Source: a virus. Taken from it: a DNA stretch of 43,237 nt. The stretch covers positions 1 to 43,237 of the IMG/VR virus record IMGVR_UViG_3300047284_000541; one strand, 5' to 3'. Below are positions 1-43,237 of this stretch, piece after piece. Position numbers and translations under genes: made by a program. The notes below the pieces were generated by a model. That model had not been told where the DNA came from and searched no databases. It saw only the letters and a program-made list of their open reading frames with translations. Position 1 is the stretch's first letter. Every line of letters begins with the position of its first letter.

Positions 1-3000
1 GCGGACTCCTACGCCAGCTCGGCCGTACAGCCGAACATCAAGTCAAACGACCCCGGAAGCTTCTACATTGTGCTGGGAGTCAGGAGCTTGGCGGACGATG
101 AATTCATTCCGTCCGAAAATGAGGAAGTCGCCAAGCGCACCGGACGCAGGTGGTATGAGGCCGAGGCCCTGCGCTCGCTCCACGTCCATTTGAACCCGAT
201 TGCGACGACCTTGTTGCATGAGGTTCAGCATGTGATTCAGTACATCGAGGGGATGCGGGACCCGGTAATCAGCCCCGTGCATTGGGTTAAGGCCATCCAG
301 CTTGCCACGCTCGCGAGACTCATGGGGGTCAAGGAGAACATCATGCCCGTTCAGGCGACCAATGAGCTAATTCAGGCCTACAAGGCCACCAAGACGCTTC
401 CTGTGGAAGCCGTCGGCGTCGATTTCGATGAGAATTACAAGGCAAGCTGGGAGGACTCGTTCAGGGCCCTTGATTCCGTAATCAGGGGCCCGGTGGTCAG
501 CCATTTCAGGTCCCATTCCAGAACTTACCTGCTCAGGGCCACCGAAGGATTCGCCAGAACCCTGACGGGGCTTGCGGCAAGAGGCGCGGCCCAAGTCGAG
601 CATGCTGAAAAGGCCGTGCTATTGCACGAGTCTGCCAAGGCCGCGCTCACCCTTGAGCAGGCCAATCACGTGTACGTACAGCTCAAAGATTTGGAGGCCG
701 AAACGCGGGACAACAAGGAGTTCAACCGTCTTTGGTTCAATGACTTCGGCCTACAGCAGGCCATCCGGGCCGCCAACGTCGCGCGCCATGCGTGGATTTA
801 TGAAAATGAAAAGAGTCTGATTCTTGCAGGAACCCACGCCGTGAGCGCGCGCAGGTTCGTCGAAATCTTCACCGAAAATTTCATGGTCATTAACTACGCG
901 ACCATGGCGAATGAAATTCAAGCCCGGGTGACTCAGGCCCGGCTTGGAATGAGCGAAGAGGAGCTGGCCAAGAACCCGCGCGAGGACATCAACGTCCCCA
1001 ACGGTTCTGTGCTTGCCGTAATCAAGGAATCGCTTCGGCAGTCCGACAAGACTGCGGAAGAACTTGGAAGGGATTTCTTCAAGCTTCAGATGGGCGGAAG
1101 CGCCCCCGTGTTCAAAATCATGGAATCCATGATTGGCGACCTCGGCGAAGAGGGCCCGTTCAGGGACTTGGGCAATCTGGCCCTCATCAGATACTTTGCT
1201 TCCGCCGCAAACGACGAGCTCGAGGCGCTTGGAAAGTTCGTAATTTCCAGCAGGGGCTGGACGGTGGGAGAAGACGGCAAGCTCAGGTTGCAGACCGGAG
1301 ACTACGTCGTCGCCGGAAAATTTGACGAATTCCTCTCGAAGGCCAGAGACGCCGCAGGCATCACGACCGAGGACCGTGAAGCCATCACCTTCTCCGGGGC
1401 TACGTTTGACAAGTTCCTCACCATAAAGGACGTGCTCCAGCTTTCAGAGCTGAAGGTGACCGCGGAGAACGTGATGTCGACCGGCAACAGCGCAATCGAC
1501 GCCGTGATGTCCGACGATTTTCCCGCGAAGATAAAGGGCGGGAACCTGAGGGTCGAGCTGTCCAAGATTTCGTCTGTCAGCGAAGTGGCCATGAGTCTTT
1601 GCAACGTGGACAAGATTGCCGAGAAGTTTGCAGAAGACGACCTGACCAAGTCCGACCTCCTTAACATCATGTGCTTTGCCCACGACATGGTGTCCGCTGG
1701 CATCGTCAACATCGCACGCCACCCAATCGTTACCAATGCGGAGGATTTGGTGATGAACATGACCAAGGAGCAGTTCGCTCGCTTGGACAAAGCTCACAAG
1801 TTCTTCCCCGGAACGAATTTTCTAAAGCGCTCATTCGGGCGCATTCCGGTCCAAGGATTCTTCAAGGTCAGGTTCAACAAGGTCGAGCTTGATGAAGAGG
1901 CCATACGCGGCGTTGAGATGTTCTCTCGGCTGTCTCCTGAACAGTCGGCGGCCTTCGGAGCTGATGCTCTCATTGAGAGGTTCAAGAAGAACAAGCTAAT
2001 CGAGTCCGTCACGGGAAGTAGCGTCACGCCTATTAATCCTGCAAGGGTTAACAGAATCAACTCGTCCATTAACAGGCACCTCAACATGGTGGCCCCGTTC
2101 TTTGAATCCGCCATCAAGAAGATGTCGGAAACGAACGAAGTTGATGCCATTAGGAAGATTGCCTCACAAATCATGACCGACCTTGAAAAGTCGGTAATGG
2201 AAATCAGTCTTTCAAGCGCGCTCTTTCCGAGTGTGCGTGATTCTGACTCCGCGTTGGCCGTGAGCATGCCCGGCCAGCCGAGCGTCGAACAGAGAAGGGC
2301 AATCAAGGGCCTTGGCGGTCAGTATCAGCAGTCTGAAAGGACTTCTGGCGTCGAACTCATCAGACTTAACCAGTTCAAGCACAGAGAAAGAGTCACGAGG
2401 TATTGGGGACTGCCTTACTATGGAGTTCCCAACCCCGTGTTCGCAGGAATTACCGGCGCGTTAATCGACCTGAACAATGGCCCGTACGAGGGCGCCTCTT
2501 TCGCGGCAGAAATTACTCCCGCCCTTATCAGCCCGTCGGCCGGATACCTGCATGTGCCCGCAAACCAAGGAGGTGGCAAACTGAGCGACGTAAACTCAAG
2601 CCCCAGAATCTTCACGAACGTCCCGATTCACGAAATCATCAAGCAGATTCAGGACGCCCATTACCACGGCAATTCCCCGTACACAATTTCCGACGGGCTT
2701 TATGGGTCTCTGCATGGGACGGCCAACAGCATCAACGAACATCTCCAGAGATTCAGGTCATGCTATGATTGCCTGCAAAAGATTGAGGCCGCGCCGCAGT
2801 CCTTCAATTGGGATGAAATAACTTGGAATTACGTCGTGTCTGGAATCGTCCAAGCGGCCGGGAAGGAATACAATTTCGGAGAACACGGGCCTTCGCAATG
2901 CGAGGCCCTGACCGAAGGACAGAGGCAGACCGCCAAGATGGTTCTTTTGACCGCCATCAGTGAGCTGGAAAAAAGGGTTCCGGTCATTACCAAGGCCCTC

Positions 3001-6000
3001 GAGCTGAAGGCGGAAATCGCGTTGGATTACGCCGAGCGTCAGCAGAAGTACGAGGAAATAGCCAAAGCCCAAATTAGTCCCAACATGCAAGGGACGCTTG
3101 GCGCGTTCGCCGGCGCGCTCATGCATTTCAAGGGAATCATTCCGATGTCCGAGGACGTCGTCATTAGCGGGTTTTCCGCAGACGGGTACGTTCTGAGAAA
3201 CAAAAAGGATTCCGTTCTGGCGATACCGTCCACGAATTACGCCGTCAGCCCGACCGAGCATTTCATAAACTTGGCGAACAACTCAGGTTTCGTTTCAACG
3301 GAGAACGTGATGAGGGAGGGCGTTGCCATGCTTTCGATTGAGCACAACGTCGACAGCTTGATGCACGGAATTATTGCACCTCCGTGGGGCGACCCTGCCG
3401 CCGGAGTCATAGCAAAGACCTCTACCAGCAGACTGTTCCCCGTCGCGGGCAACTTGGAAAAGGTGCTCACGGCCATGAGCGCAGAGGGCCCGGTTCCGTT
3501 CTACCCCTCTACGGGATACCAAGGCCTGAGCGACGTGGCAAGGGGCTCGCTTCTTGGAAGCATCAAGCTCGCCCACTCGCTAATCCTGACCTATGTTGAG
3601 GATGCCGCCGCCGAGGCCGCGAAGAAGAGCGAGGGAAGCTACAACGACGAGGTTCTCTCAAAGCAGAGCTTCACGAAGCACTACGCAAGCATTTCCGGCA
3701 CGCTCAATCGAATCTGGGGCAACCCCATTTTCCTGTCGGAAACCAAGCTTGGGCCGGTCGGCATGTTTCAGCATCAAGGACTCAGTCCCGTCATGGTCGG
3801 GGCGGCCTCCGCCGCCAACGTGCTCGCCGTGGTCGAATCCGGACTCCCCAAGGCGCATTCAGAAAGACTCGTCTATGACGACGTTCTGCACAAACAGCAG
3901 TACGAAATCTGCGCGGAAGAGGTGCGCAAGGAGTTCAATAATCCGACCGGACCAGATGGAGCCCTTAATCTGAACGCCATAAGGATTGCGGTTGAGGCCT
4001 ACATGTCGATGCTGGGAGCCGGGGCGCTTGGCAGGGTGGCCCACAACATCAGCACCAGCCAATCGCTTGAGACCATAATCGACTCTCATGCGACCATCTG
4101 GCTGAAGAACGTGGACGCAGGTTCTAGGCTCAAAAACCTCATAACCGCCAACAATGAGAAGCTCTCTACCACCATAGCCGAGGCGGGCATCGAGCGTGCC
4201 ATTGATTCCGTCAATCAGGCAAGCATAGACTCATGGCTCAGCGGAGTGTCCATAAAGGCGGGAAGCAAGCTCGGGCATGAGAGCGACCTTTACAAGTTCG
4301 TCGCAGGACAGATTGCGTCGATGATTGGTGATGTGAACTTCTGGATTGGGCATTTCTCGGCCATCGCGGCGTTCAAGGAACTCAAGTCCTACATTCCCGT
4401 CCAAAAGCCGGGAGACGAATTTGACGCGGTCAGTTTCGACTTTGTCAGGCCCGGAAGAACGACTTCACGCACCGTAGACGCCAAGAACCTGATGTACGGG
4501 TTCAAGCAAGCCGTGGGAGTGCAGAACAACTCCGCCGTGGCCAGCACCAGCTCGGCATTGATTCTGACGGGGAGGATGCAACACAAGACCAGACATCAGC
4601 AGGCGACCGGGCATTCATTCGACTCTCCGACCTTCATCGACCGCCCGGCAGGAGGCGGATTCTTCTTTTCGCCTGACGCACGGACTGCAAATTTCATTGA
4701 AGATAAGGTCTCACTGCAAGGCCATCCCACGGATAAAGCTTACTCGAACATGTCGCCGTTCGGCTTCATCGGTTCCACCGGAGCGCTGTACGGACGTGCG
4801 GCTCCGCATAACGATTTCGAGGGGGGCAAGCACGTCCGCTATGTGCTCCGTTCAAGCTATGCGGAAATCGGTGCGGGGCCGGTCTCGCTGTATGATGCCA
4901 TCAGAAGGACGTCTCAAACGGTCAGACTTCAGACCTCGCCCCTGACGATGGATTCCGAAACGTCTACGGCCAAGTCTGGAGAGCCGCAGAAACTGACCTA
5001 TGACCTGCTGACTCTTCAGCGCTCCGTAGCCAGCAAGATTTCCGCCAACAACATCCAGTCCATCGCCTCTCAGTTCGGAAAAGAGAAGGTCTCCATCCCG
5101 GCCGCCAGACACAGAATCGGACCGAAGGTGCACCCGTATGTACTTGGATTGAAGGAGACCCGAAACAAGGACATCAGGGAGCTTTTCCTTCACTCTCACA
5201 GCTTCTCCAAGAATCCGCTGTTCATGTCGCTCGCAGGATTCGACGCGCCCGCGCGACCGGCCATGGAAGACGCCAGCCATTACAATCCCGCCTTCAGCTG
5301 GAGAAGATTGGGCGACGGAAGGATAATGTTCAATTACTCACCGACGTTGAACGTGCTCGGCTATTGGCAGGCGACTGAAAAGTGGAGGGACGGCCAATGG
5401 CCTACCGGAATTCCGTACCAGTTCGGAGCCGGATGGGACGTCAACAAGGGCGTCCTAATCCCGAACGCCATGAGCCGGTCCATGTCCAATCTCATCACGC
5501 TTCAAAAGGGGCATAGGAGTCTTACCGGAGCAGTCGGGTCGCTTGTTCATGGCCTCAAAAAGTACGAGTTCATGAGCCCGGCCGTCCTTGAGGCCATGCA
5601 CCAAGGCGTCGAAGCTAGGTTCGCGAGGTTTGAAATGCCAGCAGAGGCCCTGAAGGAATACTCCAAGAGCCCGCCAATGGCGAATAAGGTCCCTGAAGGA
5701 CTTAAGCAGTATTTCGATTCGGCGTCATTTAGCTCAGAGCGGCCTGATTTCGCCTCCGGAGGAGCGCTTTACGAAAACGTGGAGAAGTCCCTCCTTCTTT
5801 CCAGCCAAGGGCTTTCTTATTTCACCTTCGTCCTGCCCAAGAACGCCAACATCAACCATTTCATGGAGGTGATGGCGCTCATCCATGAAGCCGGTTCCGT
5901 GATAATGAGCAACCCCAATGTCACGATGCTCAGCGGAGAAATAGGACAAAGCTTAATCTTCGCGCCCAATTCCAAAAACTTCTTGGCCGAGGCCGAAGAG

Positions 6001-9000
6001 GCCGTCGACAGATTCTACAAAGGCGGATTTTTTGCCTCGGAAGCTGCATTCGCCGAAGCTGTTGCGGGTGAATCCGCAATAAGCGACAGGAGCTTTGAAG
6101 AGCTTCTTTCCGGAGCGCCCTCGTCTTCCTCCTCGGTCGCCGTCAACTCCCTCAAAAGGAAGCTGGTTTTCAGCCCCAACACCATAAATGACATGGAGGC
6201 GGCCTTCCAGATGATGTCGTTGAAGCCAAGCGGCTATTTCGTTCCTCAGGCCGAACGTCAGCTGAAGGCCCATGGCGAAACCAAGCTGGCAATCCAGCAC
6301 CTTTTCCCGGGAAGGGAGGACCTTCTCGAATACGCTTGGGACAAGGGGGCGAACGTCTCCGTGTTCAAGAACAGAAGCGACGGAAGGTACACGGTCGCAT
6401 ACGACTCCTATGACACCGTCGACGCCAACGGAATGCCCAGCAAGCGACGGATAGTCCTGACCGTTAAGAACGAATCCGAAGCCAGCCGAATCGCTCAGCA
6501 AGTCTCGGCGTCGGCCACCGAGGCCGCCTTCGTCAAATCCTCCATGACCGACTACGTCATTGAGGACGTGGGCTCCGGGGCCGCGTCGGATGAAAGGCCG
6601 TTCAGGGCTAGGTCCTACCGCCCCGACAAGGGCTTCGACGAGGTCAATGAATGGAGAGTCTTGGGCATTGAAAAGGCGTTTGCCAGCAAGGATGAGGCCA
6701 AGGTCGTTGCCTCGGAGCTGAACAAGCAGAAGGTTGTCACCGGCAAGGTGAAGCCGCCGACCGTAATTGAGCTCAGTTATGATTCGGACGCAGGTGAAAT
6801 AGAGTCTGTCCTGAGGTCCAACATCTCATTCGGCACGCATGCGCCGATACAGTATGCTCTGGCGTCGTTGAGGGCGGTGAAGAACGGCTTGGACAAGCAC
6901 AAGCGCATGAAGCCCTCCATGACGGGCGCGGAGTGGTTCGACTTCATGTCCTACCACAGGATTTCAAAGCATGAGATGAGGACGCTCAATCTTGCCATGC
7001 TTTTCCACCTCAATCTTGAAGCACAGCTGACCCGTTCTGACGTGGCGAGGTACATCAACGCCGTTTACGTCAAGACCGGGCGCGCCATGGGCAGGGAGCA
7101 TAGCAACATCCTGACGGACACCAGCATGAAAGCTTGGCCATACATGCAGTACGCCAGCTTGGCCCACAAGCTCAGGGCCAAGATGATGGCCGATTCGCTG
7201 ATGCAGATGTACGCCAAAATCGAGGAGAAGATTGGCGCCTACGGAATCACCAACTTCCTAGTATCCTCGGGCGAAGGCGACCCAAGGGAAGGGGACCACA
7301 TTGTTGCCGCCTATTCCGCCTTGCGCGACATCCACATCCAGATGCTCCGCGAATCTCTTTCGGCCGTCACCAGCGAGGCATACGCCCAGAAGTTCTTCGA
7401 GGAGACGAAGGGCAAAACCTTGCCCGAAATCTTCAAGATGGTCGCCATGAATGACAAGCCCATCGCTCGGGCGATTTCGGCCGCAGTCATGTACCATTTC
7501 GCGAACTCCATGGGACGTCAGGAGAACGCCGCAAAGCTCTCATCCCTCGCCGGGATACTCGGAATCGACTTGGCCGTGGAGACCCCGGAAGGGAACATGG
7601 ACACCGGTGACATCACCAGCAATCTGGTCAAGCTCGCGCAAAACAGCGAGCTTGGCGGAAGCGGATTCCCTGCGCCAAAGGTTCCCCCGGTTCTAAGGCC
7701 GGGCGAAGAGCAAAACCTGTCGGCGAAGTCGGCCAACACTTGGGGCACTTACAGCTCGGGCGTTGGACCGTACTATTTCGACGTGTACCACACCGACATC
7801 GCGCCGAACGCCGAAAGGTTTGGCAAAGAGAGGATGTTCTTCGAACAGAAAGCTCAGGACGCCCGCAACAGGAAGGACTATCAGGAGGCCCAAAAGTATG
7901 AACGCATCATCGAGTCAATGCTTTCGCTTGAAAAGGTCAGGAGGGCCATACTTGAAAACGGGCACTTTGCGAAGGGCGCTGGACACATCAACTCTCCCGA
8001 CGACACTCATCAGCTGTTCCATCTGCGCTACGGAGAGGGCATAGTACAGTCGGCCGTTCCTCCGGGCGCCAAGGCATCCGACGTCCAGTTCTTCCTTAAT
8101 GACGACAAGAACCTTCCGTTCAACAGCTTGAACATTGAGGAAATCCAGTCGGACACGTTCCAGAAGTACACTTACGGACCCGGGGGCTCAGTGGGCTTCA
8201 AGGCGCCCTATGGCATCGCCTTGCCGTTTGACAGAAAATCCGCCGAAGCTTCAAAATTCATGGAGGAATGGAGGTCGCTTACCAACACGATTGCGTCGGC
8301 CGAAGCGGGTTTTGCGGAGAAGTGCGTCACGAGCAACGTGTTGCTCAATTCAGGGGCTCTAAGGTACTTCCACGCCGGTCTGAACAACTCCTACTACAGG
8401 AAGTTCGAGGAGCTGCCTGAAGTCCACAAATGGCTGATTTTCCAAAGCATCAAGCTGGAGCTGGACAATCCTGACGGCTCACCCGAGTTCGCCATAAATG
8501 ACATAAGCAGGATTGGGTGGATTGAGAGCCCGACCGAGAAAATCCAAGTTCCCGAGTCCCTCAGGAAATCCCTGCCCGGAATGGACGGGGTCCTGACCGT
8601 CCCGAAAATTGTCAGGTCGGACCTTCCGGCGACTGATTCTTGGGTTATTTCCGTGGCCACGCGGGCCTACCTGAACTCGGATACTGGCTCAGGCGCGGCC
8701 GCCAACATGCGCTCCCCGAACAACGTGATGGAGCTCAGCTTCGCCAACATCGGCGGGAACATGTCAAACCTCCTGCAACTCGGAGACCCGAACTTCAATC
8801 CGACCCTTTCGTCAGCTCTGGTGAACCCGTTCTTCAGCTCCTCCACCTTGACCCGGGAGACGAGCGTGGTCGACCTAGCCGTGCGCATGTTCATGTCGAA
8901 CGCCGACAATGCGAAATTCGTCATGGACAACCTAGGAGGGTATTTTGAGCAGGTCGACACGAGGCATCATCAGGAGAGAGAGACTTCTGAGGGCCTGAAG

Positions 9001-11868
9001 CCCCCGATGAGCTTCGACATGCTCGGCGTCGCAGTAATTGAAAATTACAAACGGGTGATGATGGGTTCCTTTTACGCCCTTAGCCCCCAAGACAAGAAGG
9101 TCGCTTACAGGACGACCAAGCTACTTCAGCACCTCACTGAAGCAAAGACCAAGGTGGCCCTGCCTTTGGTCAATTTCCAAGAATTAAGGGGCGGGCTCCC
9201 CGACATCGCGGCGCTTTTGAGCCATCCCAAGCAGGACACGGATGTGCATCTCAGCCCGTGCATGTATTGGGTCGACATCCCCAAGCTCACGGAAAAAGCA
9301 AGCAAGGGCGACGCCCTGAGCCAAGAAGGCGTAGTCGCGAACGCAAGGGCCCGGTTGATGGCGCTTGGAGACGACATGTATGACTCCGAGAACGCCGACG
9401 CCGTCCACTTGTTCGTGCAAGCAGAACTTGGCCTGCTCCTTGGTGAGCCGGTCATGAGCCAGAGCCAAGTCAAGAACGGCACCATGCTCACGGCCATGCG
9501 CCCGGTTTCCATGATGAGGTTCCAGCTTGGCGTTATCCTCAATTGGATTGGAAGCTCATTCGAGGAATTCACGGAAATCATGGGCAAGCTCAGCCCCGAT
9601 AGCTTCAAGTGGGAAGACCAGAAGGTTAAGGAGGGCTTTGCCGCAATCGATGGGCTCACTCCGCGCGAGTCAAACTTGCTCAAGAACGTCGTATGCGGAT
9701 TCAACGCGTATGATTGGGATTCTGCCAATCTTCAGCCCACTGACCGCGTCGTCCACGGGTACACGTTGCTGGGCTTGCTCCATTATTCCGTGTTGGCGCA
9801 TGACGCCCTTAAGGGCGGAAGCTCGGCTCAGGCCCTTAAAAATCTCGAGGCCTCCATCAAGGCGCCGTATGAGAGGAAGTTCCTTGAACTCAGGTCTCAA
9901 AACCTCAATGAAGCTGAGCAGAGATTCTTGATGCTGGGCAGGAATTATGGGCCGGTGTACGTGCATGCCAGAGCGATTCAGGAAAACTACCAGACCAAGG
10001 ACTTTTCGTTCACGAACTTTGACAGTCTCCACCTAGCCCAGCACAACACCGCCAAGACTGTCATGGGACAATACGTCGAGTTCCTGATGCGAGGCCATTA
10101 TTACACGGTCAGGAACTTGAGCCGACAGCTTCCTCTCGACGAAATGAAGAAGCGCGTGGCAGAGCTCGAGAAGGGCCTTGGCCTCACGACGGAGTCTTTC
10201 AACTACCCGGATACGATTCCTTTCGGAGAGGAAAACTCATACCGCCCAATCGCCATGGGCGTCATGACCATGCAGGCAATCCAGATGGGCAAGCGCGCCC
10301 TGACCTTCATGGACGCCAGACATCACAGGGCAAGGTTCAGCTCGACCAACAACATAGCTATGGCCGTCAGAATCGGCGACCTCTGCATCACCGGCATGAA
10401 CACGTCAGCTGGAAGAAGCTCAACGCTTTGTGAGGCGTTTTATTTCCTGTCGGAAGCGGCCAAACGCGACGACATCCACGGCCAGCGCCTGAGGCACATT
10501 CTGACTCCGCGCGGGAAGGAGCAATTCCTTTTGAATCTCAAGCCAGAAGACAGGGAGTTGATTCTTGATGGGGTTGATAGGCCGAAAAACGTCAGCTCAT
10601 ACCTAGAGAACGGCAAGGCGTCCCGGTTTGGCGACCTCATGTTCTCTCCGGACGAAATGACGCCGATTACCTTCAGCCAAATCACGTCGGAAGCCCTCGA
10701 CGCGGTGCTTGCCGACGCCCCGCTGGTCAACGAGACTTACAAGGAGATGTTAAAGGACCGCCTTGTGGTCTTCATGCAGACCTCGCTCGGCGGTTGCAGT
10801 ATCAGTCGGCTCGGAGTAAAAACGGACCTGAGCAATTACGGCGAGTCCACTCAGGACATAATGTTGAAGAGCTTCTCTTGGATGAAGAACAGCGTCAGCC
10901 CCATAGCCCTGATACCTTATGGTCGCACGCATGGGTACAACAGCAACTACGGTTCCCCGTCTTGGTTGAACGACCTGCTGTACGCCGGTTGCAGTCAGGA
11001 GGCACGAGACGCCGTGTCCAACGACGCGTTCGAGCTTCCCGCGTACCGTTCCACCGGCTCCGACTCATTCGAAATCATGGACAAGTCGGGCAAGGTGATT
11101 GCAACCGCCATCGGCCGAAAGATGCTCATGGAGCGCCTTGCCCAGCTCTCGAAATACAGGGGCAAGGTTCCCTTCGTCACCAACTTCATCAAACAGTTCG
11201 GAGCAATTGGCGCCTACCCTCTCGATTCATTCCTTCTGCCCGCGAAGGGCAGGCAGGGGCCCACCGGCATGGGAATCGACCAGATGCTCACGCCTTCCGA
11301 CTACCCCGAGCTCAACAACATGTCCGAGGTCGACAAAATTCCGGGCTTTTACAAGACCGGATTCGGGAGGAGCGCATGGAAAGACGCGGCTGAATTCAAG
11401 GGGGCCATGCCTGTCATCAAGCTTGAGGGCAACGACCCCGGCGAGACGAGGGACGCCCTTCCATACCCCTACGACACCAGATACTCGAGCGGAGATAGCG
11501 GTTTTAATTCCTCTAGGCCGCGCCAGAACATGGGCCCGACCGCCTTCGGTAGCGACTCCCTCTCTGGGAACCAAAACACCCCGCTGAGGGCGTTCCTTTA
11601 TGCCCTCGGAATCAGGAAAAGCAGTTCGTCAGAAGAGCTTTACTGGGGCATGGCAAAGGTGACGGGATTCACCGCGCCGACCTTCGTCATAAGGCCCTTC
11701 TACCCCACCGAGTCCCACGTCAGGGAGTTTGAAAAGCTCATTGTCAATGGCATGTCCATGCTGACCTACGTCAATGGCGGCTCGCCCGAGCTGGACGTGA
11801 TGAGGAAGGCCCGGCTGATGAACGGCTACGTCCAAGACAACCCGGCACGCGATGAACCCGCCCGATGA
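1..11868 (+). CDS. Giant phage polyvalent protein, 5' end outside window
   Basis: The frame is open from base 1, so the gene is truncated at its start; the GTG at 70 is only an internal codon. At least 3,955 residues are present. Numbering from base 70, an HExxH motif lies at 50-54 inside a helix-like stretch. A downstream NEIQAR motif (E282) matches the glutamate-containing motif that follows HExxH in zinc-peptidase-like domains of phage large polyvalent proteins. Residues about 1515-1536 (H, FD, then GG-FFFSPD) resemble an ADP-ribosyltransferase-like core. Residues 2690-2695 (EEIQSD) match a second polyvalent-protein domain. I saw no signal peptide and no T7/N4-type RNA polymerase motifs. 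The gene sits directly before the lysis genes and is last in the virion module, which suggests a virion-carried protein ejected into the host. The polyvalent class is well supported; individual activities are inference. Confidence 0.85.
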   Translation, partial: ADSYASSAVQPNIKSNDPGSFYIVLGVRSLADDEFIPSENEEVAKRTGRRWYEAEALRSLHVHLNPIATTLLHEVQHVIQYIEGMRDPVISPVHWVKAIQLATLARLMGVKENIMPVQATNELIQAYKATKTLPVEAVGVDFDENYKASWEDSFRALDSVIRGPVVSHFRSHSRTYLLRATEGFARTLTGLAARGAAQVEHAEKAVLLHESAKAALTLEQANHVYVQLKDLEAETRDNKEFNRLWFNDFGLQQAIRAANVARHAWIYENEKSLILAGTHAVSARRFVEIFTENFMVINYATMANEIQARVTQARLGMSEEELAKNPREDINVPNGSVLAVIKESLRQSDKTAEELGRDFFKLQMGGSAPVFKIMESMIGDLGEEGPFRDLGNLALIRYFASAANDELEALGKFVISSRGWTVGEDGKLRLQTGDYVVAGKFDEFLSKARDAAGITTEDREAITFSGATFDKFLTIKDVLQLSELKVTAENVMSTGNSAIDAVMSDDFPAKIKGGNLRVELSKISSVSEVAMSLCNVDKIAEKFAEDDLTKSDLLNIMCFAHDMVSAGIVNIARHPIVTNAEDLVMNMTKEQFARLDKAHKFFPGTNFLKRSFGRIPVQGFFKVRFNKVELDEEAIRGVEMFSRLSPEQSAAFGADALIERFKKNKLIESVTGSSVTPINPARVNRINSSINRHLNMVAPFFESAIKKMSETNEVDAIRKIASQIMTDLEKSVMEISLSSALFPSVRDSDSALAVSMPGQPSVEQRRAIKGLGGQYQQSERTSGVELIRLNQFKHRERVTRYWGLPYYGVPNPVFAGITGALIDLNNGPYEGASFAAEITPALISPSAGYLHVPANQGGGKLSDVNSSPRIFTNVPIHEIIKQIQDAHYHGNSPYTISDGLYGSLHGTANSINEHLQRFRSCYDCLQKIEAAPQSFNWDEITWNYVVSGIVQAAGKEYNFGEHGPSQCEALTEGQRQTAKMVLLTAISELEKRVPVITKALELKAEIALDYAERQQKYEEIAKAQISPNMQGTLGAFAGALMHFKGIIPMSEDVVISGFSADGYVLRNKKDSVLAIPSTNYAVSPTEHFINLANNSGFVSTENVMREGVAMLSIEHNVDSLMHGIIAPPWGDPAAGVIAKTSTSRLFPVAGNLEKVLTAMSAEGPVPFYPSTGYQGLSDVARGSLLGSIKLAHSLILTYVEDAAAEAAKKSEGSYNDEVLSKQSFTKHYASISGTLNRIWGNPIFLSETKLGPVGMFQHQGLSPVMVGAASAANVLAVVESGLPKAHSERLVYDDVLHKQQYEICAEEVRKEFNNPTGPDGALNLNAIRIAVEAYMSMLGAGALGRVAHNISTSQSLETIIDSHATIWLKNVDAGSRLKNLITANNEKLSTTIAEAGIERAIDSVNQASIDSWLSGVSIKAGSKLGHESDLYKFVAGQIASMIGDVNFWIGHFSAIAAFKELKSYIPVQKPGDEFDAVSFDFVRPGRTTSRTVDAKNLMYGFKQAVGVQNNSAVASTSSALILTGRMQHKTRHQQATGHSFDSPTFIDRPAGGGFFFSPDARTANFIEDKVSLQGHPTDKAYSNMSPFGFIGSTGALYGRAAPHNDFEGGKHVRYVLRSSYAEIGAGPVSLYDAIRRTSQTVRLQTSPLTMDSETSTAKSGEPQKLTYDLLTLQRSVASKISANNIQSIASQFGKEKVSIPAARHRIGPKVHPYVLGLKETRNKDIRELFLHSHSFSKNPLFMSLAGFDAPARPAMEDASHYNPAFSWRRLGDGRIMFNYSPTLNVLGYWQATEKWRDGQWPTGIPYQFGAGWDVNKGVLIPNAMSRSMSNLITLQKGHRSLTGAVGSLVHGLKKYEFMSPAVLEAMHQGVEARFARFEMPAEALKEYSKSPPMANKVPEGLKQYFDSASFSSERPDFASGGALYENVEKSLLLSSQGLSYFTFVLPKNANINHFMEVMALIHEAGSVIMSNPNVTMLSGEIGQSLIFAPNSKNFLAEAEEAVDRFYKGGFFASEAAFAEAVAGESAISDRSFEELLSGAPSSSSSVAVNSLKRKLVFSPNTINDMEAAFQMMSLKPSGYFVPQAERQLKAHGETKLAIQHLFPGREDLLEYAWDKGANVSVFKNRSDGRYTVAYDSYDTVDANGMPSKRRIVLTVKNESEASRIAQQVSASATEAAFVKSSMTDYVIEDVGSGAASDERPFRARSYRPDKGFDEVNEWRVLGIEKAFASKDEAKVVASELNKQKVVTGKVKPPTVIELSYDSDAGEIESVLRSNISFGTHAPIQYALASLRAVKNGLDKHKRMKPSMTGAEWFDFMSYHRISKHEMRTLNLAMLFHLNLEAQLTRSDVARYINAVYVKTGRAMGREHSNILTDTSMKAWPYMQYASLAHKLRAKMMADSLMQMYAKIEEKIGAYGITNFLVSSGEGDPREGDHIVAAYSALRDIHIQMLRESLSAVTSEAYAQKFFEETKGKTLPEIFKMVAMNDKPIARAISAAVMYHFANSMGRQENAAKLSSLAGILGIDLAVETPEGNMDTGDITSNLVKLAQNSELGGSGFPAPKVPPVLRPGEEQNLSAKSANTWGTYSSGVGPYYFDVYHTDIAPNAERFGKERMFFEQKAQDARNRKDYQEAQKYERIIESMLSLEKVRRAILENGHFAKGAGHINSPDDTHQLFHLRYGEGIVQSAVPPGAKASDVQFFLNDDKNLPFNSLNIEEIQSDTFQKYTYGPGGSVGFKAPYGIALPFDRKSAEASKFMEEWRSLTNTIASAEAGFAEKCVTSNVLLNSGALRYFHAGLNNSYYRKFEELPEVHKWLIFQSIKLELDNPDGSPEFAINDISRIGWIESPTEKIQVPESLRKSLPGMDGVLTVPKIVRSDLPATDSWVISVATRAYLNSDTGSGAAANMRSPNNVMELSFANIGGNMSNLLQLGDPNFNPTLSSALVNPFFSSSTLTRETSVVDLAVRMFMSNADNAKFVMDNLGGYFEQVDTRHHQERETSEGLKPPMSFDMLGVAVIENYKRVMMGSFYALSPQDKKVAYRTTKLLQHLTEAKTKVALPLVNFQELRGGLPDIAALLSHPKQDTDVHLSPCMYWVDIPKLTEKASKGDALSQEGVVANARARLMALGDDMYDSENADAVHLFVQAELGLLLGEPVMSQSQVKNGTMLTAMRPVSMMRFQLGVILNWIGSSFEEFTEIMGKLSPDSFKWEDQKVKEGFAAIDGLTPRESNLLKNVVCGFNAYDWDSANLQPTDRVVHGYTLLGLLHYSVLAHDALKGGSSAQALKNLEASIKAPYERKFLELRSQNLNEAEQRFLMLGRNYGPVYVHARAIQENYQTKDFSFTNFDSLHLAQHNTAKTVMGQYVEFLMRGHYYTVRNLSRQLPLDEMKKRVAELEKGLGLTTESFNYPDTIPFGEENSYRPIAMGVMTMQAIQMGKRALTFMDARHHRARFSSTNNIAMAVRIGDLCITGMNTSAGRSSTLCEAFYFLSEAAKRDDIHGQRLRHILTPRGKEQFLLNLKPEDRELILDGVDRPKNVSSYLENGKASRFGDLMFSPDEMTPITFSQITSEALDAVLADAPLVNETYKEMLKDRLVVFMQTSLGGCSISRLGVKTDLSNYGESTQDIMLKSFSWMKNSVSPIALIPYGRTHGYNSNYGSPSWLNDLLYAGCSQEARDAVSNDAFELPAYRSTGSDSFEIMDKSGKVIATAIGRKMLMERLAQLSKYRGKVPFVTNFIKQFGAIGAYPLDSFLLPAKGRQGPTGMGIDQMLTPSDYPELNNMSEVDKIPGFYKTGFGRSAWKDAAEFKGAMPVIKLEGNDPGETRDALPYPYDTRYSSGDSGFNSSRPRQNMGPTAFGSDSLSGNQNTPLRAFLYALGIRKSSSSEELYWGMAKVTGFTAPTFVIRPFYPTESHVREFEKLIVNGMSMLTYVNGGSPELDVMRKARLMNGYVQDNPARDEPAR

Positions 11869-12148
11869 TAGGTTGATTCAGACCCTAGAGGACCTGAAGA
11901 AGGGCGGCTGGTTCGTGGCCGTGCTCGGGGCGCTTGGAGCTTTCCTGCGCCTGTTGCTTTCCAAGGACGCCCCGAAGGCCACGGAATGGGTGCGGCGCAT
12001 CTTGGCGGGGGCCGTCATGGGCCTGCTCTGTTATTTCGCAATCCATGGACTGATTGACCCCGTCTATGAGGCCATCGCCTATTCGGTCAGCGGGGCCGTC
12101 TCCAATGAACTGGTCAAAATCCTAACCAACAAAGTCAAACATGCGTAA
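11852..12148 (+). CDS. Holin-like small membrane protein
   Basis: The product has 98 residues and three likely membrane segments, at about 18-36, 49-66 and 72-90. A basic stretch with Lys and Arg lies between the first two. Size, topology and position resemble phage holins of the LydA/class I-II type, which permeabilise the inner membrane to time lysis. The gene overlaps the end of the giant gene by 17 nt and the next gene by 8 nt (ATGCGTAA), so translation is probably coupled. The following gene is a spanin-like lipoprotein, which supports a lysis role. Assignment rests on topology and context; no family-specific residue is diagnostic. Confidence 0.7.
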   Translation: MNPPDDRLIQTLEDLKKGGWFVAVLGALGAFLRLLLSKDAPKATEWVRRILAGAVMGLLCYFAIHGLIDPVYEAIAYSVSGAVSNELVKILTNKVKHA

Positions 12149-12851
12149 GCTAATCCTGTTGCTCGCCCTGTGTGGGTGCACCTCCAAGCCGGACCCAACG
12201 GTCAAGGCGCCAGCCCCTGAGACGCCAGCGAAGGACGCCTATGTTGAGCGTCTGGAGGCCGAGGCGGGAGAAGGCGCGGCCGCGCTCGCCGCCGCCAAGC
12301 CGCACATCGAGGGCAAGGGAAAGCCGTTGGTCGAACTGACTGAGACCCGGCTCTCTGGCATCCAGAAGCCAACCGCCGCGGCGGTCGAGAAATACTCCAA
12401 GGCCATCAACAACCAGAAGGCCATGGACGAAGAGAAGGCCAAGGCCAAGAAGGTCGACGAGGAGACCAGCAAGATGGCGGCCCGCATCGCCCAGATGGAC
12501 AAGGAGAACAACGACCTCAAGACCAGCTTGGAGACCATGAAGAAGGAGGACGCTTGGAGGGAGGTCCGGGAAAGCTTCCTCAAGATGGCCATGCTGTTCG
12601 GTTTCGCAGGAGCCGCCTTCATCTTGGCCAACACGCTCATAGGCAAGGGACTGAAATCAGGAGTCGTAATGTTCATGTTGTCGGGAGTTAGCGCCGCGAC
12701 ACCATTCGTACTACGCGACTTGGTTGAGTCTCCTTGGTTCAAATACACGGCAATCGGCATCGCCGTGCTTGGATTGGGTTTCGGAGCATGGGCCGCCATT
12801 TCGACCCACAGGGAAGTGAGAAGTCGCTTGCGCACAGGGGAGAGTTCATAG
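12141..12851 (+). CDS. Lipoprotein with coiled coil and C-terminal membrane segments (spanin-like)
   Basis: The 236-residue product starts with a short lipoprotein signal, with a lipobox of Leu-Cys-Gly before Cys13. A Pro/Ala-rich stretch follows, then a long charged, heptad-like helical region at about 60-145. Three hydrophobic segments lie at about 149-166, 172-190 and 202-222, and the tail is basic. A lipidated N-terminus plus C-terminal membrane anchor is the plan of unimolecular spanins such as T1 gp11, which link the outer and inner membranes and fuse them at lysis. Those have a single C-terminal segment, so three is unusual. It directly follows the holin candidate and is the last rightward gene before a convergent terminator region. 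Spanin function is an inference. Confidence 0.6.
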   Translation: MRKLILLLALCGCTSKPDPTVKAPAPETPAKDAYVERLEAEAGEGAAALAAAKPHIEGKGKPLVELTETRLSGIQKPTAAAVEKYSKAINNQKAMDEEKAKAKKVDEETSKMAARIAQMDKENNDLKTSLETMKKEDAWREVRESFLKMAMLFGFAGAAFILANTLIGKGLKSGVVMFMLSGVSAATPFVLRDLVESPWFKYTAIGIAVLGLGFGAWAAISTHREVRSRLRTGESS

Positions 12852-12914
12852 CATGGGCTGTGCGTGGGCCAGTCTCGCGCCTTAGTTGTGTCGTGAGGTG
12901 CCTTAGGGCTTAAA

Positions 12915-12938
12915 GGGGACGCAAGTCCCCGCCTTGCG
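12915..12938. other. Two mutually exclusive hairpins in a convergent gap
   Basis: GGGGAC (12915-12920) pairs with GTCCCC (12925-12930) around a GCAA loop. CGCAAG (12920-12925) can instead pair with CTTGCG (12933-12938). The two stems share bases 12920-12925, so only one can form. The site lies between the last rightward lysis gene and the end of the leftward operon. No long T-run follows on either strand. The rest of 12852-13031 holds a duplicated GCCTTAG and a leftward terminator, with no convincing gene. Confidence 0.5.
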
Positions 12939-12975
12939 AGCAACCAGTTTACATAACTCCCAAAATCACGGGCTT

Positions 12976-13010
12976 TTGTAAAAAGAAAGAGGCCCGGTCT
13001 CCCGGGCCCC
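12976..13010 (-). terminator. Rho-independent terminator of the leftward operon
   Basis: On the minus strand a 7-bp GC stem (12991-12997 with 13002-13008, 4-base loop) is followed by a T-rich tract TCTTTCTTTTT. It lies about 25 bases past the stop codon of the last leftward gene at 13032. There is no T-run on the plus strand. Confidence 0.8.
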
Positions 13011-13031
13011 TGCGGTTCGCTCTGAGTCTCC

Positions 13032-13457
13032 TCAGATAATGCCGATGGACTTGAGAAGCTTCCTCAGCTTCGCGGCGTCCTTGACGGTCGGCTTGGGCTT
13101 GCTGGCGGACTTGATGCCCCTGATGAACTCCCGCTTCTTGGGCCTGATGCTGAAGGCGCTGAGAACCTCAGCGTTCAGTCCGTGAGACCTGCAGTACCTG
13201 CGGTACGCGAGTTCCCGGACGAGCCCTGCGCGGATGATGTCGGAACGGGTGATGCCGCTTGCGGCGCACTCGGCCTCCAGTTCGTCCATCAGCCCCTTGG
13301 TGATGCTGGTCGTGGCGTTGAGCAGTTTGCCCTTCAGCCCGAGCGAGATTACGCTCCGGCGTCCGTGCTCCCTGTCCTTGTGGACCAGCGTCCCGTACGG
13401 GCGCTTCTTGGTGTTCACCGAGGTGTCCGCCTCGGCCTTGTTGGTGTCGTGTTTCAC
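13032..13457 (-). CDS. Ribbon-helix-helix-like small protein, unknown target
   Basis: The 141-residue protein is basic. Its middle (about 55-92) contains two helices separated by an SGITRSD turn, like the helix-turn-helix half of ribbon-helix-helix DNA-binding proteins. The C-terminus is rich in Lys and Pro. The start is GTG, preceded by a leader with CACCCACACGACAC, matching the A/C-rich leaders of other genes in this operon. It is the last gene of the leftward operon, 18 bases after the Erf gene. A transcription or copy-control role is possible but unproven. Confidence 0.55.
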   Translation of the reverse strand: MKHDTNKAEADTSVNTKKRPYGTLVHKDREHGRRSVISLGLKGKLLNATTSITKGLMDELEAECAASGITRSDIIRAGLVRELAYRRYCRSHGLNAEVLSAFSIRPKKREFIRGIKSASKPKPTVKDAAKLRKLLKSIGII

Positions 13458-13475
13458 GTGTCGTGTGGGTGGAGA

Positions 13476-14213
13476 TTAGAACGGAACGTCGTCCGAGGTG
13501 GAGTCGGTCATGCCACCCTTGCGGGAGTTGGCGATGATGTCGAGGGCTTCCCTGAGTCTGAGGTCAAGGTCGCTGACCTTGCCGTTGTACGGCTTCGGGG
13601 CCCACTTCTCGATGTACCACAGGAGGGAGTTCTCGGGCAACGACCCGAGGGTCTGGCCTTTGTTCTTGCCGAAGTGAAGCGGCACGTTGAGGGCGGCCGC
13701 CAAGTCGCTGTTGACCGGGGCTTCGAGCACCTTCTGGGGAAGGGGCGGCGTGGGAAGCGCGGCTGGCTTGGCAAATACTCCGGTGCCCTTGGTGACCGCG
13801 GGCGCGGATTTGGCCGTCCTGTCGGCTTCAGCGTCGTCGTCCGAAGTGGCCAGATTTGCCACGGATGCGATGGCGTACCGTCTCAAATAGGAGACGAGTG
13901 AGCCGACGTCCTGACCCTTGACGCCCTCGGTGACGGGGAGCGTGACCTTGCGCGAGATGTAGCCGCCTCCGGAATGGAGCACCATGGTCTCGACGCCGAT
14001 GGAGTTCCCGTCCGACACGGGAAACTGCACGATGGCGAGCCCGTGCTGGGCGAAGATGGCCTTGGTCCCGGCGATGTGCTGGCCGAGCGTGGCGTAGGCG
14101 TTCTTGTGGAACGGGTTCTCCGCATCCGCGACTACGTCACGGGTGCGGGCGATGGCCTCGGCGTACGCTTTCGCGAACTCGGGCGTGATGTTCTGGGTTT
14201 GGTTGGTATCCAT
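13476..14213 (-). CDS. Erf-family single-strand annealing protein with SSB-like tail
   Basis: The 245-residue product has an Erf-type N-terminal domain, including NPFHKNAYATL near 33-43 and SYLRRYA at 108-114 followed by an Asp triplet at 125-127. The family anneals complementary single strands in recombination and genome circularisation. A Pro/Ala linker follows, then a small HFGKNKGQTLGSLP-type motif near 180-200 that occurs in several phage recombination proteins. The last five residues are DDVPF, the acidic tip typical of SSB proteins, which recruits repair enzymes. The gene lies in the same leftward operon as a RecE-like exonuclease, so the two probably act as a recombination pair. Confidence 0.88.
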   Translation of the reverse strand: MDTNQTQNITPEFAKAYAEAIARTRDVVADAENPFHKNAYATLGQHIAGTKAIFAQHGLAIVQFPVSDGNSIGVETMVLHSGGGYISRKVTLPVTEGVKGQDVGSLVSYLRRYAIASVANLATSDDDAEADRTAKSAPAVTKGTGVFAKPAALPTPPLPQKVLEAPVNSDLAAALNVPLHFGKNKGQTLGSLPENSLLWYIEKWAPKPYNGKVSDLDLRLREALDIIANSRKGGMTDSTSDDVPF

Positions 14214-14219
14214 GGGAGA

Positions 14220-14405
14220 TTACTTGGTCTGGGCGGTCTGCACGACCAAGGTGTTCTGGTCGTTGCTGACGAAGTTGATGAGGATGAGGCGCATGAAGTC
14301 TGCGCGAGAAACGCCGATTTTGTCAGCGGTCTCCTTCAACTTGATGGCGTGGACTTCCGGGATTTTGACCCACAGAAGCTTGGTCTTGTTTTCTTCTTTC
14401 TTCAT
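14220..14405 (-). CDS. Small ribbon-helix-helix-like protein
   Basis: I chose the ATG at 14405, giving 61 residues, because it follows an A/C-rich leader (CCCAAACAACAA) and overlaps the upstream stop as ATGA. A longer upstream frame reads through the neighbouring gene with low-complexity sequence and is unlikely. The protein has a strand-like KLLWVKIPE segment, then two helices around a GVSRADF turn, the usual ribbon-helix-helix arrangement. It may be a regulator; the target is unknown. Confidence 0.6.
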   Translation of the reverse strand: MKKEENKTKLLWVKIPEVHAIKLKETADKIGVSRADFMRLILINFVSNDQNTLVVQTAQTK

Positions 14406-14683
14406 TTGTTGTTTGGGTGGAAGAGTTCCTTCAGGAGCGTGGTGATGATGGCCGCCCTGACCTTGCCGAGCAGGTCGACCTTCTCCTTGCCGTGGAGCCA
14501 ATAGCGGCCCTGCTCCCTAATCTTGCACCCCATGGAGCCCCAAGAGGTGTAGCCGTCGGCGTAGAGGGCCTTGCACAGGTCGTACAGGCGCTCGTCATTC
14601 TGGATGCAGAGCATGAGGCGGACGGTGGGTTCCATGTCTTTGTCAGGCGGTACGAAACCGCGGATTGGGATTGGTGATGGCAT
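14402..14683 (-). CDS. Small protein of unknown function
   Basis: I do not recognise this 93-residue protein. It has an N-terminal Pro-rich stretch, then a mixed helical region with two Cys and several aromatic residues (GYTSWGSMG). The start at 14683 is favoured over one 30 bases upstream because it follows the recurring ACACGAC leader, which is preceded by a GC hairpin. It overlaps the next gene by 4 nt (ATGA), so the two are probably translationally coupled. Confidence 0.6.
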   Translation of the reverse strand: MPSPIPIRGFVPPDKDMEPTVRLMLCIQNDERLYDLCKALYADGYTSWGSMGCKIREQGRYWLHGKEKVDLLGKVRAAIITTLLKELFHPNNK

Positions 14684-14702
14684 GTCGTGTGGAAAATTGG
14701 AA

Positions 14703-14717
14703 GGGGGCTTCACCCCC
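14703..14717 (-). promoter_or_regulatory. GC hairpin before an A/C-rich leader
   Basis: GGGGG (14703-14707) pairs with CCCCC (14713-14717) around a 5-base loop. On the minus strand it is followed by TTCCAATTTTCC and then the ACACGAC leader of the 14683 gene. The same order of hairpin, TTCAATTT and A/C leader occurs at 18547-18560. It could be an attenuator, weak terminator or RNA-processing site. Confidence 0.4.
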
Positions 14718-14727
14718 CGGACGGAGA

Positions 14728-14979
14728 TTAGAGACTTCCGTTGGCCTTGGACTTCTCGAGTTCTTTGACTCGCTGGGAGAGTTCTTCCACCGCGCTGATT
14801 ACGGCGTTGTGGAGGTGAACAATCCCGGAAGCGTTGCTGAGGTCGAGGTCGGAGAGGCGGACGCCCAGACCCTTTATGACGGGGTCCTGCACGTTGTCCC
14901 TTTCGGCCTTGAGGGACTCGATGGTTTCTTCGAGTTCCTTCAGCTTTGCTTCGATGCCCTTGATGTTGATTTCAGACAT
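14728..14979 (-). CDS. Coiled-coil small protein, unknown function
   Basis: The 83-residue protein has heptad-like helices at both ends (about 8-30 and 60-78), rich in Glu, Lys and Leu. The middle segment reads LSDLDLSNASGIVHLHNAV. This suggests a dimeric or trimeric coiled-coil protein, with no recognised family. The start follows a roughly 100-base gap holding a perfect 7-bp dyad and an A/C-rich leader with CAACAACAACACAAC. The gap suggests separate regulation from the helicase-loader gene upstream. Confidence 0.6.
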   Translation of the reverse strand: MSEINIKGIEAKLKELEETIESLKAERDNVQDPVIKGLGVRLSDLDLSNASGIVHLHNAVISAVEELSQRVKELEKSKANGSL

Positions 14980-15008
14980 GATTGCGTTGTGTTGTTGTTG
15001 TCGGTTTT

Positions 15009-15026
15009 ACCCAATGTTTATTGGGT
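15009..15026 (-). promoter_or_regulatory. Perfect dyad upstream of the coiled-coil gene
   Basis: ACCCAAT (15009-15015) and ATTGGGT (15020-15026) form a perfect 7-bp inverted repeat around GTTT. It lies 30 bases before the start at 14979, in the leader. No T-run follows it on the minus strand, so it looks more like an operator or RNA-binding hairpin than a terminator. Confidence 0.45.
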
Positions 15027-15079
15027 CGAGATGGGTTATCAAATGACTTTCGTAGTCTCCTGCAAGTCGAAAGATGAAA

Positions 15080-15790
15080 TTATTTTGCCGCCACCCTGTC
15101 GAACAGGTCCGGGTCCTTGAGGCGGGCTACGAAAGCCGCGCCAAGCTCCTTGTCATGAAACCTGTCCATCAGGGTATCCCCGGTCAAGTTGGTCGTAATG
15201 ACGGTCGGGCGCATGTGCTGGGCCCTCTGGTCAACCAAGGCAAACAGGCATGAAGCCATGCGGTCGGTCATTTTCTCCTTACCCAAGTCGTCAAGGAACA
15301 GCATGGGGACGTTGACCATCTTGTACATGGCCTTGTCCCAAGCGTCCTTGCCCCAAGCCGCTACGAGGCGGGCCTCGAGTTCAAACATGGTAAGAAACAG
15401 GTACTTATTCGCATACTTGTTCTCATTCCAGAAGCGGTCGGCTATGTACCAAGCGGTGCGGGTCTTGCCCTTGCGGGTTGAGCCGTGGATGAGCAGTCCC
15501 TTGCCCTTGTGCATGTCCGTGCTGGCCCTGTTAGGCCTCCAATGCTTGGCGGTCTTGGCGAGGTCGCCAAGGCGCTCCGGGTCCGTGTCCTTGTAAAGTT
15601 CGGGCAGGGGAGTCTCGGCCACCGGCGGCTTGGTCACCGCATTGGCGAGCATCCTGTCCCAAGCGGCAAGGCACTCGGGGCACAAAGTTTCGAAGATGGG
15701 CATTCCCTCCTCGCCGTACTCGCGGACTCCAACCTTGTTGTTGCAGTTGAAATTCCGGCAGTTGGGCGGGCTCAGACGGTTCTGGTCCAT
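15080..15790 (-). CDS. DnaC/IstB-like AAA+ helicase loader
   Basis: The 236-residue protein carries a Walker A motif GSTRKGKT (103-110), a Walker B motif FLDD (165-168) and a sensor-like TTN (199-201). An N-terminal Cys cluster (C11, C16, C37, C40) could bind zinc. This is the layout of DnaC/DnaI-type loaders, which place the host replicative helicase at the phage origin. It overlaps the preceding gene by 19 nt, and the winged-helix initiator lies just upstream. That pair is typical of lambda-like replication modules. No phage helicase, primase or polymerase is seen, so use of the host replisome is likely. Confidence 0.85.
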   Translation of the reverse strand: MDQNRLSPPNCRNFNCNNKVGVREYGEEGMPIFETLCPECLAAWDRMLANAVTKPPVAETPLPELYKDTDPERLGDLAKTAKHWRPNRASTDMHKGKGLLIHGSTRKGKTRTAWYIADRFWNENKYANKYLFLTMFELEARLVAAWGKDAWDKAMYKMVNVPMLFLDDLGKEKMTDRMASCLFALVDQRAQHMRPTVITTNLTGDTLMDRFHDKELGAAFVARLKDPDLFDRVAAK

Positions 15791-16056
15791 GCCTTGAGAG
15801 TCAGTTCAATCGAATTGTTTTCGAAATCAGCGAGTTCGAACGTCATGAAGATGCGTCCGAGTTCGACCCTATGCGACACGTGGACGCGCATGAGCGAGTC
15901 CTTGACCGCGTTGATGAAGCGCTCGACGGCCGATTGGACCATGCGCTTGGCCTCTTCAGGGTTGCCGTCCTCGAGCACGAGTTGGGCTCCTTCTACGTCC
16001 TCCATGCAACTTCCAACGGCATTGGCGGTTTCGCGACTCCAGATGAACTTAGTCAT
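15772..16056 (-). CDS. Small protein between initiator and helicase loader
   Basis: I do not recognise this 94-residue protein. It has a helical N-terminal half with an EEAKRMVQSAVERFI stretch, and an alternating hydrophobic C-terminal half that looks like beta strands. The start follows a leader with ACAACAATACACAACT, of the A/C-rich type. It overlaps the helicase loader by 19 nt, so the two are probably translated together and may act in replication. Confidence 0.6.
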   Translation of the reverse strand: MTKFIWSRETANAVGSCMEDVEGAQLVLEDGNPEEAKRMVQSAVERFINAVKDSLMRVHVSHRVELGRIFMTFELADFENNSIELTLKAWTRTV

Positions 16057-16077
16057 AGTTGTGTATTGTTGTTCTCA

Positions 16078-16108
16078 GTTATGCTTAACGCATCAGACCT
16101 GTTGTCAA
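16078..16108 (-). promoter_or_regulatory. Possible sigma-70-like promoter
   Basis: On the minus strand a consensus TTGACA lies at 16108-16103 and a CATAAC at 16083-16078, with 19 bases between them. The site is just after the initiator gene and 22 bases before the start at 16056. The -10 match is partial and the spacing is long, so support is weak. Confidence 0.3.
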
Positions 16109-16109
16109 C

Positions 16110-16781
16110 TCAGAAGCCCTTGGCGTGGTCAGAGTCGCTCTTGGGCTGTGGCGCCAAGCTAGACCTGCCCACCTTGGGCTCGAAGATGCCCTGCCATCCT
16201 TGCAGTAATGACTGCTGGACGGCTTCTATGGCCTTAGGGGCACCCCAGAGGGCGAACACCCCGTTCCAGCGCTTCACATAGGCGTTTCCGCTGGCCCAAC
16301 GCCTGCCCCTGCGGAACTCCAGCCACTTGTCCCAGACGTCGGAGAGGTCCTTGTTGGACCGGATGAACTGGTCCCCCACGTCCGAAGGATTGTAGACGGC
16401 ATCCGCCTCTACTATTTCACTATGTCTATCCTTATTACTATCTGGGTGAAGTTTTCTGCACCCCCTAGGTGAAGAAACCTTCACCCCTCCGGTGAAGGGC
16501 GCTTCACCCTTGTCTATGACGTGGGTGATGATGTCCCAGAGCACACCGGCCTCGTCCCTGCGGACGTAGCCAGCGTCTATCAGTCGCTGGACCCCGTACT
16601 GCACGTTGCGCACGGACTGGCCCATGTACTCGGACAGGGACTCGCGCGTGGCGAAGCACCCGCGCTCGTTGCACAGGATGTGGATGAGCCCGAACAGGAA
16701 CTTGTCGGACTGGGTCAGCCGCTTGTCGAGGAACACGCGGCCCGGTATCCAGACGCCCTTGAACTCGAAGTCCTTAGCCAT
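16110..16781 (-). CDS. Winged-helix replication initiator
   Basis: The ATG at 16781 gives 223 residues. The N-terminal part matches the HTH_36-type winged helix of phage replication proteins: WIPGRVFLDKRLTQSDKFLF, then ATRESLSEYMGQSVRNVQYG as the DNA-reading helices, and LIDAGYVRR as the wing entry. The C-terminal part holds a conserved-looking WDKWLEFRRGRRWASG segment. Such proteins bind the phage origin, often inside their own gene, and recruit a DnaC-like loader, which is encoded two genes downstream. The start overlaps the exonuclease stop by 8 nt (ATGGCTAA). A longer frame upstream of the ATG runs antisense-like through the exonuclease gene and is not coding. Confidence 0.75.
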   Translation of the reverse strand: MAKDFEFKGVWIPGRVFLDKRLTQSDKFLFGLIHILCNERGCFATRESLSEYMGQSVRNVQYGVQRLIDAGYVRRDEAGVLWDIITHVIDKGEAPFTGGVKVSSPRGCRKLHPDSNKDRHSEIVEADAVYNPSDVGDQFIRSNKDLSDVWDKWLEFRRGRRWASGNAYVKRWNGVFALWGAPKAIEAVQQSLLQGWQGIFEPKVGRSSLAPQPKSDSDHAKGF

Positions 16782-17625
16782 TGAGGATTTGGACGCCGAA
16801 GAATTCGGAAGTGGACGGCTTGCCCATGCTGAGCCAGTCGCCGTACATGGCAATCGCCTTGGCGTAAAGCTTGCGTCCCTTGCACAGCATCTCGTCCGAG
16901 CAGACGAACACCCGCGCGTCGTGCGGCGCCTCCTTGGAGACGCAGTAGTACTCGAATGACACGGGCACGGGCGGCGTGATGCTCTTCTCGATGAGGTCGA
17001 CGTAATAGGCGGCCTGAAGCGCCCACATGTTGTGGTATGACGTGCTGGGCACGTCCTCGAGCGAGGCCACCGTCTTGATGTCGCGTATGACGATGCTGTT
17101 TTCCTCGAACACGGCCATGTCCAGCCGCCCCTTGGCCTCGAAGACACCGGCGTGTATGCCGTCGACCTCGTAGGAGAAGACACCGAAGATGGCTTCCTCG
17201 ACGTGCACGGCCGCGCCCTTCCTCGGCTTGATGAGAGGGGCCACGGACTCGGCCATGGAATTGATGAGTTCCGACTCCTCATGCTTGAGCAGGATGCGAC
17301 CGGCATTGGCCTCCATGAACTCGTTGTACAGGGCCTTGTGCTCGGTCTTGCGTCGGTCGAGGCCCTCGGGAAGCACGGCGTATCCCGAGCCGTATTTCTT
17401 GGGCTCGAGCACCTTGCAGTGGAGGGCGGTGCCAATCTTCATGGCCGGAGTCTCTTCGCGCTTCTCCACCCGCGCCCTGTGATGGGCGTAGAACGGGGAG
17501 ACGCGGAGGACGTCCTTGAGCATGGACTGGTTGAGCGCCTGTGAGGACGAGTATTCCTCGTCGCTCGCGGGGCGCAGGGTGGACTCGAGGCAGAGCGCCT
17601 CGGCGGTGTCGTATGACTTCTTCAT
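16774..17625 (-). CDS. RecE/exonuclease VIII-like PD-(D/E)XK nuclease
   Basis: The 283-residue protein resembles phage RecE-type exonucleases. It has an N-terminal SMLKDVLRVSPFYAHHR segment, then GTALH (65-69), then the core motif GRLD (D169) followed by RDIKT (D182, K184), the D...(D/E)xK catalytic set. A YHNMWALQAAYYVD helix follows, like the Q-rich motif of this clade. The enzyme would resect double-stranded ends to make 3' overhangs for Erf. I chose the ATG at 17625 (MKKSY...) because it overlaps the upstream stop as ATGA. The longer frame from 17730 has poor N-terminal sequence. Confidence 0.85.
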   Translation of the reverse strand: MKKSYDTAEALCLESTLRPASDEEYSSSQALNQSMLKDVLRVSPFYAHHRARVEKREETPAMKIGTALHCKVLEPKKYGSGYAVLPEGLDRRKTEHKALYNEFMEANAGRILLKHEESELINSMAESVAPLIKPRKGAAVHVEEAIFGVFSYEVDGIHAGVFEAKGRLDMAVFEENSIVIRDIKTVASLEDVPSTSYHNMWALQAAYYVDLIEKSITPPVPVSFEYYCVSKEAPHDARVFVCSDEMLCKGRKLYAKAIAMYGDWLSMGKPSTSEFFGVQILNG

Positions 17626-17822
17626 CGTGGTCGGTGGAAAGCGTTGACCCTCTGGGCCTCGGACATGGCGCAGTCGCGCACGTCCTTCATGGATTGCGCG
17701 AGCATCTCGGCCATGGGGCTGTGCTCGCACTCTTGGAACTGCACGTGCAGGTTATGGGCCATGCGGGCCGCTTGCCACAGCCGTCTGGCCTCCTCGTGCT
17801 TGTCGGGAGTCTCTTGTTTCAT
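17622..17822 (-). CDS. Small helical protein before the exonuclease
   Basis: Starting at 17822, the product has 66 residues, is mostly helical and is rich in Glu, Gln, His and Met. I do not recognise it. The start is chosen because it follows a clear A/C-rich leader (CACAACACATCACGAC) after a 37-base gap. The stop overlaps the exonuclease start by 4 nt, so it may tune exonuclease translation or act with it. Confidence 0.55.
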   Translation of the reverse strand: MKQETPDKHEEARRLWQAARMAHNLHVQFQECEHSPMAEMLAQSMKDVRDCAMSEAQRVNAFHRPR

Positions 17823-17859
17823 GTCGTGATGTGTTGTGATGGCCAGCGCGCGCTGGCTG

Positions 17860-18174
17860 TCAAGGGCTCGGAGGCGCCTCATCCCTGCCAGCGTAGCGCA
17901 GACCCTCGTCGAGCGCCGATTTCAGGTCTTTGTGCTCGGCCAAGTCGATGAACCACAGCCCTCCCCCCTCTTCGAGGGGCGTGGCGGTGGGCGCGCAGAT
18001 GGTCACGCTGCGGTGCCCAATCTGGAGGTGGAGGCCGTCATAGGCCCCGCCGAGCACCATTTCGGCGTCGACGTTCTCATCGCCCGGCCTGTACGCCTCG
18101 ACGGGCACGTTGATGCGTCGGCATTCCCTGCTCATCAGGGTGTACAGGTAGGCGCTGCCGTAGAACTTAGGCAT
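17860..18174 (-). CDS. Small protein of unknown function
   Basis: This 104-residue protein is not recognised. It has an N-terminal Tyr-rich stretch, a central region of alternating hydrophobic residues (LHLQIGHRSVTICAP) that suggests a beta fold, and a Pro-rich tail. It overlaps the preceding gene by 8 nt (ATGCCTAA), so translation is probably coupled. Confidence 0.55.
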   Translation of the reverse strand: MPKFYGSAYLYTLMSRECRRINVPVEAYRPGDENVDAEMVLGGAYDGLHLQIGHRSVTICAPTATPLEEGGGLWFIDLAEHKDLKSALDEGLRYAGRDEAPPSP

Positions 18175-18520
18175 TGTCGTCGTTGCGTTCGAGTCTGTCG
18201 TAGCCGGGAGCGAGGTCGAAGACTTTGAGATGCCTTGCCAGCGCTTTGCGCGTGATGGGCCTGTCGGAGATGATTACGGCCGTGCCCAGCAAGGGCCTCG
18301 AGTTGGCAATCATGAACCCGTCGGTGACGCCATTGATGGCGGCGTCTTCATGCACGTTGATGTACAGTCTGTTACGGCCAATCATGGCATGGTGCTGTTC
18401 GAACCATCCGCCGATTATCTCGCGCATGGCCAAGCACTGCTCTCCGACTTTGTCGGGCAGGTTCGTCTCTTGGATTTGCCAGATGCCACCGGGCATCGGG
18501 CTGATGATGTGTGCTTTCAT
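18167..18520 (-). CDS. Small protein, weakly DUF3846-like
   Basis: The 117-residue protein has a segment RLYINVHEDAAINGV followed by an Asn and then GTAVIISD. This recalls the DUF3846 pattern, where a strand with acidic residues is followed by Asn and a G-x-A-V-I strand. The match is weak and the function of that family is not established. The start follows a strong A/C-rich leader (CCACACACACAAC), itself preceded by a UUCG hairpin. Confidence 0.55.
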   Translation of the reverse strand: MKAHIISPMPGGIWQIQETNLPDKVGEQCLAMREIIGGWFEQHHAMIGRNRLYINVHEDAAINGVTDGFMIANSRPLLGTAVIISDRPITRKALARHLKVFDLAPGYDRLERNDDNA

Positions 18521-18546
18521 GTTGTGTGTGTGGTTGGGAAATTGAA

Positions 18547-18560
18547 GCCCCCGAAGGGGC
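18547..18560 (-). terminator. UUCG-capped hairpin between two leftward genes
   Basis: On the minus strand GCCCC-TTCG-GGGGC forms a stem with the very stable UUCG tetraloop, followed by TTCAATTTCCC. It lies 7 bases past the stop of the 29-residue gene and about 27 bases before the next start. It may be a leaky terminator or a processing and stability element. It resembles the hairpin at 14703-14717. Confidence 0.5.
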
Positions 18561-18567
18561 CGCCCGC

Positions 18568-18657
18568 TTATCGGAAGAGCAGGATTGCGACACCGGTGAA
18601 GATGGCGAAATCGAGCGCCGCCGCGATGAAGACGAGCGTGTTGATGCTGATGTGCAT
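18568..18657 (-). CDS. 29-residue single-span membrane peptide
   Basis: ATG at 18657 to TAA at 18568 encodes 29 residues. Nearly the whole peptide is one hydrophobic segment (TLVFIAAALDFAIFTGVAILLF) ending in Arg, with one Asp inside the membrane span. It has the strongest A/C-rich leader in the window (AACCACAAACAACACACAAC) and is followed by a hairpin. Both support a real gene. It is the first gene of the leftward operon, directly downstream of the tRNAs. The role is unknown; small membrane peptides in phages can affect lysis timing or exclusion. Confidence 0.6.
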   Translation of the reverse strand: MHISINTLVFIAAALDFAIFTGVAILLFR

Positions 18658-18695
18658 GTTGTGTGTTGTTTGTGGTTATGCCCGTTAGGGCGAGA

Positions 18696-18770
<75 letters not shown>

Positions 18771-18778
18771 GTGAAAGG

Positions 18779-18849
18779 TGGAGGTGAGGGGAATCGAACC
18801 CCCTTAGGTGTCGGTCTAAGGTCGATACTTACATACCAATGTCACCCCC
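18779..18849 (-). tRNA. tRNA-like gene with abnormal anticodon arm
   Basis: The 71-base minus-strand sequence has a full 7-bp acceptor (GGGGGTG/CACCTCC) and a good T arm (GGGGG-TTCGATT-CCCCT). Its overall length is normal for a tRNA. A 3-bp D stem around a GG-containing loop is possible. The middle does not form a canonical 5-bp stem with a 7-base loop and U33. The best fold (ATCGA/CCGAC, two A-C mismatches) would put TTA at the anticodon positions. CCA is not encoded (CCT instead). It lies 8 bases from tRNA-Lys. It may be a decayed tRNA or a tRNA-like RNA. Confidence 0.5.
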
Positions 18850-19061
18850 GGAAAGGAGCCCCACTAGGGGCGTTTGGGATTGCCTTGGGAGGCAGAGCCA
18901 CGGGCCAGTTTTGTAGACTCGCCCAAGTGATTTGAATGAACAGTCAGCGTTAACTGACACAACCCACCATGTGCTTGCGTAGTCCTACGTCAAGCGTGTG
19001 TAGTTATTTAGTTAGTCAAATTACGTAAGTACCTGATGCACAACGAAATCAATTTGGCCTA
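18850..19061. other. Noncoding region with several dyads
   Basis: No gene is seen here. The region holds a hairpin GCCCC-ACTA-GGGGC (18858-18871), a GTCAG-N6-CTGAC repeat (18943-18958) and a near-perfect palindrome GCTTG...CAAGC with one bulge (18973-18995). It lies between the end of the leftward 19062 gene and the leftward tRNAs. It probably holds the promoter of the tRNA/early operon or its control sites; no clear -10/-35 pair was found. Confidence 0.4.
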
Positions 19062-19520
19062 TTACCCTATGAAATCGCCCTTTAACCTGACTTTTCCACC
19101 CTCGAACGCCCGGATGAACAGGGGAGACTCGCTCCCGAGATGGGCTGAGCCCCTGATGGTGTTGTAACTCACCCACTCTTGGGCGGCCTCGATGTGCTCG
19201 TCCTTCAGCGCGAACACGACGTCGTCGAACCTCGTCCTTCTGTATGCAGGTTCTTCATACGCGTACATGCACGCGTACACGGTCTCAAGCATGTTGAGGT
19301 CATACACAGCCCGGTACGTGCCGTCCGCCTCTTCGGCCACGCCGACCACCGCGTAGTCGAGATAGTCCCTCGGCTCCAGCAGTATCATCTTGTCCAGCTT
19401 CTCACTCCCCCACAGTTTGTTGTTAGAGATGAACGCCTCCACCCAGCTTTCGCCAAGCTCCTTGCGCATCGGGTTCACGTTCTGTCTCTTCTGCTTCCCT
19501 TTCTTGTCGTGTGCGGCCAT
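19062..19520 (-). CDS. Conserved-type phage protein of unknown function
   Basis: The 152-residue protein has a basic N-terminal stretch (HDKKGKQKRQ), then LEPRDYLDYAVVGVAE, a central YDLNMLETVY and a C-terminal half with EWVSYNTIRG and LGSESPLF. This order (D-Y-L-D...VVGV..., Y-D..., Y-N-x-x-G..., G-x-x-x-P-x-F) resembles a small protein type I recall from phages and plasmids, with no known activity. The start is close to the divergent lysozyme gene, 40 bases away. It has no obvious leader of the A/C type. Confidence 0.6.
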   Translation of the reverse strand: MAAHDKKGKQKRQNVNPMRKELGESWVEAFISNNKLWGSEKLDKMILLEPRDYLDYAVVGVAEEADGTYRAVYDLNMLETVYACMYAYEEPAYRRTRFDDVVFALKDEHIEAAQEWVSYNTIRGSAHLGSESPLFIRAFEGGKVRLKGDFIG

Positions 19521-19560
19521 GAGCCATGTTCATGCGGGCATACCGAGCCAAAGCAAGCCA

Positions 19561-20127
19561 ATGCACACCACGATTTACGCTGACGAGCGAGCGCTCGCGC
19601 ATGCCTTGGCTCTCATAGAGTCAGGTAATGAGCCACGGGCCAGAGGCGACCTCTCCCATCCTGACGGCCCGGCCATAGGCGCCTTCCAGATACACCAGAA
19701 CGCATGGGACGACATCAGCGCCCTGCGACGTACCAAGGCGCAGTCCATTCACCCTTATCACTCAGCATACGACCCACACATAGCACGGGAGTATGCACTC
19801 ACGTTCATCCGTGAGATTGCGGAACAGTTCAGGCGCCATCACAGGGCCAAGCCAACGCCCCAGCTTCTCTACGCCTGCTACTCCCTCGGCCCGAGCATAC
19901 TCACCAAGATTAAGAGCATGACCAGCGTGACCCTCACGTTCAACGCCTATGACTCCAGCTTGGTCGCGCCATTGGACATGACCAAGCCCTATCGGCCACT
20001 TACGGAGGCCGGATACTCAGTCCCCATGGCCAAGCGCAAGATGGCCACGGGCGAGCGCTATCAGAACCTGATTTACGCACACCACGAGTCACTCCAATCC
20101 TATGGCATCCCACTCCTCTGGCAGTAG
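19561..20127 (+). CDS. Lysozyme-like transglycosylase (endolysin candidate)
   Basis: From the ATG at 19561 the product has 188 residues. It contains LALIESGNEPRARGD with the likely catalytic Glu20, then GPAIGAFQIH (36-45) and NAWDDI. This is the signature of SLT-type lytic transglycosylases and goose-type lysozymes, which cut the glycan strand of peptidoglycan. A C-terminal helix region with LLYACYSLGP follows. There is no signal peptide, so release would need the holin encoded far away at 11852. Longer starts at 19519 or earlier lie antisense to the neighbouring gene and are less likely. A virion-carried role is an alternative. Confidence 0.75.
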   Translation: MHTTIYADERALAHALALIESGNEPRARGDLSHPDGPAIGAFQIHQNAWDDISALRRTKAQSIHPYHSAYDPHIAREYALTFIREIAEQFRRHHRAKPTPQLLYACYSLGPSILTKIKSMTSVTLTFNAYDSSLVAPLDMTKPYRPLTEAGYSVPMAKRKMATGERYQNLIYAHHESLQSYGIPLLWQ

Positions 20128-20572
20128 CCGGTCCAAGTTCGACGTAGACCTCCAGTTCGGCGAGGAAGGCGAACGCTGGCTCACTTGGCTGGGCACGGAC
20201 CAAGCCAAGGTCGAGGTCAAGACCGAGCGCGACACTTGGGCCACCACAGGCAACGCCGTCTTCGAGTACGAGTGCCGTGGCAAGCCATCCGGGATAGCCG
20301 TCACAGAGGCCGACTACTGGCTTCACATCTTCCGCTTGGGCAATCGCAACGTCATGGCCATGATGTACGACACCATCGAACTCAAGGAATGGCTCAGGAT
20401 GGCCTATCGCGCACCGGCCACTTTCGGGGTTCGCCTGACCTCAGGCGGAGACGACTCCGCCGCCAAGGTCATCCTCGTCCCCATCCCCCGGCTCTGGTCC
20501 ATCCCCTGCCACACCTTACCATTCACCCGCCAGAGCCCTAATCCCGAGCCGAACGTCAATTCGCCCTTCTAG
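20102..20572 (+). CDS. PD-(D/E)XK phage nuclease
   Basis: The 156-residue protein has VEVKTERD (E38, K40, D44), TGNAVFEYECRGKPSG (49-64) and TEADYW (69-73). This combination is a known phage family of small PD-(D/E)XK nucleases, sometimes annotated as Holliday-junction-resolvase-like. An acidic D-x-D lies near 14-16. The likely substrate is branched or nicked DNA. The gene overlaps the lysozyme by 26 nt in a different frame, an unusually long overlap for this phage. The C-terminal tail is Pro-rich and may be disordered. Confidence 0.75.
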   Translation: MASHSSGSSRSKFDVDLQFGEEGERWLTWLGTDQAKVEVKTERDTWATTGNAVFEYECRGKPSGIAVTEADYWLHIFRLGNRNVMAMMYDTIELKEWLRMAYRAPATFGVRLTSGGDDSAAKVILVPIPRLWSIPCHTLPFTRQSPNPEPNVNSPF

Positions 20573-20712
20573 CCAATCCCAAGGCCTCACAGCCAATCCT
20601 AGAGCCCTGAAGCGATTAGCTAGACCTAACCCGACGCGCGACCCACGGTAATCTCCTAACCAAGGCCACCCTAGTCAAGCCCCTCTGGGCTCTTATGGTG
20701 GTTTGGTACGCT

Positions 20713-20756
20713 TTATGTCCAACCTTGGGCCATTTTAGGCCCTTGATTAGACATAA
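20713..20756. terminator. Nested inverted repeats in a convergent gap
   Basis: TTATGTC (20713-20719) and GACATAA (20750-20756) enclose a second hairpin, GGGCC-ATTTTA-GGCCC (20727-20742). A third small stem AGCCC-CTCT-GGGCT lies at 20678-20691. The site separates the rightward nuclease gene from the leftward HTH gene, so a bidirectional terminator is plausible. The rest of 20573-20772 shows only short direct repeats (AGCCAATCC at 20571 and 20591; AGAGCCCT at 20532 and 20601). Confidence 0.45.
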
Positions 20757-20772
20757 TGACTATTTTGCGAAA

Positions 20773-21405
20773 TCACTCAGCCGCCTCATCCCCATCATCA
20801 GAAGGGGGCGGGGGGGGTGCGAGCTCCGGGAACTGACTTTCGCGTGACGGATTGTCATGTAATCCCGTTTTGCCCAAAAACTCCTTTGGGTCCTTGGCCC
20901 AGTCGAGGAACTTGGCCGTGCTCTGTGGGCGCTCTTGGGCCAGTTCGGCCTCGATGGCCCCCTCCTTGTCGAACTTAGCCCCCTTGCCCTTGGCCTTGAG
21001 GAGCTTGTCGAGGGCCTCATGGCTGACTGAGAAGCGATGCTCGACCACGGCCTGTGGCTGGTCTTGGAGGGTCTGAATCTTGTCTATGGCGATGCCCATG
21101 GCGATTGGCACCTGAGAGACGTGGAGGTTGTCGAGTTCGTCGACCAGCTTCTGGGACGCCCGCTGGACGAAGGCCTTGAGGTTGCGGACGGTGGTCGCTT
21201 TAAACTCGTCCCGGAGGCCGGTGGATTCGGGCATGGCCTTCTTGATGGCGGTGACGTTGTTGGGGGACATCTTGGCCAGCTTGGCGACTTCGAGGACGGG
21301 GGTCCCCTTGCGCAGGAGCTCCTCGACCTCCTTCTTTCGTTCCTCGGAGATGTGCTTGGCGTTGTGCTGGCCTGACGGGCTGGTGTTCAGGCGCTCATTG
21401 TCCAT
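20773..21405 (-). CDS. HTH DNA-binding protein, possible small terminase
   Basis: From the ATG at 21405 the protein has 210 residues. A helix-turn-helix lies near 20-52 (KKEVEELLRKGTPVLEVAKLA, then SPNNVTAIKKAM). It is followed by a long helix and a VPIAMGIAIDKIQTLQ segment, as seen in HTH proteins encoded near phage terminases. The tail is Pro-rich and acidic (PPPPPSDDGDE). Small terminases have an N-terminal DNA-binding HTH and a helical oligomerisation core, which fits, but the gene is about 3.5 kb from TerL and on the opposite strand. A regulator is the alternative. An ATG at 21444 or TTG at 21450 could add 13-15 residues. Confidence 0.6.
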   Translation of the reverse strand: MDNERLNTSPSGQHNAKHISEERKKEVEELLRKGTPVLEVAKLAKMSPNNVTAIKKAMPESTGLRDEFKATTVRNLKAFVQRASQKLVDELDNLHVSQVPIAMGIAIDKIQTLQDQPQAVVEHRFSVSHEALDKLLKAKGKGAKFDKEGAIEAELAQERPQSTAKFLDWAKDPKEFLGKTGLHDNPSRESQFPELAPPPPPSDDGDEAAE

Positions 21406-21407
21406 GG

Positions 21408-21440
21408 TTGACAATTTGCTAGTTGTAGTCGTCTTGTCAA
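21408..21440. promoter_or_regulatory. Inverted TTGACAA repeat between divergent genes
   Basis: TTGACAA (21408-21414) and TTGTCAA (21434-21440) form a 7-bp inverted repeat in the 37-base gap between the HTH gene and rusA. TTGACA therefore appears on both strands as a possible -35, but neither has a good -10. An operator is equally likely. Confidence 0.4.
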
Positions 21441-21442
21441 TC

Positions 21443-21943
21443 ATGTCCAAGCTTGAGGACCGCCCCGATTATTTTTGCCGGAGCTTTCTGCTTGGGCTCG
21501 AGCCCATCAGGACGACCCATCAGGCGGACCTAAGGATTCTGAGGACGCGCGACGGACGTCAGTTCATCGGCAAGACATCGAAATCCGCAATCAAGGCGTG
21601 GAAGGCCGAGTTCGTGAGACTTTGCCGACCATACGCACCGGACCGTCCTTACGAGGGTCCGCTTGAAGTGTCGCTTTACTTCGGTTTCCCCTGCATCAAG
21701 TCGGATGAGGGCAAATCACGCCCGATGTGCACCAAGCCCGACTTCGACAATCTGGCCAAATCCGCGATGGACGGGCTGGTTGAGGCCGGGTTCATGCACG
21801 ACGACTGTCAGGTCGTTTTGGGCAGGGTCGCCAAATTTCGCACCAAGCATCCTTTCGTCGCGATTGACGTCGGAAGCTTCCCCCACATCGACGACCTGTT
21901 CGTCGCGATGATACGCCAGAATCACGAGAATGGCCGAAAGTGA
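21443..21943 (+). CDS. rusA: RusA-family Holliday junction resolvase
   Basis: From the ATG at 21443 the product has 166 residues. It carries the RusA signature KPDFDNLAKSAMD (98-110), with D100, D102, N103 and K106, then HDDCQV with D120 and D121, and a Lys at 131. These acidic residues bind the metal that cuts four-way junctions. Phage RusA resolves recombination or replication intermediates before packaging. The ATG overlaps a possible ATG of the divergent HTH gene on the other strand (CATG, 21442-21445). The 3' end overlaps the next gene by 14 nt. Confidence 0.88.
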   Translation: MSKLEDRPDYFCRSFLLGLEPIRTTHQADLRILRTRDGRQFIGKTSKSAIKAWKAEFVRLCRPYAPDRPYEGPLEVSLYFGFPCIKSDEGKSRPMCTKPDFDNLAKSAMDGLVEAGFMHDDCQVVLGRVAKFRTKHPFVAIDVGSFPHIDDLFVAMIRQNHENGRK

Positions 21944-22445
21944 CCAATGGAAGGAGTCGGACGTGGTTTTGCGGTTCGGGGTGCCGAAGGACGAACTTGT
22001 CAGTTTTCGGAAATCGGAGATGCAGGAGGGGAGGCATTGGGAGAGGGTTCCGTCGGGCAAGAGGCCGCTGAGGACCTGTCCCATCGCTTACACCGAAGAG
22101 GGCTGGAAGATGGTGTATGAGCGTTTCGGCCTGTTGGAGGTGAATGCCCTTCTTGAGCCGGATGGCTCATCCAAGGTGATTGTGATGAAACCGGCGGATG
22201 CGCCGAAGGAGACTTTTTCCAAGGCCGAGGTGGTCAGGTGCGATTACCCGAATCGTCGGGTGATGCTAATCCGGCTTGAAGACGGAAAGACGGCCTTCTG
22301 CACCGTTTTCGACTCAACGCCGTTCAAGCCGAAGCTCCCCATTGTAGTTAAGCATCGCGGAGGGCGCTGGTACTGCGAACATCGGCCCACATCCATCCTG
22401 CGACTCAACGCATTACTTAAACGCAACGAATCCGATGCCGTTTGA
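21930..22445 (+). CDS. Unknown protein downstream of rusA
   Basis: The 171-residue protein is not recognised. The N-terminal half has an HTH-like or helical DVVLRFGVPKDELVSFRK segment, followed by HWERVPSGKRP. The C-terminal half has alternating hydrophobic residues (RRVMLIRLEDGKTAFCTVFD, then PIVVKHRGGRWYC) that suggest a small beta-barrel. It overlaps rusA by 14 nt and the next gene by 11 nt, so all three are probably cotranslated. Confidence 0.55.
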   Translation: MAESDQWKESDVVLRFGVPKDELVSFRKSEMQEGRHWERVPSGKRPLRTCPIAYTEEGWKMVYERFGLLEVNALLEPDGSSKVIVMKPADAPKETFSKAEVVRCDYPNRRVMLIRLEDGKTAFCTVFDSTPFKPKLPIVVKHRGGRWYCEHRPTSILRLNALLKRNESDAV

Positions 22446-23127
22446 TTTTTACAAGGTCGGCAGGGCAATCACCAAGACCAGCGTATTCCGCAAATACGGC
22501 GGGAAAATCGGCACCGCCATAGAGGGCATGAAGGACCGCGCTTTCCTGATGTCCAAGCGCGGGCGCGAACGCGCCGCAAAGCTTGACGCGGCGCACAACA
22601 AAAAGGGCTACCTGAAGAAGACGTTGCTCAGCCAGCCCGGAGCAATTCGCGGAGAAGATTACGCGGAGAAAGCCGGTTACATCATGGCGGACCGCCGCAT
22701 CGCAAGGGGCGGGGCCGTGCGCCATCAAATCGGCGGCTCTGAGCCGCTCATGGGACGCAAGCCCATCAAGCGCTCCGTCGCCCACGAGAACCAATACAAG
22801 CTTTACCCCGGTTCTCCCATGGGCAAGGAGCAGACCCGTAGCAAGGTGATGCGCGGATGGAATGACCGCGCATTTGCCCGTGACAAGAACTGGCGAGCGA
22901 AACGCCACTATGAGGAACTGACGGGAGAGAAGGGCCTGACCCTCACTCCCGTTGAAAAAAACGAAGGCCTCGGCCACATCTACCGCCGCGGCATGCGCAT
23001 GGTCGACGTCGGCGCAAAGAAAAAGGCGGTCACCCGGCTCGGGCGTCAGGTCGCCGGAGGGGCCGCCGTCGGCGCTTCGGGAATAGCACTTTCAGCATAC
23101 CACCAATCCAAGAAAAAAACCCGCTAA
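22435..23127 (+). CDS. Basic protein with Gly-rich C-terminal membrane anchor, copy 1
   Basis: The 230-residue protein is very basic (many KR pairs). It begins MPFDFYKVGRAITK and ends with a Gly/Ala-rich hydrophobic segment followed by AYHQSKKKTR. The next two genes share this plan, so the three form a family. No known domain is recognised. The position before the terminase and the strong positive charge suggest a DNA-associated internal virion or membrane-ejection protein, as an inference. There is no Shine-Dalgarno; the leader is AACGCAACGAATCCG. Confidence 0.55.
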   Translation: MPFDFYKVGRAITKTSVFRKYGGKIGTAIEGMKDRAFLMSKRGRERAAKLDAAHNKKGYLKKTLLSQPGAIRGEDYAEKAGYIMADRRIARGGAVRHQIGGSEPLMGRKPIKRSVAHENQYKLYPGSPMGKEQTRSKVMRGWNDRAFARDKNWRAKRHYEELTGEKGLTLTPVEKNEGLGHIYRRGMRMVDVGAKKKAVTRLGRQVAGGAAVGASGIALSAYHQSKKKTR

Positions 23128-23128
23128 C

Positions 23129-23755
23129 ATGGCAAAATTCGACGTCTCAAGAATCGGCAAGCTCATCCGGAAGAAATTCCCGAAGTCTGAGCAAATCACC
23201 GGAAAGGTCCTGCGCGCCAAGGAATACATCAAGGACCAAGCGTTCCTGAAGCTCACGAAGAAGGGCCGGGGAATCGCCAAGGCGATGGAGGAAGGGAGCC
23301 CCATGAGGAAGGGTTACGCCACCAAAATCAACCTGAGCTATCCCGGTCGCGTCCGCGGAAAGACGCTTGGCGACATAGACGGTCCGGGATGGGAGCATCA
23401 CCTTGTCGACAAGGCGGGCTTCGAGGCCGGTATGCGCGCCGTCAAAGCCGGACGACCCAACAAGTTTCATCCTCGCTCATCCGCGCTGAGCGAATCCGTT
23501 GGCGGACGGCACAACCCGCACGCTAGTTTCAACAATGCCCGAAACAGCGCCAACAAGTATGCCCACCTTAAAGCCGGAGCCCACGATTGGCCCAAGGCCA
23601 AGGTCCGTGAAATGGAGGCCAACGCCGCATACCGAATCTACAAGGGTGACAGGGCCCTCGGTCGCGCCGTCGTCGGCGGCGCCGCCACCGGCGTCGCAGG
23701 CGCCGGGGCCCTCGGCTATTTCGCCCAGAAGCGGAAGGCGAGGGGCGGAAAATGA
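23129..23755 (+). CDS. Basic protein with Gly-rich C-terminal membrane anchor, copy 2
   Basis: This 208-residue basic protein starts MAKFDVSRIGKLIRKKF, like its neighbour. It ends with GRAVVGGAATGVAGAGALGYF and then AQKRKARGGK, a Gly-rich membrane-like helix and basic tail. The start has the CTAAC-ATG context seen at several virion genes. It shares the plan of copies 1 and 3, although the middles are diverged. The function is unknown; being a membrane-inserting, virion-carried protein is an inference. Confidence 0.55.
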   Translation: MAKFDVSRIGKLIRKKFPKSEQITGKVLRAKEYIKDQAFLKLTKKGRGIAKAMEEGSPMRKGYATKINLSYPGRVRGKTLGDIDGPGWEHHLVDKAGFEAGMRAVKAGRPNKFHPRSSALSESVGGRHNPHASFNNARNSANKYAHLKAGAHDWPKAKVREMEANAAYRIYKGDRALGRAVVGGAATGVAGAGALGYFAQKRKARGGK

Positions 23756-24210
23756 TTAAGTTCGGCGACGGCGTCGACGGCGAGCGCCCTTGGTTCAAGG
23801 GGGGCAAGCCGGACCGAATGAGACAATTTCCCAAAATGAAAGAATACCCAGAAAAGCCAAACCGCATGAAGAAGAAGGTCGGCATGAAGCGCCTCCTTGA
23901 CGCCTTTGATGCGCACAACCGAGCCGCCGTCAGCAAGAAGGCCTTCGCAGACTATCAAATGGCGGAACGCACCAAGAAGGCCAAGGGCATCTACAGGGTC
24001 GGCAAAATCAACCGTGAGCTCCGCGACCTTCCCGGCCAGCGCCCGATGACCGCGGGCGACAAGGTCCTCGGCTCCCAAATCAACCGGGCCCCCAAGCCGT
24101 TCAAGAAGCCCATCTTGGCCAGAGGCACCGGAAGGGCTGCGGCCATCGTCGCAGGACTCGGCGCAATCTCCGGTTACTTCGCCCAGAAGCGCGCCGCCCG
24201 AAACAAGTAA
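23752..24210 (+). CDS. Basic protein with Gly-rich C-terminal membrane anchor, copy 3
   Basis: The 152-residue product overlaps copy 2 by 4 nt (ATGA). It is basic throughout, with KGGKPDRMRQ near the start, and ends with IVAGLGAISGYFAQKRAARN. The GYFAQKR tail is shared with copy 2. Its N-terminus differs from the FD-type start of the others. No family is recognised. Its coupling to copy 2 suggests the proteins act together. Confidence 0.55.
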   Translation: MIKFGDGVDGERPWFKGGKPDRMRQFPKMKEYPEKPNRMKKKVGMKRLLDAFDAHNRAAVSKKAFADYQMAERTKKAKGIYRVGKINRELRDLPGQRPMTAGDKVLGSQINRAPKPFKKPILARGTGRAAAIVAGLGAISGYFAQKRAARNK

Positions 24211-24214
24211 TCCA

Positions 24215-24325
24215 ATGACCATCGCAATCATCTCCCATTCCGTCCTTTTCCTCGCCGGACTCTACGTCGGCGCCCGCTACGGCGAGCGTCTCCGTGGAAT
24301 CTGGTACGACATCCTCTCCAAGTAA
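24215..24325 (+). CDS. 36-residue membrane peptide
   Basis: ATG at 24215 to TAA at 24325 encodes 36 residues. A hydrophobic span (IAIISHSVLFLAGLYVGA) comes first, followed by a basic tail (RYGERLRG...). It sits in the gap between the third anchor protein and the next gene, on the same strand with short spacing. The charge pattern suggests a single-span membrane protein. The role is unknown. Confidence 0.5.
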   Translation: MTIAIISHSVLFLAGLYVGARYGERLRGIWYDILSK

Positions 24326-24331
24326 GGACTG

Positions 24332-24955
24332 GTGGCAGAGGAGAAGGACAGGCAGGTTCCGTCGCCGGGCAATCCGGCGATGGACCCGGCGTCTTTGCGC
24401 TCCCTAGGGTTCAAGGTCCCGGAGAAGCAAACGACGATGCTCGGCACCGACGTGAGCTCCCTCGGGACTCTCGGCCGCCAGAGCGACTGGGGCGCCATGA
24501 GCCAGAAGGACGTCCGGAGCAAATGGGGCATGGGCGGACTGAGCCCGACCCTCGGCCCGAAGGACTCCTTCAAGACGGGGACCGGCGCGTCCCTAGGCAC
24601 CGAAGCTGGCAAGAGCGCGAAGACTGAGCTGGCCTCCGCGCGAAGAGACCTGAGCGGAGGAGGCGCGAAGTCTGCTTATCGCGCGCGAATTTCAAATTTT
24701 TCGGCCTTCGGCCGAGGCACCACGTACGGCGATTACATGCCGTCTCCGGTCCGGTCGGGCTTCTACAGTGAAGTGATTTCGTCGATGAAGCACTTCGTTC
24801 CTGAGTACGGCCTGTTCGGAGCCGGGTATTCCGGCGGGCCCATGAGCATCATGCCGTTCAGGTTCCAAGGGGCGCACCCGATGATTAACATCGCCCAGTA
24901 CGGGGCGGCCAGCTCGGCCAGCACCTACCACAACGGGGAGGATGAGGACGAGTGA
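24332..24955 (+). CDS. Low-complexity protein before TerL
   Basis: The GTG at 24332 gives 207 residues. It follows AAGGA at short spacing, one of the few SD-like sites here. The N-terminal two-thirds is Gly/Ser/Lys-rich and probably disordered. The C-terminal part (RSGFYSEVISSM..., then FGAGYSGGP) is more ordered, and the tail is acidic (GEDEDE). It overlaps TerL by 4 nt. A head-assembly or packaging accessory is possible; no family is recognised. Confidence 0.6.
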   Translation: MAEEKDRQVPSPGNPAMDPASLRSLGFKVPEKQTTMLGTDVSSLGTLGRQSDWGAMSQKDVRSKWGMGGLSPTLGPKDSFKTGTGASLGTEAGKSAKTELASARRDLSGGGAKSAYRARISNFSAFGRGTTYGDYMPSPVRSGFYSEVISSMKHFVPEYGLFGAGYSGGPMSIMPFRFQGAHPMINIAQYGAASSASTYHNGEDEDE

Positions 24956-26592
24956 GCTTGGACACCGTGAGCGTGGCTGGGATGCAACTGACCAAGCATC
25001 CCATCATCCATCTGCCCACGGAGGATGAAGTAGTACAGCTTGCGAAGACGCTCGGCGCGGAGGGCGCCGTCGAGGTCCTGAAGCGTCGCGAGGAGAAGAT
25101 TCAGGCCGAGGCGCAGGACCCGTACAGGCACGGCTACGAGCCCGAGAGCTGGGCCGAGGCGGATGAACTGCTGATGTCGGGCAACGAGCTCCTCATCATG
25201 GGCGGCAACCGTGCGGGCAAGACCGAATACGCCGCGAAGCGCGTGATGCAACTTCTGTGCACTAGGCCGAACTCCCGCGTATGGTGCCTGCACACCACCA
25301 GCCAGACGTCCATCCAGATGCAACAGGCCGTAATCTGGAAGTACATGCCGCCCGAGTTCAAGACGGCCAAGAAGACGAAAATCACCAACATCCAGTATTC
25401 GCAGAAGAACGGCTTCACGGACGCGACGTTCGTCCTGCCGAACCGGAGCCAATGCTTCTTCATGAACTACGGGCAGGAGAAGAAGGTCATCGAGGGCGGC
25501 GAACCCGACCTAATCTGGTGCGACGAGCTCGTTCCTCAGGACTGGATTGAGACCCTGCGCTATCGTCTGGTCACCCGCTCGGGAAAGATGATTCTGACCT
25601 TCACGCCCATCACGGGGTTCACGCCCGTCGTGAAGGAATACGTGGCCGGGTGCCGCATTAAAAAGAGCCGTTACGCCGACCTGCTTCCTGATACCCAGAA
25701 CGTGCCCGGAATCCAGAAGGGGCACATGCCGTACGTCGCCGAATGCTCCAAGGGCGCCGCAAACGTAATCTGGTTCCACTCCATTCTGAACCGGTACAGC
25801 CCGTTCGAACAAATCAAGCTGGCCCTGCGCGGGCGAGGCCCCTACGAGGTCAAAATCCGCGCCTATGGGTGGGCGGAGTCGCTGGCCGGTTCGCAGTTCC
25901 CGAGATTCGGGGAGCCCAACATCATCCCGCACGACCAGATTCCGAAGGAGGGCACCAATTACATGGCCGTCGACCCGGCCGGGTCCCGAAACTGGTTCAT
26001 GGTCTGGATGCGGATTGACGAGCATGGGAACAGGTACGTCTACCGGGAATGGCCCGACATAAGCATGGGCGAGTGGGCCCTCCCCTCGGAGAAGCCCGAC
26101 GGACGCCCCGGACCGGCCCAGAAGTCCGGAGCCGGGATGGGCCTGACGGAAATCAAGAACCTCATCCTGTCGCTTGAGAACAGGGAGTTTGAGGGCGAAG
26201 AGATTGCCGAACGCTACATCGACCCGCGCGCCGCCGGTTCCCCCGTAATCAACAAGGAGGGCGGAACGACCCTTCTACAGCTTCTCGACGAGGAGCCGCT
26301 TGCCATGTTCTTCACCCCCGCGGCGGGCCTCCGCCTCGAGGAGGGCGTGGCAATCATCAACGACTGGTTTTCCTACGACCAGAACCAGCCCATCTCGGCA
26401 ATCAACCAGCCCAAGCTCTTCGTGTCCGAGGAATGCAAGAACCTCATGTGGTCTTTGCGTGAATGGACCGGCATCGACAACGAAAAGGGGGCGAGCAAGG
26501 ACCCCATTGACGCCTTGCGTTACATCGCCGTCATGCAACCTGATTACGGAGGGAGCGACTCCTACAAGGCCGTCGGCGGGGGCTCCTACTGA
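24952..26592 (+). CDS. terL: Terminase large subunit
   Basis: The 546-residue protein has the packaging ATPase motifs GGNRAGKT (84-91, Walker A), LIWCDE (187-192, Walker B) and a TFTPI coupling motif. The C-terminal nuclease half has AVDPAG (D341), RYIDPRAAGS and KDPIDALRY, which supply the metal-binding acids of the RNase H-like fold. It cuts concatemeric DNA and drives it into the prohead. The GTG start overlaps the preceding gene by 4 nt. The portal lies downstream, with a small HTH gene between them. Confidence 0.93.
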   Translation: MSLDTVSVAGMQLTKHPIIHLPTEDEVVQLAKTLGAEGAVEVLKRREEKIQAEAQDPYRHGYEPESWAEADELLMSGNELLIMGGNRAGKTEYAAKRVMQLLCTRPNSRVWCLHTTSQTSIQMQQAVIWKYMPPEFKTAKKTKITNIQYSQKNGFTDATFVLPNRSQCFFMNYGQEKKVIEGGEPDLIWCDELVPQDWIETLRYRLVTRSGKMILTFTPITGFTPVVKEYVAGCRIKKSRYADLLPDTQNVPGIQKGHMPYVAECSKGAANVIWFHSILNRYSPFEQIKLALRGRGPYEVKIRAYGWAESLAGSQFPRFGEPNIIPHDQIPKEGTNYMAVDPAGSRNWFMVWMRIDEHGNRYVYREWPDISMGEWALPSEKPDGRPGPAQKSGAGMGLTEIKNLILSLENREFEGEEIAERYIDPRAAGSPVINKEGGTTLLQLLDEEPLAMFFTPAAGLRLEEGVAIINDWFSYDQNQPISAINQPKLFVSEECKNLMWSLREWTGIDNEKGASKDPIDALRYIAVMQPDYGGSDSYKAVGGGSY

Positions 26593-26601
26593 TTTACTCC
26601 C

Positions 26602-26820
26602 ATGAACCCACAGACCCCCCCGCTACTCAGACTCGCCGAGGCCGCTAGGCACTTCGGGCTTTCGAAAACCACCCTAATCCGGCTCCGAAAGCAAAAGGTA
26701 CTGCGCGTCTTCACCACTCTCGGAAAACAGAACATGTTCTACCGGGACGACATCCTCGCTTTCCTGAAAAACAACTCAACCCCTCTGGCCGAAGAAAATG
26801 AAAGACAAGAAATCAAATAA
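26602..26820 (+). CDS. Small MerR/excisionase-type HTH protein
   Basis: The 72-residue protein reads RLAEAARHFGLSKTTLIRLR, then a wing-like VLRVFTTLGKQNMFYRDDILAFL. This is the fold of HTH_17/MerR-like and excisionase proteins, which bind DNA and often report target choice by the R-x-x-I-x-x-F ending. It sits between TerL and portal and overlaps the portal by 23 nt. No Shine-Dalgarno is seen. It could regulate late genes or assist packaging-site recognition. No integrase is visible, so an excisionase role is unlikely. Confidence 0.75.
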   Translation: MNPQTPPLLRLAEAARHFGLSKTTLIRLRKQKVLRVFTTLGKQNMFYRDDILAFLKNNSTPLAEENERQEIK

Positions 26821-29047
26821 TTTCCCGTACGACCCGCTGGCCTACGCCAGCAGGAAGCCGGACATCAAGACCCTGCTGGAGGAGTATGAGCGCTCCGCCT
26901 ACCACGGAACCATGGTCTCCAAGATGTCTTGGGCTGATGATGTCCGCTACGCCCGCTGGCCCGGCCAGACCGACGACGGCAAGAAGCACAGCTGGGCCCG
27001 CCCCGAGGGCGACCCGGCCTTCCCGTTCGAAGGCGCGTCAGACGTCAGGGTGCGACTTGTCGACCGGCTCATCCGTGACCAGAAGGCCCTGCTCATGACC
27101 GCCTTCAACTCCAGCACCCTCAAGGTCGGAGGAACCGAAATCAACGACACCATGGCGGCCTCGTCCGCCACGAACCTGATGCGCTGGCTCGTGGAGACCA
27201 AGCTCAAGCATGAGCTACAGCGCGAAGCCGAGCTAATCGCCGACAACATGCTCAACTACGGGTGGACCTGCGCCCAGATTACTTGGGACAGGCGTCTCGG
27301 CTCCCGCATGCAGACCGTGACCATGGAGGAGATGTACGCCACTCAGGAGCAGGAACTCGCCATGACCGGCACTTCAGAGACGGCCAACCTGACCGCGGCA
27401 ATCATGAATCCCGCCAAGGAGGACTACGCGGTCGAGCTCATCAAGACCAACATGCCCATGATGAAGGCGAAGGACCTCAGGAAGTTCGTCCGGCAGATGC
27501 GCGAGGAAGGGCAGGGCCAGCTTGAGGAAATCTACGTTCAAAAGAACCTGCCTAGGGTCACGGCGCTCAAGCCATACGACGAGGTGTGCTTCCCTCCGGA
27601 GACTTCCGACCTTCAGCAGGCGCGCGTCATCTTCCGAAGACAGTACATGACCGAAGTCGAGCTTCGCTCCATGGTCAAGAACGCCGGTTGGGACCCGGCT
27701 TTCGTAGACGCCGCGGCCAAGACGGGCGGGAACCATTACTATTTCAACGACCCGAATCTGGTTCCCACCACCACGATGCTCAACAGCAACATCCAGCGTG
27801 GCGACAACCTCATTGAAATCGTCTGGGCGTACTACCGACAGCTCGACACCGATGACATCCCGTCGATTTATTACTGCGTATTCTCCCCGAACGTAGGGAC
27901 CGAGCTTTTCGCAATTCAGGACATGCTGAATTACGCCCATGGCGAGTATCCGTTCGTGGCGCTCAGGTTCGAAATGACCCGCAGGCAAGTCACGGAGTCC
28001 CGCGGAATTCCTGAAATCAGCAAGACCGAGCAGGATGAAATCAAGGCGATGCACGACAGCTTCCGAGACCGGGTTGCGCTTGAGGTCATGCCAGCCGTCA
28101 AGGTCGTCAAAAGGGTCGGGGCCCTAAACAGGATAGCGCCGGGTCAGGTGCTTCCGGTCTCCACGAAGGACGACTACACGTTCATGGAGCCCCCTCAGGG
28201 CAAGGCGGAGCTGGCGATTGCCGTCATCAAGCAGGTCGAGACCAATCTTGGCAATTTCTACGGATTCATGGTCGGGGAGGAAATCGACCCGAACAAGGTC
28301 CGGATGATGCAACAGCTTCAGGTGAACAACTGGCTCCAGTTCTGGACCCAGACCTACAAGCAACTGTTCTCCCTGTGCCTTCAGTTCATGCCGGAGGAGG
28401 AAGTGGTCAGGATTACTGGCGCCCCGATGAAGCAGAACATGTCGGACATCCACAGCGAATACGATTTCAACGTACGCTTTGACGTACGCGACACGGACCC
28501 CGAGTTCGTGATGGAGAAGCTCAAGGCAATCGTCGAGACCGTCGTGCCTCTGGACAGCGGAGGCGTCATCGACCGGAACAAGCTCGTCAAGCTGGTGGTC
28601 GAGGCAATCAGCCCCGACGCCGCGCGTGAGCTCGTAATCGACCAGACCACCGCCTCCCAGAAGCTCTACAAGGACGTCATGAACGACGTCGGAATGATGA
28701 TGCTCGGAAATGAGGCCCTGTACGTCGAAAACGACCCCGCCGCCGAATCAAAAATGGCCTATCTTCAGGAAATCCTCCAAAAGAACCCGAAGGCCGCCAG
28801 CGCGGCCCAATCGGACAGGATTTTCCAGATTCTGCTCGAGAATTACACGAAGAACCTGCAAATGTCCGTCGAACAGCAGAAGAACAAGACCATCGGCCGC
28901 ATCGGCGTCACCCCCGCTTCCGAGAAGATTCAGCAGGAAATGGGCGAAGCCATGGCGGAACAGGCCCCACAGCAAGAAACGGCCGAACCTGAACAGCCCG
29001 CCGCAGGCGGCGTACCCCCTCCCGGCGTCCTCGGAGGCATTCTCTAA
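26798..29047 (+). CDS. Portal protein
   Basis: The 749-residue protein has the features of large podovirus portals (P22 gp1 is 725 residues). It begins with FPYDPLAY and a Lys-rich start, then has FEGASDVRVRLVDRLIRDQKALLMTA near 75-105, a DELxxEAELIADNML-like helix, and a C-terminal helical barrel with a Gln/Pro-rich tail. The portal forms the dodecameric ring at one capsid vertex for packaging and tail attachment. It follows TerL and the small HTH gene and precedes the scaffold and capsid genes, the usual order. Confidence 0.85.
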   Translation: MKDKKSNNFPYDPLAYASRKPDIKTLLEEYERSAYHGTMVSKMSWADDVRYARWPGQTDDGKKHSWARPEGDPAFPFEGASDVRVRLVDRLIRDQKALLMTAFNSSTLKVGGTEINDTMAASSATNLMRWLVETKLKHELQREAELIADNMLNYGWTCAQITWDRRLGSRMQTVTMEEMYATQEQELAMTGTSETANLTAAIMNPAKEDYAVELIKTNMPMMKAKDLRKFVRQMREEGQGQLEEIYVQKNLPRVTALKPYDEVCFPPETSDLQQARVIFRRQYMTEVELRSMVKNAGWDPAFVDAAAKTGGNHYYFNDPNLVPTTTMLNSNIQRGDNLIEIVWAYYRQLDTDDIPSIYYCVFSPNVGTELFAIQDMLNYAHGEYPFVALRFEMTRRQVTESRGIPEISKTEQDEIKAMHDSFRDRVALEVMPAVKVVKRVGALNRIAPGQVLPVSTKDDYTFMEPPQGKAELAIAVIKQVETNLGNFYGFMVGEEIDPNKVRMMQQLQVNNWLQFWTQTYKQLFSLCLQFMPEEEVVRITGAPMKQNMSDIHSEYDFNVRFDVRDTDPEFVMEKLKAIVETVVPLDSGGVIDRNKLVKLVVEAISPDAARELVIDQTTASQKLYKDVMNDVGMMMLGNEALYVENDPAAESKMAYLQEILQKNPKAASAAQSDRIFQILLENYTKNLQMSVEQQKNKTIGRIGVTPASEKIQQEMGEAMAEQAPQQETAEPEQPAAGGVPPPGVLGGIL

Positions 29048-29050
29048 CCC

Positions 29051-29323
29051 ATGAATGAAAAAATAGACCCAAATACGAAGGCCTTCGGCTTCGTGAACGT
29101 CGACGCGGCGGAGCTTTACAAGGCGGCGCTGGTCATAACCGATGAAATGTTCCAGAATGACCTAGTCCGAATCATGGACCCGAACTGCGTCGGCGAGGTA
29201 CGGGCCCATTATGCAGGCCGCGTAGCCGCCTTTAACGACGTTCTGCGAACTTTTCAGGCGAACCGCGACTTCATGGAGAAGGTCCTGCAAGGAAAACAGG
29301 CCAATCCAGACCAAAGCAAGTGA
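29051..29323 (+). CDS. Small protein between portal and scaffold
   Basis: The 90-residue protein is not recognised. It is mainly helical (AAELYKAALVITDEMFQ, then YAGRVAAFNDVLRTF), with a Gln/Lys-rich C-terminus. GGAGG lies about 12 bases upstream, too far for a standard SD. Genes at this position in related layouts can be head-completion or scaffold-associated proteins, but there is no direct evidence. The 76-base gap after it has CAACGCTGA twice (29360 and 29389). Confidence 0.5.
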   Translation: MNEKIDPNTKAFGFVNVDAAELYKAALVITDEMFQNDLVRIMDPNCVGEVRAHYAGRVAAFNDVLRTFQANRDFMEKVLQGKQANPDQSK

Positions 29324-29399
29324 GCAAAGCCAACCAACTTGCTTCTGAGAGCATTCGCACAACGCTGAGCATACTTCTGCGTGCTAAGCAACGCTGACC

Positions 29400-30401
29400 A
29401 TGGACCCAAATCCTGAAAATCCGGATAACACCGAACCCCTCGGACTTGAGCCCGAGGTTAATCAGCTCATGGACCAACAGGGCGAGCGTGCCGACCTCGC
29501 CGATGATGAAAAACTCGCCCAATTCTTTGGACGAGCTCTGGCTGACGGTCAGCCGGAAGCGGAGCCACAGGCCGCTGAACCTGAGGCAGAGGCAAGCGAG
29601 GACATCTCAGAACTCCTCGCTCAAGCCGAAGAAGTGCTAAGCGAAGGCAACGAGTCGGAAGGCGAGGAAGAAGCCAGCGACCCCCAAGCCCAACAGGCGC
29701 CCAAGGGAGTCGACAAGCGAATCTCCAAGCTGACCGCAAAGCGCAAGGAAGCGGAAGAGCGCGCGCAACAGCTCGAGGAGGAACTCGAGTCGCTCAAGCG
29801 TCAACAGGCGTTGGCCAAGGCCCGTCCAGACAATCCTTTCTCAGTTCTGGACACCGAGGAGAAACTCAGCGCCGAGTACGAGCGACAGAAGGAAATCCGG
29901 CTGTTTTGTGAGCGCTTTCCTGACGGATACTACGAGGACGGCAAGGAGCCAATCGACAAGGAACAGATTGCCAAGGCCAAGGTCGCGGCGATTCGCGCCA
30001 TCGAGGACCTCCTGCCCAAGCAGATGGATTACGTGGTCAAGCGGAAGCAGTACAATGCCGCCGCCTCCAAGGAATTTCCTTGGCTCAAGGACAAGACCGA
30101 CAAGCGCACCATCATGGCGAAGCGCTTCGTCGAGGCCGTTCCTGAGCTTCAGAGATTCCCGGACTATGAAATCTACGCCGCGCACCTCGCCAGCGGAATG
30201 GTGTCATACCAGCAACAGAAGGCCTCAGCCCGCAAGGGCGTACAGCCCGAAGCGGCCCGTGTGCCCGTCCAGCCGTCGACGTCCTACACCCCTCCCGTCG
30301 CAAGGCCGGATGCGGTGAAGGCAAAGTCCGCCGCCGAACGCTACCAGAGGACCTCCTCGCTCGACGACCTTAGCGAAGTCTTCAAAAACAAGTTCATCTG
30401 A
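29400..30401 (+). CDS. Scaffold protein
   Basis: The 333-residue product is acidic at the N-terminus, with many Glu and Asp to about residue 100. It then has a long charged coiled coil (KRKEAEERAQQLEEELESL and beyond) and a more ordered C-terminus ending in FKNKFI. Composition and position just upstream of the major capsid gene are those of capsid assembly scaffolds. Scaffolds guide prohead assembly and leave or are cleaved before packaging. There is no sequence motif that proves this. No Shine-Dalgarno is present (GACC before ATG). Confidence 0.75.
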   Translation: MDPNPENPDNTEPLGLEPEVNQLMDQQGERADLADDEKLAQFFGRALADGQPEAEPQAAEPEAEASEDISELLAQAEEVLSEGNESEGEEEASDPQAQQAPKGVDKRISKLTAKRKEAEERAQQLEEELESLKRQQALAKARPDNPFSVLDTEEKLSAEYERQKEIRLFCERFPDGYYEDGKEPIDKEQIAKAKVAAIRAIEDLLPKQMDYVVKRKQYNAAASKEFPWLKDKTDKRTIMAKRFVEAVPELQRFPDYEIYAAHLASGMVSYQQQKASARKGVQPEAARVPVQPSTSYTPPVARPDAVKAKSAAERYQRTSSLDDLSEVFKNKFI

Positions 30402-30420
30402 GACCTAAATCATCATCAAC

Positions 30421-31830
30421 ATGGCCTCACTATTCGAGTACCAGTTCCAGAATCAGCGCCCCCTTCAGGGTGCGCGCGTCGGTATCCGCGAGGAGCTCTC
30501 CGACCTCATCACCAACGTCGACGCCAAGGAGACCCCCATCACCTCGATGGCTCGCCGCGGCTCCAAGCCCGGAAACACCACGTTCCGCTGGCAGGTCGAC
30601 CGCAACCCGGACCCCTCGGTTGAGCTCGGCATCCTTGACGGCAAGGACGTCGACCCGACCAACCCGTCCACCAACCCTGACTTCAAGCAGTACACGCTCG
30701 GGTACCGCACGGAAGTGGAGAATAACATCCACATGTTCCGCCGCGCCGTCCACGTGTCCAACCTGACTCAGGACATCCTGAACATCGCTGGCGTTAAGGA
30801 CGAGCTCAGCCGCCAGCTGGCGAAGGCCACCATCGACCTCAAGCGCTCGATGGAAATCACCTTCACTTCCGACATCCTGCCCGCCATCGACGACGGTACG
30901 ACCCCGTACCGCACTCGCTGTCTGACGGCTTGGATTAAGAAGGACAAGGCCACCGCCGCCACGAACGCCGACAAGTACGGCGTCCAGAACCAGCAGATTC
31001 GCGCCATTGACGAGAACTTCGTCACCCCCGAGTCCTCCATCATCGGAACCGGCACGGACGTGACGACCCTCAACGAGAACACCGTTCAGGACCTCATGAC
31101 CTCGGTCTATGAGCAGACCGGCCAGTTCAAGAACCACGAGGCCGTCGTCGGCACCAAGCTGAAGCGTCAGTTCACGGAGCTGGTCTACACCACCCGTGCC
31201 CCCGCTTCGCCCGGTGGCGCCAACCCCTCGGGCGTCCGCTCCACCCGCGATGCCAACGCCGACACCATCAAGGCGTCGGTCGACTACTTCGAGGGTGACT
31301 TCGGCAAGCTCGCGCTCATCCCGTCGCAGTTCCTGCACGCTGGCGTGAACCCCTACACCATCGTCGAAACCGTCGCCGCCGGTGTCTCCTCGTTCGTCCT
31401 TCATGACGGACGCGTGGACGTCTCCACCCGCGTGAAGGCCCAGACCGGTGACGGCAACACGACCGGAACCATCACGGTTTCCGCCGCCGGCGTCGACGCC
31501 GCCAAGGCGACCATGACCGCCGCCGCCAACGGAGCCCTGACCGCGAACAACCTCACCATCACCGCCGCCACGTCCGCCGCCGCTGACCGGGCTGCCGCTT
31601 ACGCGCTGGCCAAGACCCGCGCTAACCTGCACCTCGAAAACGCCAAGTGCAAGGGCTTCGTGATTCCGTGGGACTACCTCGAAATCCGCTACGGCGGCAA
31701 CATCGCTCAGGTGCGCGAACTCACCGAAAACGGCGGCGGTCCTCGCCGCATGATGGAGGCCATGGCGGCTCTGCTCTGCCACAGCCCCCTGACCTTCGGC
31801 ATGTTCGACTACCGGACGAACCTGTCCTAA
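30421..31830 (+). CDS. Major capsid protein (SU10/DUF5309-like)
   Basis: The 469-residue protein matches the SU10-type major capsid family: EELSDLITNVDAKETPITSM at about 22-41, then a KPGNTTFRWQVD strand and a long middle helix with DELSRQLAKATIDLKRSME. The HK97-like fold builds the icosahedral shell. A Thr/Ala-rich segment at about 340-400 (TGDGNTTGTITVSAAG...) looks like an inserted or surface-exposed loop. The codons are strongly GC-biased. The leader CATCATCAAC before ATG has no Shine-Dalgarno, although this should be the most translated gene. Confidence 0.85.
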   Translation: MASLFEYQFQNQRPLQGARVGIREELSDLITNVDAKETPITSMARRGSKPGNTTFRWQVDRNPDPSVELGILDGKDVDPTNPSTNPDFKQYTLGYRTEVENNIHMFRRAVHVSNLTQDILNIAGVKDELSRQLAKATIDLKRSMEITFTSDILPAIDDGTTPYRTRCLTAWIKKDKATAATNADKYGVQNQQIRAIDENFVTPESSIIGTGTDVTTLNENTVQDLMTSVYEQTGQFKNHEAVVGTKLKRQFTELVYTTRAPASPGGANPSGVRSTRDANADTIKASVDYFEGDFGKLALIPSQFLHAGVNPYTIVETVAAGVSSFVLHDGRVDVSTRVKAQTGDGNTTGTITVSAAGVDAAKATMTAAANGALTANNLTITAATSAAADRAAAYALAKTRANLHLENAKCKGFVIPWDYLEIRYGGNIAQVRELTENGGGPRRMMEAMAALLCHSPLTFGMFDYRTNLS

Positions 31831-31840
31831 TCACGAGGAC
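31824..31840 (+). promoter_or_regulatory. Hairpin hiding a Shine-Dalgarno-like site after the capsid gene
   Basis: GTCCT (31824-31828) pairs with AGGAC (31836-31840) around AATCACG. The stem includes the capsid stop codon region and the GAGGAC that precedes the ATG at 31844. Ribosomes finishing the capsid gene would open it, so it may couple or limit translation of the next gene. Confidence 0.45.
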
Positions 31841-31843
31841 TTC

Positions 31844-32215
31844 ATGGCGGGGTTGATTCCACTCCATGAAGCCATCCCCGACGACCTGTTGCCGGAAATG
31901 GTGGCGGAGTTTCGTCGGGGGTGGGCCCTCCGTAAAGCCCAAGCCGAGGCCACTAAAAAAGGCCTCGCCGTCCTGAACCAGCAACAGCATCGCTTCATTG
32001 AAGGCCTCGGCCAAATGACGATGCGAATTCCGCAGGAATCCTACCATTACTGGGGGCAGAGACTCGGATACGCCTGCTGGCGGGACGACAACTTTCGCAA
32101 AGAATTCCTCAGGGACAATCCTGAGTGCGCCGTTCACTCAAAAGCCGACAATACCACCTTGCTGGTGAACGGAACCAAGGGCCTTTTTGACGCCCACGGA
32201 CGACTAATCTCCTGA
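31844..32215 (+). CDS. Small protein after the major capsid gene
   Basis: The 123-residue protein has a helical N-terminal half (EMVAEFRRGWALRKAQAEA) and a MRIPQESYHYWGQRLGYACW segment, which is rich in aromatics. I do not recognise its family. It lies directly between the capsid and connector genes and overlaps the next gene by one base. A head-related role is likely from context only. GAGGAC five bases before the ATG is the clearest SD in the virion module. Confidence 0.55.
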   Translation: MAGLIPLHEAIPDDLLPEMVAEFRRGWALRKAQAEATKKGLAVLNQQQHRFIEGLGQMTMRIPQESYHYWGQRLGYACWRDDNFRKEFLRDNPECAVHSKADNTTLLVNGTKGLFDAHGRLIS

Positions 32216-32958
32216 TGCGCTCCACTTATTTCAGCGACATCCTTCACGCCTCCCTTCAGCTCTGCGGCCTTGACCGCAACCTGACCACCCCCGACCGCTT
32301 CCAGATGGTTCGGGATTTCGCCTCCATGCGGCTCCGCTCAGTCTGGGAGATGAACGAGTGGACGGACCTCAAGCGCTACGAGAAGTGCCTGACCACCGAC
32401 GTCAATGAACGCCGCAAAATCACCCTGCCGGTGACCAATGACCAAGTTATCGCCGTCTGGAACCGGGACCCCGTGGCGGTCAACGCCATCCAGAAGGACT
32501 TCGACATCGTCGGGGACGAGGTCTTCCTCCTCAACGACACCGACTCGGAAGTGTGGGTCGAGTTCCGCCTCGACGCGCCCAGACTCTATGGAAACGCCTA
32601 TGACGCCGCCCAATCCTACAGCAAGGGGGCTCAGGTCTATTACGACGAGGGCTCTTCCTCTGGCTCACTCGTTCCTGTCGCGGGCTACGCGGTTCAGGGG
32701 GATTTCTATGAATGGACTAGCCAAAATCCGAGCGGCGTGGGAACGATTCCTCCTCTTACTTGGAGTCGAATCAGAATACCGAAGCTGTTCGCCAACCCAA
32801 TCATCCACGGAGTTCACGCCGACTACCGTCGTTCGACGGGCGAAATCGAGCCGATGCAGGCCGCGGAAGCGGACTTCGCGAAAGCCGTCGACGCGGCGCT
32901 CGACCAGACGCTGAGACAGCAGGGCTCCACGCGTAAGATTAACTTCAGAACCTACTAA
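32215..32958 (+). CDS. Head-tail connector candidate with inserted binding-like domain
   Basis: The 247-residue protein has a helical start (FSDILHASLQLCGLD, then RDFASMRLRSVWEMNEW) like podovirus head-tail connector and tail tubular A proteins. A middle segment (AYDAAQSYSKGAQVYYDEG...GDFYEWTSQ) has the strand spacing of small carbohydrate-binding modules and looks inserted. The C-terminal part is helical. Connectors of this type bind below the portal. It is coupled to the preceding gene by a TGATG overlap. The assignment is moderate. Confidence 0.55.
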   Translation: MRSTYFSDILHASLQLCGLDRNLTTPDRFQMVRDFASMRLRSVWEMNEWTDLKRYEKCLTTDVNERRKITLPVTNDQVIAVWNRDPVAVNAIQKDFDIVGDEVFLLNDTDSEVWVEFRLDAPRLYGNAYDAAQSYSKGAQVYYDEGSSSGSLVPVAGYAVQGDFYEWTSQNPSGVGTIPPLTWSRIRIPKLFANPIIHGVHADYRRSTGEIEPMQAAEADFAKAVDAALDQTLRQQGSTRKINFRTY

Positions 32959-32959
32959 A

Positions 32960-33259
32960 ATGAGCTGCAAAGAACTTCCCTACCAGATTCCGAGCGTCAA
33001 CATCACGACGTTCGGCTCCACCGGAACCAAGACCAAGCGCATGGACGCCGTCCGCAATCGCCGCCTCTTCGGCGTGGTCAACGTCGGTCTGGCGCCCTTG
33101 CGCGTCTGGCTGACCAAAAACGGCGACGGAGACCCCATCTGGCTGGCCCCGATGTCCGCCGCTGGCAAGTATGACGGCGGCTCCATCGAGTTCAACGGAT
33201 ACAACGGCGAGGTCTGGACCAACGACGCCAACGGGTACATCTACCACTTCGACGCCTGA
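32960..33259 (+). CDS. Small virion-type protein
   Basis: The 99-residue protein is rich in beta-type segments (LRVWLTKNGDGDPIWLAP, GYNGEVWTNDANG). It looks like a small structural or decoration protein, but no family is recognised. It lies between the connector candidate and the Tyr/Gly repeat protein and overlaps the latter by one base (TGATG). Cotranslation suggests a shared place in the tail. Confidence 0.5.
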   Translation: MSCKELPYQIPSVNITTFGSTGTKTKRMDAVRNRRLFGVVNVGLAPLRVWLTKNGDGDPIWLAPMSAAGKYDGGSIEFNGYNGEVWTNDANGYIYHFDA

Positions 33260-34239
33260 TGCCCATCTTCGGGGGAATCTTCGTCGGGCGCCGCTTCGGG
33301 GCGTTCGATTCCACCCCCGCCGGTGGAAAGGTCGACGACTCCGTGGGGCCTGCCTTCCCGCCAGCCGGGTCGTACAACAGCACCCTTACTGGTCAGGAGT
33401 ACCCGATTGCCGAGGGCGGCTCCTACGTATCGCCGTCGGGCACCACTCAATGGCCCAACCAGATTTGCGACGTTGACCTGCTCAATGACGGCTCTGGCGG
33501 CACCTACATTGATTGGTCCACCGTCACCAACATCACTTACAGCACGGGCCTTTTCACCGAATACTCCACAGGGCAACTTGAGGTTCCGACTGGCTCTGGA
33601 AATTACTACCCGAACAGCACTAGTGAAGCGCAGTATCAGCACGACGGGGCTGGTTCGTATACGCAGGTAGGCGGAAGCACAAACTACTCCGGATACGGAA
33701 GCAGCATCTTCACGGACAACACTCCGGGTTCAAACTACATCACTCCTCAGGAACTTGGCACAAGCCATGTCAGTTCCACGTACACGTACACCGCCTATTA
33801 CCATGACGGCTCTGGCGGGTACTACGTGTACCAAGACCTTTCCTACACAGCCAACGGCGTATTGTACGGGAGTTACTCCCTTGGCGTAGACCCTTCTAGC
33901 GGGGTAACACTTCCTGACGGCAATACCTATTACTACTCTGAAAATTACCGAGAGATTGTGGCCGACGGAGCAGGAGGTTACACGTACGGAAATGATTTTG
34001 GCCAAAGTTACCCGTACGGAACGCCAATCTATTCAAGTCCCCAACAGACGGAAGTGCCTTCTGGAAGCATGAACTATTACAGTAATGGCCAGACAAATGA
34101 TTACTTCTGGGACGGAACTGGTTCTTCGCCTTACTATTACGGCACAGTTGGTGGAAGTTACTACTCATACGGCGACTTCATAACCAACGACGGCACTTAC
34201 GACTACTATTGGGACGGCAACGGGGGGTACTACACCTGA
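33259..34239 (+). CDS. Tyr/Gly/Ser repeat protein, tail appendage candidate
   Basis: The 326-residue product has a short ordered start (MPIFGGIFVGRRFGAF), then many Tyr, Ser, Gly and Asp residues. A core motif like DG-x-GG-x-Y recurs about six times (NDGSGGTY, HDGAGSYT, HDGSGGYY, ADGAGGYT, WDGTGSSP, WDGNGGYY), spaced roughly 40-55 residues apart. Similar Tyr-rich repeats in virion genes are often surface or receptor-binding fibres. No known family is recognised. The codons are less GC-biased than in the capsid gene. One-base overlaps join it to both neighbours. Confidence 0.5.
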   Translation: MPIFGGIFVGRRFGAFDSTPAGGKVDDSVGPAFPPAGSYNSTLTGQEYPIAEGGSYVSPSGTTQWPNQICDVDLLNDGSGGTYIDWSTVTNITYSTGLFTEYSTGQLEVPTGSGNYYPNSTSEAQYQHDGAGSYTQVGGSTNYSGYGSSIFTDNTPGSNYITPQELGTSHVSSTYTYTAYYHDGSGGYYVYQDLSYTANGVLYGSYSLGVDPSSGVTLPDGNTYYYSENYREIVADGAGGYTYGNDFGQSYPYGTPIYSSPQQTEVPSGSMNYYSNGQTNDYFWDGTGSSPYYYGTVGGSYYSYGDFITNDGTYDYYWDGNGGYYT

Positions 34240-35201
34240 TGCAACTCAAAGCTGGAGGCCGTTGGCGTAGCGTTACGCGGACCTCCAGCTCCGCGCCGGT
34301 CCTTCCTTTTCAAGTGGACATGGTGCGTGGCCAGCCAGTCAGGTGTCACATTGGCAGGATTTTCGACCCAGAATCCATGACCATCAATCAGGAGGCCGAG
34401 GTCAAAAGGGTCGTCAGAAATCCGTCAATTAAGACCTCCGGCGGCCTTCCCATGGCGTCCGCAATCAACCGGACCGTGCATGGAGGCACCTATGCGACGG
34501 CCATCCTGACTGGCTCCGCCGTGGTCAACTGCAAGTCCACCTCCGGGAGGGCCACGCTTGCGACCAGCGCGCCAGTGGACGCGGGAAAGGGCTATGCCGA
34601 ATGGGACATCTCACAGCTGACTTCGGACTCCTACGTAGTTCTTCACCGTGATGATGTGAACAAGCTCTGGTTCGTGTCACTCCTTCCGGCGGCCTCCGTC
34701 CTTGGCACGGACATCAAGCTCGCCTGCATCAGGAACTTCAGGAACGTCGAACAAATCTGGAAAAGCGACATTTACGCCGCCGCCAGCGCTGTCGCCACGT
34801 CGCACCCGTTCAAGATTGAGTGCAACGTTGACAACAATAACGACGTCGTCGCTCAAATTGTCGACGGCCATGTCCAGAACGTGACGCTGAGCAATCCGCT
34901 TGCCACCGAAAACCTCGGGAGCGTCACCGCGCAGTACAGAATCTTCATCAAGGTTGACGTGACCGGGTCAGTGTATCCAAGCGCCGTAACTTGGGATTCC
35001 CTCATTTCCACCACCCCGCTCCCGGCAAATGACGCCACCAAGGCCCACGTCCTGATAGGAACCGTTAATGTAACTGCCGGGACCGGGGGCGGCCCCCCTA
35101 CGTTCAGCATAAACCAGATGGTCAGCACGTCCCTCAACACGATTCGCGTCAAGTGGGGGCCGGGGGCGACCGACATCTACTACCTGTTCAACCGCGTATG
35201 A
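34239..35201 (+). CDS. Tail-associated structural protein candidate
   Basis: The ATG at 34239 (TGATG overlap) gives 320 residues; an upstream TTG at 34209 is less likely. The protein looks beta-rich, with many Val/Thr strands, an EVKRVVRNP segment near 50 and a C-terminal ATKAHVLIGTVNVTAGTGGG, typical of tail fibre or baseplate-type C-terminal regions. No named family is supported. It overlaps the next gene by 4 nt. A tail or fibre component is inferred from position and composition. Confidence 0.5.
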   Translation: MQLKAGGRWRSVTRTSSSAPVLPFQVDMVRGQPVRCHIGRIFDPESMTINQEAEVKRVVRNPSIKTSGGLPMASAINRTVHGGTYATAILTGSAVVNCKSTSGRATLATSAPVDAGKGYAEWDISQLTSDSYVVLHRDDVNKLWFVSLLPAASVLGTDIKLACIRNFRNVEQIWKSDIYAAASAVATSHPFKIECNVDNNNDVVAQIVDGHVQNVTLSNPLATENLGSVTAQYRIFIKVDVTGSVYPSAVTWDSLISTTPLPANDATKAHVLIGTVNVTAGTGGGPPTFSINQMVSTSLNTIRVKWGPGATDIYYLFNRV

Positions 35202-35803
35202 GCGCCGTGGTCCAGATGAGGGAGTCGATGATGGATTCTGCTGTTTCCGGGTTCATGACCATGGGAAAAGACCCTTCCGGCTTTGTGTACACGACAGACA
35301 TAAGCCCATACTCCAATTTGGGGAGCGGTTATTACATAGGAAGCGGGGTTGAGACGTCCTTTTCGGTCACCGTTGCGCCAAACGGCAGTCAGACCGGCTA
35401 TGACTTCAGCGCCAACGCACAGAGCAAGGTGAATTGGTCGATTTTGTCGTACGGATTCACCAATGTTTCTCCAACCAAAAGGAACGTGGTGTACACCACC
35501 CCGCCTTCAGCTGGCTTTTTCGACCTCTACCTCATTGTCGAAAACAACGGCATGTTTTTGCCGCCTCACACGATTGATTACTACTTGAAAGAAACGCCCG
35601 TCGGAAACCCCATAGACCCGGTGGCGGACCCAGTAAAGGCGGCATTTCAAGTCACGGAAACCAGTTACAATCTGTCCCCTCCGGGCGTCGGGACCTTCCT
35701 TGGAACGATTTTTTTCGACAGCGTCAACAATGGCTACCAGTACGACGTCTGGGGAGAGGACAAGTTCACGATGAATTTGGCTGACCAATTTTCCGTACCC
35801 TAA
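35198..35803 (+). CDS. Small tail-module protein
   Basis: The 201-residue protein starts in an ATGA overlap. It has beta-type stretches (TSFSVTVAPNGSQTGYDFSA), a run of Phe and Tyr (GFFDLYLIVENNG) and a C-terminal FDSVNNGYQYDVW. I do not recognise it. The location between two tail candidates, with coupled starts on both sides, suggests a structural role. Confidence 0.5.
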   Translation: MSAVVQMRESMMDSAVSGFMTMGKDPSGFVYTTDISPYSNLGSGYYIGSGVETSFSVTVAPNGSQTGYDFSANAQSKVNWSILSYGFTNVSPTKRNVVYTTPPSAGFFDLYLIVENNGMFLPPHTIDYYLKETPVGNPIDPVADPVKAAFQVTETSYNLSPPGVGTFLGTIFFDSVNNGYQYDVWGEDKFTMNLADQFSVP

Positions 35804-37233
35804 TGCCCAGAGAATTCCAACAAGACGGCGACGCGGCCTTCGGCGGCTTTGCGACCTACCCGAACAATGCGGCCCTAGACAAGGAGAAGGGCATGCTCAG
35901 CTATGCCGAGAACATCCGCATTGACGAGGGCGTGATTGAGCCGCGCAACGGATGTACGAAGGTGAGCAATTCGAATCCCGCCGGGAACCTAGAGTATGTG
36001 GCGGCGTCCTCGGGCGTGAACGGAGACTACATTTACCTTTGGAGCCACAACGGGGTGCTTCAGAGGTACTGCACCACCAATCCTAGCGGCCTTTCTACCG
36101 TGACTCCGGTTGCGCGCCCTTTCAGGCAGGTCCGCGGTCAGGGCTATCAGGACTTGGCCACCGTGGAGGCCTCGCAGACGGCCAACTGGACCGGAGATTA
36201 CGACTTCACCGCCGCCTGCAACGTGCTTGGCAGGATGGCTTACGCCAAGAATGACCAAGTCTGGTTCTCATTGTTCGGCGGAGTCCAGCCGTTCAACGGA
36301 GACACGGTGTCCTTGGTTCAAGGGACCTTTGACCCGGTACAGGCGCTTCACTTTTCTTACGCCAACAGGACCCTGTACGCGTTCGGAAAGCGCTCTGTCT
36401 ACATGATTAAACCCGGATTCACCTCGATGAGTCTGGACATCGGCGCCTCCCCCTCCGAAAGCTTTTTCCACAAGGTAGAGCTTCTGACCTCGCAGGAGGG
36501 CATTCTGGCCAAGGACAGCATAGCGGAGGTGGCTGGAAACATTTACTACCTCAGCCACGACGGCATTTACACGATTTCCCTGCAAAACGGCATGCTGGAG
36601 GGGCAGGGACCAATGTCTCTGCCAATCAAGAACGTGCTCTCAAACCTGTCCGCCGCCGATTTGCAAAAAGCCGTCGGTATTTCGCATTTCGGCCGCTATT
36701 ACCTCTCCCTGCCTGACCCCCAAAACGGCCATTTTCACTGGGTTTTGGTCATAAATCCCGGAAATCCGGGTCAGTTCGAGTCGCTGGATTACTACCCATT
36801 TCAAATCAAGGGGCTGGTGACCGCCAGAAACGCATCGGGACTCATCAAGCCCTACGCCGTGGACACTTCCGGGAAGATTTATGAGCTCGAAACCGGAACT
36901 TCGGACGACGGAACCCATTTCGAGTCCAAATTCATAACCAGAAATTACAACTTCAGCACGGAGCTCGACAAGCGGTACGACGCCGCGGCGGTCAGGATGA
37001 ACACCAACGGCTCAGCGCATGTGGAAATCTACGCCAACACCATCAACCCCGACGGCAAGCACCTTCTTGACGTCGCCAATGGCAACCTAGGCACCGCGGT
37101 TCGGCGCGCTTTGGTCGGCAAAAAGTCCACAGGCCTCAATCTGGAAGTCGTTGTAAAAAATGGTCGGCCGTCATTCTATTCGTGTATGGTCGACTACAGC
37201 ATCGCTGGTAGGACCATCTTCAACATCTTCTAA
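35803..37233 (+). CDS. Tail nozzle-like protein
   Basis: The 476-residue protein begins with FGGFATYPNNAALDKEKG, then SYAENIRIDEGVIEPRNGCT. This is the N-terminal pattern of podovirus nozzle/stabilisation proteins that precedes a beta-propeller. Later strands such as GDYIYLWSHNGVL and GNIYYLSHDGIYTIS are propeller-like. Such proteins form the lower tail tube and hold the DNA until ejection. It overlaps neighbours on both sides by one base. The identification rests on this pattern and the context. Confidence 0.6.
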   Translation: MPREFQQDGDAAFGGFATYPNNAALDKEKGMLSYAENIRIDEGVIEPRNGCTKVSNSNPAGNLEYVAASSGVNGDYIYLWSHNGVLQRYCTTNPSGLSTVTPVARPFRQVRGQGYQDLATVEASQTANWTGDYDFTAACNVLGRMAYAKNDQVWFSLFGGVQPFNGDTVSLVQGTFDPVQALHFSYANRTLYAFGKRSVYMIKPGFTSMSLDIGASPSESFFHKVELLTSQEGILAKDSIAEVAGNIYYLSHDGIYTISLQNGMLEGQGPMSLPIKNVLSNLSAADLQKAVGISHFGRYYLSLPDPQNGHFHWVLVINPGNPGQFESLDYYPFQIKGLVTARNASGLIKPYAVDTSGKIYELETGTSDDGTHFESKFITRNYNFSTELDKRYDAAAVRMNTNGSAHVEIYANTINPDGKHLLDVANGNLGTAVRRALVGKKSTGLNLEVVVKNGRPSFYSCMVDYSIAGRTIFNIF

Positions 37234-37940
37234 TGGCCTATCCTACGAAGCCATACCCAGATTATGACCGCACCGGGCCCGGGCAGGAGGGATTCAAATT
37301 CCTCACCCGAGACCCCAAGGAAGAGCTGACCTACACGTCGGCCCTGCTGAAGGACGTTCTGGACCCGAATGGAGACTGGGCCGATGCCGAGCTTGCCGTA
37401 GGAACCACGCTGAAGACCCGCTACAACGACGTGGTGACCACGCTGAACACCACGGCGAGGGCTGAGTACAACACCATTCTCAGCGGAGTAAAGAACGACG
37501 TCTACGGAACCACCAATCCGACGCTTCCTGACGTAGCTTATTCGCAGTTTCTGGCGGGGATGAGCTCCGCGTTCGGCGGCGGACACAGTAGCGTCGCGTT
37601 GTACACCCAGCTCGCCACTCAGCAGAAACAGCTGGCCGTTGCGGAGCTGGCCCGTCAGGTGGCCGGAACCACCATGGCCTTGACCTACAATGCCACCACG
37701 GCGATGCCCCTCGTGGTTCCGATTGAATCCGGTCTCGTCGGAGACGCCTGCGCGTCGGCCGTTGAAGCCACAAACGCAGGGCAGATTCGCTCACAGCAGG
37801 TGCGCCAATCCAAGGCCGCGGGCGCCATACTTTCGGCGGCTCAACCGCCCATCGTAATCAACGGACCTCAGGTCCCCGTGGACGAAGTGGTCATGTACGC
37901 GTCAATCCACGCTCAGGGAACTGCGGCGACCACCACCTAA
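37233..37940 (+). CDS. Virion-module protein, unknown
   Basis: The 235-residue protein is not recognised. It has a Pro/Tyr-rich start, then long helical stretches (KEELTYTSALLKDVLD, then LYTQLATQQKQLAVAELARQ) and a hydrophobic Ala/Val segment. One-base overlaps (TAATG) join it to both neighbours. It may be an internal head or ejection protein. The function is unknown. Confidence 0.5.
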   Translation: MAYPTKPYPDYDRTGPGQEGFKFLTRDPKEELTYTSALLKDVLDPNGDWADAELAVGTTLKTRYNDVVTTLNTTARAEYNTILSGVKNDVYGTTNPTLPDVAYSQFLAGMSSAFGGGHSSVALYTQLATQQKQLAVAELARQVAGTTMALTYNATTAMPLVVPIESGLVGDACASAVEATNAGQIRSQQVRQSKAAGAILSAAQPPIVINGPQVPVDEVVMYASIHAQGTAATTT

Positions 37941-38536
37941 TGCAACAGCTCAACCTATCGTCCGGCGCGGGACGCTCCCGCGACACCCTTCAGGGAATCT
38001 TTCAAGGAGAGGACCCGACTTACTCTTCCACCCTAGGCATGGTCGGGAACCTCGCCCAAGTCGGACTCCAGTCGGCCGGAAGCAGGCAGGCAAAGCGTCA
38101 GGCAATCGCCGACACCCTTTCTGCCGAAATGGCAAAAGCCAACATGCTCGCCGGGCTGGATGAGCGAAACGCCATGATTAAGGAAGAAGAGGACGCGCTT
38201 GCCCTTCAGGGGAAGTCTCAGGCCCTAATCGACTATTACAGTAGCGTCCTCAATCGGATGCACCCGGACGACCCTCGGACGGCCCACGTTCAGGCCCAGC
38301 TTGACGCGTTGCAGGCCCAGCTCGGAGGACCCAATCCGATGTTGAGCGCTTACCTTGAGCAAGGCGAACAGACCGGGCAGTTCAATCCTTTCGCTCAGGC
38401 CGAACTTGGGGGGGTGCAACCGGAAGAGACGGTGGGCATTCCCGATGCTAACAACCACCAGAGTAGCACGGAGCGCCCCAGCGCCAAAATCAGCCCTTAC
38501 ACTGACGACGGACTAGACTCAGACCTAAACGACTAA
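37940..38536 (+). CDS. Virion-module protein, helical, unknown
   Basis: The 198-residue product has helical, Ala/Gln-rich segments (GSRQAKRQAIADTLSAEMAKA, then HVQAQLDALQAQLGG) and an acidic, probably disordered tail (DDGLDSDLND). It resembles small internal virion proteins in composition, without a recognised family. It is followed after 4 bases by the large 797-residue gene. Confidence 0.5.
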   Translation: MQQLNLSSGAGRSRDTLQGIFQGEDPTYSSTLGMVGNLAQVGLQSAGSRQAKRQAIADTLSAEMAKANMLAGLDERNAMIKEEEDALALQGKSQALIDYYSSVLNRMHPDDPRTAHVQAQLDALQAQLGGPNPMLSAYLEQGEQTGQFNPFAQAELGGVQPEETVGIPDANNHQSSTERPSAKISPYTDDGLDSDLND

Positions 38537-38540
38537 TAAC

Positions 38541-40934
38541 ATGGCTAAATTTGATTTGCCGAGGGCGGAAAAACTTTTGGAGCAACTTCGTAAGCGCCTT
38601 AAGCTTGGCGCTGGGACTCCGGCTGAGACCGCAACCACCCGGAAGATGATTGCTGATTTGGAGCGAAAGATTGCCGCGGCTAGGGGCGGACCCAAGCCCG
38701 CGCCCGGTGGAGCCGGAGGCGGAGGCAAGCCGCCGCCCGTAAGCCCAAACACCCCGGCGCCCGCCCCACAGCCGGGCCCAAGTGGCGGTCAAATTGTTCC
38801 GCGTAAGCCCAATCAGGTCGGCCCCGTCCGAAGGCCTCCCTTGGGCGGGGGGAACGTCCCGCCTTCCGGCGGTGGAAACAATCAGCAACCGCTCCCCGGC
38901 GGCGCTCAACCAAAAGGCCTACCGGCCCCCTCCGCATCTAGATGGCAACTTCCCAAGTGGGCCTTGCCCATGGGGGGCCTTCTCGGCGCAGGTGGCGCCG
39001 GAATGCTTCTTTCCGAAATGATGCGAAAGGACGGAGAGCAGGGCGCGTCTCCCGTGACTCCGTCTCCTTCGACCGCCGGACAAACCTCCTCTGTTTCGGC
39101 CGCAGGATTCAAGCTTCCTGCTAGCCCCAAATTCATTCCCAACTACAACCTTCCGGGCTCACGCACCCTAGACCTTTACAAGGACAAAGAAGGGAAGCCG
39201 ATTTATGACCCCAATGGCCTTGAGCGTCCTTGGGGGCATTTTGATGCAAGCGGAAGCTTTGTTCATCCAAAATCTTTTGCCCCAAGGGACGGAGCCAGAG
39301 GCGCCGACGGAAGGCCAATCGCGCTGGCTCAGGAAGAGTACTTCAACCAGAGGGGGATGCCCACGGCGGCCCAGTATGACACGGGGCTGAACACCCAGAT
39401 TCGGCACTCAGATTCCGCGTTGTTTGACGCCCTTGACCGCATGCGCGGAGGGCAGATGACTAGGAACAGAATCCTGAACCGTGAAATTGACCAGCGTCGC
39501 GCAAATTGGATTGCCGTTCAGGAGGCCGAGGCCAACGCAAGGATGGAGGCCGAGGCGAATAAGACTGCCGAATTGATTCGCAACGCGGGCTCAGCCAAGT
39601 CGCCAGCAACTTCTCCAAGCCCGATTCCGTCTCGCGCTACGTTGCTGAATCCTTCGCAGTCTGACGCACTGCCGCAAAAGCCATCTGAACAACCACAAGA
39701 ACCAGCCAAAGCCAGCCCGTCGGAAATTGCCTCATTGGCTCAAGGGGCTGTGAATGGGACCACTCAATTGCCTGAGAAGGGGGGATTTGGCGTTGGAGAT
39801 GCGGTTGGACTCGGTCTTACTGCCTTGATGGGCCTTGACGAAGGCAGGGCAATTGCGAGGGGCATCAGGGGCGTGGCTAATGGCCCGGTTTATGTTCCGG
39901 CGGCTCAGGGGACCATTCCTAAGTTTGCTGGTAGCATGACCAAGGGCATGGGCGTTCCTACGGTTGCTCAAAGCGGCCTCAAAACCTTTGTTCAGTCTGC
40001 GGCTAAAGGTGGAGCAGTTCCGAAGTCCAATCAATTCGTCGGCCTTATTGATGCCGCGAATGAGATTGCTGGTTCCGGCGCCTATGTGACCGACCCAAAT
40101 GACATCTCCAAGAGACTTGCAGTAACCAAGTTCGGAGAGTACTTGGACGGGCAGGGCTCGGAAATAGGAGTCAAAAACGGGACCGGGGTCTCTAGGGCCA
40201 ATAACTACATGAATGATTACACCGCTTTTGATGACTCCAATTGGGGCAAGTTCGCATCAGGAGTGGCAAGAGCCGCAGGGGCTGGAGAGGGGTTCTTGAA
40301 TGCGATGACTGCGGGTCTTTTTGACATGGGCGCCTATTCCTTGCAGGGCAGGCCCAATGAATCAATGGCGGCTTATGCGGCTAGGACTGGGCGTGACGCA
40401 GATTGGTTGGGAATCGGCGCCAAAGTTGAAAACTGGCTCACGAATAAAGAAAGTGACGAGGAGGGAGCCGATGAAAGCATTAGGAAGCGCGCCGAGATAG
40501 TTCGTTTGGCCAGCGAGGGAAAACTTCCGCCGATTTCGACGGGCGGAGGAGAGAACATCTTGGGCGGATACAACGAGCCGAACATGAACACCGACTTGGA
40601 CCCGTTGCTTTATCACTCTAGGGGCAAAGCCCAAAATCAACAATTGCTTGAGATTGCGCCCGGAGAAGGAACTATGGGCGGCGGGAAGGAATTCCCGACT
40701 TTCGCCCCAACGTTCCCTGCCAATCGTCCGGGGCATGCAATACGGAATACGCCCAATTACTACGACTTGCAGTCTGCCGGTCAGGGCCTTGCGCATAGGG
40801 GCATGGGCCTCTATCAACCGGCCGCCAGCAACTATGTAGAACTCGCGCCCTATGGAGACAGTGGAAAGGCGGGAGGAAAAATAAAGCTTTGGCGCCAAAG
40901 AGACGAGGAAGCCGAAAGAAAATTTTACAGGTAA
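38541..40934 (+). CDS. Large internal virion/ejection protein candidate
   Basis: The 797-residue protein begins MAKFDLPRAEKLLEQLRKRL, close in pattern to the MAKFDVSRIGKLIRKKF start at 23129. It has a helical N-terminus, a Pro/Gly-rich linker, a likely membrane segment (LPMGGLLGAGGAGMLLSEMM) near 145, and a long region with alternating ordered and low-complexity parts. The C-terminal half is less GC-biased than its neighbours. The composition fits an ejected internal protein. The start lies in CTAATAAC-ATG, with no SD. Confidence 0.55.
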   Translation: MAKFDLPRAEKLLEQLRKRLKLGAGTPAETATTRKMIADLERKIAAARGGPKPAPGGAGGGGKPPPVSPNTPAPAPQPGPSGGQIVPRKPNQVGPVRRPPLGGGNVPPSGGGNNQQPLPGGAQPKGLPAPSASRWQLPKWALPMGGLLGAGGAGMLLSEMMRKDGEQGASPVTPSPSTAGQTSSVSAAGFKLPASPKFIPNYNLPGSRTLDLYKDKEGKPIYDPNGLERPWGHFDASGSFVHPKSFAPRDGARGADGRPIALAQEEYFNQRGMPTAAQYDTGLNTQIRHSDSALFDALDRMRGGQMTRNRILNREIDQRRANWIAVQEAEANARMEAEANKTAELIRNAGSAKSPATSPSPIPSRATLLNPSQSDALPQKPSEQPQEPAKASPSEIASLAQGAVNGTTQLPEKGGFGVGDAVGLGLTALMGLDEGRAIARGIRGVANGPVYVPAAQGTIPKFAGSMTKGMGVPTVAQSGLKTFVQSAAKGGAVPKSNQFVGLIDAANEIAGSGAYVTDPNDISKRLAVTKFGEYLDGQGSEIGVKNGTGVSRANNYMNDYTAFDDSNWGKFASGVARAAGAGEGFLNAMTAGLFDMGAYSLQGRPNESMAAYAARTGRDADWLGIGAKVENWLTNKESDEEGADESIRKRAEIVRLASEGKLPPISTGGGENILGGYNEPNMNTDLDPLLYHSRGKAQNQQLLEIAPGEGTMGGGKEFPTFAPTFPANRPGHAIRNTPNYYDLQSAGQGLAHRGMGLYQPAASNYVELAPYGDSGKAGGKIKLWRQRDEEAERKFYR

Positions 40935-40936
40935 CA

Positions 40937-41704
40937 ATGAGAATAGACCTTAATGCAGTAGGCAAGGTTGCCGGAAACCTCGGCAACTTCCTCATGGGAG
41001 CCACGGAAAAGGGCGTCCGTAGCTTGGGGCGGATGGACGTTCCCATCCTAGGGCTTGGAGGGTCCATCGGGGAAGGATTCGTGAAGCACGGGCTCAAGAT
41101 GCCAACTCGCATGGCCGGGCCCGGGCTTACTCCCGGCCTGACCATTCAGAACAAGCTGACCAAGGCCGGGATGATTGGCAGAACGGCTGGCAACGCGGCC
41201 ATGATGGGTTACGTCGGGCCTAGGTCCTATCAGACCTTAAGCGACGCCATGTCGACGGCCAAGGACGCAAACGGCGCGCGCAATCCTCATTACAATGAGG
41301 AATACACCAAGGGCAGGACCAAGTTCGTTCAGGAGTTCATGGGCGGCTCTAACCAGATGTCTCCCGCCAAGTACAGGTTGCTCCGCGACCAGAACCCTCA
41401 ACTCATGACGGCCATCAGGTCGATTCCAAAGCAGGAATACATCCGGATGCGCCGCGAGATTGTTCAGGGCAAGGACCCGTCTGGCGCGGCCATGAGACTC
41501 CATTCACGGCTCACCGATGAATTGGCCAAAATTGGCGACACGGAGAGCATGAAGAAGATTGCGAGCGGACCCATCGTTCTCCCGGGCGTAGCCAAGACTT
41601 CCGGCGGTCAGGGCCGCATCGTCGTCCTCAGTCCGCGCAAGTCCAAGGAGGGCTCCAGTCCTTCATTTGACGCCTACATGTTTGAAGCCAACGAGGAAGA
41701 ATGA
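40937..41704 (+). CDS. Internal virion protein candidate with FD-type N-terminus
   Basis: The ATG at 40937 gives 255 residues. It starts MRIDLNAVGKVAGNLGNFLMG, again with the hydrophobic-D-...-GK pattern. A Gly/Ala/Met-rich N-terminal half with possible membrane-active helices precedes a charged C-terminal half (REIVQGKDPSGAAM, then SPRKSKEGSS). No family is recognised. It overlaps the next gene by 4 nt. The role is inferred as virion-internal. Confidence 0.55.
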   Translation: MRIDLNAVGKVAGNLGNFLMGATEKGVRSLGRMDVPILGLGGSIGEGFVKHGLKMPTRMAGPGLTPGLTIQNKLTKAGMIGRTAGNAAMMGYVGPRSYQTLSDAMSTAKDANGARNPHYNEEYTKGRTKFVQEFMGGSNQMSPAKYRLLRDQNPQLMTAIRSIPKQEYIRMRREIVQGKDPSGAAMRLHSRLTDELAKIGDTESMKKIASGPIVLPGVAKTSGGQGRIVVLSPRKSKEGSSPSFDAYMFEANEEE

Positions 41705-42636
41705 GAAACGACCCGCTAAGCGATTCTTTCGGAGTCACCCCGGACATGGTCCGCCAGCAGGCCGGACCCTCTTACGGCTACAAGGGGCGACCCGGCGAGC
41801 TGTCTAGGGCTGGCATGAGCCCCTTCGCAGAGGTTGCCCCATTGTTTGGTGGAGGCGGGGCTGGCGCGGGCCGTCAGGCCCAGAGGCCAGCGGCCGCCCA
41901 AGAGCAAAAGCCCGTTAATCCTGATGCCATGTTCTATTCGAACGTCATTGGCGATGTCCCTGCGGCACAAGCACTTGCGAATTCCAAGGATGGGCAGAGC
42001 GTATTCCAGATTTTCGACAACTACGACTTTGACCTCGGCGAGGGCGATTCTGAGGGGCGCAACAAGGGCAACATTTCCCTGAAAATCGTCCCCAAGGGAG
42101 ATAGAATCGTCAATACCCCTGAGGGCCCCCAGAAGCTCCCACTTTGGTACTATGCCCAGAAAAGCGGCGTGACCACCGCCCCGTTCAAGGGGGGTGATGA
42201 GGCCGCTGGAAGCTTCAGGACGCTTCTGTCCGACAGCCAAGGGCTGATGAAGAACCTGACCACTCTGGAGAAAATCTACGCAAGGAACTCCGTCGTACTC
42301 AACCCGCTGGATACGTCTGAGGACGCCGCCGAAGCCAGAGGGCTTGAGGCCAGAATCCTTGTCGACTTTTCAAGAATCATGTCCGGGGCCAAGGGCCTCG
42401 GCGGACAGGTTTCCGACCGAGACCTGAGCATCTTCCAGTCCATGACCCCCCAGCGGGCGTCATCGTTCTTCAGCCGACTCAAGGGCAACGAAGAAGCGCT
42501 CATTAGGCGGATGCGGGTCCAGATTCTGGACAAGATTCGCTCAAGCGCTCAGGCCAACGGACTTGATTTGGTTGACCTTTCTGAGGGCTCGTCGGTGAAT
42601 GATTCCATTTACGACTCCAAATCAGTTAAGCTTTAA
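41701..42636 (+). CDS. Virion-module protein, unknown
   Basis: The 311-residue protein has a Gly/Pro/Ala-rich N-terminal third, a beta-type segment (FDNYDFDLGEGDSEGRN, then ISLKIVPKGDRIVN) and a helical C-terminal half (ARILVDFSRIMSGAKGLGG, then FFSRLKGNEEALIRRMR). I do not recognise it. It starts in an ATGA overlap and ends in a TAATG overlap with the last gene, so all are probably cotranslated. Confidence 0.5.
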   Translation: MRNDPLSDSFGVTPDMVRQQAGPSYGYKGRPGELSRAGMSPFAEVAPLFGGGGAGAGRQAQRPAAAQEQKPVNPDAMFYSNVIGDVPAAQALANSKDGQSVFQIFDNYDFDLGEGDSEGRNKGNISLKIVPKGDRIVNTPEGPQKLPLWYYAQKSGVTTAPFKGGDEAAGSFRTLLSDSQGLMKNLTTLEKIYARNSVVLNPLDTSEDAAEARGLEARILVDFSRIMSGAKGLGGQVSDRDLSIFQSMTPQRASSFFSRLKGNEEALIRRMRVQILDKIRSSAQANGLDLVDLSEGSSVNDSIYDSKSVKL

Positions 42637-43237
42637 TGGACGCCCCCTCTCCCGACGAACTGCATCAGTATGACTATGCGGCTCAGTTTGCTGACGCCAT
42701 TCAAAAGAGCGGCGGTCGGCTAAACCTCAGCCCCGGAGCCATACAGAATGAGTTCGGAGGCATTCACCCGGGAGGCATCGACAGCCCCGAAGACGTCTAC
42801 AATTACTACGAGCGGAACTTCGACAGGGGAATCGACCTAGTCCCTGAGAACAAGGACCATTGGCTCAAGCTGAAGGAGGGCTTCAGGGCGCGGCATACGG
42901 ATTGGGCCAGCACCTTCAAAGAGGGGGCCAACTACATCGCTGGCGTGCCGGGCATGTTGGCCGCTGGCGTCATTCAGACCGGCCCCGACCCTGTCAAGCT
43001 GGCCGCATCGGCCGTTCAGGGCATTGCCAAAACGTGGATTGATTTGGAGGGCATTGCTACCCAGTCGCAAAATCCGACCTCAGCCCTGTTCTGGTTGAAG
43101 GACTTTATCGCGGGCGTCGCCGGGCGGAGGGACCCCAATGACTGGATGGCCGAGGCCGCCCAATGGAACGAAGCCAGAAGGTATCTGTACGCCTCACATC
43201 TGGTCGAACAAGGCGACAAGACCGCCATTGAAATGGT
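42636..43237 (+). CDS. Start of a large virion gene, 3' end outside window
   Basis: ATG at 42636 begins a frame that stays open to the window end, giving 200 codons. The start overlaps the previous stop (TAATG). The sequence has a helical, DxxxYDYAAQF-type start, then a Gly/Ala stretch (NYIAGVPGMLAAGVIQTG) that may be membrane-active. It may be the N-terminus of the giant polyvalent protein whose remainder occupies 1-11868, because both are truncated and adjacent to the same virion module. Direct joining of the two ends puts them out of frame, so this is unproven. Confidence 0.6.
   Translation, partial: MDAPSPDELHQYDYAAQFADAIQKSGGRLNLSPGAIQNEFGGIHPGGIDSPEDVYNYYERNFDRGIDLVPENKDHWLKLKEGFRARHTDWASTFKEGANYIAGVPGMLAAGVIQTGPDPVKLAASAVQGIAKTWIDLEGIATQSQNPTSALFWLKDFIAGVAGRRDPNDWMAEAAQWNEARRYLYASHLVEQGDKTAIEM

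Follow-up and report, generated by a model that had tools for sequence, protein, structure and literature searches.

How are the early genes of a phage translated when no Shine-Dalgarno (SD) sequence precedes them? This question is raised by an uncultured tailed phage, the 43 kb record of which was analysed here over its full length of 43,237 nucleotides (the window). It carries a leftward early operon (13032-18657) with genes for a ribbon-helix-helix-like (RHH-like) protein, an ERF annealing protein, a DnaC-like loader, a replication initiator, an exonuclease VIII-like protein and small unknown proteins, and rightward late genes including those for the terminase (24952) and the capsid (30421). 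Genes were predicted with a dynamic programme based on coding potential, which is blind to the sequence upstream of starts, and all starts are predicted ones. Seven early genes of the window lie behind a spacer of at least 12 nt and are referred to as spaced (starts 13457, 14683, 14979, 16056, 17822, 18520 and 18657). Comparisons were made with 78 loci containing a capsid relative and 24 containing a helicase-loader relative, the contigs of which constitute one phage group; counts across relatives come from related, not independent, sequences.

An earlier note on this DNA had described A/C-rich leaders at no fewer than seven leftward genes, and this holds for all seven spaced early genes. Their last 15 nt are 89% A+C (0.886), against 0.54 upstream of 65 other ATGs of the leftward strand, a set from which none of 100,000 resamples reached 0.886, and 0.55 in random 15-mers. 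The six overlapping early genes of the window exhibit a weaker bias (AC20 0.70). The same gradation is observed in the relatives, with 0.86 at spaced early genes, 0.69 at coupled early genes and 0.54 at internal ATGs (p of about 1e-39 and 1e-31, calculated on sequences that are related and not independent). The claim that the early operon lacks SD sites was borne out as well: no GGAG, GAGG or AGGA was found upstream of the seven spaced genes in the window, and SD matches in the relatives are not enriched, occurring at 2.5% of spaced early starts, 11% of coupled early starts and 12.5% of internal ATGs.

The spaced early genes of 24 relatives share a register-locked (CA)nC-ATG leader with the consensus CACACAC-ATG, and the motif computed upstream of the starts is enriched over background. 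C is found at position -1 in 90% of the leaders, and A at -2, -4 and -6 in 75%, 73% and 81%, respectively; position -3 is C in 56% and A in 27%, and G mostly accounts for 0-6% from -20 to -8. ACACAC directly abuts the ATG in 43 of 111 spaced early genes. In the 20 nt before the AUG, the predicted unpaired fraction is 0.76 for spaced early leaders; coupled early starts reach 0.60 and late starts about 0.57, and random positions stand at 0.44. Register relative to the start codon, conservation and statistics all agree with the earlier proposal of a specific non-SD signal that is strongest in the early operon, and its role in initiation is putative.

With regard to the late genes, only a slight A/C bias is observed (AC15 0.60 to 0.68, against 0.53), SD matches are at or below background (2.7-14%, against 14.3%), and neither the combination of hairpin and CA leader described below nor a CACACAC register was found. 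The AAC noted previously before the ATG at 23129, 30421 and 38541 is indeed present at all three starts, although at 23129 and 38541 it is weak evidence because a TAA stop codon followed by C produces it. The capsid gene at 30421 does lack an SD site, and the capsid leaders of the relatives are likewise A/C-rich and SD-less. The late genes must be highly expressed and largely do without the module, an observation that speaks against its being an SD-independent start element.

The leader could also be nothing more than the way in which translation normally begins in an SD-poor host, for instance among Verrucomicrobiota or Bacteroidota, and not a speciality of the phage. SD sites are nowhere enriched in these phages, SD-scarce members occur in both groups (PMC10783764), and an unrelated phage contig (L146/L157), in which only the exonuclease is alike (26%) and one protein matches phages of Bacteroidota, has SD-less A/C-rich starts with hairpins. 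The late genes, however, are translated on the same ribosomes, yet their bias is weak and they lack the CACACAC register. Moreover, the strict hairpin-TTTCC-CACACATG pattern was not commoner in viral contigs than its permuted control (36 versus 57 stretches), and the strict module is therefore not widespread. The likeness of L146/L157 points to a host rule and the weakness at late genes points the other way; the signal may be partly a host rule, and we consider it rather doubtful that the host default accounts for it as a whole. Five matches of the scan (L111, L117, L122, L133 and L136) belong to this phage group or are kin to it, and a jumbo-phage match (L134) was rejected on its AGGA-type SD sites. 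Phage C75C1 was also discarded, since it shares the gene order and has a terminase that is 32% alike but has no CA leaders. Two distantly related phages, phiM5 and a Manatee Spring phage, which have only the capsid in common with this group (about 27% alike) and in one case also the exonuclease, use SD (0.69 and 0.46, respectively) and lack the CA leader. A search of 84,980 species genomes for the host gave no exact match to the tRNA-Lys and no relative with the capsid profile.

The earlier reading is incomplete in that the CA leader is the 3' half of a larger module, comprising a hairpin or tRNA, a TTT linker and the leader itself (Table 1). The early spacers run from the stop codon through about 6 nt to a hairpin rich in GC, which is followed by a short TTT linker (such as ACCAATTTTCC or ATCACTTTCC), the CA leader and the ATG. 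Strong hairpins are present in 46 of 64 tRNA-free early spacers, and their loops are small and often UUCG (10 cases) or GNRA-like (GAAA, 4 cases). The distance from the hairpin end to the AUG is 10 to 29 nt among 36 unique tails. The stems outperform dinucleotide shuffles, 24 of 63 falling below 0.05 with a combined p of 1e-17, the strength of which is overstated by the relatedness of the sequences; in the window alone, two of the five hairpins tested reach p<0.05. A regular expression for the whole module, a strict detector that misses known copies, matched five times on the early strand of the window, against 0.4 in shuffles. An element similar to that of the first early cistron (GCCCTAACGGGC or GCCCTCACGGGC) lies upstream of the first small ORF in L088 and L089. 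At one of the seven leader genes (13457) the hairpin is missing, which is an observation against an SD-independent module.

Table 1. Positions of the early genes, hairpins, leaders and flanking elements in the window.
Feature	Position	Strand	Remarks
RHH-like early gene	13032..13457	-	GTG start at 13457; sub-threshold Pfam match
ERF-like ssDNA annealing protein, early gene	13476..14213	-	short spacer, without leader module
DnaC-like helicase loader, early gene	15080..15790	-	overlaps the upstream gene
Replication initiator-like, early gene	16110..16781	-	overlaps the upstream gene
Exonuclease VIII-like, PD-(D/E)XK, early gene	16774..17625	-	overlaps the upstream gene
tRNA-Lys(CTT)	18696..18770	-	heads the early operon
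Hairpin GCCC-TAAC-GGGC	18680..18691	-	upstream of the leader of the first early cistron
A/C leader ATAACCACAAACAACACACAAC	18658..18679	-	first early cistron, 29 aa, start 18657
Hairpin GGCCCC-UUCG-GGGGCU	18546..18561	-	UUCG tetraloop; before gene 18520
Linker and leader TCAATTTCCCAACCACACACACAAC	18521..18545	-	gene 18520
Hairpin GCCAGC-GCGC-GCTGGC	17842..17857	-	before gene 17822; p=0.006 against shuffles
Leader CATCACAACACATCACGAC	17823..17841	-	gene 17822
Weak hairpin ATGC-GTTAA-GCAT	16081..16093	-	before gene 16056; not significant alone, p=0.64
Leader AACTGAGAACAACAATACACAACT	16057..16080	-	gene 16056
Hairpin ACCCAAT-AAAC-ATTGGGT	15009..15026	-	before gene 14979; strong covariation in relatives
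Leader AAAACCGACAACAACAACACAACGCAATC	14980..15008	-	gene 14979
Hairpin GGGGGGT-GAA-GCCCCCT	14702..14718	-	before gene 14683; p=0.17 alone
Linker and leader TCCAATTTTCCACACGAC	14684..14701	-	gene 14683
Leader TCTCCACCCACACGACAC	13458..13475	-	RHH-like gene 13457; without hairpin here
Terminator-like hairpin, TTCTTTTT tail	12988..13011	-	3' of the last early gene; unlike the intercistronic hairpins

Compensatory base changes, the mark of a conserved RNA structure, were found for the hairpin before gene 14979, which is the one covered by the pairwise count. Among its 13 sequences, 92% of the cells are paired and 18 cells are changed on both sides, and the covariation of 0.577 compares with 0.217 in shuffled sequences and at most 0.077 with the partner slid. 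The hairpin before gene 14683 is wholly replaced in sequence in distant relatives, where even the G and C arms are swapped, and is nevertheless kept as a hairpin. A role of the hairpins as DNA operators is less likely, as the stems vary by site, the loops are of the RNA tetraloop type and the sense strand contains wobble pairs. The GC-rich stems with UUCG loops do look like terminators, and each leader would stand on a new transcript if they acted as intrinsic terminators or attenuators. However, no U-tract directly follows the stems, terminator-like sites are as numerous as in shuffles with no intercistronic hairpin among the matches, and it is where the operon actually ends that a clear terminator-like site, with TTCTTTTT, is present. 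No sigma-70-like promoter was found in the early operon, its spacers included, by a scan limited to that type; leaderless initiation would require a promoter with its +1 at the AUG. The terminator and sigma-70 promoter readings were rejected given the missing U-tract and promoter-like site, and termination at these hairpins appears highly improbable.

In many relatives, a tRNA-Arg before the RHH-like gene occupies the position that the hairpin has at other spacers, and it is followed by TTTCC and a CA tail in the same manner as the hairpins. A TTT run is present in 26 of 36 unique hairpin tails (shuffled mean 3.2, maximum 10, 2000 rounds) and in 14 of 15 tRNA tails (shuffled mean 0.5), and TTTCC in 36 of 80 early spacers versus 1 of 114 late spacers. 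In addition, RN|WUU, known from in vivo mapping as an RNase E motif (PMC5222698), fits 21 of the 36 hairpin tails and 9 of the 15 tRNA tails, and ACCA follows the stem in 10 of the 36 hairpin tails. These features could be explained if the hairpin or tRNA and an A(A/C)UUU linker formed an endonuclease cleavage module punctuating the early RNA. In the cip-cel operon, cleavage directed by stem-loops is established immediately 3' of intergenic hairpins (PMC10311766). Cutting of the single-stranded U-rich linker by an RNase E-type enzyme, or 3' processing of the tRNA at sites that have one, would leave a protective 3' hairpin on the upstream RNA and a UUUCC(CA)n leader on the downstream one, and would give each early cistron its own abundance. 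The covarying hairpin of gene 14979, the tail of which contains no TTT, does not fit this scheme. The CA leader would then load ribosomes. We regard such processing as a tentative proposal, and as a credible addition to the best explanation, which it extends and does not oppose. The stronger proposal, that an interchangeable cassette of hairpin or tRNA, UUU linker and register-locked CA leader both cuts the early mRNA and lets every resulting unit be translated from an SD-free start, with a copy in front of most spaced early genes throughout the phage group, is possible but somewhat unlikely.

The CA leaders could also all be recognised by one regulator, either a GU-rich trans-acting RNA or an RNA-binding protein, which turns off the early genes jointly, as with GcvB, the hairpin being part of the recognition site. 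The targets of GcvB are CA-rich sites at ribosome-binding regions (PMC3879156), and inspection shows noncoding RNA with a G/U-rich stretch at the operon head (TGGGTTGTGTC in the window). This stretch is absent from most relatives, however, loop and stem sequences vary freely by site and no common protein site is evident, all of which makes such joint regulation very unlikely. A composition bias alone could serve another purpose, for example as the target of a GU-rich regulatory RNA, and this is a further observation against an SD-independent module.

We therefore return to initiation itself. The A/C leaders probably serve to load ribosomes, as one half of a modular translation-initiation element that operates without SD in the early operon of this phage group. 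The long early mRNA would be read as separate cistrons, each probably translated independently. Behind each stop codon, the upstream RNA would be closed off by a stable hairpin rich in GC, or by a tRNA, and the 15 to 30 nt that come next, ending in the register-fixed (CA)nC at the AUG, would remain single-stranded because there is almost no G within them. The 30S subunit, probably with S1-type contacts, could then bind the unstructured ACA-rich stretch and find the AUG without SD pairing, and the overlapping early genes, in which the signal is present in weak form only, would rely mainly on coupling to the upstream neighbour. We infer this translational function, with ribosome and S1 binding to the leader and insulation by the hairpin or tRNA, from the 76% unpaired leader, the known ACA enhancers and the openness of non-SD genes.

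SD-independent initiation is common in bacteria, and few compact start signals replacing the SD are known. This phage group provides dozens of natural copies of the module, with covarying structure and fixed register, so that what the CA leader, the hairpin and the linker each contribute is separately testable. For the annotation of such phages, the module supplies a rule for locating start sites, and its signature may help in discovering their host.

Each part of the module has a counterpart elsewhere. Polycistronic RNAs are punctuated by tRNAs in, for example, animal mitochondria. As in that system, a tRNA here replaces an intercistronic hairpin before an mRNA leader; unlike general tRNA punctuation, the phage tRNA is seen at a single gene position in each relative, in addition to the operon head, and its processing is putative. 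In the cip-cel operon, an example of selective RNA processing and stabilization (PMC10311766), stem-loops likewise lie in several spacers and an unpaired stretch lies 3' of the stem. Its cleavage is proven, whereas the phage hairpins are smaller and have a repeated TTT-CA tail, and cleavage at them is putative. With regard to initiation, ACA motifs near start codons have been shown experimentally to be translation enhancers in enteric bacteria (PMC3879156), an ACAA repeat promotes initiation without SD according to work cited in that paper, and an open structure around the AUG favours non-SD starts in many bacteria (PMC5397173). The ACA and CA enhancers (the GcvB targets yifK, dppA and gltI; CA and ACAA repeats) resemble the phage leaders in having an unstructured ACA-rich sequence by the start codon, as the consensus CACACAC-ATG does. 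In contrast, the enterobacterial enhancers adjoin an SD and have no register to the AUG, whereas the phage CA repeat abuts the AUG in register without an SD and recurs before most spaced early genes. The Kozak-like A-3/A-6 context of Bacteroidetes (PMC6847099) shares initiation without SD and preferences for upstream nucleotides, including the A-6 that is so frequent in the phages. That context is A-rich, whereas the phage leader alternates C and A, and no enrichment of A at -3 was found in spaced early starts. The parts of the module thus resemble known kinds, namely ACA enhancers, non-SD starts and spacer hairpins, and their repeated, register-locked combination is new.

Among the relatives of the window phage (L079 to L098), the early operon opens with several genes for tRNAs and tRNA-like RNAs in a row, and their identity differs between the relatives (Lys, His, Ala, Arg, Pro, Met). 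These operon-head genes are connected by CCACCAATTT-type linkers, which resemble the linkers located 3' of the intercistronic hairpins. The tRNA-like element of the window resembles the tRNA-like part of tmRNA. It exhibits a T arm and an acceptor formed by GGGGGUGA/UCACCUCC, including a G3-U70-like wobble; an ordinary anticodon arm and a tag sequence are absent from it. Comparable matches were found in two relatives, L081 and L082.

Candidate tmRNA-like elements in the window and in two related contigs
Feature	Location	Strand	Remarks
tRNA-like element	window 18776-18849	(-)	RF00023 match, 38.5 bits, under the cut-off of 47 bits; adjoins tRNA-Lys
Comparable match	L081 1379-1456		
Comparable match	L082 2940-3014		same stretch called tRNA-Ala by ARAGORN

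The window also contains a single open frame of at most 3932 codons (70-11868, + strand), which covers more than a quarter of the record.

Phage C75C1 (OQ984151, our locus L198) is a distant relative without the module: its gene order is the same as in the window group, its terminase is 32% alike over 94%, its G+C is low and its leaders are ordinary. L146 and L157 represent a different phage, whose likeness to the window group is limited to the exonuclease (about 26%). Its gene starts are A/C-rich and without SD, GC hairpins are found upstream of some genes, and one protein is similar to Bacteroides and Nonlabens phage proteins.

An additional conserved hairpin-plus-leader was observed near 9362 in L079 and near 9340 in L082, consisting of GGGCCGATAAACGGCCC or GGACCGATAAACGGTCC, followed by ...CCCCACGACACATACATG, with a compensatory change; the gene predictor did not call the start behind it. 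In L079, L082, L085 and L096, TTGAC is kept closely upstream of a GCCCC-GAAA-GGGGC-type hairpin, 5' of the exonuclease or of a small gene preceding it. This TTGAC, for which a -10 partner is absent, resembles a -35 box.
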